From: Conchocele bisecta
Lineage: Eukaryota > Mollusca > Bivalvia > Lucinida > Thyasiridae
Direction of reading: 5' to 3'
Assembly (NCBI GenBank): GCA_029237695.1
Contig: CM055266.1
Span: 110,563,370-110,627,369 of the forward strand
Length of the DNA stretch: 64,000 bases
Under the pieces are notes generated by a model. That model was not told the DNA's origin. It made no database searches and was given only the letters and a program-made list of their open reading frames with translations. The position numbers were made by a program, and so were the translations under genes. Below, one piece after another: positions 1 to 64,000 of this stretch; the first letter of the stretch is position 1; each line of letters opens with the position of its first letter.

Positions 1-53
1 TGCTGATCCTGATCAAACTGTGCGGGTGCACAGACTGATCACGATCTACATTG

Positions 54-116
54 TACAGTGGAACCTCTCCCAACCGGACACCCGCAGGGTGTCCGGTTTG
101 GAGATGTTCCACTGTA
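54..116. mobile_element. pogo-like TA-flanked palindromic MITE
   Basis: A short near-perfect inverted repeat. The ends read TACAGTGGAACCTCTC and its complement GTTCCACTGTA, and the centre is GACACCC-gca-GGGTGTC. TA at both outer edges fits a Tc1/mariner/pogo target duplication. The same ends recur at 4261, 40.65 kb, 42152, 46255 and 53557. The class is inferred from the TIR style and TA flanks; no transposase is present. Confidence 0.7.
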
Positions 117-970
117 AATCAGACAATTGAGCATCTCATGACATTCTAGTCATTGCAATCAGAGGGGTTGCACTGTAAGTAATAAGTGCTTAACACTTGG
201 TGTGTCACATGTGTGGGGTATGCAAATGCAGTTACGAGTATGTCTATGATTTAAAAAACATGAAACTAGCCATATTTGGGAAATAAACTTTCCAAAATAT
301 AACACAAGTCAACATATTTACGACTGATTTAGTGAGCAATTATGATGTAACATGTATTTGCTACTGTACGTGTATCTCACGTTATAGAAAATGAAGAAAT
401 AAATCAGTCAACATCAGAATAATATGTATGGTTTTGTAGATTTTTTAGTAATCAATTGCTTACGGAATACCAACTCAGCAGGGTTAAAAACTGTTATGAA
501 AAATGGTGTTTGGTGAAATTACAAATGAGTGTGTGAAATATCAAAACAATTCATAAAGTAAATAACACGATTAATGAGCGATTTATCTAGCGTCTAATAT
601 TTAGGACGGATACAGACGGATAGCCCGAATCCAGTATACCCACGCAACTTGTTTTGGGCCTATAACTAACGGAACATCAAAATAGAGTAATCGATATTAA
701 CATTGAAAACATATTTCAAACTACGACACATGTCAAACACTGCATTACACTTTATAATGTATTGTAGTTATTAGTTTAACATTCCTGTGTGGAGCAGCGA
801 ATCATAGAATGTGTGGTAGTCCGCGTGAATGACGTGCTTCAGTTGTTGCAGATGATTATATTTCGTCTGCTTTATGACCAATGTCCCTGCATGTAGAAGG
901 CCTGGCTCCATGACGCCTTCACTGCGTTGGACATCCGGTAATTGATTCCTTGCCTTCCGTGGAAGGCCAG
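117..970. other. no gene seen
   Basis: AT-rich sequence with no long ORF, no recognisable repeat unit and no convincing exon. The first 50 bases of the window belong to the dispersed CCTGATCAGACTGTGCGGAT repeat seen again near 14.05, 36.25 and 47.05 kb. Confidence 0.4.
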
Positions 971-1273
971 TAGCCTATTTCACCAACATTGCAAAGTATA
1001 CTTTAGTAGCAAAGTATACTTTGAGGGAGAAATTTTCAATTTTAGGATAAATTTATTAATTTTTATTATACTGAATTTATTACATTATCACAGCCATTAT
1101 GGCTGTGATAATGTAATAAATTCAGTATAATAATTCTGCATACTTTTAATCATGAAATATATACATTTGTTAGTTCTATATGAAACAATGCATTTCAGGA
1201 AAAATAAATGATTACTCCCTCAAAGTATACTTTGCTAGTAAAGTATACTTTGCAATATTGGTGAAATCGGCTA
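971..1273. mobile_element. 300 bp hairpin MITE, family A, copy 1
   Basis: TIRs are TAGCCTATTTCACCAACATT at the left and the complement ending ATCGGCTA at the right. Just inside each end is a doubled AAGTATACTTT motif. The centre is a long hairpin, TTACATTATCACAGCC ... GGCTGTGATAATGTAA. Seven related copies lie in this window (3608, 22085, 35765, 41223, 46703, 49369). TA at both edges suggests a Tc1/mariner-type target. No coding capacity. Confidence 0.85.
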
Positions 1274-1417
1274 CTGATTAGTCATCATCGAATTTCAGTT
1301 TGTACTTTATGTCACCGTTTGTGCTGTAGTTGAGCACTTTATTGTCGGTGACCACATGGTCACCGAATTTTATTCCCAGACGAATTGAATAGTAATATTT
1401 TAACTGCGAGTACTTTT

Positions 1418-2103
1418 AAAAGAAATTGGGATTGACATAGTCAACACTATACCGCTGACTGGTACGAGCATTTTATATTGCATCCACATAATGTTGCGGT
1501 ACGTATATTGGTTTGCGTTTTAATTTTCGCTCGATCACACTATGAACACTGTCGACCTCCATTTGAGTGTGACCTCTTTCAAGATATTTCTGACTGATCA
1601 TAATGTTATGATTTCTCGCCAAGTAACAGACCGTGTTGGACATTGTAATATTTCTATTTTGGTATGTGCATCCATCAGAGTAGAAAATAAACCGTTTCAC
1701 ATCGTTTTCTTCCCTGAAAAATGCCTTCAATGTAATTTGCTACACACGAGACAAACGAATCAGCTGTCAGGTCACCTTGGGACTCATTCCAAAAATAACA
1801 TTTCACATGCTTTGTTTTCAGATCAAAAATGGTAATGTTGTGACATGACAACTTGGTCTTGTAATAGAGTGCACTTGCATTCAACCGCGGACGCAAGAGT
1901 ACGGACTGTAGTTCTAAGGTTAATACCTTAATAGAGCTGTCTGTCATTGCAGAATATTTGTCCTTGGTTTTTTCGCTTCTTGCAGAATCTTTGTTAGCGA
2001 TGTGGGAATTATATTCTTCCGCTGACATATTTCCCGATTGAAACGTACAGCTGTGCGTTTCAATCGGGAAATCTGTCAGCGGAAGAATATAATTCTTTAT
2101 CAC
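1418..2103 (-). pseudogene. broken transposon-type protein with SDGC / GHTQME motifs
   Basis: Two overlapping minus-strand frames (2103-1675 and 1730-1473) together read as one protein. Motifs in order are EYNSHI, LQSVLL.P, ASALYYKTKL, HNITIFDL, CYFWNE.QG.LTA, YSDGC.YQNRN, KYLERGHTQMEVDSVHSVIER and YVPQHYVD. The frame changes near 1700-1730. An in-frame stop follows YVDAI, after which NARTSQRYS...VNPNFF continues to about 1418. From memory, this motif string is common in uncharacterised multicopy proteins of molluscs, cnidarians and insects; the invariant Asp and Glu suggest a DDE-type nuclease, which I infer rather than see. The N-terminus is cut at an inverted repeat. Not functional here. 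Confidence 0.65.
2008..2092. repeat. inverted repeat at the pseudogene 5' end
   Basis: TATTCTTCCGCTGACA.ATTTCCCGATTGAAACG is followed, after a loop of about 10 nt, by its complement. The right arm therefore replaces the upstream coding sequence of the minus-strand pseudogene with its own mirror image. This suggests a foldback rearrangement broke the gene. Confidence 0.75.
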
Positions 2104-2878
2104 ACTGATCTTGTTTAGGTTCGTAGATACTTAAATTCATGTCATCGAAAACAATGTACACCTTGGACAACCAGAATACAAAGTCGGTATTTTGTTTTAA
2201 AACACAGTTATTGTGCTTGTGCATCTAATTTTATGTAAATGTCAAAACATCGTATGTATAATTTGCTGCAATTATTAGTCAATGTCAAAAGGTCGTAACT
2301 ACATGTCAATCGAAACGATAGACTGTCACACACATAAACGTTTTCTTTTGTGTATTTTCATGCATTAACATGTCGATAATATAACAATAATCATTGCAAT
2401 TCTTATCTGATGATCTACTAAAACAGAGTTTGATCATGTCTGCAATTAAATTAAAATATCAAAAGGCCATTACTGCATCAGGATGATAAAATCTAGAAAA
2501 TCTACTCAAATTAGTTATAAAAAGCTGGACATGCATCACAATGAATAGTTGGTACAATAGTATCGTATCTACGGTACATTTAGATAAGTGACAACAAACA
2601 GAAACTTACACAACTGCAAGTTAGCACCTTTTCCACACTTCAAACTAACTCCAGACACAAACTTTGTGTAAATATGGCCTTTTGACATTTTGTTTATGGA
2701 ACCAATTACAGTACGCCCTTTTTTCACGTGACAGTTAACCACTTTCTGATTGGCCGGTAAATACGGCATTTTAACACAAGCAGAGTATTACAATTCTAAC
2801 TCTGCAACTGCCAAACAGTGATTTCGCGGCAAATTGAAGTTATGACCTTTTGACATTTCGTCGACGATAAGCAGTATT

Positions 2879-2957
2879 GTCCACACAGCTCAGATGGTAG
2901 AGTGCTCGGTAAATGCATTCGACCTGCGTTCCTTTTGTGCGAGTTTGAGCCTCGGAC
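2879..2957 (+). pseudogene. degenerate tRNA-like sequence
   Basis: It starts GTCC and ends GGAC, so four acceptor pairs are possible. An A-box-like CAGCTCAGATGGTAGAGTG follows the start. A poor B box (GAGTTTGAGCC) lies 8 nt before the end. The anticodon arm is not convincing. Most likely a tRNA-derived SINE head or tRNA pseudogene. Confidence 0.4.
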
Positions 2958-3607
2958 AAACTATTTATTTTAATTATTTTATTCATATAACAGATTCAAC
3001 GTTTTCTCACTTGTACGAAAATGTCTTAGATAGAGTTTGACAAACGGGTCCTTGTGACGTGTGCACTGGGTTTACAGCGTCACAGATCAGGATGCACATC
3101 ACGCTGTCAGATCAGGGCATACGGTGTTCACAATTCATTTACTGAATAAAATTTGACTATCAAACAACGTGAAACAAAATCGGGATGTAGACACATTCTA
3201 AAATTACGCCAGTAGGTATTTTTATAGAAACGACAGTACGGGGGAGGGGGGGGGGGACTCTTGGGGATGTCAAAATATACATATCCTCGGGGTTCTTGGC
3301 CTCCTAATTCCGGCCCTGAAAATGCTTGACTATAAATACACCCCACACATTCTATTTCCGTCGCCCCAGAGCGGGGAATACATTGGTTGCGCTTATACAT
3401 TTTGTCCAGACAGACATGTGAATGTAACTAAAACGATTCAAATGACATTGCAATATACTATGCTATGTCAACGTGCAATGGCGTTTAGAAATATTTGCAA
3501 ACAGTGTAGTAACGAGTCGACTGATCAGGATATGCGCTGTTTATGTATCGTTTCTGACCTATTCCACAACTACGTGTACCTCTATTCGGATTAATGAAAT
3601 AGTCCAA

Positions 3608-3921
3608 TAACATATTTCACAAACATTGCAAAGTTTACTTTTCCAGCAAAGTATACTTCGAGGGAGAACTTTTCAATTTAAGGATAACTTTATTAATTTT
3701 TATTATACTGAATTTATTACATTACCACAGTCATTTTGTCTGTGATAATGTAATAAATTCAGTATAATAATTCTGCATAGTTTTAATCATCAGAATGATC
3801 AAATATATGCAGTCGTTAGTTATATATATAATAATGCATTTCCGGAAAAAATAAATGATTACTCCCTCAAAAGTATACTTTGCTAAAAAAGTATACTTTG
3901 CAATGTTGGTGAAATCGGCTA
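3608..3921. mobile_element. 300 bp hairpin MITE, family A, copy 2
   Basis: Left end TAACATATTTCACAAACATT, right end GGTGAAATCGGCTA, with the TTACATTA.CACAG hairpin at the centre. It sits at the same place in the inverted duplication as the copy at 41223, so insertion predates the duplication. Confidence 0.8.
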
Positions 3922-4260
3922 CAAGACACAACATGAACGAATATTTCCCAGATACTAAATGGCGAAATGGTGAATATATCCCATACGTTCTCAACAAAGA
4001 ATCCAAACTTCAAGAACAATCGGACTGAGCTAAGGTTTCCCCCATCGACTGCCGAGTTGCCCGTTTTCTCCGCCAATGACGCTAGCGGTTAGATTTTCAT
4101 GGCAGCCGCTATTTATTTCACATTCTATTATCACTCTTAGACGTCAGCAATTACCAGCCACTATCTTGCTCTCTAGCTTTTTCAACGACAGAAGGAAGTG
4201 TATCGGCGTCCAGACGGGGTATGTCATTTATTTCTATGAAATTAACTTATTGTATTCACG

Positions 4261-4500
4261 TACAGTGGAACCTCTCTAAACCGGACACCCTGGGGACTCC
4301 ATTGTGTTTAATTTAGATGGGCTTCACGGTAATTTATGTCATTGTCGTGTCCGGTTTAGAGAGGTTCCACTGTAATGAAGCACTCCATGTCGTTTACAAT
4401 CATGAACAGACACGACAATGAAATAAATTACCGTGAATCCCATCTAAATTATACACAATGCAGTCCCCAGCGTGTCCGGTTTAGACAGGTTCCAATGTAC
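4261..4500. mobile_element. nested pogo-like termini
   Basis: TACAGTGGAACCTCTCTAAA opens the element and GAGGTTCCACTGTA closes an inner copy at 4374. A second, inverted half follows, ending GGTTCCAATGTA near 4500. The interior repeats ACGACAATG.AATAAATTACCGTGAA in both orientations. The same nested arrangement occurs at 40.64-40.89 kb and 46255-46451. No transposase. Confidence 0.65.
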
Positions 4501-5258
4501 ATTGATTTGAATCCAAACTGAGATATTGACGGTAAATGAATAGTTTATAAATATTTCCGTTCTATTTTTTTTCTATGACTGATTTCAATGAAATTTAGGT
4601 CTGTTACTATTTGGTAATTTGCCCAAATGCCAGGATCAAAAACTTACTTATAATTATACACATTGCGGTTTATCAATTGAACGTTTCAGGATAATTTATA
4701 AGATAGCTTGTTTGCAAATATATAAAAATATACAATATATAATTATATTTAGCCGTTATTGTGCCCCCTATGCGATAGCAATGGGGTGGGAATATTGCGT
4801 TGCTCTTCAGGTTCTGTACGTCCGTCCGTCCAATTTCTCCGTCATGTAATATCTTCAATAATATTTGAAGGATTGTATTAATATTCCGATAGTTCATTCA
4901 CCTGAATATGTGTGACTCACTCGCATCACCAATGACATGACATTGACCGTTGTGACATTCGAATGGTACTGAAATACTTGGCCATTTACTTACGGCAACA
5001 AGCTTGTTGTAAGATTTTCTCAAATGACTTTTGTGTAATTTGTACACACACTCTCAAGTTAGAGTCCAGTATGTCATGGGGGCATATCCATTTTTTACAA
5101 ACATAATGTCTAGTTTAAACTAGCACGTGTTACCATTAAACAGGGGCGTCGGAACACAGGTCCGCATGTCCGGGGAATGCCGGACCAATACTTTTGACAA
5201 CAACAAAATAAAATAAAAAAATATTGAAACATTTATAATATATATAGTAAATAAATGG

Positions 5259-5390
5259 TTAGTGCCGTCGAATATTAAATATATTCGGTTAAGCCTTATA
5301 TTATACAGCTTTATTGGGACGGGCTTTAGCGAGCCCCGAAAAGTTGTCGGGGCGAAACCACCGAATATATTTTATATTCGACGGAGGTAA
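5259..5390. repeat. GTCGAATAT foldback repeat
   Basis: The outer arms are TTAGTGCCGTCGAATAT..AATATATTCGG and its complement ending TATATTCGACGGAGGTAA. They enclose a CAGCTTTATTGGG..GGGCTTTAGCGAGCC core. Copies recur at about 37195, 39321 and 45818. Confidence 0.65.
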
Positions 5391-5875
5391 TCATGTATTT
5401 AATATATACCACATATTAAACTTAATTGTTTGAACGTTTGTAACGTCATGTTTTGACATCATTCCCTCGCCATACGGCACAAATCGACGTCGTTCAAATC
5501 GACGTCGTTCAAAGCAAAATGGCGGCGTCCACGCTAGGAAGATTGTATCGGTATTGTATCTGATTAAATCTCCGATTTTGTTTCCGATGTGCTTCAATAG
5601 TGGCTGTCTTTAGACTCCACAGCTGTCATAATAAGCATTACAGTCAAAATACAGTTGAATCGACAGCCATTTCGATTTTAAAATTCTCCCCTATCTTGAA
5701 TTTTCTGTTGAGACTGACCAATCAGAGGCCGCGATTAGGGGTAAAGGGTGAAAACGGCACTTCATGTATATTAGGCTACTTCAGGTATATTAAGTAACAT
5801 CAGATATAAACAGCATTTATTCATCCCCCTTTATTATGCTACATGGAGCAATGGTTGCGGTATAAATATAAAAAT

Positions 5876-6060
5876 ACAGCCAATTATTGTGTGTAGCGGT
5901 CGAAGGGTTAATATTATATAAACCTGAAATATGCATTTTCCGTACTGTTGACTTGGAGATGAAGTTTCGGTTTTATTTTTCGTGTCGGCTGGATCTCGCT
6001 TTACAACGTTATCAGCCGAAGCATAGATTTCTAAATATGTGTGTCTCTCAAACGTTTATG
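5876..6060. repeat. mosaic junction with a TTAA-MITE remnant
   Basis: Bases 5880-5915 resemble the end of the TTAA-flanked MITE at 37707 (TGTGTGTAG.GGTC.AAGGGTTAAT). Bases 5916-6010 match 37595-37705 in inverted orientation (landmark AAACCTGAAATATGCATTTT). This is a patchwork of fragments also present in the 37-39 kb cluster. Confidence 0.55.
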
Positions 6061-6115
6061 TTGATACCACTCAGTTGAACCGTCTCGACGAGACGGTTCA
6101 ACTGAGTGGTATCAA
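6061..6115. repeat. perfect 27-bp-arm palindrome (GACCACTC family)
   Basis: The left arm runs from TTGATACCACTCAGTTG to CCGTCTCG, with a single-base loop and an exact complementary arm. Diverged members lie at 8213-8292, 31195-31268, 34163-34243 and 36820-36895, usually preceded by TTATTTCTCAATGAAA. Confidence 0.75.
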
Positions 6116-6285
6116 TATACACTTCGGTTGGGGTGGTGGGGTTGGGGTGTCGGGGGGGGGGGGCACCCCTTACTTTCACCGGACCAATCGTATGATTCTT
6201 CCGACGCCCCTGTTAAACCAATATAAACCAATATAAACCATTTGGATTCAGTGTCGCGCAGCTGCTATTTAAAATAATACCGGGC

Positions 6286-6645
6286 AATAATTCCAGCACA
6301 AAAATATTTACACAATTCCCTAACATTTGATTGGTCCGTAGCAAGTCTCTGTCCAAAATTTATATCCCAGTAAACTCCCATGCCGAACTACTTTCCGTAA
6401 CCGTCAGGCGCAGTTAAAATAATTCTTAAGAAAACTGAAAATAGACACATTTCCTTGATGAATTTATTTCAAATGCTGGAATTATAAGGAATGAATGGCC
6501 TTTTTTTGGAATTTATCGGGGACATAAACTTGGAAAAGTTGCGGGAATACTGGACGAGGCCTTCCGGCCTTCGTCCAGTATTCCCGCGACTTTTCCAAGT
6601 TTATACCCCGATAAATTCCACAATAAGGCCATTCATTCCTATAAT
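6286..6645. mobile_element. hairpin MITE, family E, copy 1
   Basis: A left body (ACACAATTCCCTAACATTTG ... GTAGCAAGTCTCTGTCC) leads to a large hairpin. Its arms run GGAATGAATGGCC..TTTATCGGGG..AAACTTGGAAAAG..GCGGGAATACTGGACGA and back, with GGCCTTCCGGCC at the tip. Related copies lie at 21471, 21836 and 42373-42698. Confidence 0.7.
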
Positions 6646-6659
6646 ATTTTCGGCGGAGC

Positions 6660-6981
6660 ATATATTGAAGCATATTTGTATTTGTAGTTACCGCTTTGTC
6701 CGTCCGGGGTCCGCCTTTCGCCGTCCGGACTCCTCGCCATCCGTGCAACAACGATAGCTCGAAACGTTTAAGTCCGATATCCACCAATCTGTGTCAACAT
6801 GCTTATACTGAATATATCTCATATATTGAAGCATATTTGTATTTGTAGTTACCGCTTTGTCCGTCCGGGGTCCGCCTTTCGCCGTCCGGACTCCTCGCCA
6901 TCCGTGCAACAACGATAGCTCGAAACGTTTAAGTCCGATATCCACCAATCTGTGTCAACATGCTTATACTGAATATATCTC
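6660..6981 (+). repeat. 161-bp tandem duplication
   Basis: Two almost identical head-to-tail copies (6660-6820 and 6821-6981) run from ATATTGAAGCATATTTG to TACTGAATATATCTC. The near identity suggests a recent event. The open frames over it on both strands simply reflect the duplicated sequence. Confidence 0.85.
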
Positions 6982-7279
6982 GGATGAGTTCTTAACACGT
7001 ATGTCACACTACCAGTTTCAGAGTTATTGTCCTTTGAAAGTTATGTTTGAATCTGTGAGAATCTGTCGGCTTTGCCGACGTTCTTGTTTTTTTTAAGTAC
7101 ATGTACATGACCCTTTGTAAACCTATGAACACATTGTGCCTTTAGCAAATTAGAATGTGTCTATTTCATGCAGTGTAATATTTATAAATAAATGTCATGA
7201 CTGATGATTTAATAATTGAAACAAACCATGTAATTTTGTATATAAAAATGCTTTTCATGAAAAAGTCGAAAGGTGATAA

Positions 7280-7731
7280 ATAAAAGGGTGACCTTATGGT
7301 GATGTTTTAGCGGCCATCTTGGATGTCGTCATCATCCGAGTTCGACAAAAGATACACTCGAGTTGATACCGTCGATTTAATATATGACAAGACCGCATAC
7401 GGCCAAATATGAAATTTGACTATCGATCATGGTAATTTCTGTCAAGTTTCATCGAAATCGGTCTGGCGGTTCCTGAGAATTATTTTTAATACAGTTGACC
7501 TACCTTTCTACGGCGGTCATCTTGGATTATGCAAAGACCTCCATTTTAACAAGTATGAAAAGGCTTTACAAATAGATGATAATTCCTGTAAAGTTTGAAC
7601 AACATTGGTCCAGCGGTTTGGGTGGATAAGACATTTGAAAATGTTGGCGAACGACAAACGGACGACAAACGGGCGGACGAAAAGCGGTCACAGTAACTCA
7701 CTTGAGCACTTGGCTCAGGTGAGCTAACAAA
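7280..7731 (+). repeat. dispersed non-autonomous repeat with TGAGC hairpin end
   Basis: The sequence contains CAAGTTTCATCGAAATCGGT, GGCGGTCATCTTGGAT, GAACGACAAACGGACGACAAA and ends CACTTGAGCACTTGGCTCAGGTGAGCT. I recall this layout (translation-like body, GACGGACGAC stretch, terminal TGAGC hairpin) as a very common mollusc interspersed repeat. The superfamily is unknown to me. Confidence 0.55.
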
Positions 7732-8316
7732 AAGTTAATGAAATGTGTGGTCAATAAAATTTGTCTCATGTGTAACTTGATTGATGACTTCAATTTTGAC
7801 GTGATTAATTGAATTAACAACTCAATTGATGTGCAGCTGGCTACTCTTTTCATTGAAAGCATGTACATGTGTGACTGTTTATTATTTTAATATTTTTTTC
7901 TTTTGCAGAGACGGATCCCAGTATTAGAGGTTTAACGCGCGCGTGGATTTTAAATTGTAAATAGACACCGTGGCACATTACCGGCAACTTTCAAAAAATC
8001 TGTACGGGAGGGCTGGCGCCTGTGTATGTCGAATAGTGCCCATGAGATCATATAACGGGCAGCTTCTTCCCCGGGAAAAGTTTGAAAATCGGAACTTTGA
8101 ATGGTTCATTTAACACATTCCATGCTGAATACATATACATATATGGTATAAACATTTCTAAATATTTCTTCTGCACGTTTTCTCATTTCTCATCAAAAGT
8201 ATATATTGTTTGCACTTAGGTGAACCGTCTCTTCAAGTTGTAGTTTTCTCTCGACGGAACGGTTCAAATGAGTGGTAACAACATACACTTTTGTTCTATA
8301 CAATGTACGCTGGTCG

Positions 8317-8393
8317 ACTATTTTGCAATACTTGACTATATTATCGAACGAGCATAGCTCGTTCGATAATATAGTCAAGTATTGCAAAATAGT
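8317..8393. repeat. perfect hairpin, 37-bp arms
   Basis: ACTATTTTGCAATACTTGAC...TCGAACGAGC is followed by a 3-nt loop and the exact complement. A C-run and CCTGGATCCGCGCCTG follow to about 8440. That tail looks like a hAT-type end (CAGGCGCGGATCCAGG on the other strand), so the hairpin may be the inner part of such an element. Confidence 0.75.
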
Positions 8394-8439
8394 TACGCCC
8401 CCCCCCCCCTAACCCGAAATCCTGGATCCGCGCCTGATG

Positions 8440-10020
8440 TTACACACGTTCTGCTACTTTACTGACTTGGTTACACGTGATTACTTGGTACTATTATACA
8501 TAGTTCAATTATTGCATCTTATTGACTCTTTCAACCCGAAGTAACTGGAATGGACTGTGCTACGTTAATGTTCCGACAGGTCTGTAGTGTTGAAATGGTT
8601 AAACAAAACTGAAGAAATCCAAACGTTTCATAGGCCGAGGTGTTTCTGTACTCAATTCAGGACCGTGCCCGACTCGGACTAATCTGTAATGTATATTGTG
8701 CTTGTTGCAATGAAGGATCGTAGCTAGTTATTTCCATTTGAATTTATTTATAGAAATCCTGTCCAACTTGTGTAAAGAAGCCATTATAGTGTTTTCGTAC
8801 ATATCTGCGCAATCTGATCTGGAACTGCATTATTTACCAGATTCATATGTGCAGTCTGATCTGGGTCTACCCTGTTTGCAGTCTATATTTTGGCTAGTTA
8901 TTCATTAAGACATAAACGCTAAAATAAACCAAAGGACCGGATCTCTAACATAGATTTGCAAAGATTTGCAAAAATCACTAGCTATGATCCCTCATTATGC
9001 TTGCTCCGTTTATGTACACGAGGGCCCGGACCGCAGGTAAGACACGTGTTCAGAACACGTTTTCATACTTAACTGAGCCTGAGGCAGTCTAACGTTAGTT
9101 GTGCATGGATTTGAATGAACAAGTGTTATGTTCTAATTGTTTTCCGCGGTGCGCTCAAGCATAGCGAAAAACCGGTTGTCTTCAATACACGAAAGTGAAG
9201 CACGTGCAGTGTAAGGCGTGCTATAGCAGTCACTGCATAAACCGGCACTTTTCTCATATGAATGATATGATTAGATTATTTTATAAATGTAACGTAGGCT
9301 ATTGTACATGTGCAGACTTGTGGGTCCCGTGCTTTCTAAAGTGGAGTTGGCCTTAAGGACCAACTATATACCTGATCATCGTTTGATTAAAATATAAATA
9401 TTCCGTATATGTGATGGAATATAATGTATGTATAACATATGTGTTAATACTGCCTCGTTACTGTATCCTGTACGGCACATGGGGTTGCCAAGTCGGCCAT
9501 CTTTGTGTGTTTCAGCAATCAGCCAGTTTCACCCGTTCTGCCGTCTGACAAAGAACTCAGAATGTGAAGTAGAACATATGATATATTGTAGCTAATCACA
9601 TGTACAAAAGCCAGGAGAACGGACTCCTATCAATTATATTACACCAAACTAAAATATGTCAATTTTCTGGGCAGTTTTGTGCCTGTGTTTTTAACAACAT
9701 GAACCACCATTATAAATAGCTTCATACACAGAACTACATTACTCTGTTATTAGCTATCAACGCTAGTGACATGTACGCAGTTACATGCGGGCATTGTCCC
9801 TTGTGTCTACTCACCTACTATGCGAGTAAATATGTCTTTACCTATGGGCAACGTGTACAGTAACAATCGGCTGTGCATCAGATTGAAAAGTTTACACATT
9901 GTAATATATTTTGAGATTGATGGGAGAAATGCTCAGATATCTCGTATTTTGTATAGTTTGCTGGCGTAATTTTTAGCTTGCCGTTGTCATATCTGTCTAT
10001 TATGTATTGAACCTAATTAG
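8440..10020. other. no gene seen
   Basis: About 1.6 kb with only short ORFs and fragments of dispersed repeats. Examples are a piece of the TTAA hairpin family near 8530-8600 and a TCTGATCTGG..CTACCCTGTTTGCAG stretch near 8850. I see no convincing exon or RNA gene. Confidence 0.4.
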
Positions 10021-10105
10021 GTTTGAGGCGGCTTTCAGCTGCGCCGAAAACCTATTGTTTTCGTTGTTTTTTTTTTATTTTTATTCAGCCGTTCAGTCTA
10101 CAGCC

Positions 10106-10692
10106 CAAACCGCTGGTTGGATCGACTTCAAATTTTGCATGCCGATTCGGATCAAGTGTGAATTGAGACTTAGAGATTTTTAGAAATATCTTAATGCCAC
10201 TTTCCACGAAACCGGAAGTGACGTCATACTTTCTATAACTTCCTTATTTTCCAACCGATTTCAAAAATTGCATTGGAAAGCTGACAAAATTCTCTATCTC
10301 GGGCTAGCTGACAATTCTCGGCTATCTGGTCAAATAAGAGTGTTATAGGCATTTGAATTTGAAAAATGTACATACTTTTCAACGATTTTGCCGAATTTTT
10401 GCCGAATTTCGGCTGATGACGGGTGGTCTTTACAAACGTTTTCCAATTTATACAGTAATGTCAGCAACATAATTTCTTACCAGTGTGATAGGGGAGTGTC
10501 AGGCGCATAAAAGATGATAATTTTCAGAGCTCTATCTTGACTACTTCCGGTTCTATTGGATGTCAAAGATGAACGTCTTTTTTTCAAGTTTTCAAAATAG
10601 AGCAAACGGATGTGACGTCACCTTCGTTATTTATCAATATATTCCAAAATTTTTTGCTGCGGTCGATATTTCAGTCCTTTAGCTAAAACTTT
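10106..10692 (+). repeat. direct repeat, copy A (763-bp spacing)
   Basis: It begins ACCGCTGGTTGGATCGACTT and ends CCTTTAGCTAAAACTTT. It repeats downstream at 10869-11411 with substitutions and small indels. The body has GGAAGTGACGTCATACTT and CAACGATTTTGCCGAATTT blocks in both copies. No ORF spans it. Confidence 0.75.
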
Positions 10693-10868
10693 CCCGTTTT
10701 GTGCCCGGTCTATGGTGAAAAACAAACGAAAACTTCACTGGCGGAATATTGCACATATTTAATTTCCGTTTTATTAGGTGTATTTACAAATGGCGTAAAC
10801 TGCAATTTAAGGGCGATAACTATCGAAAAATAATCATCCGCTGACTTACGGGCTCCCTCCATCTACAC

Positions 10869-11411
10869 CAAACCGCTGGTCGGATCGACTTCAAATTTTG
10901 CATGCCGATTCGGATCAAGTGTGAGCAGAGACTCAGAGATTTTCAGATATCTTTTAATGCTACTTTCCACGAAAACGGAAGTGACGTCATACTTCCTATA
11001 ACTTCCTTATTTTCCAACCGATTTCAAGAATTCTTTTTGCATTGGAAAGCTGACACAATTTGGGCTATCTGCTCAAATAAAAGAGCTATATGCATTTGAA
11101 GTTGAAAAATGTACATACTTTTCAACGATTTTGCCGAATTTCTGCTGATAACGGGTGGTCTTTACAAACGTTTTCCAATTGGTAGAGTACTGTCAGCAAC
11201 ATAACTTCTTGCCAGGGTGATAGGAGAGTGTCAGCCGCATGAAGGATGATAATTTTCAGAGCTATATCTTGACTACTTACGGCTCTATTTGATGTCAAAG
11301 ATGAACGTATTTTTTCAAGTTTTCAAAATAGAGCAAACGGATGTGACGTCAGCTTCGTTATTTATCATTCGATTTCAATTGTTTTTGCTGTAGTCCTTTA
11401 GCTAAAACTTT
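10869..11411 (+). repeat. direct repeat, copy B
   Basis: This is the second copy of the block starting ACCGCTGGTCGGATCGACTT. It ends at AGCTAAAACTTT, directly against a tRNA-like sequence on the opposite strand. Copy A lacks that tRNA-like neighbour. Confidence 0.75.
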
Positions 11412-11476
11412 GGCTGAGGATCGAACCCGGTATCCCTCGCTAAGAGTCCATCGCTCTACCTCTAAGCTAACCGGCC
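11412..11476 (-). pseudogene. tRNA-Lys(CTT)-like sequence
   Basis: On the minus strand the A box is TTAGCTTAGAGGTAGAGCG, the anticodon-loop candidate is CTCTTAG (anticodon CTT), and the B box is GGTTCGATCC. The acceptor stem pairs poorly and the T-arm is one base short. I therefore call it a tRNA-derived pseudogene or SINE head, not a working tRNA. Confidence 0.5.
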
Positions 11477-12100
11477 CCACATCGGTGTGATGATGCGAAC
11501 ACAATAATATTGGACTGTTCATTCTAAAACTTCAGAAATTCTTTTTGCAACCGATAGTTTACACCTTGGGCTAAAGCTTAGTTACACTTGAAATCAATGT
11601 TTGAGGCTCAAACCTTTTGATGCAGCTCAAGCTGCTCTAGTTCTATTTAGTTTACCGTCATATTATTTGCTGTATATGTCAAACGCACGAAGTGGTGAAA
11701 ACTGTACGATGGCTCGTACATACAAAGATGATGGAGATGGAAACTCAATGCTCCATATAGTAAACAGTAACAAGAAAATATTTACATATGTTATATTCAT
11801 ATATCACATCACTCTTATGAAGCAAGTATCATTGAAGTCAAGTGTATCTATCTATTACCTAATACCTCAAGACTAGTATTTGACTTTTGATTATTTACCC
11901 AAAATTGGAAGTGTGGAAGTTATAGTCAGTAGACTGACTATAATTGAGTTATCCAGTCAGATACTAGCACGAGCCCGGAAATAAAAGTGACTGGGAAAGA
12001 TGATACCTGACTGGAAAATGCTGTATCTGACAGGATTTCAGCATTTGTCTTATACATATGTTATTATAGTAGGCAAATAAAAGTCAAAGATATATAGAGA
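11477..12100. other. no gene seen
   Basis: Unremarkable AT-rich sequence. The only ORF of note (91 aa on the plus strand at 11601) resembles no family I know and has no supporting context. Confidence 0.35.
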
Positions 12101-12103
12101 GTA

Positions 12104-12180
12104 GTAGGTTAGTGCCGTGAATGGGAAAAAATATCTGGCAAGGCTCAGGAAACGGGATGGGCGAGGCTCTGCCGATCGGG
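12104..12180. repeat. half copy of the TAGTGCCGTGAATGGG hairpin (family F)
   Basis: GTAGGTTAGTGCCGTGAATG is followed by ATATCTGGCAAGGCTCAGGAAA. This is one arm of the hairpin complete at 32854-32986. Confidence 0.6.
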
Positions 12181-12499
12181 TTCATTGCTATTTATCAACG
12201 ATGATACTGTCTGTTCGTGATCGCAAAGCACCAACGCGTGTCATGATGTAGTCATCTGTATGTTTTACAGTGGAACCTCTGCAAACCTGACACTCTGGGG
12301 ACCTCCGAAGACCGACTCAAACAGGAGCTTTACAGAATGGAAGAGCAATCCATTATCACAAAAGTCATTGAACCTACTGAATGGATGAATCCCATGGTCG
12401 ATGTGGAAAAACCCGAGACGTAAACATCCGATTTGAATCCCTAAACTTTAATTAAGTTTGTATTGGCGATATTTCGGCGACTTCTTAAACCGCCTATAT

Positions 12500-12930
12500 C
12501 AAGGTGTATGATCACGTGGTTACAACAACAACAACAATGACTAAAAGTGTTGAAAGCGCGCCCACTCCAATGTGTTATTTGATATTTTCCTTAATAGGCA
12601 ACGTATTTTGATCAAATAAGGCGCAGCAAACTCGTCTTCATGAGCTGCATTTGGTGGTCCCGCGAGTTCGGCACATACGTATGTCGTTTTTGCGAAGTTT
12701 TGCGAAGAATCGTTTTCCGTGTCAGTAAAAACGACAGCAGTTTGGGCCAAAGTACCGAGACCACCAAATGCAGCTTAACAAGACGCGTTTGATGCGCCAT
12801 ATTTCATCAAAATCCGTTATTACATATTAAGGACAAAATAAAAGAATAAGTACTTTGAATCGGAGGGCATCTGGAAGTTTCAGTACTAGTTGTTGTTGTT
12901 GCTGTTGTAACCACGTAATCATACACCTTG
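12500..12930. mobile_element. CAAGGTG hairpin MITE, family C, copy 1
   Basis: The TIR is CAAGGTGTATGATCACGTGG at the left; the right end is its complement ending CACCTTG. A (CAA)n tract sits inside each end. The internal arms share CTGCATTTGGTGGTC and TTTTGCGAAGAATCG. TATAT flanks both sides, a 5-bp target duplication. Four relatives lie at 45319, 48683, 51604 and 52717. No ORF. Confidence 0.85.
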
Positions 12931-12935
12931 TATAT

Positions 12936-13182
12936 CGGGGGCCCGTTTCACTAAACTTATTACGACTAAAATGTTCGTAAATGCAAAATTATGATGGTCT
13001 GTAAATTTCACATTAACATTGTTTTCTTGTAAATAATTAGTGGATTTACATTTATTGAGCATAGGCTGCATATGCAGCCTATGCTCAATAAATGTAAATC
13101 CATAAATTAATATTTACAGACGATCTTAAATTTGCTCTTACGAACATTTTAGTCGTACGATGTTTAGTGAAACGGGCCCCTG
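12936..13182. mobile_element. hAT-like palindromic MITE
   Basis: The ends are GGGGGCCCGTTTCACTAAAC and GTTTAGTGAAACGGGCCCCTG. The centre is a perfect palindrome around AGCATAGGCTGCATATGC. It abuts the TATAT duplication of the preceding MITE. Relatives are at 32529-32677 and, as a half copy, 45985-46102. The CAGGGGCCCG-type end is typical of hAT elements; I saw no clear 8-bp duplication. Confidence 0.6.
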
Positions 13183-13324
13183 ATTATAAATTGTTTTCTG
13201 ATTGAGAGAGATTGTCACCACCAAAACTCTAAAAGTTAACAACCGAATTTCATGATCCTTTAATCGTTACACTTCTGAATTACATTTTGTCGCCTGCTGT
13301 TATGTTCTATTTTCTTCTTTTTAT

Positions 13325-13400
13325 TCATGACAAACATGGCTTTACAACACATTAGAATCATTTCCGTTGGAAATGATTCTAATGTTCTGTCAACCCATGT
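13325..13400. repeat. AATCATTTCC hairpin
   Basis: CACATTAGAATCATTTCC faces GGAAATGATTCTAATG. The same hairpin core occurs inside the TTAA MITEs at 38631-38700 and 63838-63900. Confidence 0.6.
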
Positions 13401-13650
13401 TGCTATTCAGAAAGAATATAAAACACCAGACGACGATACTTTTCGTTTCCAGCATTCTAAGGATTAAACCAACAAACATACAATAGTGACGATATGTATA
13501 TTAATACAAGTATTATGGAGATCACAGGAATGAGTTTGTAAAGCCATGCAACCACTACGAGCCGGTGGATTTTTACGCGGAATTTCCTAGTGGTTCCTGA
13601 TTAAATTAACATCACAAGATGATGGCCCACTATTCTATATACATTTGTAT

Positions 13651-13897
13651 GAGACACATGTACCATGTGATTTGGTACCTTCGGGCATCTGCGTAATTTC
13701 ATGAACTACGTTTACAAAATGAACAATATGTTCGGTAAATGGAGTCAAAAGTTGACAAAATTTTCATTATATATGCATGTACTCAACAACAAATGTACAA
13801 CTTTTGACTTAATTTCTGCAAAATCTTGTAAATTTAGTAAACGTATTTCATGAAATTACGCAGATGTCCGAAGGTACAAAATCACATGGCGTGTCTC
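13651..13897. mobile_element. GAGACACG-ended MITE, family D, copy 1
   Basis: The left end GAGACACATG..CCATGTG and right end CACATGGCGTGTCTC are inverted. Both arms carry TTTCATGAA.TACGTTTAC and AAAAGTTGACAAA. Copies at 44096 and 52436 keep a central hairpin absent here. Confidence 0.65.
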
Positions 13898-14049
13898 AAT
13901 TATGTAACTGTGACTGGAGAAATGGGGCTTATGTTTTGTATTGATATTTAAACTGCTTACCTTCGATTGCACTCTTGAAGCCTGATAATAATAAAAAAGT
14001 ATAACTTAGAAGCAGTACGGCTGTTTCAGTTTCATTGACCGAATGTCAA

Positions 14050-14146
14050 CAATGCAGATTCTGATCAGACTGTGCGGATGCATAGGCTGATCGGGATCTA
14101 CACTGGTCGCAAAACTCATAAGCTCCATTTCTCTAGTCACAGACAC
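14050..14146. repeat. dispersed GATC-rich repeat (family G)
   Basis: GCAGATTCTGATCAGACTGT and ATCGGGATCTACACTGGTCG are followed by CCATTTCTCTAGTCACAG. The same string recurs at 1-52, 31425-31475, 36096-36345, 46977-47150 and, as a palindrome, 34430-34540. Confidence 0.6.
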
Positions 14147-14612
14147 ATATATTAATATAAGTAAGTAAGTAAGTAAGTAAATTATTTATTATAGTGACAT
14201 GTGTAACCAATAAACAGTTAACAATAGTAATTCTGACGTAAAGTACACCCGGCCCGATGGGCCTATATGTCACTTTAAACACTAAACATAATTTATATAC
14301 TTCTATAAATAGAGGAAGAACTTAGTATATTACATGTTGTGTTCCGCTGACACAACCGACCATGCGGTATTTCTCACCACTGTAACTACAGATCAGACTG
14401 CGCATCAGCTCATTCTGGTATGTTTTTACGTGGTTCACCAGGCAATCACCGATGTTTCTATCCACGTCATATGGATAGAATACATAGCTGATTGAGTGGC
14501 CGGATCCAAGCGCATATAACGGTTTTATCGTGATTGTAAAGACCATGATCCCATTTATTGTGTTCCTTAAATGCCCCGCATGGACAATTGTGTCAGTTGA
14601 TCACTGCTTCGC

Positions 14613-17600
14613 TCACATGTATAAAACGGATTTTCGTTTGTATAATGATTTGAGAAGGTATTTCGCAGTTCTGCGTGGATATTGCGTTAATAATACAACT
14701 AATTGTTCGTCATTGCTGCAAGAGTGGAAGTGAGCGCTGTCATTCACTATGGAGTAGAGATCGTTCCGATACGTGGAGTAACAATTACACTGTGTTAGGA
14801 AAATGTACCTCATTTTCGATTTGCCCACTATTACATATTTTGCACAGTCTTGCTTCGGGTGGCTCACCAACGTATCGACCAGTTTCAATTCTCAACGGCA
14901 ATATGCCACATCTAAACTGAGATAGCACTGAGCGTTCATTGCGGTTCAGATTTAACTTTACGTAAGGCTCCGTGCTATACTCGCGTTTAAAGGTGACGTA
15001 TGTTCTGAGTTTTGGAACATTCTTAATTTGTGCTGGCCACGCATTTGAATGTAATTCAAACAGTTTAATGCGAACTTGTTTTATGTCACATTTGGATTTG
15101 TTGTCAAACTGCAAGTCCATTCCTACTGCAGATAGAATTGTTTTCATTTCAGATGACCAGTTGTTTCTACACTTATCATAATCCCATAGAAACACTCTTT
15201 TACAGATACGATCATCGTCCATGTCGATTAGTCTGTTCCAGTATCTGACCATGTTGCACCAGCGTCTTTCTCGTGATGGCAGCCAACCCATATCTCCATT
15301 AATGGCCAATTTCGGTGCGAAACGGTGTACACCGAGAAAATATCGTATAGCCCGGTTCTGGATAGCGTCTATAGCAGCGTAGTCTCTGAATCCCCATACT
15401 GACGAGTTATAATCGAGAACTGTGTTCACACATGTTGAGAACAGCTTGTCGTAAGTTTTAAATCCGCATTCCTTGAGAGTGTGTATTTTCGATATCACCG
15501 CCCCCAGTGCTCTGCCGCCGCCTTTAGCAAGATTGTCCACATTAGCGCTAAAGTTGCTTTTCTCATGAAATATTACTCCGAGGTATTTATATTGTGTCAC
15601 TGTGTCCAGGTAATTATTGCCTATTTTAAATTGGTATTCACTGCGAGGCCGCCTACCAGAACGGAAATGAACCACCTTTGATGTCCGTGTTGATCAACAC
15701 CCTCCACTGTTTGCACCACCTTTGATGTGTCCGTGTTGATCAACACCCTCCACTGTTTGCACCACTGATGTATGGTGTCCAGAATACGTTGCATGTCTAA
15801 TTCATTTTTGGCGAGAACAACAATGTCATCGGCGTATAATAGGATCGAGACGTCCGTATCACCAGCGTTTATTCCGAGCCCCAATTGGCGAATTTCTTGT
15901 GCTAAGTCGTCAACAAATACGGAAAATAATGTCGGGGAGCAGTTATCTCCCTGTTTGACACCGGATTTACATATAAACCACTCAGTTAATTTGTTGTTAA
16001 CTCGAACACTGGCGGATGTCTCCGCGTAGATACTTTTAACCGAGTTATACAGCTTGCCATCTATACCATTATGAAGTAACTTATATAGTAACATGTCTCT
16101 GTCCACAAAGTCGAACGCTTTTCGTAGATCTATAAAGGTAGCGAATACATTGGTGTTGTTTCTCAAGATACTATTTAACGTAAAGACGTGATCTTCACAC
16201 GAGCGCTTGGCCCTAAAGCCATTTTGTTCATCGGATAGTTTATTATTTTCTTCCAGGTAGGAAGTTAATCTGTTATTTATAAACGAGCTGTACAATTTGG
16301 AAATACATGCTTGTAAACTGATGCCTCTATAATTCATAGGTAACCGTTTATCTGATGTGGGATCTTTCAGTATAGGGCAGATAAGAGATTTTCTCCAGAT
16401 CGATGGAATAATACTGGTGTCAAAGATGAGCTGGAATAGCGATTGTAGAACAGGTGTTATAGATGCAAACTTCAGGACGTCATATGGAATATTGTCAATG
16501 CCAGCGGATTTCCCGGACTTTGCGCGCATTAAAATTCGGTGTATCTCGTTAACTGTAATGTCACTATTCAGTGATTGGTTATCTTCATACAATGGGTCGA
16601 GCATCCTATCTTCGAGTAAGAGTTTATGTGATAACACATCCGATTGAAAGTCACTGTCGAAATCGCTATCTGTGCCCCCGTTATATAGATTCTCAAAGTC
16701 AGTTCTCCATTTTGTGAGAATGAAGTTCTCGTCACATTCGACTGTACCGGACTCATTGTACACTTCCATAGGAATTTGTGAACTTTTTCGCGGCCCTAAA
16801 TGTTTTATTTTGTCCCAGAATTCTCGCGGGTTTTCTGTGCTATCCATTTCAATATCGTCGCAGAGTGATCGTTTATAGACTCGTTCGTGCTGCCGTAGTT
16901 TTTTGTCGAAATATCTCTGAGCCGCAAGAAAATCTGACCGTAATCGCGTTTTAGCTGAATGTGAACCATTACACTTAAGAAATGTACGTTCTTTGCACTG
17001 CATATCGTTCCACAACTCGGATAGCTCGTCATTCCAATACGACTTGTGACACTTAAATCGTTTCTTTGTCGACTTACTGACATTTACTGTTGGGATTTTA
17101 TTGTTCATTTCCTCAGTAATGACGTTACAAAGTTGGGTGTATACATCGTCTACCTGCTGCTGAGTTTCCCTGCTATGCTCAATAGTGTCAATCACATTAA
17201 TTAACGCCAACCGCGTGAGATCAGAGCACATAAAGTCTGCTGGAATAGCCTTAAACTTGAACCGTGTTTGTTGCCTAGTGGCACCCCTTACTACTGGCGC
17301 ATCACGCTCTACAGTCACTGGATGTAGCGTATGGAATTCGGTTACCAGAATTGAGTGATCTGGGATTTTACTCCTCTCTCCAAGCAGATGGTGCAGATGT
17401 AACTGTTCAATAATGGATCTGGCGGTGATAACTCTGAATGATGTGCACTGTTGGATAACATCGTGCGGGACACAGATATAATCAACTATCGATTTGCCCC
17501 TTGGCGAAACAAACGTGAAATTGTCATTTTCGGTGTTGAGTCGGCCGTTCAAAACACATAGTTTGGCATCATTCTATAAACTCCAGGAAAGAATGACCAT

Positions 17601-18126
17601 GCTGGTTCACTGTATTGTCAATAGAGACCCGAGCGGGGATGTCATCAAAGTCGGAAACGTCCGTAAGTGAACCGATTCTAGCGTTGAAGTCTCCGCATAT
17701 GAACAGCGCGTCGCAATCGTAGTTTATATATAGTTCCGTTAGTAAATGGGAGTAAAATCCCTGCGAATCACGACCCCACACAGAGTTTTCTGGCGGTAGA
17801 TAACACGAAAATACGATGAAATTATAGTCTGTATATTTGGATGTAAATCGCACACCAATAATACCGTCATATGATTTGTCCACGGTTTCACATGTATATT
17901 CATCAATGATCCATTGTTTTATTAATAGTCCAACACCACCCGATGCCTTTGGTGCGTCCCTGTGAATTATAGTTCTGTTAAAACCTTTCCATACATATCC
18001 TTCTAGTTCTATATGGTTTCCAGTCTTGAGGTGGGTCTCATTAATGCTGAGTATATCAGCATCTAGTCCGTTGATAATGGCACATCTCAGTTTTGCGTTA
18101 GCAATAGTCCATCCACAGATATTCAA
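14613..18126 (-). pseudogene. LINE ORF2: endonuclease-reverse transcriptase, frameshifted
   Basis: The endonuclease (18126-17569) starts MNICGW and shows SINETHL, GGVGLL and CGDFNARIG. A one-base insertion near 17570 shifts the frame. The next segment (17552-15621) supplies SIVDYICVP and PDHS of the endonuclease end, then reverse transcriptase motifs: AGIDNIPYDVLK, MNYRGISL, DEQNGFR, FIDLRKAFD (motif A), GVKQGDNCSP (motif B) and LLYADD (motif C). A 44-46 bp tandem duplication at about 15672-15763 shifts the frame again. The C-terminal part (15675-14785) ends with CKIC..GQIENEVHF, and after another frameshift near 14800 the C..Y...R continues to a stop at 14613. Stop-free, well-conserved motifs suggest recent decay. 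Confidence 0.88.
15672..15763 (-). repeat. 44/46-bp tandem duplication inside LINE ORF2
   Basis: CTTTGATG(TG)TCCGTGTTGATCAACACC..CACTGTTTGCACCA occurs twice in a row. The copies differ by 2 bp (TGTG versus TG), so the duplication shifts the reading frame just after the reverse transcriptase thumb region. Confidence 0.85.
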
Positions 18127-18158
18127 GTGACATAACTTTACATTGGACCGGGATACCC

Positions 18159-19155
18159 CTAATCAGCTTGCCGATGGTTTGTTTCCGTGTCACGATTCGT
18201 CGCCCCGTTGGTCGCCCCGTTGGTCGCCCGCCGTTGTTGCGCCCCGTTTGTCGCCCCGCCGTTGTTCGCCCCGTTGTTCGCCCCGTTTGTTGCGCCGCCT
18301 TCCCGTCTCAGGATTCTACCGTTACCCGAAATTCTGTACGAGTTGCCCTGCGGTAGCTCATTAAGTAGTGTTCGGGCATTTAGTTCAAGTAATCGCTCCA
18401 CGTGTGATTTGGCACTCTGAATATACACCCGCTTGAAATCTGCACTGTCCTTCAGTTTATACTTACTTCGTAGCACCACGATTTTTTGTTCAACAGTCTC
18501 GAAACTTATTTTCACAAGGGCCGGTTTGTCATGGAAACGCCGTCTCAGACGGGCTGCGGCAACGGCCTTTACTTGAGTTGAGACATCTTGGCCTATAGCC
18601 TCTATAATGTTACGGGCTATGTCCAGCAAATTCTCGTCGTCTGTATATGGGACATTTTTGAACGATAACGGTCACGTCGTTATTGTTTAACGGGTCCGGA
18701 TTACGGCCCATTGATCCGGGTCGATTACCATGTGACGTCATACCGACACCAATAGAGTCATCATCGCCATGGGCGTTCGGTGTGTTCTGAATGGAATGCT
18801 CAACCTGTCCGAAGCGTGTAGTAAGGGACTGAACAGAGTTCACCAGTTCATCAATACGTTTAGATTCCTTACCAAGGTCAAGGTCAATTTCTGCCTTCAG
18901 CGAGTGCATTTTATCGTCAATAGTGGAGAGCACGTCATTTCGCAGTTTATCAATTTTAGATTCAAACATTCGTTTGATACTGACCTGACCATCCTTTATT
19001 TCATTCACGACTGTTACAAGGCTGGCCAGTTGGTTTTTCAGTTCGTCCCCATGATTGTCAGATGACGCCATCTTGGATTGTTTATTTTCCGGGCGCGGGG
19101 TATCACCCTCAGAGTTTCTTTGGCGTTTACCACCACCAGTGGATTTCCCGGACAT
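18159..19155 (-). pseudogene. LINE ORF1 protein, one frameshift
   Basis: The first frame (19155-18610) begins MSGKSTGGGKRQRNSEG, is basic at the start, then forms a heptad-like coiled coil (SIKRMFESKIDKLRNDVLS and on). The frame changes near 18640, within VTVI.K.VPYTDDENLLDIA. The second frame (18629-18159) has an RRM/CTD-like stretch (IIEAIG, ARLRRRF..KPALVKISF, YKLK) and ends in a low-complexity tail of GATNGA/GANNGA repeats. This layout matches ORF1 proteins of LINEs, which coat the RNA and act as chaperones. ORF2 starts 33 bp further on. Confidence 0.8.
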
Positions 19156-19244
19156 ATCACTTCACCATCAATACACTCACATATTTAGTCACATATTAAA
19201 TCCATTTTAAATCCAAAATATTTGAATTAAACACCTTAATCCAT

Positions 19245-19250
19245 TTTATT
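19245..19250 (-). terminator. candidate polyadenylation signal
   Basis: AATAAA on the minus strand, about 75 bp after the GPCR stop and just before the LINE 5' end. It could serve the GPCR mRNA. It could also belong to LINE 5' sequence, because the exact LINE boundary is not visible. Confidence 0.4.
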
Positions 19251-19323
19251 TACACAGAGAATAGTTCCCGCGTGTTTTCACTTGCGTGTACATGTAACAG
19301 TCATGTAATATATGTATATTAAT

Positions 19324-20880
19324 TCACAACTTGCTCATATTTCCGTTAGAACTAGTACGTTCGAGGAACTGAAAGAAGTCCTCTGTTCCGTTGGCAGGTA
19401 CCATGTCGTCGATAACAGACTGTCGTGTCTTACCATTAGCTTCGGTACCTTTCACGCAGAACAAATTTTTAAAAAATTTCTTCGACTCTTGTCTGATTGT
19501 TTTATTCAATAGTCCGTAGATATACGGATTCCCAGCATAGGATGCGTATGACAACCATAAGGTCACGTGATTAACACTCTCCGTGTGATCGTGTGATCCC
19601 GCTACCGTGCTGGCAAATTGCACAAGGAAATAAGGCCCCCAGAAGATAATAAAAAGTGTGAATGTCGTCAGAAGTGTCCCTATCGCTTTTATGTTTATGT
19701 TGTGTCCATTGGTGCTGATGAAGTTTGCCATCCTGTGTGGGTGGCTCGTCACGAACTGGGCGTGTCCAATCTGGGTGACAGACACGCCGCCCTGTCGGCC
19801 GGATTTCATATTCATGTGGCTGTTCACTCCTGATTGGATGATGACAGTTTGCTCCGCTGTTACCTTGTTTGGCACCGAACTGCCAGTGCTTACCTCGAAC
19901 ATAACGCACTGTCGGATGCTGGAGTCAATGGAAATACCTCGAATGTGCGACACTCCTGTAATTGACTGCTTCGAGATTATACCATGTGATGTAGGTTGTC
20001 CCATGTTTGTGTGTTGCATCATTCGGTCGTGCGACGGCGCCACAATTCCCGTAACTGAACAACTCTGTCCGGGCGCTATCTCTTCACATACGACGGTCGG
20101 TGCCGGCAGACAGTCGGGCAGCAGGTCGTCGAGGGCGGCCACGGGCTGCACCTGTACCGCCGCCTGGCGGGCCACCTTGTAGATGCCGCAGTTCAGACAG
20201 GCCAGCATCAGGACAGGCACGGCGAAAAACAGCAGGCACACGGCGACGACGAAGACCCTGCTGTCGGCATCATCCAGGACGTACGTACAGTGACATGACG
20301 TTGTGTTGTATCTATACCTGCTCCAGCCCACAACCGGCAGTGATGAAACCAGGATTGGGATCGCCCACGTGACAATCAAGCATATGCCCGTCTTTCCCAG
20401 CGTCATGTTGCCCGCGTGGTGCATTGGCATCCTGATACTGTAGTAGCGCTCGACGCTGACGCAGCATATGGCGATAATGCTGGTCAGCGACAGGAACGTG
20501 TTGAGAAACCCATTTGCGACACACATCTGGTCGTTCCACAGCCAGTGCTGGCCTATGAAGACCGCGATAGACTTCGGCATGATGGTTACGGAGGCCAGTA
20601 GGTCTAAAATACAGAGGTTTGCGATGAACAACGAGCTGCTCTCCTCGCGGAGTTTGCTGACGCTGAAAATGGCGACGATGAGGAGGAGGTTCGTGCCGAA
20701 GGCGGCGGCGTTGATGGCCGTCATGCAGGCGATCGTGGTGACATAGGCGGCACTGTACAGCCTCACATCCTCCCGGCACGTCAGGTTCATCAAGATAATC
20801 GCACTGTTGTTGGTCATGTCGTACGTACATCTATCTACCTGGGAATACAAGATATTGTGCTGACTGTTATCACATGACAT
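19324..20880 (-). CDS. class A orphan-like G-protein coupled receptor, intronless
   Basis: A complete 518-residue seven-helix receptor in one exon. TM1 spans about 44-74 with N64 (GTN), and TM2 has D93 (ILDLL). C120 at TM3 pairs with an extracellular-loop-2 cysteine (C196 or C198). TM3 ends in E144-R145-Y146 rather than DRY. W172 marks TM4, P222 TM5, and TM6 carries FWGP (413-416). TM7 has NPYIY (451-455), followed by a basic helix 8 and C475, a possible palmitoylation site. N-glycosylation sequons are N24, N32 and N192. The third intracellular loop is long (about 232-397) and low in structure. Overall it looks most like the orphan GPR61/62/26/161-type receptors, but aminergic or peptide relatives cannot be excluded; no ligand can be inferred. 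The first Met gives a sensible extracellular N-terminus. The local sequence is GC-richer than its surroundings. Confidence 0.88.
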   Translation of the reverse strand: MSCDNSQHNILYSQVDRCTYDMTNNSAIILMNLTCREDVRLYSAAYVTTIACMTAINAAAFGTNLLLIVAIFSVSKLREESSSLFIANLCILDLLASVTIMPKSIAVFIGQHWLWNDQMCVANGFLNTFLSLTSIIAICCVSVERYYSIRMPMHHAGNMTLGKTGICLIVTWAIPILVSSLPVVGWSRYRYNTTSCHCTYVLDDADSRVFVVAVCLLFFAVPVLMLACLNCGIYKVARQAAVQVQPVAALDDLLPDCLPAPTVVCEEIAPGQSCSVTGIVAPSHDRMMQHTNMGQPTSHGIISKQSITGVSHIRGISIDSSIRQCVMFEVSTGSSVPNKVTAEQTVIIQSGVNSHMNMKSGRQGGVSVTQIGHAQFVTSHPHRMANFISTNGHNINIKAIGTLLTTFTLFIIFWGPYFLVQFASTVAGSHDHTESVNHVTLWLSYASYAGNPYIYGLLNKTIRQESKKFFKNLFCVKGTEANGKTRQSVIDDMVPANGTEDFFQFLERTSSNGNMSKL

Positions 20881-20989
20881 GTATTACATTCGAACCACAC
20901 AAGACACGCAGACAACCGTCATGTGGTAAATTCCGATGTTACTGTCCTTTATATTAAATCATGCAAAGACAGTTGATTTAGCATTTCAC

Positions 20990-21364
20990 CTACTGTCTGT
21001 TTCACGAAATCTGCCCAAATTTTACGGCTATATAAACAACACAAAAACAATATTGTTTTCGATAATGTTATATTAAAGCAAAATATAAGAATGAGCCTTA
21101 TTTCGTGAAATATGGTCAAATATTGATTGTATTGCGAAAAAACAATTTCCATGTTAAATCTCTATAGACATCTTCACTGTGAATATGTCTATGGGATTTA
21201 ACTTGGGGAATCTTGGGGAAACTTTTCAGAAATACTGGACAGATGTTCAAAATTTAAGGCTCGTTCTTAAATTTGGTTTAATTTAATATTATCGAAAACA
21301 TAATTGTGTGTGCATTGCTTGTATGGCCGTACAAACTGGGCAGGTTTCATGAAACAGACAGTAG
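20990..21364. mobile_element. CTACTGTCTG-ended MITE, copy 1
   Basis: The TIRs are CTACTGTCTGTTTCACGAAA and the complement ending GAAACAGACAGTAG. A central inverted stretch reads CTATAGACAT..ATGTCTATGG. A close relative is 33056-33570. A variant with GTTCCACG ends lies at 22913-23439 and 44487-44962. It sits just upstream of the GPCR start, so it could affect that promoter region. Confidence 0.75.
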
Positions 21365-21367
21365 ACT

Positions 21368-21445
21368 ACTTTAAAGGTACATGCCCACTCAGTAGGCACA
21401 ACATGTTCTTAACATCAGAGACATCATCTGAGACATTTTCTGGCA
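21368..21445. repeat. solo end of the AGGTACATGCCCACT element
   Basis: TTTAAAGGTACATGCCCACT and AGTAGGCACAACATGTTCTT match one terminus of the elements at 28112 and 29930. The rest of the element is replaced by the next hairpin. Confidence 0.6.
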
Positions 21446-21470
21446 TTTCGTGGCATTCATTATAGGAATG

Positions 21471-21995
21471 AATGGCCTTTTTGTTGAATTTATCGGGGTA
21501 TAAACTTGGAAAAGACGCGGGAATACTGGACGAAGGCCGGAAGGAGGCCTTCGTCCAGTATTCCCGCGTCTTTTCCAAGATTATACCCCGATAAATTCAA
21601 CAAAAAGGCCATTCATTCCTGATAATTCCAGCATTTGAAATAAATACGCATTTAATTAGTATACAATTCCCTAACATTTGATTGGCCCGTAGCAAGTCTC
21701 TGTCCAAAATTTATATCCAAGTAAACTCCCACGCCGAAATACTTTCCGTAACCGTGAGGAGCAGTTAAAATAATTCTTAAGAAAACGGAAAATAAACACA
21801 TTTTCTTGATGAATATATTTCAAATGCTGGAATTATAAGGAATGAATGGCCTTTTGTGGAATTTATCGGGGATATAAACTTGGAAAAGTTGCGGGAATAC
21901 TGGACGAGGCCTTCCGGCCTTCGTCCAGTATTCCCGCGACTATTCCAAGTTTATACCCCGATAAGTTCCACAAAAAGGCCATTCATTCCTATAAT
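21471..21995. mobile_element. two adjacent family E hairpins
   Basis: Hairpin cores at 21471-21621 and 21836-21995, each with GGAATGAATGGCC..GCGGGAATACTGGACGA arms. They are separated by the family's body sequence (CATTTGATTGGCCCGTAGCA). This may be one insertion into another, or a tandem copy. Confidence 0.7.
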
Positions 21996-22084
21996 GAACA
22001 CCCGCGGGATTGCCTGACTCTCTAATTCCCACCCTTTATTGGCAGTATTGATTAACACCAGCACACGCAAACATGTCTGACCAG

Positions 22085-22387
22085 TCGCCTATTTCACCAA
22101 CATTGCAAAGTATACTTTTCCAGCAAAGTATACTTTGAGGGAGAAATTTTAAATTTTAGGATAAAATTATAAATTATTATTATACTGAATTTATTACATT
22201 ATCACAGCCAATTTGGCTGTGATAATGTAATAAATTCAGTATAATAATTATGCATACTTTTAATCATGAAATATATGCAGTTGTTAGTTCTATATGACAT
22301 AATGCATTTCAGGTAAAATAAATGGTTACTCCCTCAAAGTATACTTTGCTAGAAAAGTATACTTTGCAATGTTGGTGAAATAGGCTA
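22085..22387. mobile_element. 300 bp hairpin MITE, family A, copy 3
   Basis: The TIRs are TCGCCTATTTCACCAACATT and GGTGAAATAGGCTA. The wider context ACCAGT ... ACTGGT is also inverted. It has the same central TTACATTATCACAGCC hairpin. Confidence 0.85.
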
Positions 22388-22403
22388 CTGGTTCTACGTC
22401 GCT

Positions 22404-22478
22404 CGCCATTCAGACTTGAACCACGAATTCCAAAAAGCAATCTAAATCCCTTACACTACCGCCCGCGCTAATCTTGCC
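22404..22478 (-). pseudogene. weak tRNA-like / SINE-head fragment
   Basis: On the minus strand, TTAGCGCGGGCGGTAGTG (A-box-like) and GTGGTTCAAGTCTG (B-box-like) are spaced as in a tRNA. The arms do not fold well. Confidence 0.3.
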
Positions 22479-22912
22479 AATATTTGTCAATTTATTTATT
22501 TCAAAATGCTTGGATTATTGAGCTTGATTGGCTGAGCCTGAGACGTGTTACAGCTCAGGATCAGCCATTCAAGCTGCTTGATTGCGAGCTGGCATTGCCA
22601 ATGGATGTTCAGCAACGTTCATTACCTGGGCAAGATTAACGCAGACGGTTGTCGATATCAGATGGTGAGAGTATTTAAGAAGATTCTGGTGGTTGCCAAG
22701 TAACGCTGGCGATGCCTCACTAAGTCGTGTTTGCCATGCAGCTTCGAAGTTATTAATAGAAATCAATTTTCCGAGATGGATCAGGTGTAAAATAATGACA
22801 GCGTCGGAGATAAACTTTCCACAATGTGAAGTTGAAATTGCCATAAGTTTGCGCATCAGTTATCACATATAAATTCGAACATAATTGTTTCACTAACCAC
22901 GTTCAGCAATAT

Positions 22913-23439
22913 ATACTACTGTTCCACGTTTTTCTGCCAACGAACTTTTGGCTATTAAACACATTAAATGTAAACAAATATTTAAATATAAGTACTTTTT
23001 CATCAATAACAAAAAAGTCACTCTCTCCAAGAAAAATTATTTGATGAAATTCCATCAAAACATTGATTTTCTTGCGAAAAACGATTTTCCTATGGGAATT
23101 TAACATGGGGGCTAAAATTAGATTCTTTTTTTAAATATTTTTTATTTGTTGACCGATTTTCAAAATCTAACTTTTGTTTTCTTATTTACATAATTTCCAA
23201 GCTATCTCACCAGGTTTCGGAGTCAATTTCCATTGTTTTGTTTTTCGGCCCTCCTGGTTAGCTTCCTTCATTTCGCCCTATGTTAAAAAATCAATATTTT
23301 ATGATAATTTTTTTTTATGTTATCAAATATTGTTTTGGGGGAGGATGACCTTTTTGTTATTGATGAAAAAGTATTTACATTTAAATAATGTGTTTAATAG
23401 CCAACAGTTCGTTGACAGGAAATCGTGGAACAGACAGTA
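22913..23439. mobile_element. GTTCCACG-variant MITE, copy 1
   Basis: The left end TACTACTGTTCCACG and right end CGTGGAACAGACAGTA are inverted. Further in, TTTTGGCTATTAAACACATT faces AATGTGTTTAATAGCCAAC. The interior has inverted CCTATGGGAATTTAACATG blocks. It shares the layout of 44487-44962. Confidence 0.7.
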
Positions 23440-23510
23440 ACTCTTTCATCCCTAAATATCTGGCATAGATATTTCCATTCCCATTTTAGGACGATTCAAT
23501 TACGTAGCGT

Positions 23511-26500
23511 AATTTAATTGAAGGGTGTCAGCGGAAGAAGGGTCATTTTAATTGAAGGGTGTCAGTGGAAGAAGGGTATTGTTAAATGAAGGGTGTCAGC
23601 GGAAGAAGGATCATAGGGTAATGTAAAATGTAAGGGTGTCAGCGGAAGAAGGGTCATGTCAATTGAAGGGTGTCAGCGGAAGAAGGGTCATGATAATTGA
23701 AGGTGGTCAGCGGAAGAAGAATCATGCTAATTGGATCATGCAATTGTAAGAAGGGAGTTATGTTTGAAGGGTGTCAGGGAGAAGGGATGTAATTGAAGGG
23801 TGTCAGTGAAGTCTGTTAATTGAAGGGTGTCAGTGTAAGAAGGGTCATGCTAATTGATTGGTGTCAGCGGAAGAAGGGTTATGTAAATTGAAGGGTGTCA
23901 GTGGAAGAAGGGTCATGTTAATTGAAGGGTGTTCAGCGAAGTGGGCATGTTAATTGAAGGGTGTCAGCGGAAGAAGGGTCATGTTAATTGAAGGGTGTCA
24001 GTGGAAGAAGGGTCATGTTAATTGAAGGGTGTCAGCGGAAGAAGGGTCATGTTAATTGAAGGTGGTCAGCGGAAGAAGGATCATGCTAATTGAAGGGTGT
24101 CAGTGGAAGAAGGGTTATGCTAATTGAATGGTGTCAGCGGAAGAAGGGTCATGTTAATTGAAGGGTGTCGGCGGAAGAAGGGTCATGTTTATTAAAGGGT
24201 GTCAGCGGAAGAAGGGTCATGTTAATTGAAGGCCGTCAGTGTAAGAAGGGTCATGCTAATTGAAGGTTGTCAGCGGAAGAAGTGCATGTTAATTGAAGGA
24301 TGCCAGCGGAATAAGGGTCATGTTAATTGAAGGGTATCAGCAGAAGAAGGGTCATGTTAATTGAAGGCTGTCAGTGTAAGAAGGGTCATGCTAATTGAAG
24401 GGTATCAGCGGAAGAAGGGTCATGTTAATTGAAGGATGCCAGCGGAATAATAGTCATGCTAATTGAAGGATGCCAGAGGAAGAAGGGTCATGTTAATTGA
24501 AGGGTGTCAGTGGAAGAAGGGTCATGTTAGTTGATGGGTGTCAGCGGAATAAGGGTCATGTTAATTGAAGGGTGTCAGTGGAGGAAGGGTCATGTTACTT
24601 TAAGGGTGTCAGCGGGAGAAGCGCCATGTTAATTGAAGGATGTAAGTGGAAGAAGGGTCATGTTAATTGAAGGGTGTCAGCGGAATAAGGGTCGTGTTAA
24701 TTGAAGGATGCCAGTGGAAGAAGGGTCATGTCAATTGAAGGGTGTCAGCGGAAGAAGGGTCATGTTAATTGAAGGGTGTCAGCGGAAGAAGGATCATGCT
24801 AATTGAAGGGTGTCAGTTGAAGAAGGGTTATGCTAATTGAATGGTGTCAGCGGAAGAATGGTCATGTTAATTGAAGGGTGTCAGCGGAAGAAGGGTCATG
24901 TTAACTAAAGGGTGTCAGCGGAAGAAGGGTCATGTTAATTGAAGGCTGTCAGTGTAAGAAGGGTCATGCCTATTGAAGGGTGTCAGCGGAAGAAGGGCCA
25001 TGTTAATTGAAGGATGCCAGCGGAATAAGGGTCATGCAAATCGAAGGATGCCAGAGGAAGAAGGGTCATGTTAATTGAAGGGTGTCAGTGGAAGAAGGGT
25101 CATGTTAGTTGATGGGTGTCAGCGGAATAAGGGTCATGTTAATTGAAGGGTGTCAATGGAAGAAGGGTCATGTTACTTTAAGGGTGTCAGCGGAGGAAGC
25201 GCCATTTTTAATTGAAGGATGTAAGTGGAAGAAGGGTCATGTAAATTGAAGGATGCCAGCGGAATAAGGGTCATGTTAATTGAAGGGTGTCAGTGGAAGC
25301 AGGTTCATGTAAATTGAAGGATGCCAGCGGAATAAGGGTCATGTTAATTGAAGGGTGTCAGTGGAAGAAGGGTCATGTTATTTGAAGGGTGTCAGTGGTA
25401 GAAGGGTCATGTTAATTGAAGGCTGTTAGTGATAGAAGGGTCATGCCTATTGAAGGGTGTCAGCGGAAGAAGGGCCATGTTAATTGAAGGATGCCAGCGG
25501 AATAAGGGTCATGCAAATTGAAGGATGCCAGAGGAAGAAGGGTCATGTTAATTGAAGGGTGTCAGTGGAAGAAGGGTCATGTTAGTTGATGGGTGTCAGC
25601 GGAATAAGGGTCATGTTAATTGAAGGTGTCATGAAGAAGGGTCATGTAGTACTAAGGGTGTCAGCGGAGGGTAAGCGCCATGTAAATTGAGAGGAAGTAA
25701 GCTCAATGGAAGAAGCAGTTAATTGAAGGGTGTCAGTGGAAGCAGGGTCATGTAAATTGAAGGATGCCAGCGGAATAAGGGTCATGTTAATTGAAGGATG
25801 CCAGCGGAATAAGGGTCATGTTAATTGAAGGATGCCAGCGGAATAAGGGTCAGTTAATGAAGGGTGGGTCAGCGAATAAGGGTCATGTTAATTTGAAGGT
25901 GTCAATGGAAGAAAAGGGTCATGTAAACTTAAGGGTGTCAGCGGAGGAAGCGCCATGTTAATTGAAGGATGTAAGTGGAAGAAGCGCCATGTTAATTGAA
26001 GGGTGTCAGTGGAAGAAGCGCCATGTTAATTGAAGGGTGTCAGTGGAAGAAGGGTCATGTTAATTGAAGGATGCCAGAGGAAGAAGCGCCATGTTAATTG
26101 AAGGGTGTCAGTGGAAGAAGCGCCATGTTAATTGAAGGGTGTCAGTGGAAGAAGGGTCATGTTAGTTGATGGGTGTCAGCGGAATAAGGGTCATGTTAAT
26201 TGAAGGGTGTCAATGGAAGAAGGGTCATGTTACTTTAAGGGTGTCAGCGGAGGAAGCGCCATGTTAATTGAAGGATGTAAGTGGAAGAAGGGTCATGTAA
26301 ATTGAAGGATGCCAGCGGAATAAGGGTCATGTTAATTGAAGGATGCCCGCGGAATAAGGGTCATGTTAACTGAAGGGTGTCAGTGGAAGAAGGGTCATGT
26401 TAATTGATGGGTGTCAGCGGAATAAGAGTCATGCTAATTGAATGGTGTCAGCTGAAGAAGGGTCATGTTAATTGAAGGGTGTCAGCGGAAGAAGGGTCAT

Positions 26501-26653
26501 GTTAATGAAAGAGTGTCAGCGGAAGAAGGGTCATGTTAATTGAAGGGTGCCAGCGGAAGAAGGGTCTTGTTAATTGAAGGGGTCAGTGGGATAAGGAGGC
26601 TAAGTCCGTTATGGCCTTAGCCTCCTTTTTCCACTGACCCCTTCAATTAACAG
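23511..26653 (+). repeat. minisatellite of 34-bp units, about 90 copies
   Basis: The consensus is GAAGGGTGTCAGCGG plus AAGAAGGGTCATGTTAATT. A second variant reads GAAGGATGCCAGCGGAATAAG. Diverged marker units containing AAGCGCCAT recur near 24600, 25180, 25650, 25930 and 26240, which points to block duplication of many units at a time. The right end is an inverted unit: AATTGAAGGGGTCAGTGG...AAGGAGGCTAAG faces its complement, giving a hairpin tip at 26571-26653. The outer edges are thus TTAATTGAAGGG and CCCTTCAATTAA. There are no spacers, so this is not a CRISPR. It looks non-coding. Confidence 0.9.
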
Positions 26654-26814
26654 ATGTTTTGACAGAAATCTGAAATACATTGAGATATGAGATAAGACAG
26701 AATGATTGGACCCGGTTCTGGAATTCTGGTATTTCGCCGAAAATATGACCGAAATGTCAGAGCTTTTGTCGTATTAATTGAATTCTACAGAGGGGACGTA
26801 TACATTTTTTTTAT

Positions 26815-26953
26815 TAATTCGTTCCCACGAAATAACAATTCGTTCCCACGAAATAACAATTCGTTCCCACGAAATAACAATTCGTTCCATCAATTTAACA
26901 ATTCGTTCCCGCGAATTAACAATTCGTTCCCTCAATTTTACAATTCGTTCCGT
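26815..26953 (+). repeat. 21-bp tandem repeat, about six units
   Basis: The unit is TTCGTTCCCACGAAATAACAA. The first three copies are identical; the later ones are variants with CATCAATTTAA, CGCGAATTAA and CTCAATTTTA. The period is a multiple of three, so frames stay open (NSFPRNN repeats), but nothing else supports coding. Confidence 0.8.
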
Positions 26954-27860
26954 AGAAGTCCGTATGAGTTATATATGTTTTGTCAATTTATACGTAATTT
27001 GCGAAAAACGTGACCGATATTCGAAAATCAATATCTGTGGATTACGGCGACACAATATGGATAGTACTACCAGAGTTAGATATATATTATAATGCACTCT
27101 ATAAATATCACGCAATCTGATTGGCTGATGGTCATACATTACAGGTATATCATTGTTGATGAACGGTCGCAAATTATTTCAATATGTATTCCTACGCCAA
27201 TACTAAGTTTGAGGTCGGTAAATTTACTCTGCCACATAATGAAAAACAAAAACATGGCGTAACTGACATAAAATGTCCCTAGTGATATTCTGGTATTATT
27301 GTCAAAGACACAGCTGGCTTGCATGGTCCGAAACGTCCTGGTGACCTGGTCCGAAAGTTGCATGGTCCAAAGCGTACGGCGAAAATATATTGCAATTATC
27401 TCATCGGTTATCACGTTTCATATGTTTTGGCAGTAATAGATCGTTCACACAAACAGAAATTATGTATCCTGTGTAATATTGCATCTCAAATGGTAGTATA
27501 TCACGAATAAGTAGACAAGTTATCACCATATTTATCAACATCAGGAAGTTTGACAGGCAGCCGCCATTGAAATATTATTGCTAAGAGATCGCATTGGAGT
27601 GACATTAAAAGCGCAAACTTAAGTAGTAAATAAGGGAATTTATTACTTGTATTATCGAAAAATAATGAAATCAGCAACATAAACTTATATACATTCATGC
27701 AACAATTGCTAATATCTTGTAATTGTGTTGGAACTGTTTTCTTCGTAGAAAATATTATTTGTGTGATCCGTCCGGTATGACCTGCTCAACCAGCCTGCAA
27801 TCCGGTACGATTTCTCAACTAGACTCGATAAAGTTTGCAAAACAGTAAAGGAGTGCATTA
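26954..27860. other. no gene seen
   Basis: AT-rich sequence with a short GCATGGTCC(G/A)AA repeat near 27320-27370. No ORF of interest. Confidence 0.35.
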
Positions 27861-28033
27861 GATATAGGTTAACCGCATTGTAATTTTGATATTTGCGGCG
27901 TATATCAGAAAATGGTAGGTCGGAGAACATGTTTAATGGCTCAGCTAGCGCGTCGCCATTAAACAGATTTTCCGACCTATCATTTTCTGATATACGCCGC
28001 AAATATCAAAATTACAATACAGTTAACCCTATA
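27861..28033. mobile_element. inverted-repeat element with 75-bp arms
   Basis: The left arm ATATAGGTTAACCGCATTG..GCGGCGTATATCAGAAAATG mirrors the right arm ending CAATACAGTTAACCCTATAT. They are separated by a loop around CAGCTAGCGCGTC. A compact foldback, single copy in this window. Confidence 0.7.
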
Positions 28034-28111
28034 TGTATGTAATCTTGCGTGTACTGGCGTCCACACAAGGCAGTTTGTATGTTCACTTTGAACCTGGGGT
28101 AATATTAACCA

Positions 28112-28622
28112 TTAAAGGTAGATGCCCACTCAGTAGGCACAAAATGTTATTTTTATCAGAGACATCATCTGATACATGTTCTGGCAAAATAAACATTCAG
28201 TCACCATTACCCCACGTATTGATTGGCATTATTATACATTTTATATTAGACATATATTTCCACACTGATATCATGGGCGATAACCGTGTTTCCTTAAAAT
28301 GCTAACGGATAATACTATTTATTCTCTGTATTTATTTGTTGATGTGCAATGATCATACTTTATAATCTGTCGAAAATATTATTTATTCAGGTGACGCATT
28401 TAATTAGTATAAATAATTAACAAATATCATGCCTCATTTGCATATGAAAACAGCCTGATACAACCGCGCGTCACTATCAGTAAAATAAATATTACTAAAT
28501 GATTATATCTGTATAGCGGGCACTTGTAATGTTTAGAACTGGTGGAATAGTTACACTATTATACATGTATTTAATTCCTATAAAGAACATGTTGTGCCTA
28601 CTGAGTGGGCATGTACATTTAA
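28112..28622 (+). mobile_element. TTAA-flanked element with AGGTACATGCCCACT ends, copy 1
   Basis: It begins TTAAAGGTAGATGCCCACTC and ends GAGTGGGCATGTACATTTAA. TTAA at both edges fits piggyBac or Kolobok target choice. The copy at 29930 lies in the opposite orientation; a solo end is at 21368. No transposase. Confidence 0.75.
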
Positions 28623-28948
28623 AGCTATTTGTGAGCGGCTGTGCAATGGATAAATGTCATTCTATGTGAAATCGTTAAATATAAAACAAATGCTTGTACA
28701 AAATCAATATAATACAGTATATATAGACAACCGTATGATCTATCACATAAGAGGACGTAACACCACAGGTTGAAGTAACGTACCAAGGTCTTAAATACAT
28801 TAAATATACCTAAAAACATCATTAAGTGAATAAAATAATCTAAAACGATGTCTTTACTCTCCGCTATAACACATAACCATGTGTTACAGGAGGGAGTAAA
28901 GAACTTTGCATAGTTTATTTGTTTTCACTTATTGGTGACATTAGGTAT

Positions 28949-29353
28949 CAGAGCTCCAGATAAGCTGCGTATTTGCTTAAATACCCAATTAAAATTGCCA
29001 AAAACCCAATTGAAATCAGAAGTAGCGAGTATCAAAAAGCAATACAAAATTTGTGGTACCTTTACCATGCTGCAGACAACAATAAACAGACCACACATAT
29101 AGCATATTTTTCTGATTTTCCATGCAAACACATCTTGGTATTTCATTAGAATTGTCTCCAAGGAGACAATTCTGATGAAATGCCAAGACATGTTTTCATT
29201 TCGAAGCAAACTATTCAATAAGTTCTGTCTGCTGATGTGTAAACAGTCGTGTGATTTTATTCTACCCAATTAAATTAAATTTTGAAATACCCAATTGCTT
29301 CAGAAATGATGGAGTGACAATACTCAATTTCTAATTCCTTATCTGGAGCCCTG
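28949..29353 (-). mobile_element. CAGAGCTCC-ended element, copy 1
   Basis: The ends are CAGAGCTCCAGATAAG and CTTATCTGGAGCCCTG. Flanking AGGTAT / AGGTAA suggests a 6-bp target duplication. A central hairpin forms around AGAATTGTCTCCAAGGAGAC. A minus-strand ORF (SLETILMKYQDVF...FNWVFGNFNWVF) is shared with the copy at 31921. Confidence 0.75.
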
Positions 29354-29929
29354 AGGTAAATTTATGTATTTATAGACCTTGGTCCGTTGTTTCAACTTTT
29401 GCGTAAAACTAGCAAAATAATACCTATTTCCCAAATGGAGCACGTGGCTCTTTCTTATGATTGCGCCAAAATCACGGCATTACGGAACAAGGAAAATAAA
29501 TTGGAAATTTCGATTTCCACACATTGTTTTTAAACTTCATGTGGTTTATTTTCAATGAATACATCCGCAAGCAGGGATATCATGTTGCCTTGACTTTTCC
29601 AGACAATACAGACACTATAAACAGCTAAATATAGCTCGTGTTTGTGTTTTGCAAGTTGGAGCCACGTGTTCGATTCCCACATCCAGCGAATTATTTTTTT
29701 TCTTTTGCTTTCTTTTTTCCCTGGCGAGAAATACGAACATTATATAAAACTATTAATATTATATATGAGAATTGTCTCCATTGGAGACAACTCTCATACG
29801 CTGCCAAATCATAGTTTCATGGAGAAATATGGAAGATAAAACAAACAGCATACGATACATTTTAATTCAGCATTATATGGTTGATCCCGGTATACTATCG
29901 ACTATTGTCAATGTATAATTATATCAGAG

Positions 29930-30425
29930 TTAAAGTTACATGCCCACTCAGTAGGCACAAAATGTTTTTATAGGAATTAAATAAGTGTATAATTGTGTCA
30001 CTATTCCACCAGTTCTAAAAATTACCAGTGACCGCTATACAGATATAATCATTTAGTAATATATATTTTACTGATAGTGACTCGCGGTGGTATCAGTATA
30101 TTTTCATATGCAAATGAGGCATGATATTTTTTTATTATTATATAAATGAGTCACCTGAAAAAATAATATTTTAGACAGATTATAAAGTATGATCATTGCA
30201 CATCCGTCAACACATAAATACAGAGCATACATAGTAATGTTCATTAACATTTTAAGGAAACATGGTTATCGCCCCTGATATTAGTGTGGAAATTTTCGTT
30301 TGATATAACATGTATAATAATGACAATCAATACGTGGGGTAATGGTAAATGAATGTTATTTCGCCTGAAAAAGTCTCACATGATGTCTCTGAAATAAAGA
30401 ACATGGTGTGCCTACTGAGTGTACA
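29930..30425 (-). mobile_element. TTAA-flanked AGGTACATGCCCACT element, copy 2 (inverted)
   Basis: It reads as the reverse complement of 28112-28622 with scattered changes. The right terminus is damaged (GTGTACACTC in place of GTGGGCATGTAC). Confidence 0.7.
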
Positions 30426-30863
30426 CTCTTGCAAATTATTTGCACGGGTTTCGTTGCGAAAGAAAACCCGTAATCAACTCCTTACAAATAGTACACCGTG
30501 AAGAGAACACCCGTAAGTGCGCGCCTGTTTTCATGGAAACCACGAGCTACCATGCAAAATGTTTATCTTTTATTACGGTCAAAAGTTATTTGAAAACTTG
30601 GAAAGGGTCTCGACTAATCTAGAATGTTAATGTCATTGAACACTTTCCAAACATGCACTCAAATATATCTGGTTCATAGAAACAGCTGCGTAATTTCGAT
30701 TTCAAAAAGTTTACATGACGCCACATTTGACGTCACACAAAGTAACGCCAAAACGCGGGAAAACATGTCATTGTATAACTATTCATGCGCACATCACAAT
30801 TCATTGATTATAATCTAAAAAATAGACTAAATGTGCATATATATCCGCCGTGGAAGTGCAATA

Positions 30864-31037
30864 AATAGGATATTCCATCGTACATGTTTAAATAGCGGAA
30901 ATAATACAATCGTGTCATTCGGCGTCGGTATAATCAACTCGTTCGCTACGTTCACTCGTTGCTTACGCGGAAGCCGACGCACACTCGTGTATTATTATTT
31001 ACCGCTATTCAAAATGTACGATGGAATATCCTCTATT
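30864..31037. mobile_element. inverted-repeat element (AATAGGATATTCCATCG)
   Basis: Arms AATAGGATATTCCATCGTAC..AAATAGCGG and CCGCTATT..GTACGATGGAATATCC. The interior has a second inverted part, GGCGTCGGTATAA..GCGGAAGCCGACGC. Compact MITE. Confidence 0.65.
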
Positions 31038-31057
31038 TAACAGATGTCTGGTGTAAA

Positions 31058-31270
31058 GGCCATGGGTCACATATGTAGATGGAATATGAGCAGCAAACAC
31101 TTGGTAATAGAGCATTTAACCTATTACATTCGGAATACACCTTTACGAGCTTAAACTCTTTTAAATATATCTGTTTTATTTTCCTTATTTCTCAATGAAA
31201 GTATATGTTGTGACCACTCATTTAAGCGTCGAGATGGTTCAAATGGTGGTCACGGCATATAATATTTATG
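31058..31270. repeat. GACCACTC hairpin element
   Basis: The body GAGCATTTAACCTATTACATT..GAATACACCTTTA is shared with 34027-34300. Then come TTATTTCTCAATGAAAG and an imperfect hairpin, TGTGACCACTCATTT...AAATGGTGGTCAC. Confidence 0.6.
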
Positions 31271-31671
31271 GATCCATAAAATAATTATGCATTTTTATCC
31301 AGTCTATTCCAAGTAATTACGATTCTATCGGATTAATGTGTCAGATAAATGTCAAGGCTACTATACCAATCGCACGAAACGTATAATTATGGCCTTTCCT
31401 GTATAATGGGGTTTTGCGATCAGTGTAGATCCAGATCAGCCTGTGCATCCGCACAGTCTGATCAGGATCTGCACGGTTCGCCATTCCATCAATGAATCAC
31501 ATAGTCTGATCAGGATCTACACGGTTCGCCATTCCATCAATGAATCACCCTTTATGATTGTAACAGGCAATACAGCTATTTGATCAGGAGCCACCCTGAT
31601 CATACATTCCATAAGCCCTATTTCTCCAGTCACAGACACAAATATGATATTTGAACACATATATGACAGCG

Positions 31672-31793
31672 TACAGTGGGGTCAGCGTGTAAGTGCACAC
31701 ACGAACGAACACGACAGGTTGTTTTTTTGTTGGTTCCAACCTGTCATGCCGTTCATGCCGTGTGTGCACTACTTACACGCTGACCCCACTGTA
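31672..31793. mobile_element. TA-flanked MITE with CAGTGGGGTCAGCG ends
   Basis: TACAGTGGGGTCAGCGTGTA at the left and its complement ending ACCCCACTGTA at the right enclose GACAGGTTG..CAACCTGTC. The TA edges suggest a mariner/pogo-type target. Single copy here. Confidence 0.75.
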
Positions 31794-31920
31794 CATTACC
31801 CTTTCCAACTATACTGCTAACACACACTATAGTCACTGGTGTTGCACTCAGCACCGGCGTAAACTGTTTCACGTCGATATAGGTGCCGAATTCCTGACGT
31901 ATTCAAGTACATACATGTAG

Positions 31921-32308
31921 CAGCGCTCCAGATAAGGAATTAGTAATTGAGTATTGTCACTCCATCATTTCTGAAGCAATTGGGTATTTCAAACTTCGAA
32001 TTGTGTAAAATAGAATCACACTACTGTTTACACATCAACAGACAGAAATAATTTAATAGTTTGCTTCTAAATGAAAACACAACTTGGGTATTTCCTTGGA
32101 GACAATTCTAATGAAATACCAAGATGTTTTTTCATGGAAAAAGAGAAAAATATGCTATATTTGTGGTCTGTTTATTGGTTTCTGTAGCATGATAAAGATA
32201 CCACAAAGTTTTAATTGCTTTTTGATACTCTCTACTTCTGATTTCAATTGGGTTTTTGGTAATTTTAATTGGGTATTTACACAAATACGCACCTTATCTG
32301 GAGCTCTG
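31921..32308 (+). mobile_element. CAGAGCTCC-ended element, copy 2 (inverted)
   Basis: The ends are CAGCGCTCCAGATAAGG and CCTTATCTGGAGCTCTG. ATGTAG sits immediately on both sides, a clean 6-bp target duplication. Half of the central hairpin seen in copy 1 is missing. The shared ORF reads SLETILMKYQDVFSWKKRK...NWVFGNFNWVF. Confidence 0.8.
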
Positions 32309-32324
32309 ATGTAGACGATATTGC

Positions 32325-32515
32325 ATAAACACAGTTTTGTCTAGTAACCGGTTCAAGACATTTGTGCCGGTTACTAGACGAAAAAATGTGTTTATTCTAT
32401 TAAAGCTCTAAGTAGAGATGAGTGGTATTCCGTCAGGAAACTGGTGCCGTTTCTCGACGTGAAACATTTTACACCGGCGCGGGGTGCAGCACCAGTGGCA
32501 ATGCTTATGCTTGCA
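32325..32515. repeat. two-copy repeat with TAGTAACCG hairpin
   Basis: GTCTAGTAACCGG..CCGGTTACTAGAC is followed by GTAGAGATGAGTGGTAT and CGTCAGGAAACTGGTGCC. The block recurs, diverged, at 43465-43650. Confidence 0.55.
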
Positions 32516-32528
32516 CACAGAGCCGGTC

Positions 32529-32677
32529 CAGGGGGCGGTTTCACTAAACTTCGTACGACCAAAATGTTCGTAAGTGCAAAATTATGCTCAATAAATATAA
32601 ATCCATCAATTGACATTTCCAGACTATCCACTTTCGAACATTTTAGTCGTACGAAGTTTCGTGAAACGGCCCCCGTG
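32529..32677. mobile_element. hAT-like MITE, copy 2
   Basis: CAGGGGGCGGTTTCACTAAA faces GTTTCGTGAAACGGCCCCCGTG, with inverted CGTACGACCAAAATGTTCG blocks inside. It is shorter than the 12936 copy because the central palindrome is lost. Confidence 0.6.
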
Positions 32678-32688
32678 ATAACAATTTA

Positions 32689-33036
32689 TTGCGTAATATC
32701 GGATTTCGCAATATAATAACACAGTTTATCCCGTCAACACAGTACGTATGTGCTGTGAAACACGGTGCCGTGAATTTTTTTTGATATCCAGTCAATACTA
32801 TTTTTGCATTTTACAGCCATTTGTAGGTGTTGACGGGATAAATAGAATACATGTAGTAGGTTAGTGCCGTGAATGGGGAAAATATCTGGCGCGGCACGGA
32901 AACGGGAAGTGCTCGGCAGAGCCTCGCCCATCCCGTTTCCTGAGCCTTGCCAGATATTTTTTCCCATTCACGGCACTAACCTACTATTCTCTATATTGCG
33001 TAATATCGGATTTCGCAATATATTAACACAGTTTAT
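32689..33036. mobile_element. composite H+F hairpin element with long direct flanks
   Basis: Element H (32726-32842) has TTTATCCCGTCAACAC ends. Element F (32854-32986) is a hairpin with TAGTAGGTTAGTGCCGTGAA arms. The pair is bracketed by a roughly 40-bp direct repeat, GCGTAATATCGGATTTCGC...AACACAGTTTA, at both sides. H and F occur side by side again at 39898-40160. Confidence 0.65.
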
Positions 33037-33055
33037 TAAAATCATAATGCGACTA

Positions 33056-33570
33056 CACTACTGTCTGTTTCACGAAACCTGTCCCAATTTTACGGCCATA
33101 TAAACAATGCAAAAACATTGTTTTTCTATGATATTGAAAAAAAGCAAAATTTAAGAATGAGCCTTCATTTTATTTCGTGAAATTTGGTTAAATATTGATT
33201 TTATTGCGAAAGAACAATTTCCTAATTTAAATGGGCAAATTTTTTAGAAATACTGAACCGATTTTCAAAATTTAGATTTTGTTTCCTTAGATCATTTCCA
33301 AGCTATCCAGCCAGGTTTTGGAGTCAAATTCCAATGTTTTTATTTTTTGACTCCTCCCACAGCTCCTCCACCTCCCTTCCCCCATGTTAAATTCTCATAG
33401 ACAAATCAATTTTTCCGTGATAAAATCAATATTTGACCAAATTTCACGAAATAAAAAGAAGGCTCATTCTTAAATGTTTATAAAATTTAATATTATCGAA
33501 ACAAATATTGTTTTTGCATTGTTTATATGGCTGTAAAATGTGGGCAGCTTTCGTGAAACAGACAGTAGTG
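33056..33570. mobile_element. CTACTGTCTG-ended MITE, copy 2
   Basis: The ends CACTACTGTCTGTTTCACG and CGTGAAACAGACAGTAGTG are perfect complements. Inner arms share TTTCGTGAAATTTGG and AGAATGAGCCTTC in inverted orientation. Confidence 0.75.
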
Positions 33571-33781
33571 CAAATATGTACATACGACCGCTATACAAAA
33601 TAATTTCATTATGCTACATGCATATGCGATACAAATAATCAAATATTTGTATTTACTTAATGTGATATATATGTCAAATTACTCTACTGATTTAAGAAAC
33701 TCGGCATAGTCTCTATTCTTATGAAATCATATTATATTGACTCAATACTCACGTTTCAATCTTTCAATTTATTTGTCTGGT

Positions 33782-34028
33782 TTAACGCTTTGAACCCGAA
33801 AGCCCACTATAGCGGTTTATGCAAACAGTGCAGATCCAGATGAGCCGGCCCGTAACGAGCCGTCTCATCAGGATCTGCACTTTTTGCAAATAATTTTCAT
33901 ATTTCTTAGAACAAGAACACCCCCTTTTCATAAATGGACGAATCTGAAAATCAATTTGTGACCATTGGATTGGTCGGAACATTAGCATATCACAGTCCAT
34001 TTCAGTTCCTTAGGGTTGAAAGGGTTAA
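33782..34028. mobile_element. TTAA-flanked hairpin element, copy 1
   Basis: TTAA at both edges; ends CGCTTTGAACCCGAAA and GGGTTGAAAGGG. It carries the hairpin CAGATCCAGATGAG.CGG..CGTAACGAGCCGTCTCATC. Further copies at 34845, 43772 and 53635. PiggyBac/Kolobok-type target inferred from TTAA and CCCTTT ends. Confidence 0.75.
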
Positions 34029-34300
34029 AGGCCCTGTGTCTCAGACGTGTATGCAATGTCAGCACACAGTTGGTAAAAGAGCATTTAACTCATTATATTC
34101 TGAATACACCTTTACAGGTATGAACTATTTTGAATATATAACCTTTATTTTTCTTATTTCTCAATGAAAGTATATGTTGTGACCACTCATTTGAACCGTC
34201 TCGATGAGACGGTTCAAATGGTGGTCACGACATATATGTCTAGGCACATATAAAGAACATATTTAGATTTTTTCACAAACAAAATGACATATCCTCAGCA
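34029..34300. repeat. GACCACTC hairpin element, copy
   Basis: Its core hairpin is TTGTGACCACTCATTTGAAC..GTTCAAATGGTGGTCAC with CGTCTCGATGAGACG at the tip. The downstream ACATATAAAGAACATATTTAG is shared with 36895-36935. Confidence 0.65.
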
Positions 34301-34429
34301 TGATTGGTTAACTTGACCGATTTTAGGTGTCTGCACTTCCAGACAAGCACATGACCTGCTACAGACAAACATTATAGGTCTGTCCCATGCCGCGGAACTG
34401 TCTTAGATGAGCAGGAGGTAGACTGGTCA

Positions 34430-34540
34430 TAGATCACATAAACCCCATTTCTCCAGTCACAGCCATATGTGGCTGTGACTGGACGAATGGAGCTTATGGG
34501 ATTTGCGACCAGTGTAGCTCCTGATTAAATAATACACTCA
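34430..34540. repeat. family G palindrome
   Basis: CATAAACCCCATTTCTCCAG TCACAGCCAT is followed by ATGTGGCTGTGACTGGA..AATGGAGCTTATGGGATT. This is the dispersed GATC-rich repeat folded on itself. Confidence 0.6.
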
Positions 34541-34844
34541 TGTCGCCTGATGATAATCTTTAGAATTTTTGTTTTTAATTTCCGGTCTTTTACAATAACA
34601 TTCATTTTCATATACGTGTTCAATACATATATCTACCCCCAACAACAACAACATATAATTACCGTATATGAATACATGTACATCCACATTGAGAAAAAAG
34701 TTTATACAGAGTTTGCAATATCAAAATAATAGTTTTCTATCATACACAATATTACATGAACGAACAAATCCATTGTTTGCTGAACGCTCACACAGTCTCC
34801 ACTGTTTTATAAATATATGTTTATAGTTTTCAATCAAACAATGT

Positions 34845-35093
34845 TTTAAACCCTTTGAACCCGAAAACCCGCTATAGCGGTTTATGCAAACAGTGCACAT
34901 CCAGATGAGACGGCTCGTAACGAGCCGTCTCATCAGGATCTGCACTGTTTGAAAGTAATTTTCATATTTTTGAGAACAACAAATACCCCATTTTTATAAA
35001 TGGAATAGTCTGAAAATCAATTTGCGATGATTGGATTGATTGTAAAATAAACATATCGCAGCCCATTCAGTTACTTAGGGGTGAAAGGGTTAA
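34845..35093. mobile_element. TTAA-flanked hairpin element, copy 2
   Basis: It begins TTTAAACCCTTTGAACCCG and ends GTGAAAGGGTTAA. The near-perfect core GATGAGACGGCTCGTAACGA GCCGTCTCATC is present. Confidence 0.7.
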
Positions 35094-35221
35094 GCTCATA
35101 TATCAGTTTTTGTTCGCTTTATAATTCTCGATAAAACCATGACGGGCGTTTCACTGATGCGATGGCGAACAGTGCTGATGCTGATCAGACAATACGGATG
35201 CATATGCTGGCCTGGATCTAT

Positions 35222-35516
35222 GTTTGTTTGTTGTTGATGTTTAACGGCTTATCAGCAGCTAAGATCATTTAAGGCTGGGCCAACGGGTCCGATCCCGTAT
35301 TCAACCTGCTGCATTGGAGGGAAAATCTCAAAATCAGAACAGAATATTTACATCGAGAACAAATATATTCAGCACTGAAATTAGAACAACCTGACCTGGT
35401 GGCAGGTCCATACCACACCAAATCACTTGGCCCCTTCCCCTAAAAGTAATAGGATTAGGAATACTCATATTACTCATATAAGGGGTATAACCACATCGCA
35501 TGCTCCCACCTGCCTG
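35222..35516 (+). mobile_element. dispersed GTTTAAC element, truncated
   Basis: GATGTTTAACGGCTTATCAG, CAGCTAAGATCATTTAAGGC, ATATTCAGCACTGAAATTAG AACAACCTGACCTGGTG and CCTAAAAGTAATAGGATTAG match the copies at 42905 and 58155. I take it as a mollusc-type non-autonomous retroelement or MITE; class unsure. Confidence 0.55.
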
Positions 35517-35764
35517 GATATATATGCTGATCGCAACACTCATAAACACCATTTCTCCAGTCACAGTCACATATGTGCGTATGTGCAGCAGAAGTGGTAT
35601 AGTGGAGCATCTCTGAACCGGACACCATTGGCCGTCTTCGCAACCTGTACTCACACTCACAATCCATTACAACTAGGGAAAAGTGTCCCTGGGACGGTAG
35701 GAGTGAGCCTTGTTGAAGTGTGAGTCGAGCACAGTTTTCGTATTCATTACGGTCACTATACCAG

Positions 35765-36067
35765 TGGCCGATTTCACCAACATTGCAAAGTATACTTTTC
35801 TAGCAAAGTATACTTTGAGGGAGTAATCATTTATTTTTCACGAAATTAGTTATTTCATATAAAACTAACGACTGCACATATTTGATGATTACAAGTATGC
35901 AGAATTATTATTCTGAATTTATTACATTATCACAGCCAAAATGGCTGTGATAATGTAATCAATTCAGCATAATAAAAATTAATAAAGTTATCCTTAAATT
36001 GAAAATTTCTCCCTCAAAGTATACTTTGCTAGAAAAGTATACTTTGCAATGTTGGTGAAATAGGCTA
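35765..36067. mobile_element. 300 bp hairpin MITE, family A, copy 4
   Basis: The ends are TGGCCGATTTCACCAACATT and GGTGAAATAGGCTA. It lies in the opposite orientation to copies 1 and 3, judged by the asymmetric arm containing AATCATTTATTTTTC. Confidence 0.85.
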
Positions 36068-36095
36068 CAGAGTGTTCAACTTTAGGCAGAGTTAA

Positions 36096-36345
36096 CTGTA
36101 TCTGTGGCTGTGACTGGAGAAATGAAGTTTATGGGTTTTTGACCAGTGTAGCTCCTGATCAAATAGCACACTCCTCTAGCCGGATAACAACCTATTGTGA
36201 TTTTATTAGAAGCATGTCAGGTGTTTCATTTATGGAATGGTGAACAGTGAAGATCCTGATCAGACTGTGCGGATGCACAGGCTGATCTGGATCTACGCTG
36301 GTCGCAAAACCCATAAGCCCCATTTCTCCAGTCACAGCCACATTT
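36096..36345. repeat. family G repeat
   Basis: GTGGCTGTGACTGGAGAAAT, AGTGTAGCTCCTGATCAAAT, AGATCCTGATCAGACTGTGC and CCCATTTCTCCAGTCACAGC in sequence. The two ends of the block are inverted copies of each other. Confidence 0.6.
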
Positions 36346-36819
36346 GTATATTGGCACTCAATGATATGTTTGAGTTCTTGTAATCATCACTATATTTCGC
36401 ATTAGGCCTAAACAATGTTGTGTTTCCCAAAGACCGCATTTTTTATCACTGACTGTATTTTTTTGTATTGGGAAAAGTATGTTTTTGTTCCAGGATTGTG
36501 ATTCCGGAAAATTTTGCTGGGGATAACTTTATACCTGTCCCTTCTTTATAACATGCCATTTCTGGTGGTACAACAACATCAATAATAACAACTACAACAA
36601 CAACATAATTAACGCTTTATTTTAACACCATGTCGACAGAAAAATGGCAGTACAAAAATAAAAAACAAATATAAAAAACAACAAGAAAAACCGACCGACC
36701 CTAATTCTTATTTTGCCTGTAACGGAGACACGCCTATATTTTAGGCCTTACCCGATTACGTGTGTAACATACCTTTAAGGGTATTAAAATACTTTATTTT
36801 TATTTTTGTTATTTCTCAA
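36346..36819. other. no gene seen; short CAA tract
   Basis: Contains a loose (ACA)n stretch near 36565-36610 and A-rich sequence. No coding signal. Confidence 0.35.
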
Positions 36820-36895
36820 TGAAAATATATGTTGTGACCACTCATTTGAACCGTCTCGACGAGACGGTACGAATGGTGATCACGACATATATGTA
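36820..36895. repeat. GACCACTC hairpin, copy
   Basis: TATGTTGTGACCACTCATTT..CCGTCTCGACGAGACGG..ATGGTGATCACGACATAT, again after TTATTTCTCAATGAAAA. Confidence 0.65.
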
Positions 36896-37194
36896 TGAGC
36901 CCATATAAAGAACATATTTAGGATTTTCCGCAAACAAAATGGCGTACCTTCAGCAATGCCAGCACAAATTACTCATACATATTACATGTAAGGATTTCTG
37001 TGTTTCCTGTTTCCTGTTTCCTGCGATTCTACCGTTGAACGGAAATGGATATTCGCCTCCAAGTGGGAGTTGGGCCATATATGTGGCAGTAATTGGAGAA
37101 ATGTGACAAAAGTAGCTCCTGATGAAATAAGATACTCCTGTAGCCTGCGATCTGTATTGTTTGTTAGAAGCATGACTGGTGTTTCATTGATGGT

Positions 37195-37706
37195 TGAGCC
37201 TTAGACAGCTTTATTGGGGCGAGCTTTTAACGAGCCCCTATAAAGTTGCTGGGGCGAAACCAAATATATTTTATATTCGACAGCACTAAGCATATATTTA
37301 ATTTATACCGCATACTAAACATAACTATTTGAACGTGCGTGACGTCATGTTTTGACGTCATTCCCTCGCCATACGTCACAAATCTAGCGACGTCATCTAA
37401 AGCAAAATGGAGGAGGCCATGCTAGGTAGATTCGGTATTGTATCTGATTAAATCTCCGACTTCTGGCTTTAGACTTCACAGTTGTCATACTAAGCATTAC
37501 AATCATAATGGACATGTCCGTGGCATTGTAAAAATGGACACAATTCAGTTGAATCGACAGCGATTTAGATTTTAAAATTCTCTGCCATCTTGAATGTGCT
37601 GCAATGTCGCGGTATAAAACGAGATCTAGCCGACACGAAAAACAAAACAGAAAATTCATGTCCAAGTCAACAGTATGGAAAATGCATATTTCAGGTTTAT
37701 ATAACA
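37195..37706 (+). repeat. third partial copy of the 5.3-6.0 kb repeat
   Basis: Direct match to about 5295-5700 (landmarks CAGCTTTATTGGGGCGAGC, CATGTTTTGACGTCATTCCC TCGCCATACG, GTATCTGATTAAATCTCCGA). Its last 110 bp match 5905-6010 in inverted orientation. Together with 38830-39430 it forms foldback arms around the TTAA MITE. Confidence 0.7.
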
Positions 37707-37760
37707 TTAACCCTTAGACCACTACACACAACAATTGTCGTCTGCTGTTGCTTTCATATA

Positions 37761-38605
37761 TTCTTACTGTATCTTACTGTATCCAACGTCGGTAGTAAGC
37801 CTTTGACTTCTTAGACGTATCTTGTATTAATTAGCATGTGTATATATGTACTGTGTCGTCGGTGTGACAGGACAAGCCCTGCCAACAGTTGACACAATCG
37901 ATTACTTAGTAACAGTATGTAGCAAATTTAATAACATTTTCCTTCCAGGCTTTGTTCAGTCTATTCTTGAACTGGTTTATTGTTTCCGCGGTAACTACAT
38001 TTTCGGGCAAGTTGTTCCAGTCATTTACTATTCGTTGGCTGAAAGAACTTTTTCTTATGTTTAGACGAAATTGTCTCTTGAATATCTTTTGCTGGTGTCC
38101 CCTTGTTCTTGAATGAATAATTGGAATATTGTTTTCTTTGTATATATGGTCGATGTTGTTGATTATTTTGTAAACTTGTATCATGTCGGCTCTTACTCTT
38201 CGGTATTGGAGTAATAGTAAACCTAGTTCCTTTATTATTTCGCTATACGATTTTTGGCTGATTGATTTCACACTTTTGGTGGCTCTTCTTTGGACATTGT
38301 CAATTTCGATACATTCTTTTTTGTAGACGACAGACCATGCTTGCGATCCGTATTCTGGATGTGGTCTCACTAATGATTTGTAAAGTTGAAGGAACATAGT
38401 TTTGTCCATATATGAAAATGATCGTTGGATGATTCCTAGTACTTTGTTTGCTTTTCTGACACTTGCATTTATATCTTGTGTAAATTTCAGCTGATTGTCA
38501 ATTACTATTCCAAGATCTTTTTCCTCCGTCACCTCACCTAGTGCTACTTTTTTTATCTTGCTCGCTATCGTTCATTGAATATGGGTGGTGTTCATCTTGT
38601 CTCCC
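37761..38605 (-). mobile_element. 5'-truncated LINE insertion
   Basis: About 845 bp on the minus strand: LINE C-terminal coding region, short 3' UTR and a tail with two copies of ATACAGTAAG. TATAT-like sequence lies at both junctions. The element is absent from the equivalent position in the 63765 MITE copy. Confidence 0.75.
37906..38532 (-). pseudogene. LINE reverse transcriptase C-terminal fragment
   Basis: 208 residues open from MTEEKDLGIVIDNQL, through KANKVLGIIQRSF, LYKSLVRPHPEYGSQAWS, IDNVQRRATK, YRRVRADMIQVYKI and WNNLPENVV, to the natural C-terminus. These are the hallmark motifs of the region after the reverse transcriptase in CR1/RTE-like LINEs. Polymerase motifs are absent because the copy is 5'-truncated. 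It is a different lineage from the LINE at 14-19 kb, whose C-terminal domain differs. Confidence 0.8.
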
Positions 38606-39897
38606 TATATTGTCTTATTTCTCAATAAAACATGGTTTGACAGCACTTCAGAATCATTTCCAATGGAAATGATTCTGAAGTGCTGTCAAAGCATGTTGTA
38701 AATTATTCTAAAGTGTTGTCAAAGCATTTTTTTGATGATAAAAATGGACAATAGAAAATAAACAGCGGACGACATCAAAATTAAGACAGCGGTCTAAGGG
38801 TTAATGCTAATAATTACAGTACTGTCTGTCCTTTTATATTTATACCGCAACCATTGATCCATGTAGCATAATAAAGGGGGTTGAATAAATGCTGTTTATA
38901 TTTGAAGTTACTTATACCTGATGTAGACTAATATACATCAAGTGCCGTTTTTGCCTTTATTTGCTCACCTTTGACCCCTAATCGCGGCTTCTGATTGGTC
39001 AGTCTCAACAGAAAATTAAAGATGGGGGTGGGGGGGGTGGGGGAGGATTTTAAAATCGAAATCGCTGTCGATTCAGCTGAATTTTGATTGTAATGCTTAT
39101 TATGACAACTGTGGAGTCTAAAGACAGCCAAATATTGAAGCACATCGTATACAAAATCGGAGATTTGCTCAGATACAATACGGAATCTTCCTATTCGGAA
39201 AGCCATTTTGCTTTGAATGACGACGATTTGTGCCGTATGGCGAGGGAATGACGTCAACACATGACGTCGCGAACGTTCAAACAATTAAATTTAGTATGCG
39301 GTAGAAATTAAATACATGATTACCTCCGTCGAATATAAAATATATTCGGTGGTTTCGCCCAGACAACTGTATAGCGGCTCGCTAAAGCCCGCCCCAATAA
39401 AGCTGTCTAAGGCTCAAGCGAATATATTTTTATATTCGACGGCACTAACCATGTATTTACTATATATATTATAAATATTTTAGTAATATACTATTTCATT
39501 TTGTTGTTGTCAAAAGTGCTAGTTTAAACTAGACATTATGTTTGTAAAACATGGATATGCCCCCATGGCATACTGGAGTCTAACTAGAGGTTGTGTGTAA
39601 AATAGAAAACAATAAATTTACACCAATTTTAAAGTCATTTGAGAAAGTCTTACAACAAACATTTTGCCGTAAGTAAATGGTCAAGTATTTCAGTACCATT
39701 CGCAGGTCACAACGGTCAATGTCATGTCATTGGTGATGCGACTGAGAAATATTTAATCAATCCTTCAAATAGTATTGAAGATATTACATGACGGATAAAC
39801 TGGACGGACGTACGAACGTACGGAACCTCAAGAGCAACGCAATATGCCCACCCCCATGCTATCGCAAAGGGGGAACAATAACGGTTAAATATAATTA

Positions 39898-40160
39898 TTT
39901 ATCCCATCAACACAGTGCGTATACGGTGCCGTGAAACATTTTTGATATCCTGTCAATACGACCTAATCACTGCGTATGAATATGTGCGGTGGCTGTGGTT
40001 ATTTTTATTGCATTTTAAAGCTATTTGTAGGTGTTGACGGGATAAAATAGAATAGTAGGTTAGTGCCGTGAATGGGAAAACAATATCTGGCGCGGCACGG
40101 AAACCATAGCCCTAAGCCTTGCCAGATATTTTTCCCATTCACGGCACTCTGCCTATACTA
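39898..40160. mobile_element. composite H+F element, copy 2
   Basis: TTTATCCCATCAACACAG to TGTTGACGGGATAAA (H) is followed directly by AGTAGGTTAGTGCCGTGAAT .. ATTCACGGCACT (F). The left arm of the inverted duplication lacks it. Confidence 0.65.
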
Positions 40161-40271
40161 TTCTCTATATATTTATTTTGAAAAGTGACTTCACATGTAC
40201 ATTAGTATAGTGCAGTACATGTATACATACAAATCATAAATCAAATTCAGGTTAAACTGGCAACAAGCTAT

Positions 40272-40426
40272 GTAGAGCCGACTATCGTTCACGTGTATGA
40301 TTCAGCCTGGAAAAATAACTTAGCCATTTCTGAAACCAATGGCTTCAGAAATGTCTAAAATATTTTCCCCGGCTTAATTATATACACGTGAACGATAGTC
40401 GTCGATGAACAATAGTCGGCTCTACA
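40272..40426. mobile_element. TGTAGAGCC-ended hairpin element with visible empty site
   Basis: The ends TGTAGAGCCGACTATCG and CGGCTCTACA are inverted. TAGCTT-type sequence flanks both sides, and the matching place in the left arm of the duplication (near 4710, GATAGCTTGTTTGC) has a single copy. This supports a 6-bp target duplication. Confidence 0.7.
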
Positions 40427-40639
40427 AAGCTATCTCATAAATTATCATAAAACGTTCAATTGATAAACAAGCAATGTGTATACATGTAATTAGAAGTAAG
40501 TTTTTGATCCTAGAATTTGACCAAATTAGCAAATAGTAACGGACTTAAATTTCATTGAACTCAGGCAAAGAAAAACAGAATGGAACGGAAATATTTATAA
40601 ACTATTCATTTACCGCCAATATCTCAGTTTGGATTCAAA

Positions 40640-40886
40640 TGAATGTACAGTTGAACCTGTCTAAACCGGACACGCTGGGGACTCCATTGTGTATAATTTA
40701 GATGGGATTCACGGTAATTTATTTCATTTTCGAGTCTGTTCATGATTGGAAACGACATGGAGTGCTTCTTTACAGTGGAACCTCTCTAAACCGGACAAGA
40801 CAATGAAATAAATTACCGTCAAGCCCATCTAAATTAAACACAATGGATTCCCCAGGGTGTCCGGTTTAGAGAGGTTCCACTGTACG
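40640..40886. mobile_element. nested pogo-like termini, inverted-arm copy
   Basis: Counterpart of 4261-4500: GTACAGTTGAACCTGTC, CTTTACAGTGGAACCTCTC and GAGAGGTTCCACTGTA mark the termini. Confidence 0.65.
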
Positions 40887-41222
40887 TGAATACAATAAGT
40901 TAATTACATAGAAATAAATGACATACCCCGTCTGGACGCCGATACACTTCCTTCTGTCGTTGAGAAAGCTAGAGAGCAAGATAGTGGCTGGTAATTGCTG
41001 ACGTCTAAGAGTGATAATAGAATGCGAAATAAATAGCGGCTGCCATGGAAATCTAACCGCTAGCGTTATTCGCGGAGAAAACGGGCAACTCGGCAGTCGA
41101 TGTGGGAAACCTTAGCCCAGTGCGATTGTTCTTGAAGTTCGGACTCTGTTGAGAATGTATGGGAAATATTCAACCATTTCGCCATTTAGTATCTGGAAAA
41201 TATTCGTTCATGTTGTGTCTTG

Positions 41223-41520
41223 TAGCCTATTTCACCAACATTGCAAAGTATACTTTTCTAGCAAAGTATACTTTGAGGGAGTAATCATTTATTTTTCCGG
41301 AAATGAATTATTTTATATATAACTAACGACTGCATATATTTGATCATTTTGATGATTAAAAGTATGCAGAATCATTATACTGAATGTATTACATTATCAC
41401 AGCCAAAATGGCTGTGATAATGTAATAAATTTAGTATAATAAAAATTAATAAATTTAATTTTTCCCTCAAAATATACTTTGCTAGAAAAGTATACTTTGC
41501 AATGTTGGTGAAATATGTTA
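41223..41520. mobile_element. 300 bp hairpin MITE, family A, copy 5
   Basis: Left end TAGCCTATTTCACCAACATT; right end TTGGTGAAATATGTTA carries the same unusual terminus as copy 2, in inverted orientation, as expected from duplication. Confidence 0.85.
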
Positions 41521-41659
41521 TTGGACTATTTCATTAATCCGAATAGAGGTACACGTAGTTGTGGAATAGGTCAGAAACGATAATTAAACGGCGCATATCC
41601 TGATCAGTCGGCTCGTTACTAGACTGTTTGCAAAATATTTCCAAACGCCATGCACGTTG

Positions 41660-41830
41660 ACATATCATCTCGTTCCCGCGACATAGCATCTCGTTCCGAC
41701 ATAGCAACCCATTGACACGGGATAACATCTCGTTCCTACAAGCTGTCTCGTGCCCACCACACAGTCAGCCAATCAAATGGTTGGAACGAGATGTTATGTC
41801 ATTGGAACGACATGCCATGTCGTGGTAAAG
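41660..41830. repeat. CTCGTTCC-type short repeats
   Basis: TATCATCTCGTTCCCGCGAC, ATAGCATCTCGTTCC and ATAACATCTCGTTCC are followed by inverted forms (GGAACGAGATGTTATGTC). Similar in style to the 21-bp repeat at 26815. Confidence 0.55.
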
Positions 41831-42044
41831 AGATAGAACAAATAGTAAATATGTCCCTTTCAAGCTGCCGTATGTTGAGATCAGTGAAGTGCGATTAGTA
41901 TAGTGGCATAATTATGTCATTATCAGGTATGGTTTCATGTTTTCACGAATGGCTGGCGGAAGAAATATCAGACTACATCACCACCTGCGTCAATCTAGCC
42001 CAGATGTGAATTTTCTGAACATCTATTGTCAATATCGACTCGCA

Positions 42045-42125
42045 ATCAAGCAGTTTAATCGGCTGTGCCTGAGCTCTAGCACAGCTCAGGCTCAGCCAAT
42101 CAAGGTGCTTGCTCTCAAGCACAAT
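42045..42125. repeat. hairpin around GCCTGAGCT
   Basis: GTGCCTGAGCTCTAGCACAG CTCAGGC with outer AAGCA..TGCTT arms. A relative lies at 22515-22590 (TTGGCTGAGCCTGAGACG). Confidence 0.5.
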
Positions 42126-42151
42126 ATTCGAATATGTTGTAATAAAGAAAT

Positions 42152-42358
42152 TACAATGAAACCTCGCTAAGCCGGACACCCCGGTGTCCGGTTTAGCGGG
42201 ATATCACTGTAAATCAGGTATTTGATTATTCCCAGCCATAGTTTAGTGGTATGCGATCACGAACAGGCATTATCACCCGTAATAAATAACCAAGAAACCC
42301 ATCAAAGTTATGATCACATTATTGTTCTTGTTGTCCAGTTTAGAGAGGTTCCAATGTA
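42152..42358. mobile_element. pogo-like palindrome plus outer terminus
   Basis: TACAATGAAACCTCGCTAAG to ATATCACTGTA forms the palindrome. A further terminus, AGAGAGGTTCCAATGTA, closes the element at 42358. Confidence 0.6.
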
Positions 42359-42372
42359 ACAAACACATATAA

Positions 42373-42698
42373 TTCTAGCACAAAAATATTTACACAATTC
42401 CCTAACATTTGATTGGCCCGTAGCAAGTCTCTGTCCAAAATGTATATCCCAGTAAACTCCCACGCCGAATTACTTTCCGCAACCGTGAGGCACAGTTAAA
42501 ATAATTCTTAAGAAAACTGAAAATAAACACATTTTCTTGATGAATTTATTTCAAATGCTGGAATTATAAGGAATGAATGGCCTTTTTTTGTGGAATTTAT
42601 CGGGGATATAAACTTGGAAAAGTCGCGGGAATACTGGACGAGGCCTTAACAAATTACAATTTTCGATAAATTCCACAAAAAGGCCATTCATTCCTATA
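42373..42698. mobile_element. hairpin MITE, family E, copy 4
   Basis: The body ACACAATTCCCTAACATTTG leads to the hairpin GGAATGAATGGCC..TACTGGACGAGGCC. The returning arm is partly deleted (AACAAATTACAATTTTCG) before GGCCATTCATTCC. Confidence 0.65.
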
Positions 42699-42904
42699 GT
42701 ATTGGCAAGATTAGCGCAGACGTTAGTGTATGTAATAGCGTTTTTTTTATGCGTTTTATGTCTTCAAATTATAGCTGGTGAGCTGAGAATATGGTAATGA
42801 CAGCGATAGACAATTAAAGGGCGCAGCACATTGTGGCGACAGAACTCGTTAATTTGCCAATACGTGACGTGACACACTGGTAGGTTTACTGGCGGTCATT
42901 GATT

Positions 42905-43349
42905 TTGTTTGTTTTTTTATTTGGGTTTAACTGCCTATCAACAGCTAAGGTCATTTAAGGCCGGGTCAATGGGTTTAGTACTAAATCCCATATATTACCT
43001 GTACAAGTACATGTACATGTTCAAGTACATGTACAAATGGGGGGAAAATCACAAAATCAGAACTGAATATTTACAATAACAAAACTATATATTCAGCCCT
43101 GAAATCAGAATAATCTTGATCTGATGCCATGTCCTCGCCACACCAGAATCACTTGGCCCCTCCCAAAAGCAGTAGGACCATTACTAATCTTACTACTTTT
43201 ATAATGGGCAATAACCCAATTCAACTCCCAGGTAACTAAAGAGCCAAAGATAAAAACGTACCTGAGGGCCAAACCAGGCAAATCGGGATTCCTATAAGGA
43301 GGAACCCATACCGTTAATTTACGCCGTCTCATTCGCCCGACCACCACCC
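42905..43349 (+). mobile_element. dispersed GTTTAAC element, copy 2
   Basis: GGGTTTAACTGCCTATCAAC, CTAAGGTCATTTAAGGCCGG, TATATTCAGCCCTGAAATCA, CCTCGCCACACCAGAATCAC and TAGGACCATTACTAATCTTA. It continues to GGCAAATCGGGATTCC, matching GGCCAAATCCGGTATAG in the 58155 copy. Confidence 0.6.
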
Positions 43350-43464
43350 ACTGGCGGTCATTGAAGAAACCAGCATAGAAAACACATAAAGAATGTCATT
43401 AGCATGTATATATTAAATTGTCATGAAAATAGATAGAAACTTATACTTCCCATTCAGCTAGATG

Positions 43465-43650
43465 TAAGATACTGGAAACACATTTTCGTTTAGTAACCGA
43501 TGCAAGAAATGTGTGACGGTTACTAAGCGAAAAATGCGTTTATGCGATAGCTCTGAAGTAGAGCTGAGTGGTATCTCGTCAGGAAGCCGGTGCATTTTTC
43601 GACATGAAACATTTACGCTTGCGCGGAGTGCAGTAGTGCAACAATGATAT
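43465..43650. repeat. TAGTAACCG hairpin repeat, copy 2
   Basis: Matches 32325-32515: TTTAGTAACCG..CGGTTACTAA, then GTAGAGCTGAGTGGTAT and CGTCAGGAAGCCGGTGC. Confidence 0.55.
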
Positions 43651-43771
43651 TGCGATGTGTATAATGATACTGGACATGCTTCCGAAACAACACAGCCAGG
43701 GGCTGGACTCAAACAGATAGGATGTTCCCTGTCAGATGGTTAACATTTACTCTGATTCCAAAACCGTTAAC

Positions 43772-44021
43772 TTAACCCTTTCAACCCTAAGGAACTTGAA
43801 TGGACTGTGATATGTTAATTTTGCAACCAATCCAATCATCGCAAAATGATTTTCAGACTATTCCATTTATAAAAAGGGGGTCTTTTTTTTGTTCACAAAA
43901 ATAAGAAAATTACTTTCAAACAGTGCAGATCCGGATGAGACGGCTCGTTACGAGCCGGCTCATTTGGATCTGCACTGTTTGCATAAACCGATATAGCGGC
44001 CTTTCGGGTTCAAAGGGTTAA
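43772..44021. mobile_element. TTAA-flanked hairpin element, copy 3
   Basis: TTAACCCTTTCAACCCTAAG at the left, CGGGTTCAAAGGGTTAA at the right. The core is GATGAGACGGCTCGTTACGA GCCGGCTCAT. Clean TTAA on both sides. Confidence 0.75.
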
Positions 44022-44095
44022 CTTGCTAGGTCATTTATTCCACCTTGACTTTGGCATGTCAGCAGTGTGGGCGAGAATGATAATTGAGACACGCC

Positions 44096-44342
44096 ATGGG
44101 GTTTTGTACTTTCGGAACATCTATGTAATTTCATGAAATACGTTTACAAAATTTACAATATTTTTCATAAATTAAGGGAAAAGTTGACAGAATGTTCAGA
44201 GTACTTGCGGAATATTATTCCGCACGTACTCTGAAATTTTTGTCAACCTTTGACGGCAGTCACGGAAAATATTGTAAATTTCGTAAACGTATTTCATGAA
44301 ATTACGCTGATGTCCGAAGGTACAAAATCAAATGGCGTGTCT
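44096..44342. mobile_element. GAGACACG-ended MITE, family D, copy 2
   Basis: GAGACACGCCATGGGGTTTT faces ATCAAATGGCGTGTCT. Central hairpin CAGAGTACTTGCGGAAT..ATTCCGCACGTACTCTG. Confidence 0.7.
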
Positions 44343-44486
44343 GATATACGGATGATGATTATTCAGCATTATATAGTTTTAGGTCAATCCGACTTATGGT
44401 TGGATAGGTATTCGAAATTAACGCAAGCACACCCTGGCGTCATTGTGACCATCACATCCCACTCGCTGTACCTGTATTCGACCAAA

Positions 44487-44962
44487 CATTACTGTCTGTT
44501 CCACGTTTTGCTGCCGACGAACTTTTGGCTATTAAACACATTAAATCTAAAAAATATTTAAAAGTAAGTACTTTTTTATCAATAACAAAAAAAGTCACCT
44601 TCCACAAAACAATGAAATTCCATCAAATATTTTATTAAGAAAAAAAAAATTTCCTGTGGGAATTTAACATGGGGAGTCAATTTCCAAAACTTTTCGTTTT
44701 TTGATCCTGAAATTGACTCCGAAACCTTGATAGCTTGAAAATGATGTAACTAAGAGTTAGATTTTGAAAATCAGAAATAAAAAAATATTTAAAAAAAATC
44801 TATGTTTAGCCCCCACGTTAAATTACCATAGGAAAATCGTTTTTGGGGAGGGTGACTTATTTGTTATTGATAAAAAAGTACTTACTTTTACATATTTTTT
44901 AGATTTAATGTGTTTAATAGCCAAAACTTCGTCGGCAGCAAAACGTGGAACAGACAGTAGTG
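44487..44962. mobile_element. GTTCCACG-variant MITE, copy 2
   Basis: CATTACTGTCTGTTCCACG and CGTGGAACAGACAGTAGTG, with inner GCTGCCGACGAACTTTTGG against CCAAAACTTCGTCGGCAGC. Long, well-kept arms. Confidence 0.75.
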
Positions 44963-45318
44963 AGTCGTACAGTAGTCTGAGGTTTTGATCCGAGATTACT
45001 CATGGTGTTTTGGTTTGACACATGTTTGCGCTACAGAAAACCAGTTGAGCAAATAACCAGTTTCTGTGCGTTTCACGTTTTATATTCACTGCGCATGCTC
45101 GGTGATACAAGAAGAATTCCGCCACGGAAGCGGTGTCGCGCTTGCCGAGGCATTTGTCGGTATAAATGACAGCCGATAATAAGTTGCTGGAGGTCAATCG
45201 ACGAGTCCAAAAATAGGTACATCAGGTGTATTATCATAGCATAGCCTCGTTTTCGTATATAATAAATACATGATGGAGTGCACGTGCATGCATGCAATAA
45301 TAACAACTAGACATGTAA

Positions 45319-45718
45319 CAAGGTGCATGATCACGTGGTTACAACAACAACAATGCCGCCCACTCCAAAGTATTATTTGATATTTTACTTAATATGCAAC
45401 GGAATTTGATGAAATATGGCGCAGCAAACGCGTCTTCATGAGCTGCATTTGGTGGTCTAGGGAGTTTGGCACAGACTTCTTTCGTTTTTGCGAAGAATCT
45501 ATTTCCGTGTCGGAGACCTCCAACACGGAAATCGATTCTTCGCAAAAATGACAGAAGTTTGGGCGAAAATACAGAGACCACAAAATGCAGCTTAACAAGA
45601 CGCGTTTGATGCGCCATATTTCATTAAAATCCGTTACGTAATAAGGACACTATAACATAATACGTACTTTGAATCGGTACGTGTTGTTGTTAAAAGTACC
45701 ACGTGATCATGCACCTTG
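45319..45718. mobile_element. CAAGGTG hairpin MITE, family C, copy 2
   Basis: CAAGGTGCATGATCACGTGG to CCACGTGATCATGCACCTTG. The flanks (TGTAA / TCAGT) do not match, unlike the other four copies. Confidence 0.8.
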
Positions 45719-45817
45719 TCAGTGGTATCAAAACGGTAGAATATCAACAATTTTGCAGATATTGTTTTAATTCAATCTAGACGAGAGTTCGAACCCCACA
45801 AAACACATTAATTTTTT

Positions 45818-46102
45818 GTCGATATAAAATATATTCAGTTTCGCCCCGACAACTTTATAGGGACTCGCTAAAGCTCGCCCCAATAAAGCTGTCCAAGGCT
45901 CAACCGAATATATTTTATATTTGACGGCACTAACCATGTATTTACTATATATATGACCGCAATGTGACATGATTGGCGATAACATATATATGCAGCCTAT
46001 GCTCAATAAATGTAAATCCATCAATTGAAATTTCCAGACGATCATAAATTTGCACTTACGAACATTTTAGTCGTACGAAGTTTAGTGAAACGGGCCCCTG
46101 AT
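45818..46102. repeat. GTCGATAT foldback followed by a half hAT-like MITE
   Basis: 45818-45932 matches the 5259 foldback (GTCGATATAAAATATATTC ... ATATTTGACGGCACTAACC). 45985-46102 is the right half of the 12936-type element, ending GTTTAGTGAAACGGGCCCCT. Confidence 0.6.
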
Positions 46103-46254
46103 ATATAGCAATAGTTTAGTCATAGACAGGCACGACGTTGAACTATGTATTCTAACCGCTCTCATACAATTTGACCATACCGAACCAAATACGCATAGTT
46201 CGTATATTTGAAGCCAGTATCTATTTGATAAATAGAGCACCTTGTACAGTGGAA

Positions 46255-46451
46255 CCTCTCTAAACCGGACAGCCTGGGAGGTCCCCAGGGTGTCCGGCTT
46301 AGAGGAGTTCCACTGTTACATGCACTCGATCACCAACCTTTTGTCATTTTCAGTCATGAACAGACAGGACAATGAAATAAATTACATTGAAACCTATCTA
46401 AATTAGTACAATGGGGTCACAGGGTGTCCGGTTTAGAGAGGTTCCACTGTA
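46255..46451. mobile_element. nested pogo-like element
   Basis: TACAGTGGAACCTCTCTAAA at the left and TTAGAGAGGTTCCACTGTA at the right, with an inner terminus AGGAGTTCCACTGTTA at about 46315. Confidence 0.7.
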
Positions 46452-46702
46452 AATGTATTTTCATATCATGTTTATCAGACACGGCTCGGAACGGTAGGAA
46501 TTCCTCGGCAAGCCTAGGAATTCCTATATGCGTTTCATAGCCTTACATGGTAAACGCAATAGCATGGTATTATCAATTGTCTTTTCAACGTCAGACAATC
46601 GATTACAAATGTTATTGCCGACCTTTAGAGCACCGACACGCTCATATGTGGCTGTAATTGAAGACATGGGGTTTATGGGATTTGTGGCCAGTGGGTCTCC
46701 AG

Positions 46703-46971
46703 TAGCCTATTTCACCAACATTGCAAAGTATACTTATCTAGCAAAGTATACTTTGAGGGAGAAATTTTCAATTTTAGGATAAATTTATTAATTTTTATTA
46801 TACTGAATGTATTACATTATCACAGCCAATTTGGCTGTGATAATGTAATAAATTCAGTATAATAATTTTAGTTCAATATGAAATAATGCATTTTGGAAAA
46901 AATAAATGATTACTCCCTCAAAGTATACTTTGCTAGATAAGCATACTTTGCAATTTTGATGAAATCGGCTA
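46703..46971. mobile_element. 300 bp hairpin MITE, family A, copy 6
   Basis: TAGCCTATTTCACCAACATT to GATGAAATCGGCTA. A deletion of about 30 bp lies in the right half relative to copy 1. Confidence 0.85.
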
Positions 46972-47671
46972 CAGATCAAATAGCACACTCCTGTAGCCTG
47001 ATAACGAGCTATATTGCTTGGTGGACGCATGCCGGATATTTCATTGATGGAATGCAGATCCTGATCAGACTGTGCGGATATACAGGCTGATCTGGATCTA
47101 CACTGGTCGCAAATTCCTTAAGCCCGATGTCCTTAGTCACGGCCACATATTGATCTTCTCTACTAAGCAGATTAGCGATTTTCACCGATTTAGCATCCTC
47201 GCAGTTACTAATTTGAGGTGGTTAAGACCACGACATGTCATAATTATATTATCATTGATTTCAAATATACTATATTCGAGTCGAATATGGTTAGTTAGCA
47301 GCGCATGGAGACATTTAGGGGTCCGGAAATCGTCAAGCCGTAGGCGGGAGGTATTTCGGCCGCCTTAAATTACCCCGCGTGCTGTTACCTAACTATATTC
47401 AACGAGAAGACACGGATACGCATACAAAAAACGAGATAAAATGATATATTTTGTTGAATTTATTATAAGTTTAATACAAATATTATAATTACACGATTTA
47501 ATTCCAGCCGTTCCCCTTGGGTATCCCGCTTTTATTTACACTTCCGCAGGCATACCCTCAATACCTGCAGTCACGTGACCATTTAAACTGACAACAATAT
47601 ACCGGGCGTCTGTTATCTGGTCCACATGTTTTCAGAGGCTGGATGACTACGTCTGCACTCTGTTTACAACC

Positions 47672-48160
47672 CAGGCCCGTATGCAGGGGGGTGCGACGGG
47701 TGCGTACGCACCCCCCTAAATTCGCCGAGGTCCGCTATTTTTCAAACAGTAATCTCAACAAATCTTGAAATGCATTAATATACAGGTAATTTGCATGAAA
47801 ATGCCACCGTTGAAATCCGAATGTAAATGACATAAAATGCAGGAGAGTGCATTTCAGGCCATCTAGGTTTAAAAAATGTCAGGGGGGGGGGTGCTGCGTC
47901 AGGCGCGAGCCCCATGTGTAGTGGCGCGAGTACGCTAGGGGTGGGGGGGGGGGGGTGGGGGGGGGGTACGCATGCCCGTACGCATGATTTTCTATTGGGG
48001 GTGCGTCAGGGGGGTGCGTCAGGGGCGAGCCCCATGTAGTGGCGCGAGTACGCTAGGGGGTGGGGGGGGGGGGGGGGGTTACCCCCCTAGCGTACTCGCG
48101 CCACTACATGGGGCTCGCCCCTGACGCACCCCCCAATAGAAAATCATGCGTACGGGCCTG
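47672..48160. mobile_element. CAGGCCCGTA-ended element with G-rich hairpin
   Basis: The ends are CAGGCCCGTATGC and GCGTACGGGCCTG. CAACC lies at both flanks. From about 47975 to 48156 a hairpin with arms of about 80 bp (ATGATTTTCTATTGGGGG.TG ... ACATGGGGCTC) surrounds an uninterrupted G run. An additional G-rich stretch is at 47878-47965. hAT-like ends by style; class uncertain. Confidence 0.6.
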
Positions 48161-48682
48161 CAACCAACCCAGCCTGCACATCTGCGCCGTTTGATCAGTG
48201 ACTATATGGTGTTCGCGGTTTCGTTTCTATCACCGTGTTTATTAAAGTTTCTGGGCGTATTATGCAAATTCGATAGATTTCTTTGCCAAGCACAACTCAG
48301 CATCGACCAAACAATGGAAAGTGTATTCAGCACGGGCCGTAGTGTATATCATGAATTACCAATGCTGATCGGGATCTACACTGGCCAGTAATCAAGGGCG
48401 GATTCAGGTGGGAGGAGGGATACGAACCCGGCGCGCATAGCAGTATTCCGGCCTCCACTCAGTCGACGAGCGGTGCTCGTTCGAAAGTATAGTCAACTAT
48501 TTCAATTAAGAAGTTCCACCCCCCCCCACCCGTAACGAACGCATGTGCATCATATCCCACAATAAGGCCCATCACAACCACATATTAATTCGTTTATTAT
48601 ATTTATAGTTTGTATACATAAACATTGTGAGTGATGTAAGTATATAATAAAAACGTTATTTGATTTGTACGTGTGGATATAT

Positions 48683-49046
48683 CAAGGTGCATGATCACGT
48701 GGTTACAACAACAACAACGTCACCCAACGGATTGTGATGAAATATGGCGCAGCAAACGCGTCTTCATGAGCTGCATTTGGTGGTCTATGGAGTTTGGCAC
48801 AGACTTATGTCGTTTTTGCGAAGAATCGATTTCCGTGTCGGAGACACGGAAATCGATTCTTGAAATCGATTCTTCGCAAAAAACGACAGAAGTGTGTGCG
48901 AAAATACAGAGACCACCAAATGCAGCTTAATACGACGCGTTTGGTGCGCCATATTTCATCAAAATCCGTTACGTAATAAGGACACTAAAAAGAATACGAA
49001 CTTTGAATCGGTTGTTTTTGTTAGTACCACGTGATCATACACCTTG
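48683..49046. mobile_element. CAAGGTG hairpin MITE, family C, copy 3
   Basis: CAAGGTGCATGATCACGTGG at the left, ending GATCATACACCTTG. TATAT on both sides. The central hairpin ATCGATTTCCGTGTCGGAGA is partly duplicated. Confidence 0.85.
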
Positions 49047-49159
49047 TATATGCCACTCGTTCCGCCGCGAAACGATATTAAAGTCGCGCGCATCGCACCT
49101 GCGGAACTCGTGCATATATCCACATACACATCAAATAACAGATACATATGGGAACAATG

Positions 49160-49232
49160 GGTATAGAGAATAGTAAGTTAGTGCCGTGAATGATAACACA
49201 TATATGGCAAGGCTAAGGAAACGGGGGGGGGG

Positions 49233-49272
<40 letters not shown>

Positions 49273-49280
49273 CGAGGCAT
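49160..49280. repeat. family F remnant with 39-base G run
   Basis: AGAATAGTAAGTTAGTGCCG and GGCAAGGCTAAGGAAACG lead into a run of 39 uninterrupted G (49234-49272) after a shorter G10-C. Other copies have GGGATGGGCGAGGCT here, so the G run is an expansion or an assembly artefact. Confidence 0.65.
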
Positions 49281-49368
49281 ATGTTACCTCTATTTCCTGT
49301 GAAGTGTAGGAGTCTATAATGGCCGCCAAGCATGCGCTATGTAATGCATTTTACATGTTTTTTTTCCG

Positions 49369-49546
49369 TAGCCGATTTCACCAACAGTGCAAAGTATACT
49401 TTTCTAGCAAAGTATACTTTGGGGGAGTAATCATTTATTTTTCCCGAAATTCTTTATGTCATATAGAACTAACGAATGCATATATTTGATGATTAAAAGT
49501 ATGCAGAATTATTATACTGAATTTATTACATTATCACAGCCAAAAT
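49369..49546. mobile_element. 300 bp hairpin MITE, family A, copy 7 (half)
   Basis: Starts TAGCCGATTTCACCAACAG and stops at the central hairpin (TTATCACAGCCAAAATG). The whole right half is missing. Confidence 0.8.
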
Positions 49547-50850
49547 GTAAATTAATCACTATTTAAGATGTAATAATAGTAATGTAATGAACATAACAAA
49601 ATTATATATATTGAAAAGATGCAGTAATTCAATGATATATAGCATATATTATCAACATATTTCCTGCCCGAGCACCACGAAATTGAGCAAAGACCACAGG
49701 TGGACAATATTTATAAGACTATAATTACTATTCAAAATACAATCAATAGTAGTAAAATCTTACCTTTGGTCACCAACTAATCCATGTAATCCTTTTTCTA
49801 TTTGTTATTTTAGAATAACGAATTAACCATTAATACACTATTTAACTGTAAAGTAGCCGGCTGACCAATATACATGTAGTATTGGCCAGCATAAACAGTC
49901 ACGGGCTTGCTATAGGCAATTGCAAAATCCAGCAATATTCGTCAGGCAACAACATTATAACTGAATATTAGTCCATATTATTTTTGTAATATTTTTTATC
50001 ATTTTTTACGCATCAAACAGCACAGATTTGACATTCAATACTATATTTATTGTTAGCGTGCAAGCTTGATTGAGTAATAGAGGGCACGCGCAAGATAATT
50101 CAGTTTGGTCGCTCGTATTGAGTAATTAAGGACGCGTGTGCAGGTAAGTGGCTTCGGCTTTGACACTCAAGCTGCGTTGATTGATTCTTATACTGATTTA
50201 CCAAAGCTGGTAAGTTTGCGTTTATTGACAAGTCAATGCGTGAAACTTCATGGCGCCTTTTCTGTATTTGTTTGTATAAATGTAGCGATAAACTTCGTGA
50301 CGCATTTTCTGTATACATATAGCATGGAACTTCGTGACGCTTTTTCCGTTTAATATAGCATGGAACTTCCTGACGCTTTTTCTGAATATATATAGTGATA
50401 ATCTTCGTGACAGCGAGCCGTTGGAGTAGTTGGTACCCTATACAAACGTGTATGTACTATGTAGGAATGTGTAGAAGAATGGAAACTGCGATATTTTTGA
50501 AAGATAAAAACAGTTTTTTTCGTCATAAAGAACACCATGGTGCACATGTTGAATATGTGTGGAAGACGTGTATAAAGTTTAAGAGTGATTGACATAACGC
50601 TGTCACAGAAGTTTATTACACAAACTATACCTTACACAAGAGTGTGGAAAAATTGCTGAATTAAAAAAAAACGTATAGTAAGATAACAATATAAAAGCCT
50701 ATGGATTGTCATAAATTCCTGATGAGTAATACAACTCCCTGGCTATGGTAAAAATAAGTACATGTACAGAGTTTGATCAAGATGTGGCAGGTGTAAATTT
50801 TGTTATTGCGTGGACAAGAATAATGAATGCAAAAAACTAGAGCAAGTGAG
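49547..50850. other. no gene seen; short local repeats
   Basis: AT-rich sequence. Around 50235-50420, phrases such as ATGGAACTTC.TGACGC.TTTT recur three or four times at about 55-bp spacing. No coding support. Confidence 0.4.
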
Positions 50851-51510
50851 CAGAGGCTCAAGGATACCCCCGGTAAAAACTTTAATGCAAATTTCTAAGT
50901 AATTTGACATTGACCTTGGACATGAAGGCCGCATGTGTGTGGTATGGAATGAAAATATGGATGATGGTAAGGAAGTATATGAAGTTTGAGGTCAATCTGA
51001 CATACCGTTACAGAGATAATGGGTACTCAAAAACGTTAACACAAATGGGACAGACGGAATGACCATATGTATGCAGGGGCGGGGGTTATAATAAAACCAA
51101 CCGCCAAGATAATATAGCATGATTGTATTATACTGAATGTGTTTAAGATGCGGCAAGTTATCGCAAAGACATGATACAATGCAAAATTTGACAAGAGCAC
51201 CAAATGTAACAATATACGCCCGTCAAGGCATGCCCAGTAAACAAGGGGAGATAACTCACTAAAAATCAACATGCTTACGATCCGTGAAGTACAACATAAG
51301 TTATAACATGGACAAGGATACAGCATTCGTAAATATTAAAAATGGCCGCCAAAGGGAGATAAGTTATCCGAAAATTTACAAGAACAATATACTTCTTCGT
51401 CTTGTCGTGATAAACATGCATACCTAACTTGGTCACGATCCATCTAGTAGAACTGGAGTTATTACGTGGACAAGGAAACAGAACGGGGAAATTAAAAACG
51501 TCTTCCATGA
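50850..51510. repeat. dispersed mollusc-type repeats
   Basis: Two adjoining elements. 50850-51095 has GGTCAATCTGACATACCGTT ACAGAGATAA and GGGGGTTATAATAAAACC. 51190-51510 has ACAAGAGCACCAAATGTAAC and GGCCGCCAAAGGGAGATAAG. I recall both as common interspersed repeats in bivalves; no ORF. Confidence 0.5.
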
Positions 51511-51603
51511 GGAGACAAGGAAGCAGTCAAGATTTGTTTGGCCTTAACACAGGCTATACTACATGTAGTATGCAGACAGGTGCTAGGACGTTAGAGCATG
51601 TAC

Positions 51604-52021
51604 CAAGGTGTATGATTACGTGGTACTAACAATAACAACACGTACTGAAACTTCCAGAATCCATCTGATTCAAAGTACATATTATTTCATATTGTCCTTA
51701 TTACGTAACGGATTTTGATTAAATATGGCCCATCAAACGCATCTTGTTAAGCTGAATTTGGTGGTCTTTGTATGTTCGCCCAAACTTCTGTCGTATTTGC
51801 TAAGAATCGATTTCCATGTCTACCGACACGGAAATCGATTATTTGCACAAACGTCAGAAGTCTGTGCCGAACTCCCTGGACCACCAAATGCAGCTCATGA
51901 AGACGCGTTTGCTGCGCAATATTTAATCAAAATCCGTTGCATATTAAGGAAAATATCAAATAATACTTACTTTGGAGTGGGCGACGTTGTTGTTGTTGTA
52001 ACCACGTGATCATGCACCTTG
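51604..52021. mobile_element. CAAGGTG hairpin MITE, family C, copy 4
   Basis: CAAGGTGTATGATTACGTGG to CACGTGATCATGCACCTTG. TGTAC is present immediately on both sides, a clean 5-bp duplication. Confidence 0.85.
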
Positions 52022-52112
52022 TGTACGCTACGCTGATGGTGCGCAACATGGGATTTGGAAATAACCATTTTCGAACAGACAATATTAGGTGTTTTGAATG
52101 CCCAAAACTATA

Positions 52113-52118
52113 TTTATT
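52113..52118 (-). terminator. polyadenylation signal of the coiled-coil gene
   Basis: AATAAA on the minus strand, 7 bases past the stop codon at 52125-52127. This very short spacing makes it a plausible cleavage signal with a minimal 3' UTR. Confidence 0.55.
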
Positions 52119-52124
52119 TTTAAA

Positions 52125-52351
52125 TCATGATATCTCTCCACGTTGGTCTGTATCCGCGTATTCAGTAGCTTTCTCTTTGTCCTTCTTTTGCTTCTCCGAG
52201 TCTTCCGCATGTTCTGCCTCAATTGCTATATTCTTAGCTTCAGTTTCACGAAGTTTCCGTTCAGCCTCATTGCTTTCTACACGCACAGCATGTAGAAGCT
52301 GGTCTACCTTATTCAGTCGGTCACCACCAATGCTTGCTGATATTTCAGCAC
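52125..52351 (-). CDS. terminal coding exon of a coiled-coil protein gene
   Basis: The first base follows an acceptor, TTTCATTGTAG, on the minus strand. The exon opens in phase (GT completing a Gly codon) and encodes 74 residues, AEISASIGGDRLNKVDQL through AERKLRETEAKN to KATEYADTDQRGEIS, then TGA. Charged heptads rich in Glu, Lys and Ala predict a long helix or coiled coil. The upstream exon at 63618-63687 ends in phase 1, so the joint codon is GGT. I do not recognise the protein family. It is conserved-looking in codon terms and unrelated to the surrounding repeats. The CAAGGTG MITE lies 100 bp downstream. Confidence 0.72.
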
Positions 52352-52435
52352 CTACAATGAAATCCTTATTACATAATATTTAACAGTGAATGTGGATAAA
52401 ACGGCTGTTACATGTACATCAATGTTTTTATATAC

Positions 52436-52684
52436 GAGACACGCCATGTGATTTTGAACCTTCGGATGTCTGCTTAATTTCATTAAAAACGTTTACAAAA
52501 TTTACAATATTTTTCAAAATAATGTCAAAAGTTGACCAAACTTTCAGAGTACATGCAATTCCGCATGTACTCTGAAAAGTTTGTCAACTTTTGACGCCAT
52601 TTATGGAAAATATTGTTAATTTTGTAAACGTATTTCATGACATTACGCAGATGTCCGAAGGTACAAAAGCACATGGCGCGACTC
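52436..52684. mobile_element. GAGACACG-ended MITE, family D, copy 3
   Basis: GAGACACGCCATGTGATTTT faces ACATGGCGCGACTC. Central hairpin TCAGAGTACATGCAATTCCG..TGTACTCTGA. Confidence 0.75.
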
Positions 52685-52716
52685 ATATGACTCTAGCGTT
52701 ACGGTCACCACAGCAG

Positions 52717-53108
52717 CAAGGTGTATGATCACGTGGTAATAACAACAACAACAAGAACCGATTCAAAGTACGTATTATTTTATAGTGTCCTTATTACGTA
52801 ACGGATTTTGATGAAATTCGTCTTGTTAAGCTGCATTTGGTGGTCTCTGTATTTTCGGCCAAACTTCTGTCGTTTTTTGCGAAAAATCGATTTCCGTGTC
52901 TCCGACATGGAAATCGATTCTTCGCAAAAACGACATAAGTCTGTACCAAACTCCCTAGACCACTAAATGCAGCTCATGTAGACACGTTTGCTTTGCTGCG
53001 CCATATTTCATCAAAATCCGTTGCATATTAAGGAAAATATCAAATAATACTTACTTTGGAGTGGGCGGCGTTGTTGTTGTTGTTGTAACCACGAGATCAT
53101 ACACCGTG
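52717..53108. mobile_element. CAAGGTG hairpin MITE, family C, copy 5
   Basis: CAAGGTGTATGATCACGTGG at the left; the right end reads GATCATACACCGTG. AGCAG lies directly on both sides, a 5-bp duplication. Confidence 0.85.
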
Positions 53109-53634
53109 AGCAGTGTCGTAGCAAAACTGAGGTATATGCCGCAATGTTTTTCCACTTCAGTAACATATAAACATGCCTATAAAAATATTCTGTGACCAAT
53201 CTATATAGTTTGTGTCCCATTGTGTGGCCGTTCGCTAGGTGTTTCTATTCAAAGTAACAATCAGGTCAAGATAGGTATAATATTATGATAAATTTTAATT
53301 TCTTCAGAGCATGTTGGTGTTCACAAGTACGAAGCGGTTTTTTTCTTATTAATTTTGTCCCCGTTACATGCCAAATAGTGAGTATAATAACATCCTATTG
53401 AACAAATTAGTTTGCACACCTATTATAATGTCGGAAAACATTTTAGGATCATAATATCTGTTGTAAGGTACAATACTCTTTAGTTCACTTCATGGACTAA
53501 TCCCATTTTAGTTGACCACAGTCCATTTGCCGAGTGGTGTCATGACCAAGAGGATATACAGTGGAACCTCTCTAAACCGGACACACTGATATGCCCACAG
53601 GGCGTACAGTTGAGAGAGGTTACACGCAATGTAA

Positions 53635-53849
53635 TTAACCCTGTCAACCCTAAATAACAGAAACGGATTTTGATATGCTAATTTTGCAACCAATCCAATT
53701 GTCACAAAATGATTTTTCAGATTAGTCCATTTATGAAATGGGGGTGTTTTTGTCCTAAAAAATATGAAACTTACTTGCAAAAAGTGCAGATCTGGATCTA
53801 CACTGTTTTCCAATAACACTATACAGGTATGTGGTGTTTAAAGGGTTAA
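53635..53849. mobile_element. TTAA-flanked hairpin element, copy 4
   Basis: TTAACCCTGTCAACCC at the left, TTTAAAGGGTTAA at the right. The inner hairpin is reduced to GTGCAGATCTGGATCTACAC. Confidence 0.7.
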
Positions 53850-53994
53850 GCAAACCATGAATATATTTTTCTCATGTTCAATCATGAACAGACACGACAA
53901 TGTAATACATCACAGTCAAATCCATCTAAATTAAACACATATTGTTACATGGCTGCCGTTGCAAACATATAGCGCGTGCTGTTTGCATATGGCT

Positions 53995-54120
53995 TTAGGC
54001 AATGCTCATTCCGGGGCCGCGCGTAGACCAAGTGCCTTCATGACATCACTACGCGAAAGTGCCTTCATGACGTCACTACTTCATGACGTTCATGACGCGG
54101 CCCCGGAATATGAATACCGA
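53995..54120. repeat. GGGGCCGCG hairpin
   Basis: ATTCCGGGGCCGCG and CGCGGCCCCGGAAT enclose repeats of GTGCCTTCATGAC.TCACTAC. Related motif (CTCCGCGTAGACCAAG) near 56370. Confidence 0.6.
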
Positions 54121-54333
54121 AAATTATCTACGTGAATGGGACGATTTTATAAAAGTACTGAAAATACTGAATATAATGCTCAAATTACATCAGTTTTTTG
54201 TTGGAAATGTAACATTGTCTGCGGCCTTGGGTTCAAACAATTCCCTCGGGCCACAGCAAACGTTTGCACACGGCTGGACATGATCAAACCTTATAATGGT
54301 CCCACAGGGGTCCGGTTTAGATAGGGTCTACTG

Positions 54334-54443
54334 TACATGTACAGTGCATACCTTACCTGTCATATATATATATACAAATGTATACATTGTATATAGGTTC
54401 TACTGTACATGTACAGTGCATACCTTGCCTGTCTGTCACGAAT
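54334..54443 (-). repeat. two isolated units of the donor-bearing repeat
   Basis: On the minus strand: ACAGGCAAGGTATGCACTGT and, about 65 bp on, ATGACAGGTAAGGTATGCAC. They match the main array unit but lie 2.4 kb away in the same intron. One flank runs into a pogo-like terminus. Confidence 0.75.
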
Positions 54444-54445
54444 CG

Positions 54446-56845
54446 TAGCCGACTATTTCCTGTATCATCTATTAATTGTAACACGGGTCACATAGTCTAG
54501 AGCAGTAATCGAATATTCTAGTACAAGACGGTCGAATAGGTATTGGTGTGTGAAATATCGCCCGTGGAGTACACCGCTGGAGACAATAGCGTTTTATCCG
54601 AAACCGCGCACGGACCACCAGTATTGGATTTTGCACTGGTCGTATCTGGGTGATCTACACTGTATATGCAGACTTAGATGCTAGCCTAATTACCTAGTAA
54701 GTCATACCTATTTATGACTGAAGTATTTCAGACTAATTCACCAGATATCTCATGAGCTAGACTGACTGTCAGATCATTAGTCCACTTACGTAAAATTGTA
54801 AGCCAAATGTGGGCACGGCATAAGTTTTACATTGACAAGCAGACTACATGGGATAGTCATGCACTAGGGTGGGGTATATATTCGTTGTAGCACCATATAT
54901 TATCAGTCGGACATTCAATTTCATTCTTGTGACATTGGAGCGCACGTTTTTCACTGGGAATTGGCGAGTACATATGTTGTTGTTACTTTCTAATGCTGCC
55001 ATTTAAGTCTGAATCGTGCCAAGACCGGCAATTCTACGCAGTGTTATCGTATCCTCGCTAATACTGCACTATTTAATTTACCTGAGTTATTTGGCCCCGT
55101 TTCGACCAAACGCTTGGTCAATAAAAGCCGTATGGCATGTATCCGCTGATGTAGATTATCTCCCTTAATCAAATATTATTGATTCATTCATTCGTCGTGC
55201 TTACGTGTAAATAATAACGATCACAGGACTGGCATGTGGGAGCATTCCGTGAGTATTGTAATGGCATATTATTCTCATGTGTTTTTGTTGCATGTCACTC
55301 TGACTAATTGCATTAGCAATTTATTGTATTTGTAAAACGAAGGGCAAACTCGATTGAAATGTTCACTAACATTAGCCATGCATTTTATGTTACGATTCAA
55401 TCGAATATCTGTCTGGGCCCTGTACAATACATGAGAATATTGCCAATGTTAACATGTCACAATTGTAACGTGAATTTTCTGGACGACTTTCATTACTCTA
55501 TGGGGAAACACATGTTAACTCCTAACCCAGTCGTCTGTACCATCATTTTATTAAGTCGTATTACGTTCGCAGTGTGTTGTAAATATTGTAAATGCTATTG
55601 CGACCAAGATGGGCCAGATCAGACAGTTCTGCTCTAAGTGCACTGATTTATACATCAGTAAGCTGCAATAAGGACATGATGTGAAGTATAATTTGTTTCT
55701 ATCACTGATGCTTTGGGTCAGCCTGTGGAATCCTACAGTCTGATTAGAGTATACAGTGTTTATGATTAGTAATGTAATACTGTGAGTCTGTACAGGAGAA
55801 TACTTGGCACAGTTGCTCTTTATTAAGTTAGCGCAGTTGGCCACGGGCAGTCTAATCAAGGTAAGGCCTGTCGCAATCAAATGTTTGTTTACTAATGGCA
55901 AATAACTGTGAATGACGTCTGTATTCACATGTACGGCTGTGAAGAGGTATATCGTTGGGTACACTAGATATTGTGGCTGTTCATTAATGTGTTATATCAC
56001 ATTTTCCGACTTATGAATTCCATCAGCCCCCTTCTTCCAATTAGTGAAAATATCTTTGTGTACATTGCATTTTATCATGTTTCATCATTGTAATATATGA
56101 TGATGTTTAGTATTGCCATGCAATCAGGATATTGATTTCATGTGCACTACTGTGACTATTATTGAGACTATAATCATGTTACATTCTGGTAACAACACCG
56201 TTGGTGTTTTGTAGTCCCAGCCAGTACACCAGCCAGGCAGCCAGCCAGTCAGCAACGAGCGACGGCACGTCCCTACTTTGTGTCTGCGTAATTCAGTACG
56301 CAACACAGAGTTATTTACTTATTCTGGAGTCCACGACACGACACCGTGTGTTAGCGGGGACTCTGCTCCGCGTAGACCAAGGGCGTAATAGAGTGGGGCA
56401 TATTCCGGTGACGTCATTCCGTCAAAGGACGTGAAGAATCGATAGGGACATTCACCGATGCGTTATGGACCCCATCCACCCAAGTAGGCTCAGTATCTCC
56501 TAAGAACCAGTAACTTTACGACGTTATTATAACGTCACTCCCATCATGGCGGAAGCCGGAGTTGTTTAGATGATCTCTAACATTGGATATTTATCCAGAT
56601 TATGATGACGTTTACTTTTGACTTTACCTACCTGTTCCAGAATCGAGGATGTGCCTTGGTTGTGCAAGGGCCTGTGGCGGTAACTGCTAGGGGACGTTGT
56701 CCGTACTGACATATTCATCTATTGTTTGTGTTTATCATTTATGTAAATATATCATACTTGTAAAAATATACCTTGTTGTCTCTGTCCACAACGTGCTTGG
56801 TGTTCCGTCCCTTCAGTAGACTAGCTCGGTGTCACCCTGGTGTGA
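54446..56845. other. low-repeat intronic sequence
   Basis: No MITE families and no convincing exon. A GC-richer patch at 56200-56560 contains GACGTCATTCC and CATCATGGCGGAAGCCGG, which could mark a promoter, but its ORF is only a few codons. Confidence 0.4.
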
Positions 56846-59800
56846 CACTGTCATATATATATATATACAAATGTATATATAGGTTCTACTGTACATGTAC
56901 AGTGCATACCTTACCTGTCATACATAACCTGTCATATATATATATATGTATATACTTCTAAATGTACATGTACAGAGTACCTTACCTGTCATATATATAT
57001 ATACAAAATGTATATATAGGTTCTACTGTACATGTACAGAGCATACCTTTCCTGTCATATATATATATACAAATGTATATTTTTTACTGTACTGTACAGA
57101 GCATACCTTACTGTCATATATATATATACAGTATATTTAGGTTCTACTGTACATGTCAGTGTACCTTACCTGTCATATATATATATACAAATGTATATAT
57201 AGGTTCTATGTACAGTGCTACTTACCTGCATATATTTATATATTATCCTATATATAGGTTCTATGTACTGTGCATACCTTACCGTCATATATATATATAC
57301 AAATGTATATATGGTTCTATGACATGTACCGTACATACCGCCTACAGTGGTTTCATATATATTATATATATTATATATAGGTCTATGGTTCATGTACAGT
57401 GCATACCTTACCTGTCTATATATATTTATCAAATGTATATATAGGTTCTATGTACTAGTACATACCTTACCTGTCTATATATATATACATTATATAGGTT
57501 ACTGTATTGTACAAAGTATATACTACTGTCCATATATATATATATACAAATGTATATGGTTCTATGTACAGTGCTACCTTACCTGTCATATATATATATA
57601 CATGTATATATGGTTCTACTGATACCTTACCTGTCATATATATATATACAAATGTATATATAGGTTATGTACATGTACAGTGCATACCTTACCTGTCATG
57701 TCATGTACAGGCATACCTTACCTGTATATATATATATATACAAATGTATATAGTTCATGTCAGTGCATACCTACCTGTCATATATATATTAAAAGTATAT
57801 AGTTCTAGTCATGCACCTACATACTTACTGTCATATATATATATACAAATGTATATATAGGTTCATGTACAGTGCATACCTTACCTGTCATATATATATA
57901 TACAAATGTATATATAGGTTCTATGTACAGTGCATACCTTACCTGTCATATATATATATATACAAATGTATATATAGGTTCTATGTACAGTGCATATACT
58001 ACTGTATATATATATATCAAACGCAGTGTATATATATGGTAGGTTCTATGTACAGTGCATACCTTACCTCATGTCATATATATATTATACAAATGTATAT
58101 ATAGTCTATGTACAGTGCATACCTTACCTGTACAGTATAGAGGTATGTACAGTGAGGTGAGTGAGTGAATTGGGTTTAACGTCCGCTTTTCTGACATAGA
58201 GGTACAAGCCTCAGGGAGTCTACACGCAGACGGGTCAACGGGGTCGAGTCCCGTATCCACCTGTCCGAGGGTGGTAAATCCCAACTTCAGAACTCAATAT
58301 TTACAATCAAAATATATATTCAGTCCTGAAATTAGAACAACCTGATCTGGTGCCAGGGCCTCGCCACACCAGCATCATTTATCCAATCCCCTAAAAGTAA
58401 TAGGATTAGCGCTAATCTTACTTTTATATATGGGGCATAGCCTGACTCAACTCTCACATACAAGAAAGCCAAAAATGTACATGAAGGCCAAATCCGGTAT
58501 AGTGGGTTCCGGAAAGTATGAACCCAATCGTAAAGCCAGTTTAGTCGCCTTTTACGACAAGCAATGGCTACTGCAGCACTATTCTCAGGATCAGTTGATC
58601 CCGCCCCGGTGCCTGCACGGGGCAACTGTACATGTACAGAGCATACCTTACCTGTCATATATATATATATACAAATGTATATATAGGTTCTATGTACAGT
58701 GAATACCTTACCTGTCATATATATATATACAAATGTATATATAGGTTCTACTGTACATGTACAGAGCATACCTTACCTGTCATATATACATATATATACC
58801 TGTCATATATATATATATACAAATGTATATATAGTTCTACTGTACATGTACAGTGCATACCTACTGTCATATATATATATCTGATATACAAATTGTATAT
58901 ATGGTTATACTGTACATGTACAGAGCATACCTTACCTGTCATATATATATATATACAAATGTATATATAGGTTTACTATGTACAGTGCATACCTTACCTG
59001 TCATATATATATATATACAAATGTATATATAGGTTCTATGTACAGTGCATACCTTACCTGTCATATATATATATAAAACATGTATATAGGTTCTATGTAC
59101 GAGTGCATACCTAAACCTGTCATATATATATATATTACAAATGTATTGATAGTGTTCTACTGTACATGTACAGAGCATACCTTACCTGTCATATATATAT
59201 AGATACAACATGTATAGGTTCTATAAAAAAAACTGTAATGTACAGTGCATCTCCCTTACCTGTCATATATATATATACAAATGTATATATAGGATTCACT
59301 GTACATAAGTACAGTGCATAACCTTACGCTGTCATATATAATATATTCAAATGTATATATAAGTTTCTACTGTACATGTACATTGCATACCTTACCTGTC
59401 CATATATATATATATAACAAATGTATATATAGTTCTACCTGTACAAATGTACAGAGCATCACCTTACCTGTCATATATATATATAATACATGTATATATA
59501 GGTTCTACTGTAATGTACAGTGCAAATACCTTCTGTCTATATATATACACATGTATATAAAAGTTCGAAACTGGTACATGAACAGTGCATACCTTACCTG
59601 TTCATAATATATATACTACACAAGTAATATATAGGTTTCTACTGTACCTGTAAAGTCATACCTTACCTGTCCATATATATATATAAACCACATTGTATAT
59701 AAAGGTTCCTACTGTACATGTACAGTGCAAACCTTACCTTTCATATATATATATATACAAATGTATATATAGTTCTCTATCCTACTGTACATGTACAGTG

Positions 59801-62800
59801 CCCCACCTTACTTCATATATATATTATACAAATGTTTATATAGGTTTATATGTACAGTGCATAGCTTTACCTGTCATAATAAATATACAAATGAAAATTT
59901 ATAGCTTCTCACTGAACATGTACAGAGCATACCTTCTCTGTCATATAAAATATATACACAATGTATATATAGGTTCTACTGTACATGTACAGTGCATACC
60001 TTACCTGTCATCCATAACCTTCCATATATATATATAATATACATATATACCTGGTTCATATATATATATACAAATGTATATATAGGTTCTATGTACAGTG
60101 CATTACCTACTGTCATATATATATACATGTATATATTCTTACTGTACCTTTGTCAGAGGCATACCTACCTTGTCAGATATAGGTTATATACAAATGTATA
60201 TATTACTGTACATGTACAGTGCACCTTACTGTCATATATATTTATATAATGTATATAGGTTCTACTGTACATGTACAGAGCATACTTACTTGAATATATA
60301 TATATACTGTATATTAGTTCTACAGCTGTACAGCATTACCTTACCCTGTCTATGATATATATTATACAAATGTATAATCCCAGTTCATACTGTACATGTA
60401 CAGAGCACTACCCTGTCATATAAATTTATATATACATGTAATATAGGTTCTATGTACAGTGCATACAAATCTGTTCTATATTTATATACATGTATCTAGT
60501 TACTGTACCATGTACAGTGCATACCTTACCTGTCATATATATATACAGTATATATAGTCTACTGTACATGTACAGTGCATACCCATACCTTTGTCAATAT
60601 GCTTACCTTGTCATATATATATACAAATGTATATATTTCAAGTATACTTACCTGTATATGTACATTGTACAGTGCATACCTTACCTGTATATTATATATA
60701 TACAAATGTAGTATATGGTCTATAGTCTACATGTACATGTTAGTGGCATACAGTACCTGTCATATATATATATTATACAAATGTATATATCTATGTTAAC
60801 TGATAGTCATTTGTACAAAGTAGGCATACCTTACTGTCATATATATATTTATACAAATGTATATATAGGTTCTACTGTACATGTACCAGTGCATACCTTT
60901 ACTGTATGTATATATTATATACATGTATATATAGGTTCTACTGTAATGTACAGTGACATCATTCTGTATATGCTTTACTCTGTCATATATTCCTATATAT
61001 ACAAATGTATATAGGTTCTACTGTAAATGTACTGCATACCTCGTCATATATATACTGTATATATATTTCTATGTAGTGCATACCTTACCTGTCTATATAT
61101 ATATACAAATGTTTATATAGGTCTATGTACAGTGCTACCTTACCTGTCATTATATATATATACAAATGTATATATAGGTTCTACATGTACAGAGCTACCT
61201 ACTGTCATATTTTTTATATATATCAAATGTATAATGTTCTACTGTACTGTACATGCATCCTTACTGCATATATATATATACAAATGTATATATGGTTACT
61301 GTACATGTACAGTTGCATACCTACCTGTCATATATATACACAGTATATATAGGTTCAACTGTACGTGCCATACCACCTGCATATTTATATATATACTGTA
61401 AATATATAGGTTCTACTGTACATGTACAGTGCATACCTTACCTGTCAATATATATTATACAAATGTATATATAGGTTCACTGACATGTCAGTGCTTACCT
61501 TACCCTGCATATATACACATGTATATAGGTTCTACTGACATGTACAGAGCATACCTTACCGTCATATATATATATACAAAAAGTATATAGGTTACTACAT
61601 GTACAGTGCTACCTTACCTGTCATATATATATATATCAAATGTATATATTTCTATGTACAGTACAGTGCATCCTTACCGTATTTTTAATATATATACAAA
61701 TGTATAATAGGTTCTATGTATGAGTGCATACCTTACCGTCATATATATATACACATGTATATAGGTTTTACTGTACATGTACAGAGCATTTCTTACCTGT
61801 ATATTTATATATATACACATGTATATAGGTTCTACTGTCTGTACAGTGCATACCTTACCTGTCATTATAATATACAAATGTATATATAGGTTCATGTATG
61901 TACAGTGATACCTTACCTGTCATATATATATATATACAAAATGTATATATAGGTTCTATGTACATACAGTGCTACCTTCCTGTCATATTATATATAAAAA
62001 TGTATATAGGTTCTACTGTAGTAGTGCATACCTTACCTGTCATATATATATATATACGTATATAGGTTCTATGTACATGTACATGCATACCTTACCGTCA
62101 TATATATATACAAATGTATATAGGTTCTACTGTACTTAACAGCAACCTTCCTGCATATATATATATCAAATGTATATATATTACTGTACATTACAGTGCT
62201 ACCTTACCTTTCATATATATATAATATACATGATAAATACTACTGTATGTACGTGATACCTTAGTCATATATATATATACAAATGTATATAGGTTTCTAC
62301 TGTACATGTACGTTGCCATACCTTTGTCATATATATATATATACAAATGTATATAGGTTCTACTGTACAGTATGCACATTACCTGTCATATATATTTTAT
62401 ACAAATGTATATATATATTACTGTACTGACGTCATACCTTACCTCATATATATATACAAAATGTATATATAGGTTCTATTGTACATGTACAGAGGCCTAC
62501 TACTGTCTTATATATATACAAAGTATATATGGTTCTCTGTAAAGTACGTGCATACCTTACCTGTCATATATATATATATACAAATGTATATTTTGGTTCA
62601 CTGTACGTACAGTGCCATACCTTACCTGTCATCATATATATATATACAAATGTATATATAGGTTCTACTGTACATGTACAGTGCATACCTTACCTGTCAT
62701 ATATATATATATACAAATGTATATATAGGTTCTACTGTACATGTACAGTGCATACCTTACCTGTCATATATATATATATACAAATGTATATATAGGTTTA

Positions 62801-63617
62801 CTATGTACAGTAGTGCATACCTTCCTGTCATATATATACAAATGTATATGGTTCTATGCATGTACAGCATACCTTACTGTCATATATATATATACAAATT
62901 ATATAGGTTCTACTGTACAGTACAGTGATACCTTATGTCTATATATATATATAAATGTATATAGGTTTCTATGTACATGTACAGTGCATACCTTACCTGT
63001 ATATATATATATACAAATGTATATAGGTTCTACTGTACGACAGAGCATCCTTACCTGTCATATATATATATACAAATGTATATAGGTTCTATGTCAGTGA
63101 TACCTTACCTGTCATATATTATATACAAATGTATATATGGTTCTATGTACATGTACAGAGCATACCTTCTCATATATTTTTTATACAAAGTATATTCTAC
63201 TGTACAGTACAGAGCATAACCTTACCTGTCATATATATATAACAAATGTATATAGGTTCTATCAGTGCACCTTACCTGTCATATATATATACAAATGTAT
63301 ATAGGTTTCTCTGTACATGTACAGTGCATACCTTACCTGCATATATATATACAAATGTATTTATAGGTTCTCTGTAATTGTAGAGCATACCTACCTGTCA
63401 TATAAATATACAAAAGTATATATGGTTCTACTGTCATGTACGAGCATCCTTACCTGTATATATATATACAAATATATTAGGTTCTATGTCATGATACCTT
63501 ACCGTATATATATATACACAAATGTATATAGGTTCTCTGTACATGTAAGTGCTACTACCTGTTATATATATATAATGTATATATGGTTCTACTGTACATG
63601 TACAGTGCATACATTAC
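56846..63617 (-). repeat. tandem array of about 100 units carrying a splice-donor motif
   Basis: The unit is about 63-65 bp. On the minus strand it reads ATATATATGACAG|GTAAGGTATGC, ACTGTACATGTACAGTAGAACC, TATATATACATTTG. Each unit has two palindromic parts: CTGTACATGTACAG and TATATA..TATATA. Many units carry one-base deletions, and the best-preserved lie near 56870, 57850-58000, 58640-58760 and 62630-62790. The array begins inside the last 10 coding bases of the exon at 63618. The open frames in it (YIYIYKCIYRFY) come from the AT repeat and are not genes. Confidence 0.9.
58155..58622 (+). mobile_element. dispersed GTTTAAC element inserted in the array
   Basis: The fullest of three copies. 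Begins GAGTGAGTGAATTGGGTTTAAC, passes TCGAGTCCCGTATCCACC, ATATTCAGTCCTGAAATTAG AACAACCTGATCTGG and AAAAGTAATAGGATTAGCGC, and ends with GTCGCCTTTTACGACAAGCA and GCCCCGGTGCCTGCACGGGG. The last block is a conserved end I recall from many molluscan repeats. No ORF with recognisable function. Confidence 0.7.
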
Positions 63618-63687
63618 CTGTCATATATGCCATCTCCGCTGCAGAATGTACCAAGGCTTTGGCAGTCATCAGCATAATTTCCAATTC
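63618..63687 (-). CDS. penultimate exon of the coiled-coil protein gene
   Basis: On the minus strand an acceptor TTTTTCTGACAG precedes 70 coding bases, ELEIMLMTAKALVHSAAE MAYMT plus one base, and the donor G|GTAATGTATGC follows. Phase 1 at the donor fits the next exon exactly. Reading through the donor would add GKVCTVHVQ and stop. The last bases (CATATATGACAG) belong to the repeat unit that fills the intron. The helix-forming, alanine-rich sequence continues the coiled-coil character. Earlier exons lie beyond the window. Confidence 0.72.
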
Positions 63688-63764
63688 CTGTCAGAAAAAC
63701 ATTTGAATAAGTGATCACGACTCTTGAATATCCCAGGCGCATCTTGGATGAGCCAATCAAACAT

Positions 63765-64000
63765 TTAACTCTTAGACCGCTACTCACAACAATAGTCGTC
63801 TGCTGTTGCTTTTATATCTTGCCTTATTTCTCAATAGAAACATGATTTGACACCACTTCAGAATCATTTCCATTCTGAAGTGCTGTCGAAACATGTTGTA
63901 AATTATTCAAAAGTGCTGTCAAAGCATGTTTTTGATGATACAAATGGAAAATAGAAAATAAACAGCAGACGACAAAAAAAATAAGATAGCGGTCTACGAG
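63765..64000. mobile_element. TTAA-3 MITE, empty-site copy, cut by window edge
   Basis: TTAACTCTTAGACCGCTACT, then TCGTCTGCTGTTGCTTTTAT ATCTTGCCTTATTTCTC without the LINE seen at 37761. The hairpin AGAATCATTTCC is shortened. It ends GATAGCGGTCTACGAG at the window edge. Confidence 0.7.

Follow-up and report, generated by a model that had tools for sequence, protein, structure and literature searches.

A long tandem array of splice donors at a Smac/DIABLO exon-intron boundary of the bivalve Conchocele bisecta is probably a mirage

How does an intron come to open with about a hundred copies of a splice donor, and which of these donors would be used? This question is raised by the end of an exon in a window of 64,000 nt from Conchocele bisecta (GCA_029237695.1, contig CM055266.1, positions 110,563,370-110,627,369), the window being the whole stretch of DNA that was analysed.

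The two exons that border this intron (Table 1) can be assigned by their sequence to the C-terminal part of Smac/DIABLO. Together with an upstream exon located just beyond the window, they match the Pfam family Smac_DIABLO at 4.7e-13, and the identity is supported by a PF09057 score of 49.5 bits for a cut-off of 25. The stop codon occupies positions 52127-52125, with AATAAA a short way 3' of it. On the minus strand, the upstream exon of the pair ends in CATATATGACAG/GTAATGTATGC at 63618/63617, exactly as the original prediction described. The 5' exons of the gene, which would encode any N-terminal IAP-binding motif, lie outside the window, and tblastn recognised none of them in the 20 kb upstream. 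A search of the genome with the PF09057 family was uninformative, DIABLO itself being missed and none of the 14 controls being recovered. Rfam gave no match at gathering scores and no tRNA was detected.

The intron opens with about 103 tandem units of the form ..ATATATGACAG/GTAAGG..., for which wrap-around alignment gives 103.2 units and a consensus of 65 bp. The motif CAGGTAAG is found 48 times on the sense strand and never on the antisense strand, compared with a mean of 0.135 and a maximum of 2 in 200 dinucleotide shuffles. The presence of about 100 donor units in the same orientation, which had been announced for this locus, is thus borne out. Position 56846, given at that time as the array end, is wrong, since an insert splits the array there and two further units lie beyond it. 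These earlier bounds also hide the interruption by a dispersed repeat, which we take to be SINE-like and which has relatives at 43039-43308 and 35277-35492. The insert that splits the array is presumably solo-LTR-like. We likewise assume a Tc1/mariner-like nature for the TA-flanked element at the far end, whose terminal inverted repeat has 15 matches in the window at three mismatches or fewer. No clear higher-order structure was found among the unit variants (28 lag tests, one with p 0.006). Units differ from each other mostly by short indels, with an indel:substitution ratio of 5.5, whereas another array in the window, with 34-bp units at 23514-26586, gives 0.34; these small differences are therefore probably consensus errors. 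Unit counts are blurred by this assembly noise.

Table 1. Features of the DIABLO locus in the window (a slash marks a splice site)
Feature	Position	Strand	Details
Smac/DIABLO exon	63618..63687	minus	70 nt; ELEIMLMTAKALVHSAAEMAYMT(G); acceptor TTTTTCTGACAG/; donor 63617
In-frame stop for a transcript passing the first donor	63589..63591	minus	
Array-bearing DIABLO intron	52352..63617	minus	11,266 bp
Array segment 1	58629..63628	minus	~82 units; from exon edge to dispersed-repeat insert
Dispersed-repeat insert within array	~58161..58628	minus	ends approximate; tail ATTCACTCACTCAC
Array segment 2	56848..58160	minus	
Insert splitting array	54434..56847	minus	2414 bp; TGTCAC...GTGACA; 5-bp target duplication GACAG on both sides
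Array segment 3	~54321..54433	minus	two units; final unit continues into transposon end
Terminal inverted repeat	54310..54333	minus	CAGTAGACCCTATCTAAACCGGAC; TA before it; end of TA-flanked element
Last coding exon of DIABLO	52125..52351	minus	phase-1 junction ACA G/GT GCT

To what does the array owe its origin? Across the 1.89 Gb of the genome, the 13 exact matches of the unit core and the 32 matches at three mismatches or fewer are all located in the DIABLO intron, both counts being lower bounds. As the unit core is found solely there, the array would have grown in place at the exon-intron boundary. Moreover, the final unit runs into the terminal inverted repeat, as would be expected where a tandem duplication comes to its distal end. 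On the exon side, the last 11 nt (ATATATGACAG) match the unit exactly and in register; of the 1491 other CAG sites that the window contains, one reaches this match length. In addition, the first 40 nt of the intron match the array better than all of 200 shuffles. The view that the coding end of the exon lies inside unit 1 stands with regard to the in-register match, but the register-free comparison is suggestive at most (11 of 200 shuffles as good as the last 40 exon nt against the array), this comparison being weak because the array is AT-rich. We infer that the 11 exon nucleotides are truly part of the unit. They encode Y-x-T-G, a motif also present at the equivalent place of human DIABLO (AYMTGAE / AYQTGAD), and the exon sequence is therefore older than the array. 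Since the overlap is only suggestive outside the register, our confidence in the mirage reading is somewhat reduced. With an array that begins at the donor, these observations support well the tandem amplification of the donor region that the original prediction had put forward. The structure agrees with that of a mirage, with units spanning the boundary, AG/GT signals and a local origin. The array is thus probably a minisatellite born by tandem duplication across the DIABLO exon-intron boundary, with about 105 copies, likely tolerated rather than selected and with the first donor mostly used.

For such a mirage, a TA-flanked (Tc1/mariner-like) element would have inserted near the donor before the duplication. 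The duplicated segment would then have joined the 11 nt of the exon end to the 21 intron nt next to it, the first ~13 nt of this element and an AT-rich spacer. Repeated duplication, possibly by slippage or template switching at AT-rich microhomology, would have led to the ~105 copies, all except the first within the intron, and the dispersed repeat and the LTR-like element would have been inserted afterwards. The insertion of a ready-made satellite into the intron is rejected, as the genome searches placed the unit core here alone and the unit resembles a chimera between the exon end and the transposon end. A derivation of the AT spacer from upstream exon sequence was rejected, the match not being significant (22% of shuffles), which is a point against the mirage reading. 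An exact scan of viral and genome contig collections, neither of them animal, gave no match to a 24-mer of the unit, and among the papers listed by a literature search on DIABLO, none pointed to such an array.

We then considered what the array would mean for splicing. A transcript that passes the first donor meets an in-frame stop (Table 1), so the sequence bears out the claim that choosing a donor further downstream would shorten the protein; the read-through peptide is GNVCTVHVQ, and not GKVCTVHVQ as first given, before the stop that had been foreseen. Use of the first donor is expected in most transcripts, because it is favoured by exon definition of the 70-nt exon and required by the conserved protein. 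Counting against this use, the authentic donor is weaker than the units in both U1 match and duplex energy. Later units would be used rarely and would yield a Smac that lacks the helical C-terminal part, the mRNA being a putative NMD target if the junction lies more than ~50 nt past the stop.

The authentic donor matches U1 at 7 of 9 positions (-8.1 kcal/mol) and the unit consensus CAG/GTAAGG at 8 of 9 (-11.5 kcal/mol). Most units had been said to beat the real donor; as assembled, about half of them do, with 54 AGGTAAG in the sequence of the 103-unit array. Its GT sites number 503; 52 of them are more complementary to U1 than the authentic donor is, and 70 form a stronger duplex. These stronger sites could compete with the weaker true donor, slow splicing and give alternative exon ends, so that a share of DIABLO mRNA would use unit donors; array length would tune the output of pro-apoptotic Smac. 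Such competition would agree with the predicted accessibility, higher at 36 of the 52 strong sites than at the authentic donor, and with the ABCA7 precedent, for which retention of a single unit and length-dependent mis-splicing are reported (PMC5954066). We nevertheless consider it unlikely: predicted accessibility is low at all sites (0.0035 for the authentic donor, median of 0.014 for the strong units), the nearest strong unit lies 164 nt downstream of the authentic donor as assembled, the ABCA7 retention is given as ~2% and independent of length (PMC5954066), and amphioxus mirages are reported without interference in regular splicing (PMC3087553).

The units might also act as an enhancer, with U1 snRNP bound to them helping to define the exon and offsetting an authentic donor that has no G at +5. 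Intronic U1 binding just 3' of a donor can indeed boost exon recognition, as reported for PAH exon 11, but the preceding DIABLO exon has the same GACAG/GTAATG and the array is absent from the short intron stretch read there. We regard this purely hypothetical function as very unlikely. It is highly improbable that each AG/GTAAG serves both as acceptor and as donor, the intron being removed stepwise. The consensus unit does contain AG/GT, and tandem dual-specific sites are described as working in human UBC (PMC10809524), but the unit is without a yTnAy branch point and pyrimidines upstream of the unit AGs average 47%, vs. 65% at the 63687 acceptor, although the true acceptor at 52351 also has 47%. 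Finally, the length or even the existence of the array could be an assembly artefact, as the indel-dominated variation and the mirage mis-assembly on record in amphioxus (PMC3087553) would allow. However, unit 1, the final unit, both inserts and an A/T variant at unit position 16 compose a coherent anatomy, and like arrays, cleaner by eye, are found at other genes; we hold an artefact to be extremely unlikely.

Among 22 other donor arrays of the genome that were examined, four begin at exons identified by homology: KDM1A (2.5e-27, from PDB chains, with no Pfam match above cut-off, the best being BLM_N at 0.22), RTCB (7.6e-29), an oxysterol-binding protein (4.2e-13) and spondin-N (1.5e-13). Exon sequence lies within the unit in three of these cases, where 0 (RTCB), 1 (KDM1A) and 2 (oxysterol-binding protein) of 200 shuffles matched equally well, and not in the fourth, spondin-N (188 of 200). 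The formation of donor arrays is therefore recurrent. A genome-wide excess of donor-motif arrays is unsupported: loci counted by eye on contigs C1 and C2, with gaps of 10-40 nt, number 10 for CAGGTAAG, 5 for the reversed 8-mer GAATGGAC and ~15 for the swapped 8-mer CAGTGAAG. Several of the latter are members of dispersed families. For gaps of 41-70 nt, the figures are bare match counts, 829 for the donor pattern vs. 441 for the reversed one. Since CAGGTAAG itself picks real donors, arrays that arose everywhere would also be expected to include some next to exons.

Mirages have been discussed as possibly general in cephalochordates (PMC3087553). Human ABCA7 and the donor arrays of this genome, which start at exons of KDM1A, RTCB, an oxysterol-binding protein, spondin-N and DIABLO, point to a broader mirage class, a suggestion that a single animal allows to be tested in several of its genes. 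It is speculative, and distinctly improbable in our estimation, that mirage formation is general and ongoing in this lineage, far from amphioxus, turning exon ends into long donor arrays, and that the length of the DIABLO array is a hypermutable heritable dial on full-length pro-apoptotic Smac. Near-identical donors beside one true donor constitute a natural experiment on spliceosome choice among equal 5' splice sites, and such arrays also bear on intron growth and gain via boundary duplication.

The 1.89-Gb genome of C. bisecta is, we assume, far larger than that of amphioxus. Amphioxus mirages are described in Adh3 and in the globin genes BflGb6 and BflGb9, with regular splicing reported as intact (PMC3087553). 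The DIABLO array shares with them a minisatellite-type duplication across an exon-intron boundary and many AG/GT units, those of Adh3 measuring 10-72 bp. In comparison, the BflGb6 haplotypes have 3-6 units of 150-160 bp at an acceptor-side boundary, whereas the DIABLO array has ~103, and the gene is a different one. Like the VNTR in intron 18 of human ABCA7, it begins at a canonical donor GT; as reported, a unit of that VNTR holds a used cryptic donor, and ~12-427 units extend over kilobases (PMC5954066). The ABCA7 unit is 25 bp, with no exonic part in the description given there, and the next exon can be skipped in a length-dependent manner (PMC5954066), while the next exon of DIABLO is the last coding one. 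In humans, internal tandem repeats also occur at exon-intron boundaries; about half of these repeats are reported in coding exons, and those at boundaries can form new introns (PMC2812944). Arrays of dual-specific sites in UBC and VCX3A accompany a model of intron gain via AGGT-containing duplication (PMC10809524). The DIABLO array has in common with both (PMC2812944, PMC10809524) the tandem repeats overlapping splice boundaries; unlike them, its copies have a poor predicted acceptor function and occupy an existing intron.

Joined in phase 1 (ACA G|GT GCT), the exon before the array and the exon that closes its intron give a two-exon peptide matching the Pfam family Smac_DIABLO with 28.7 bits (E = 1e-6; cut-off 25). 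This peptide is also covered by PDB chains called DIABLO or Smac, with AAE-x-AY-x-TGA common to both and spanning the junction, although with an E-value of only 0.011. Using human DIABLO as a tblastn query, we found the preceding exon past the end of the window. The three-part peptide, whose first residues may be intronic, reaches 49.5 bits in Pfam (E = 4.7e-13) and 2.3e-7 against the DIABLO PDB chains. The exon starting at 52351 was taken as the last coding exon because of its stop codon and the AATAAA soon downstream. No 5' exon with the IAP-binding motif was recognised by tblastn in the 20 kb upstream.

Periodic-consensus alignment resolved the array into 103.2 units of GACAGGTAAGGTATGCACTGTACATGTACAGTAGAACCTATATATACATTTGTATATATATATAT. 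The donor motif CAGGTAAG occurs 48 times in the array and AGGTAAG 54 times, while CAGGTAAG is absent from the antisense strand; 200 shuffled sequences contain it at most twice. The authentic donor, CAG|GTAATG, is complementary to the U1 5' end at 7/9 positions (-8.1 kcal/mol), and the consensus unit at 8/9 (-11.5). Among the 503 GT sites of the array, 52 exceed the authentic donor by U1 complementarity and 70 by energy, compared with 4 and 3, respectively, of the 293 GT sites that the intron has outside the array.

A transcript reading past the first donor meets a TAG stop. Of the strong unit donors, the closest one in the assembled sequence would place the junction 135 nt past this stop; NMD would be expected for a transcript using this donor, and a truncated protein could result from the use of a nearer one. 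Predicted donor accessibility is low (authentic 0.0035; median of strong units 0.014, n = 52), and a consensus stretch folds slightly better than shuffles (z = -2.3). The acceptor function of the units looks poor. The consensus unit has no yTnAy branch point, and pyrimidines ahead of the unit AGs amount to 47%, likewise 47% at the true last acceptor.

The unit reads as a chimera of 11 nt of exon end, 21 nt of intron start, a TA with about 13 nt of transposon end, and an AT spacer. The last unit (..TACATG-TA-CAGTAGACCCTAT) continues into CTAAACCGGAC. This is the terminal repeat of a family of elements bordered by TA; 15 TIR matches with three mismatches or fewer lie in the window (chance expectation 0). 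A 2414-bp insert in the array starts with TGTCAC, ends with GTGACA and has the target duplication GACAG at both sides, and two further units were found past it. In whole-genome pattern searches, whose counts are lower bounds, all exact matches to the unit core (13 of 13) and all those with three mismatches or fewer (32 of 32) fall in this intron. Such confinement and the chimeric unit are the signature expected of tandem duplication in place; the order would be transposon insertion, tandem duplication in place, then two later inserts. The exon piece is the least secure component of the unit. In register, the exon end is an exact 11-nt match, equalled by 1 of the window's 1491 further CAG sites; once register is disregarded, 11 of 200 shuffles of the exon end fit the AT-rich array equally well. 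The intron start matches the array beyond all 200 shuffles.

The units vary by substitutions (2.6%), insertions (4.4%) and deletions (10.2%), an indel:substitution ratio of 5.5 compared with 0.34 in another array of the window (34-bp unit, 90 copies). Insertions in the core part of the unit rise from 0.3-1.7% in the first four ten-unit blocks to 2.4-7.9% in later ones. We infer that these indels are uncorrected long-read error, and the real units probably differ much less from one another than the assembled ones do. The variant at unit position 16 (A in 67, T in 19) is probably real.

Recurrence was searched with a pattern of three CAGGTAAG spaced by 10-40 or 41-70 nt which, among the matches listed, found many arrays with unrelated units. 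Beyond DIABLO, 22 loci were examined (21 on contigs C1 and C2, 1 on C3), including the related pairs L021/L022 and L040/L041. Four donor arrays begin at an exon identified by homology (KDM1A, RTCB, Oxysterol_BP and Spond_N), and L027 gave a weak match. In five others (L021, L023, L033, L040, L041), an open frame of 57-601 aa, coding by eye and without a named family, runs up to the array; the Pfam scan covered L021, L023 and L033. Six (L019, L020, L026, L032, L035, L037) have no evident exon, by judgement, and the open frames of L026 and L032 (76 and 83 aa) no Pfam match. The array start lies outside the captured sequence in the last six (L022, L024, L028, L031, L034, L036). In the stretches retrieved, short-motif searches located no next exon for KDM1A, for the oxysterol-binding gene or for L027.

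Features of the window and of donor-array loci elsewhere in the genome (exon share of the unit: best suffix match, with shuffles as good out of 200)
Feature	Position	Match	Exon nt in unit (shuffles)	Observation
Exon before array	63618-63687 (-)
Stop past first donor	63591-63589 (-)			TAG
Last coding exon, stop	52127-52125
Preceding DIABLO exon, end	C2:110630716 (L009)			phase 0
GACAG|GTAATG	63617; G000:C2:110630715 (L009)			end of two successive DIABLO exons
Second long array	23514-26586			34-bp unit, ~90 copies; divergence mainly substitutions
Palindromic elements	56-114; 46247-46315; 53559-53626			~59-69 bp; barely more than paired terminal repeats of TA-flanked family
519-aa open frame	19324-20883 (-)	7tm_1 (rhodopsin family), 1.5e-42
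Adjoining long open frames	14785-18671 (-)	reverse transcriptase in one, 1.8e-35		probably a non-LTR retrotransposon
KDM1A/LSD1 exon end (L029, L030)	G000:C3:13001146 onward	PDB, 2.5e-27	11 (1/200)	~24-bp unit, almost 9 kb to end of fetched stretch; 148 and 97 units, one figure per locus, by slightly different word counts
RTCB (L039)	G000:C2:84151400-84153600	PDB, 7.6e-29	41 (0/200)	period 60 bp
Oxysterol_BP		4.2e-13	15 (2/200)
Spond_N		1.5e-13
L027		ADP_ribosyl_GH, 0.0013 (sub-cut-off); 0 PDB	23 (0/200)
L033			47 (0/200)
L040	G000:C2:140874000-140876200		35 (0/200)	49-bp unit; gene related to L041; 601-aa open frame upstream of array in one of the two
L041	G000:C2:141083700-141085900		35 (0/200)	49-bp unit
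L036	G000:C1:30576995-30580400			AT-rich donor array, indel-rich by eye like DIABLO array

The start was captured at 16 loci. In each of them, the 40 nt that follow the presumed exon end match the array better than any of 200 shuffles, which shows only that the array starts there. A share of exon in the unit is not supported for L023 (9 nt; 23/200 shuffles), spondin-N (5 nt; 188/200) and L021 (4 nt; 53/200). As controls, we took 10 arrays of two other 8-mers and scanned 14 of the 20 longest printed open frames from both 500-bp flanks: 0/14 peptides passed the Pfam cut-off (best E 0.017) versus 3/12 for donor arrays. Because donor arrays show no clear excess in number over control arrays, it is fair to say that minisatellites form freely in this genome, also at exon ends, where they are tolerated.

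The DIABLO array has the structure of a mirage, the amphioxus term for a minisatellite formed by tandem duplication across an exon-intron boundary. What is new here is the gene and the copy number; the recurrence within one large genome may be new as well, such recurrence in other phyla possibly being in print already. The human ABCA7 VNTR begins at the exon 18 donor, and the arrays of L023, spondin-N and L021, where the intron start is the array start, are like it.
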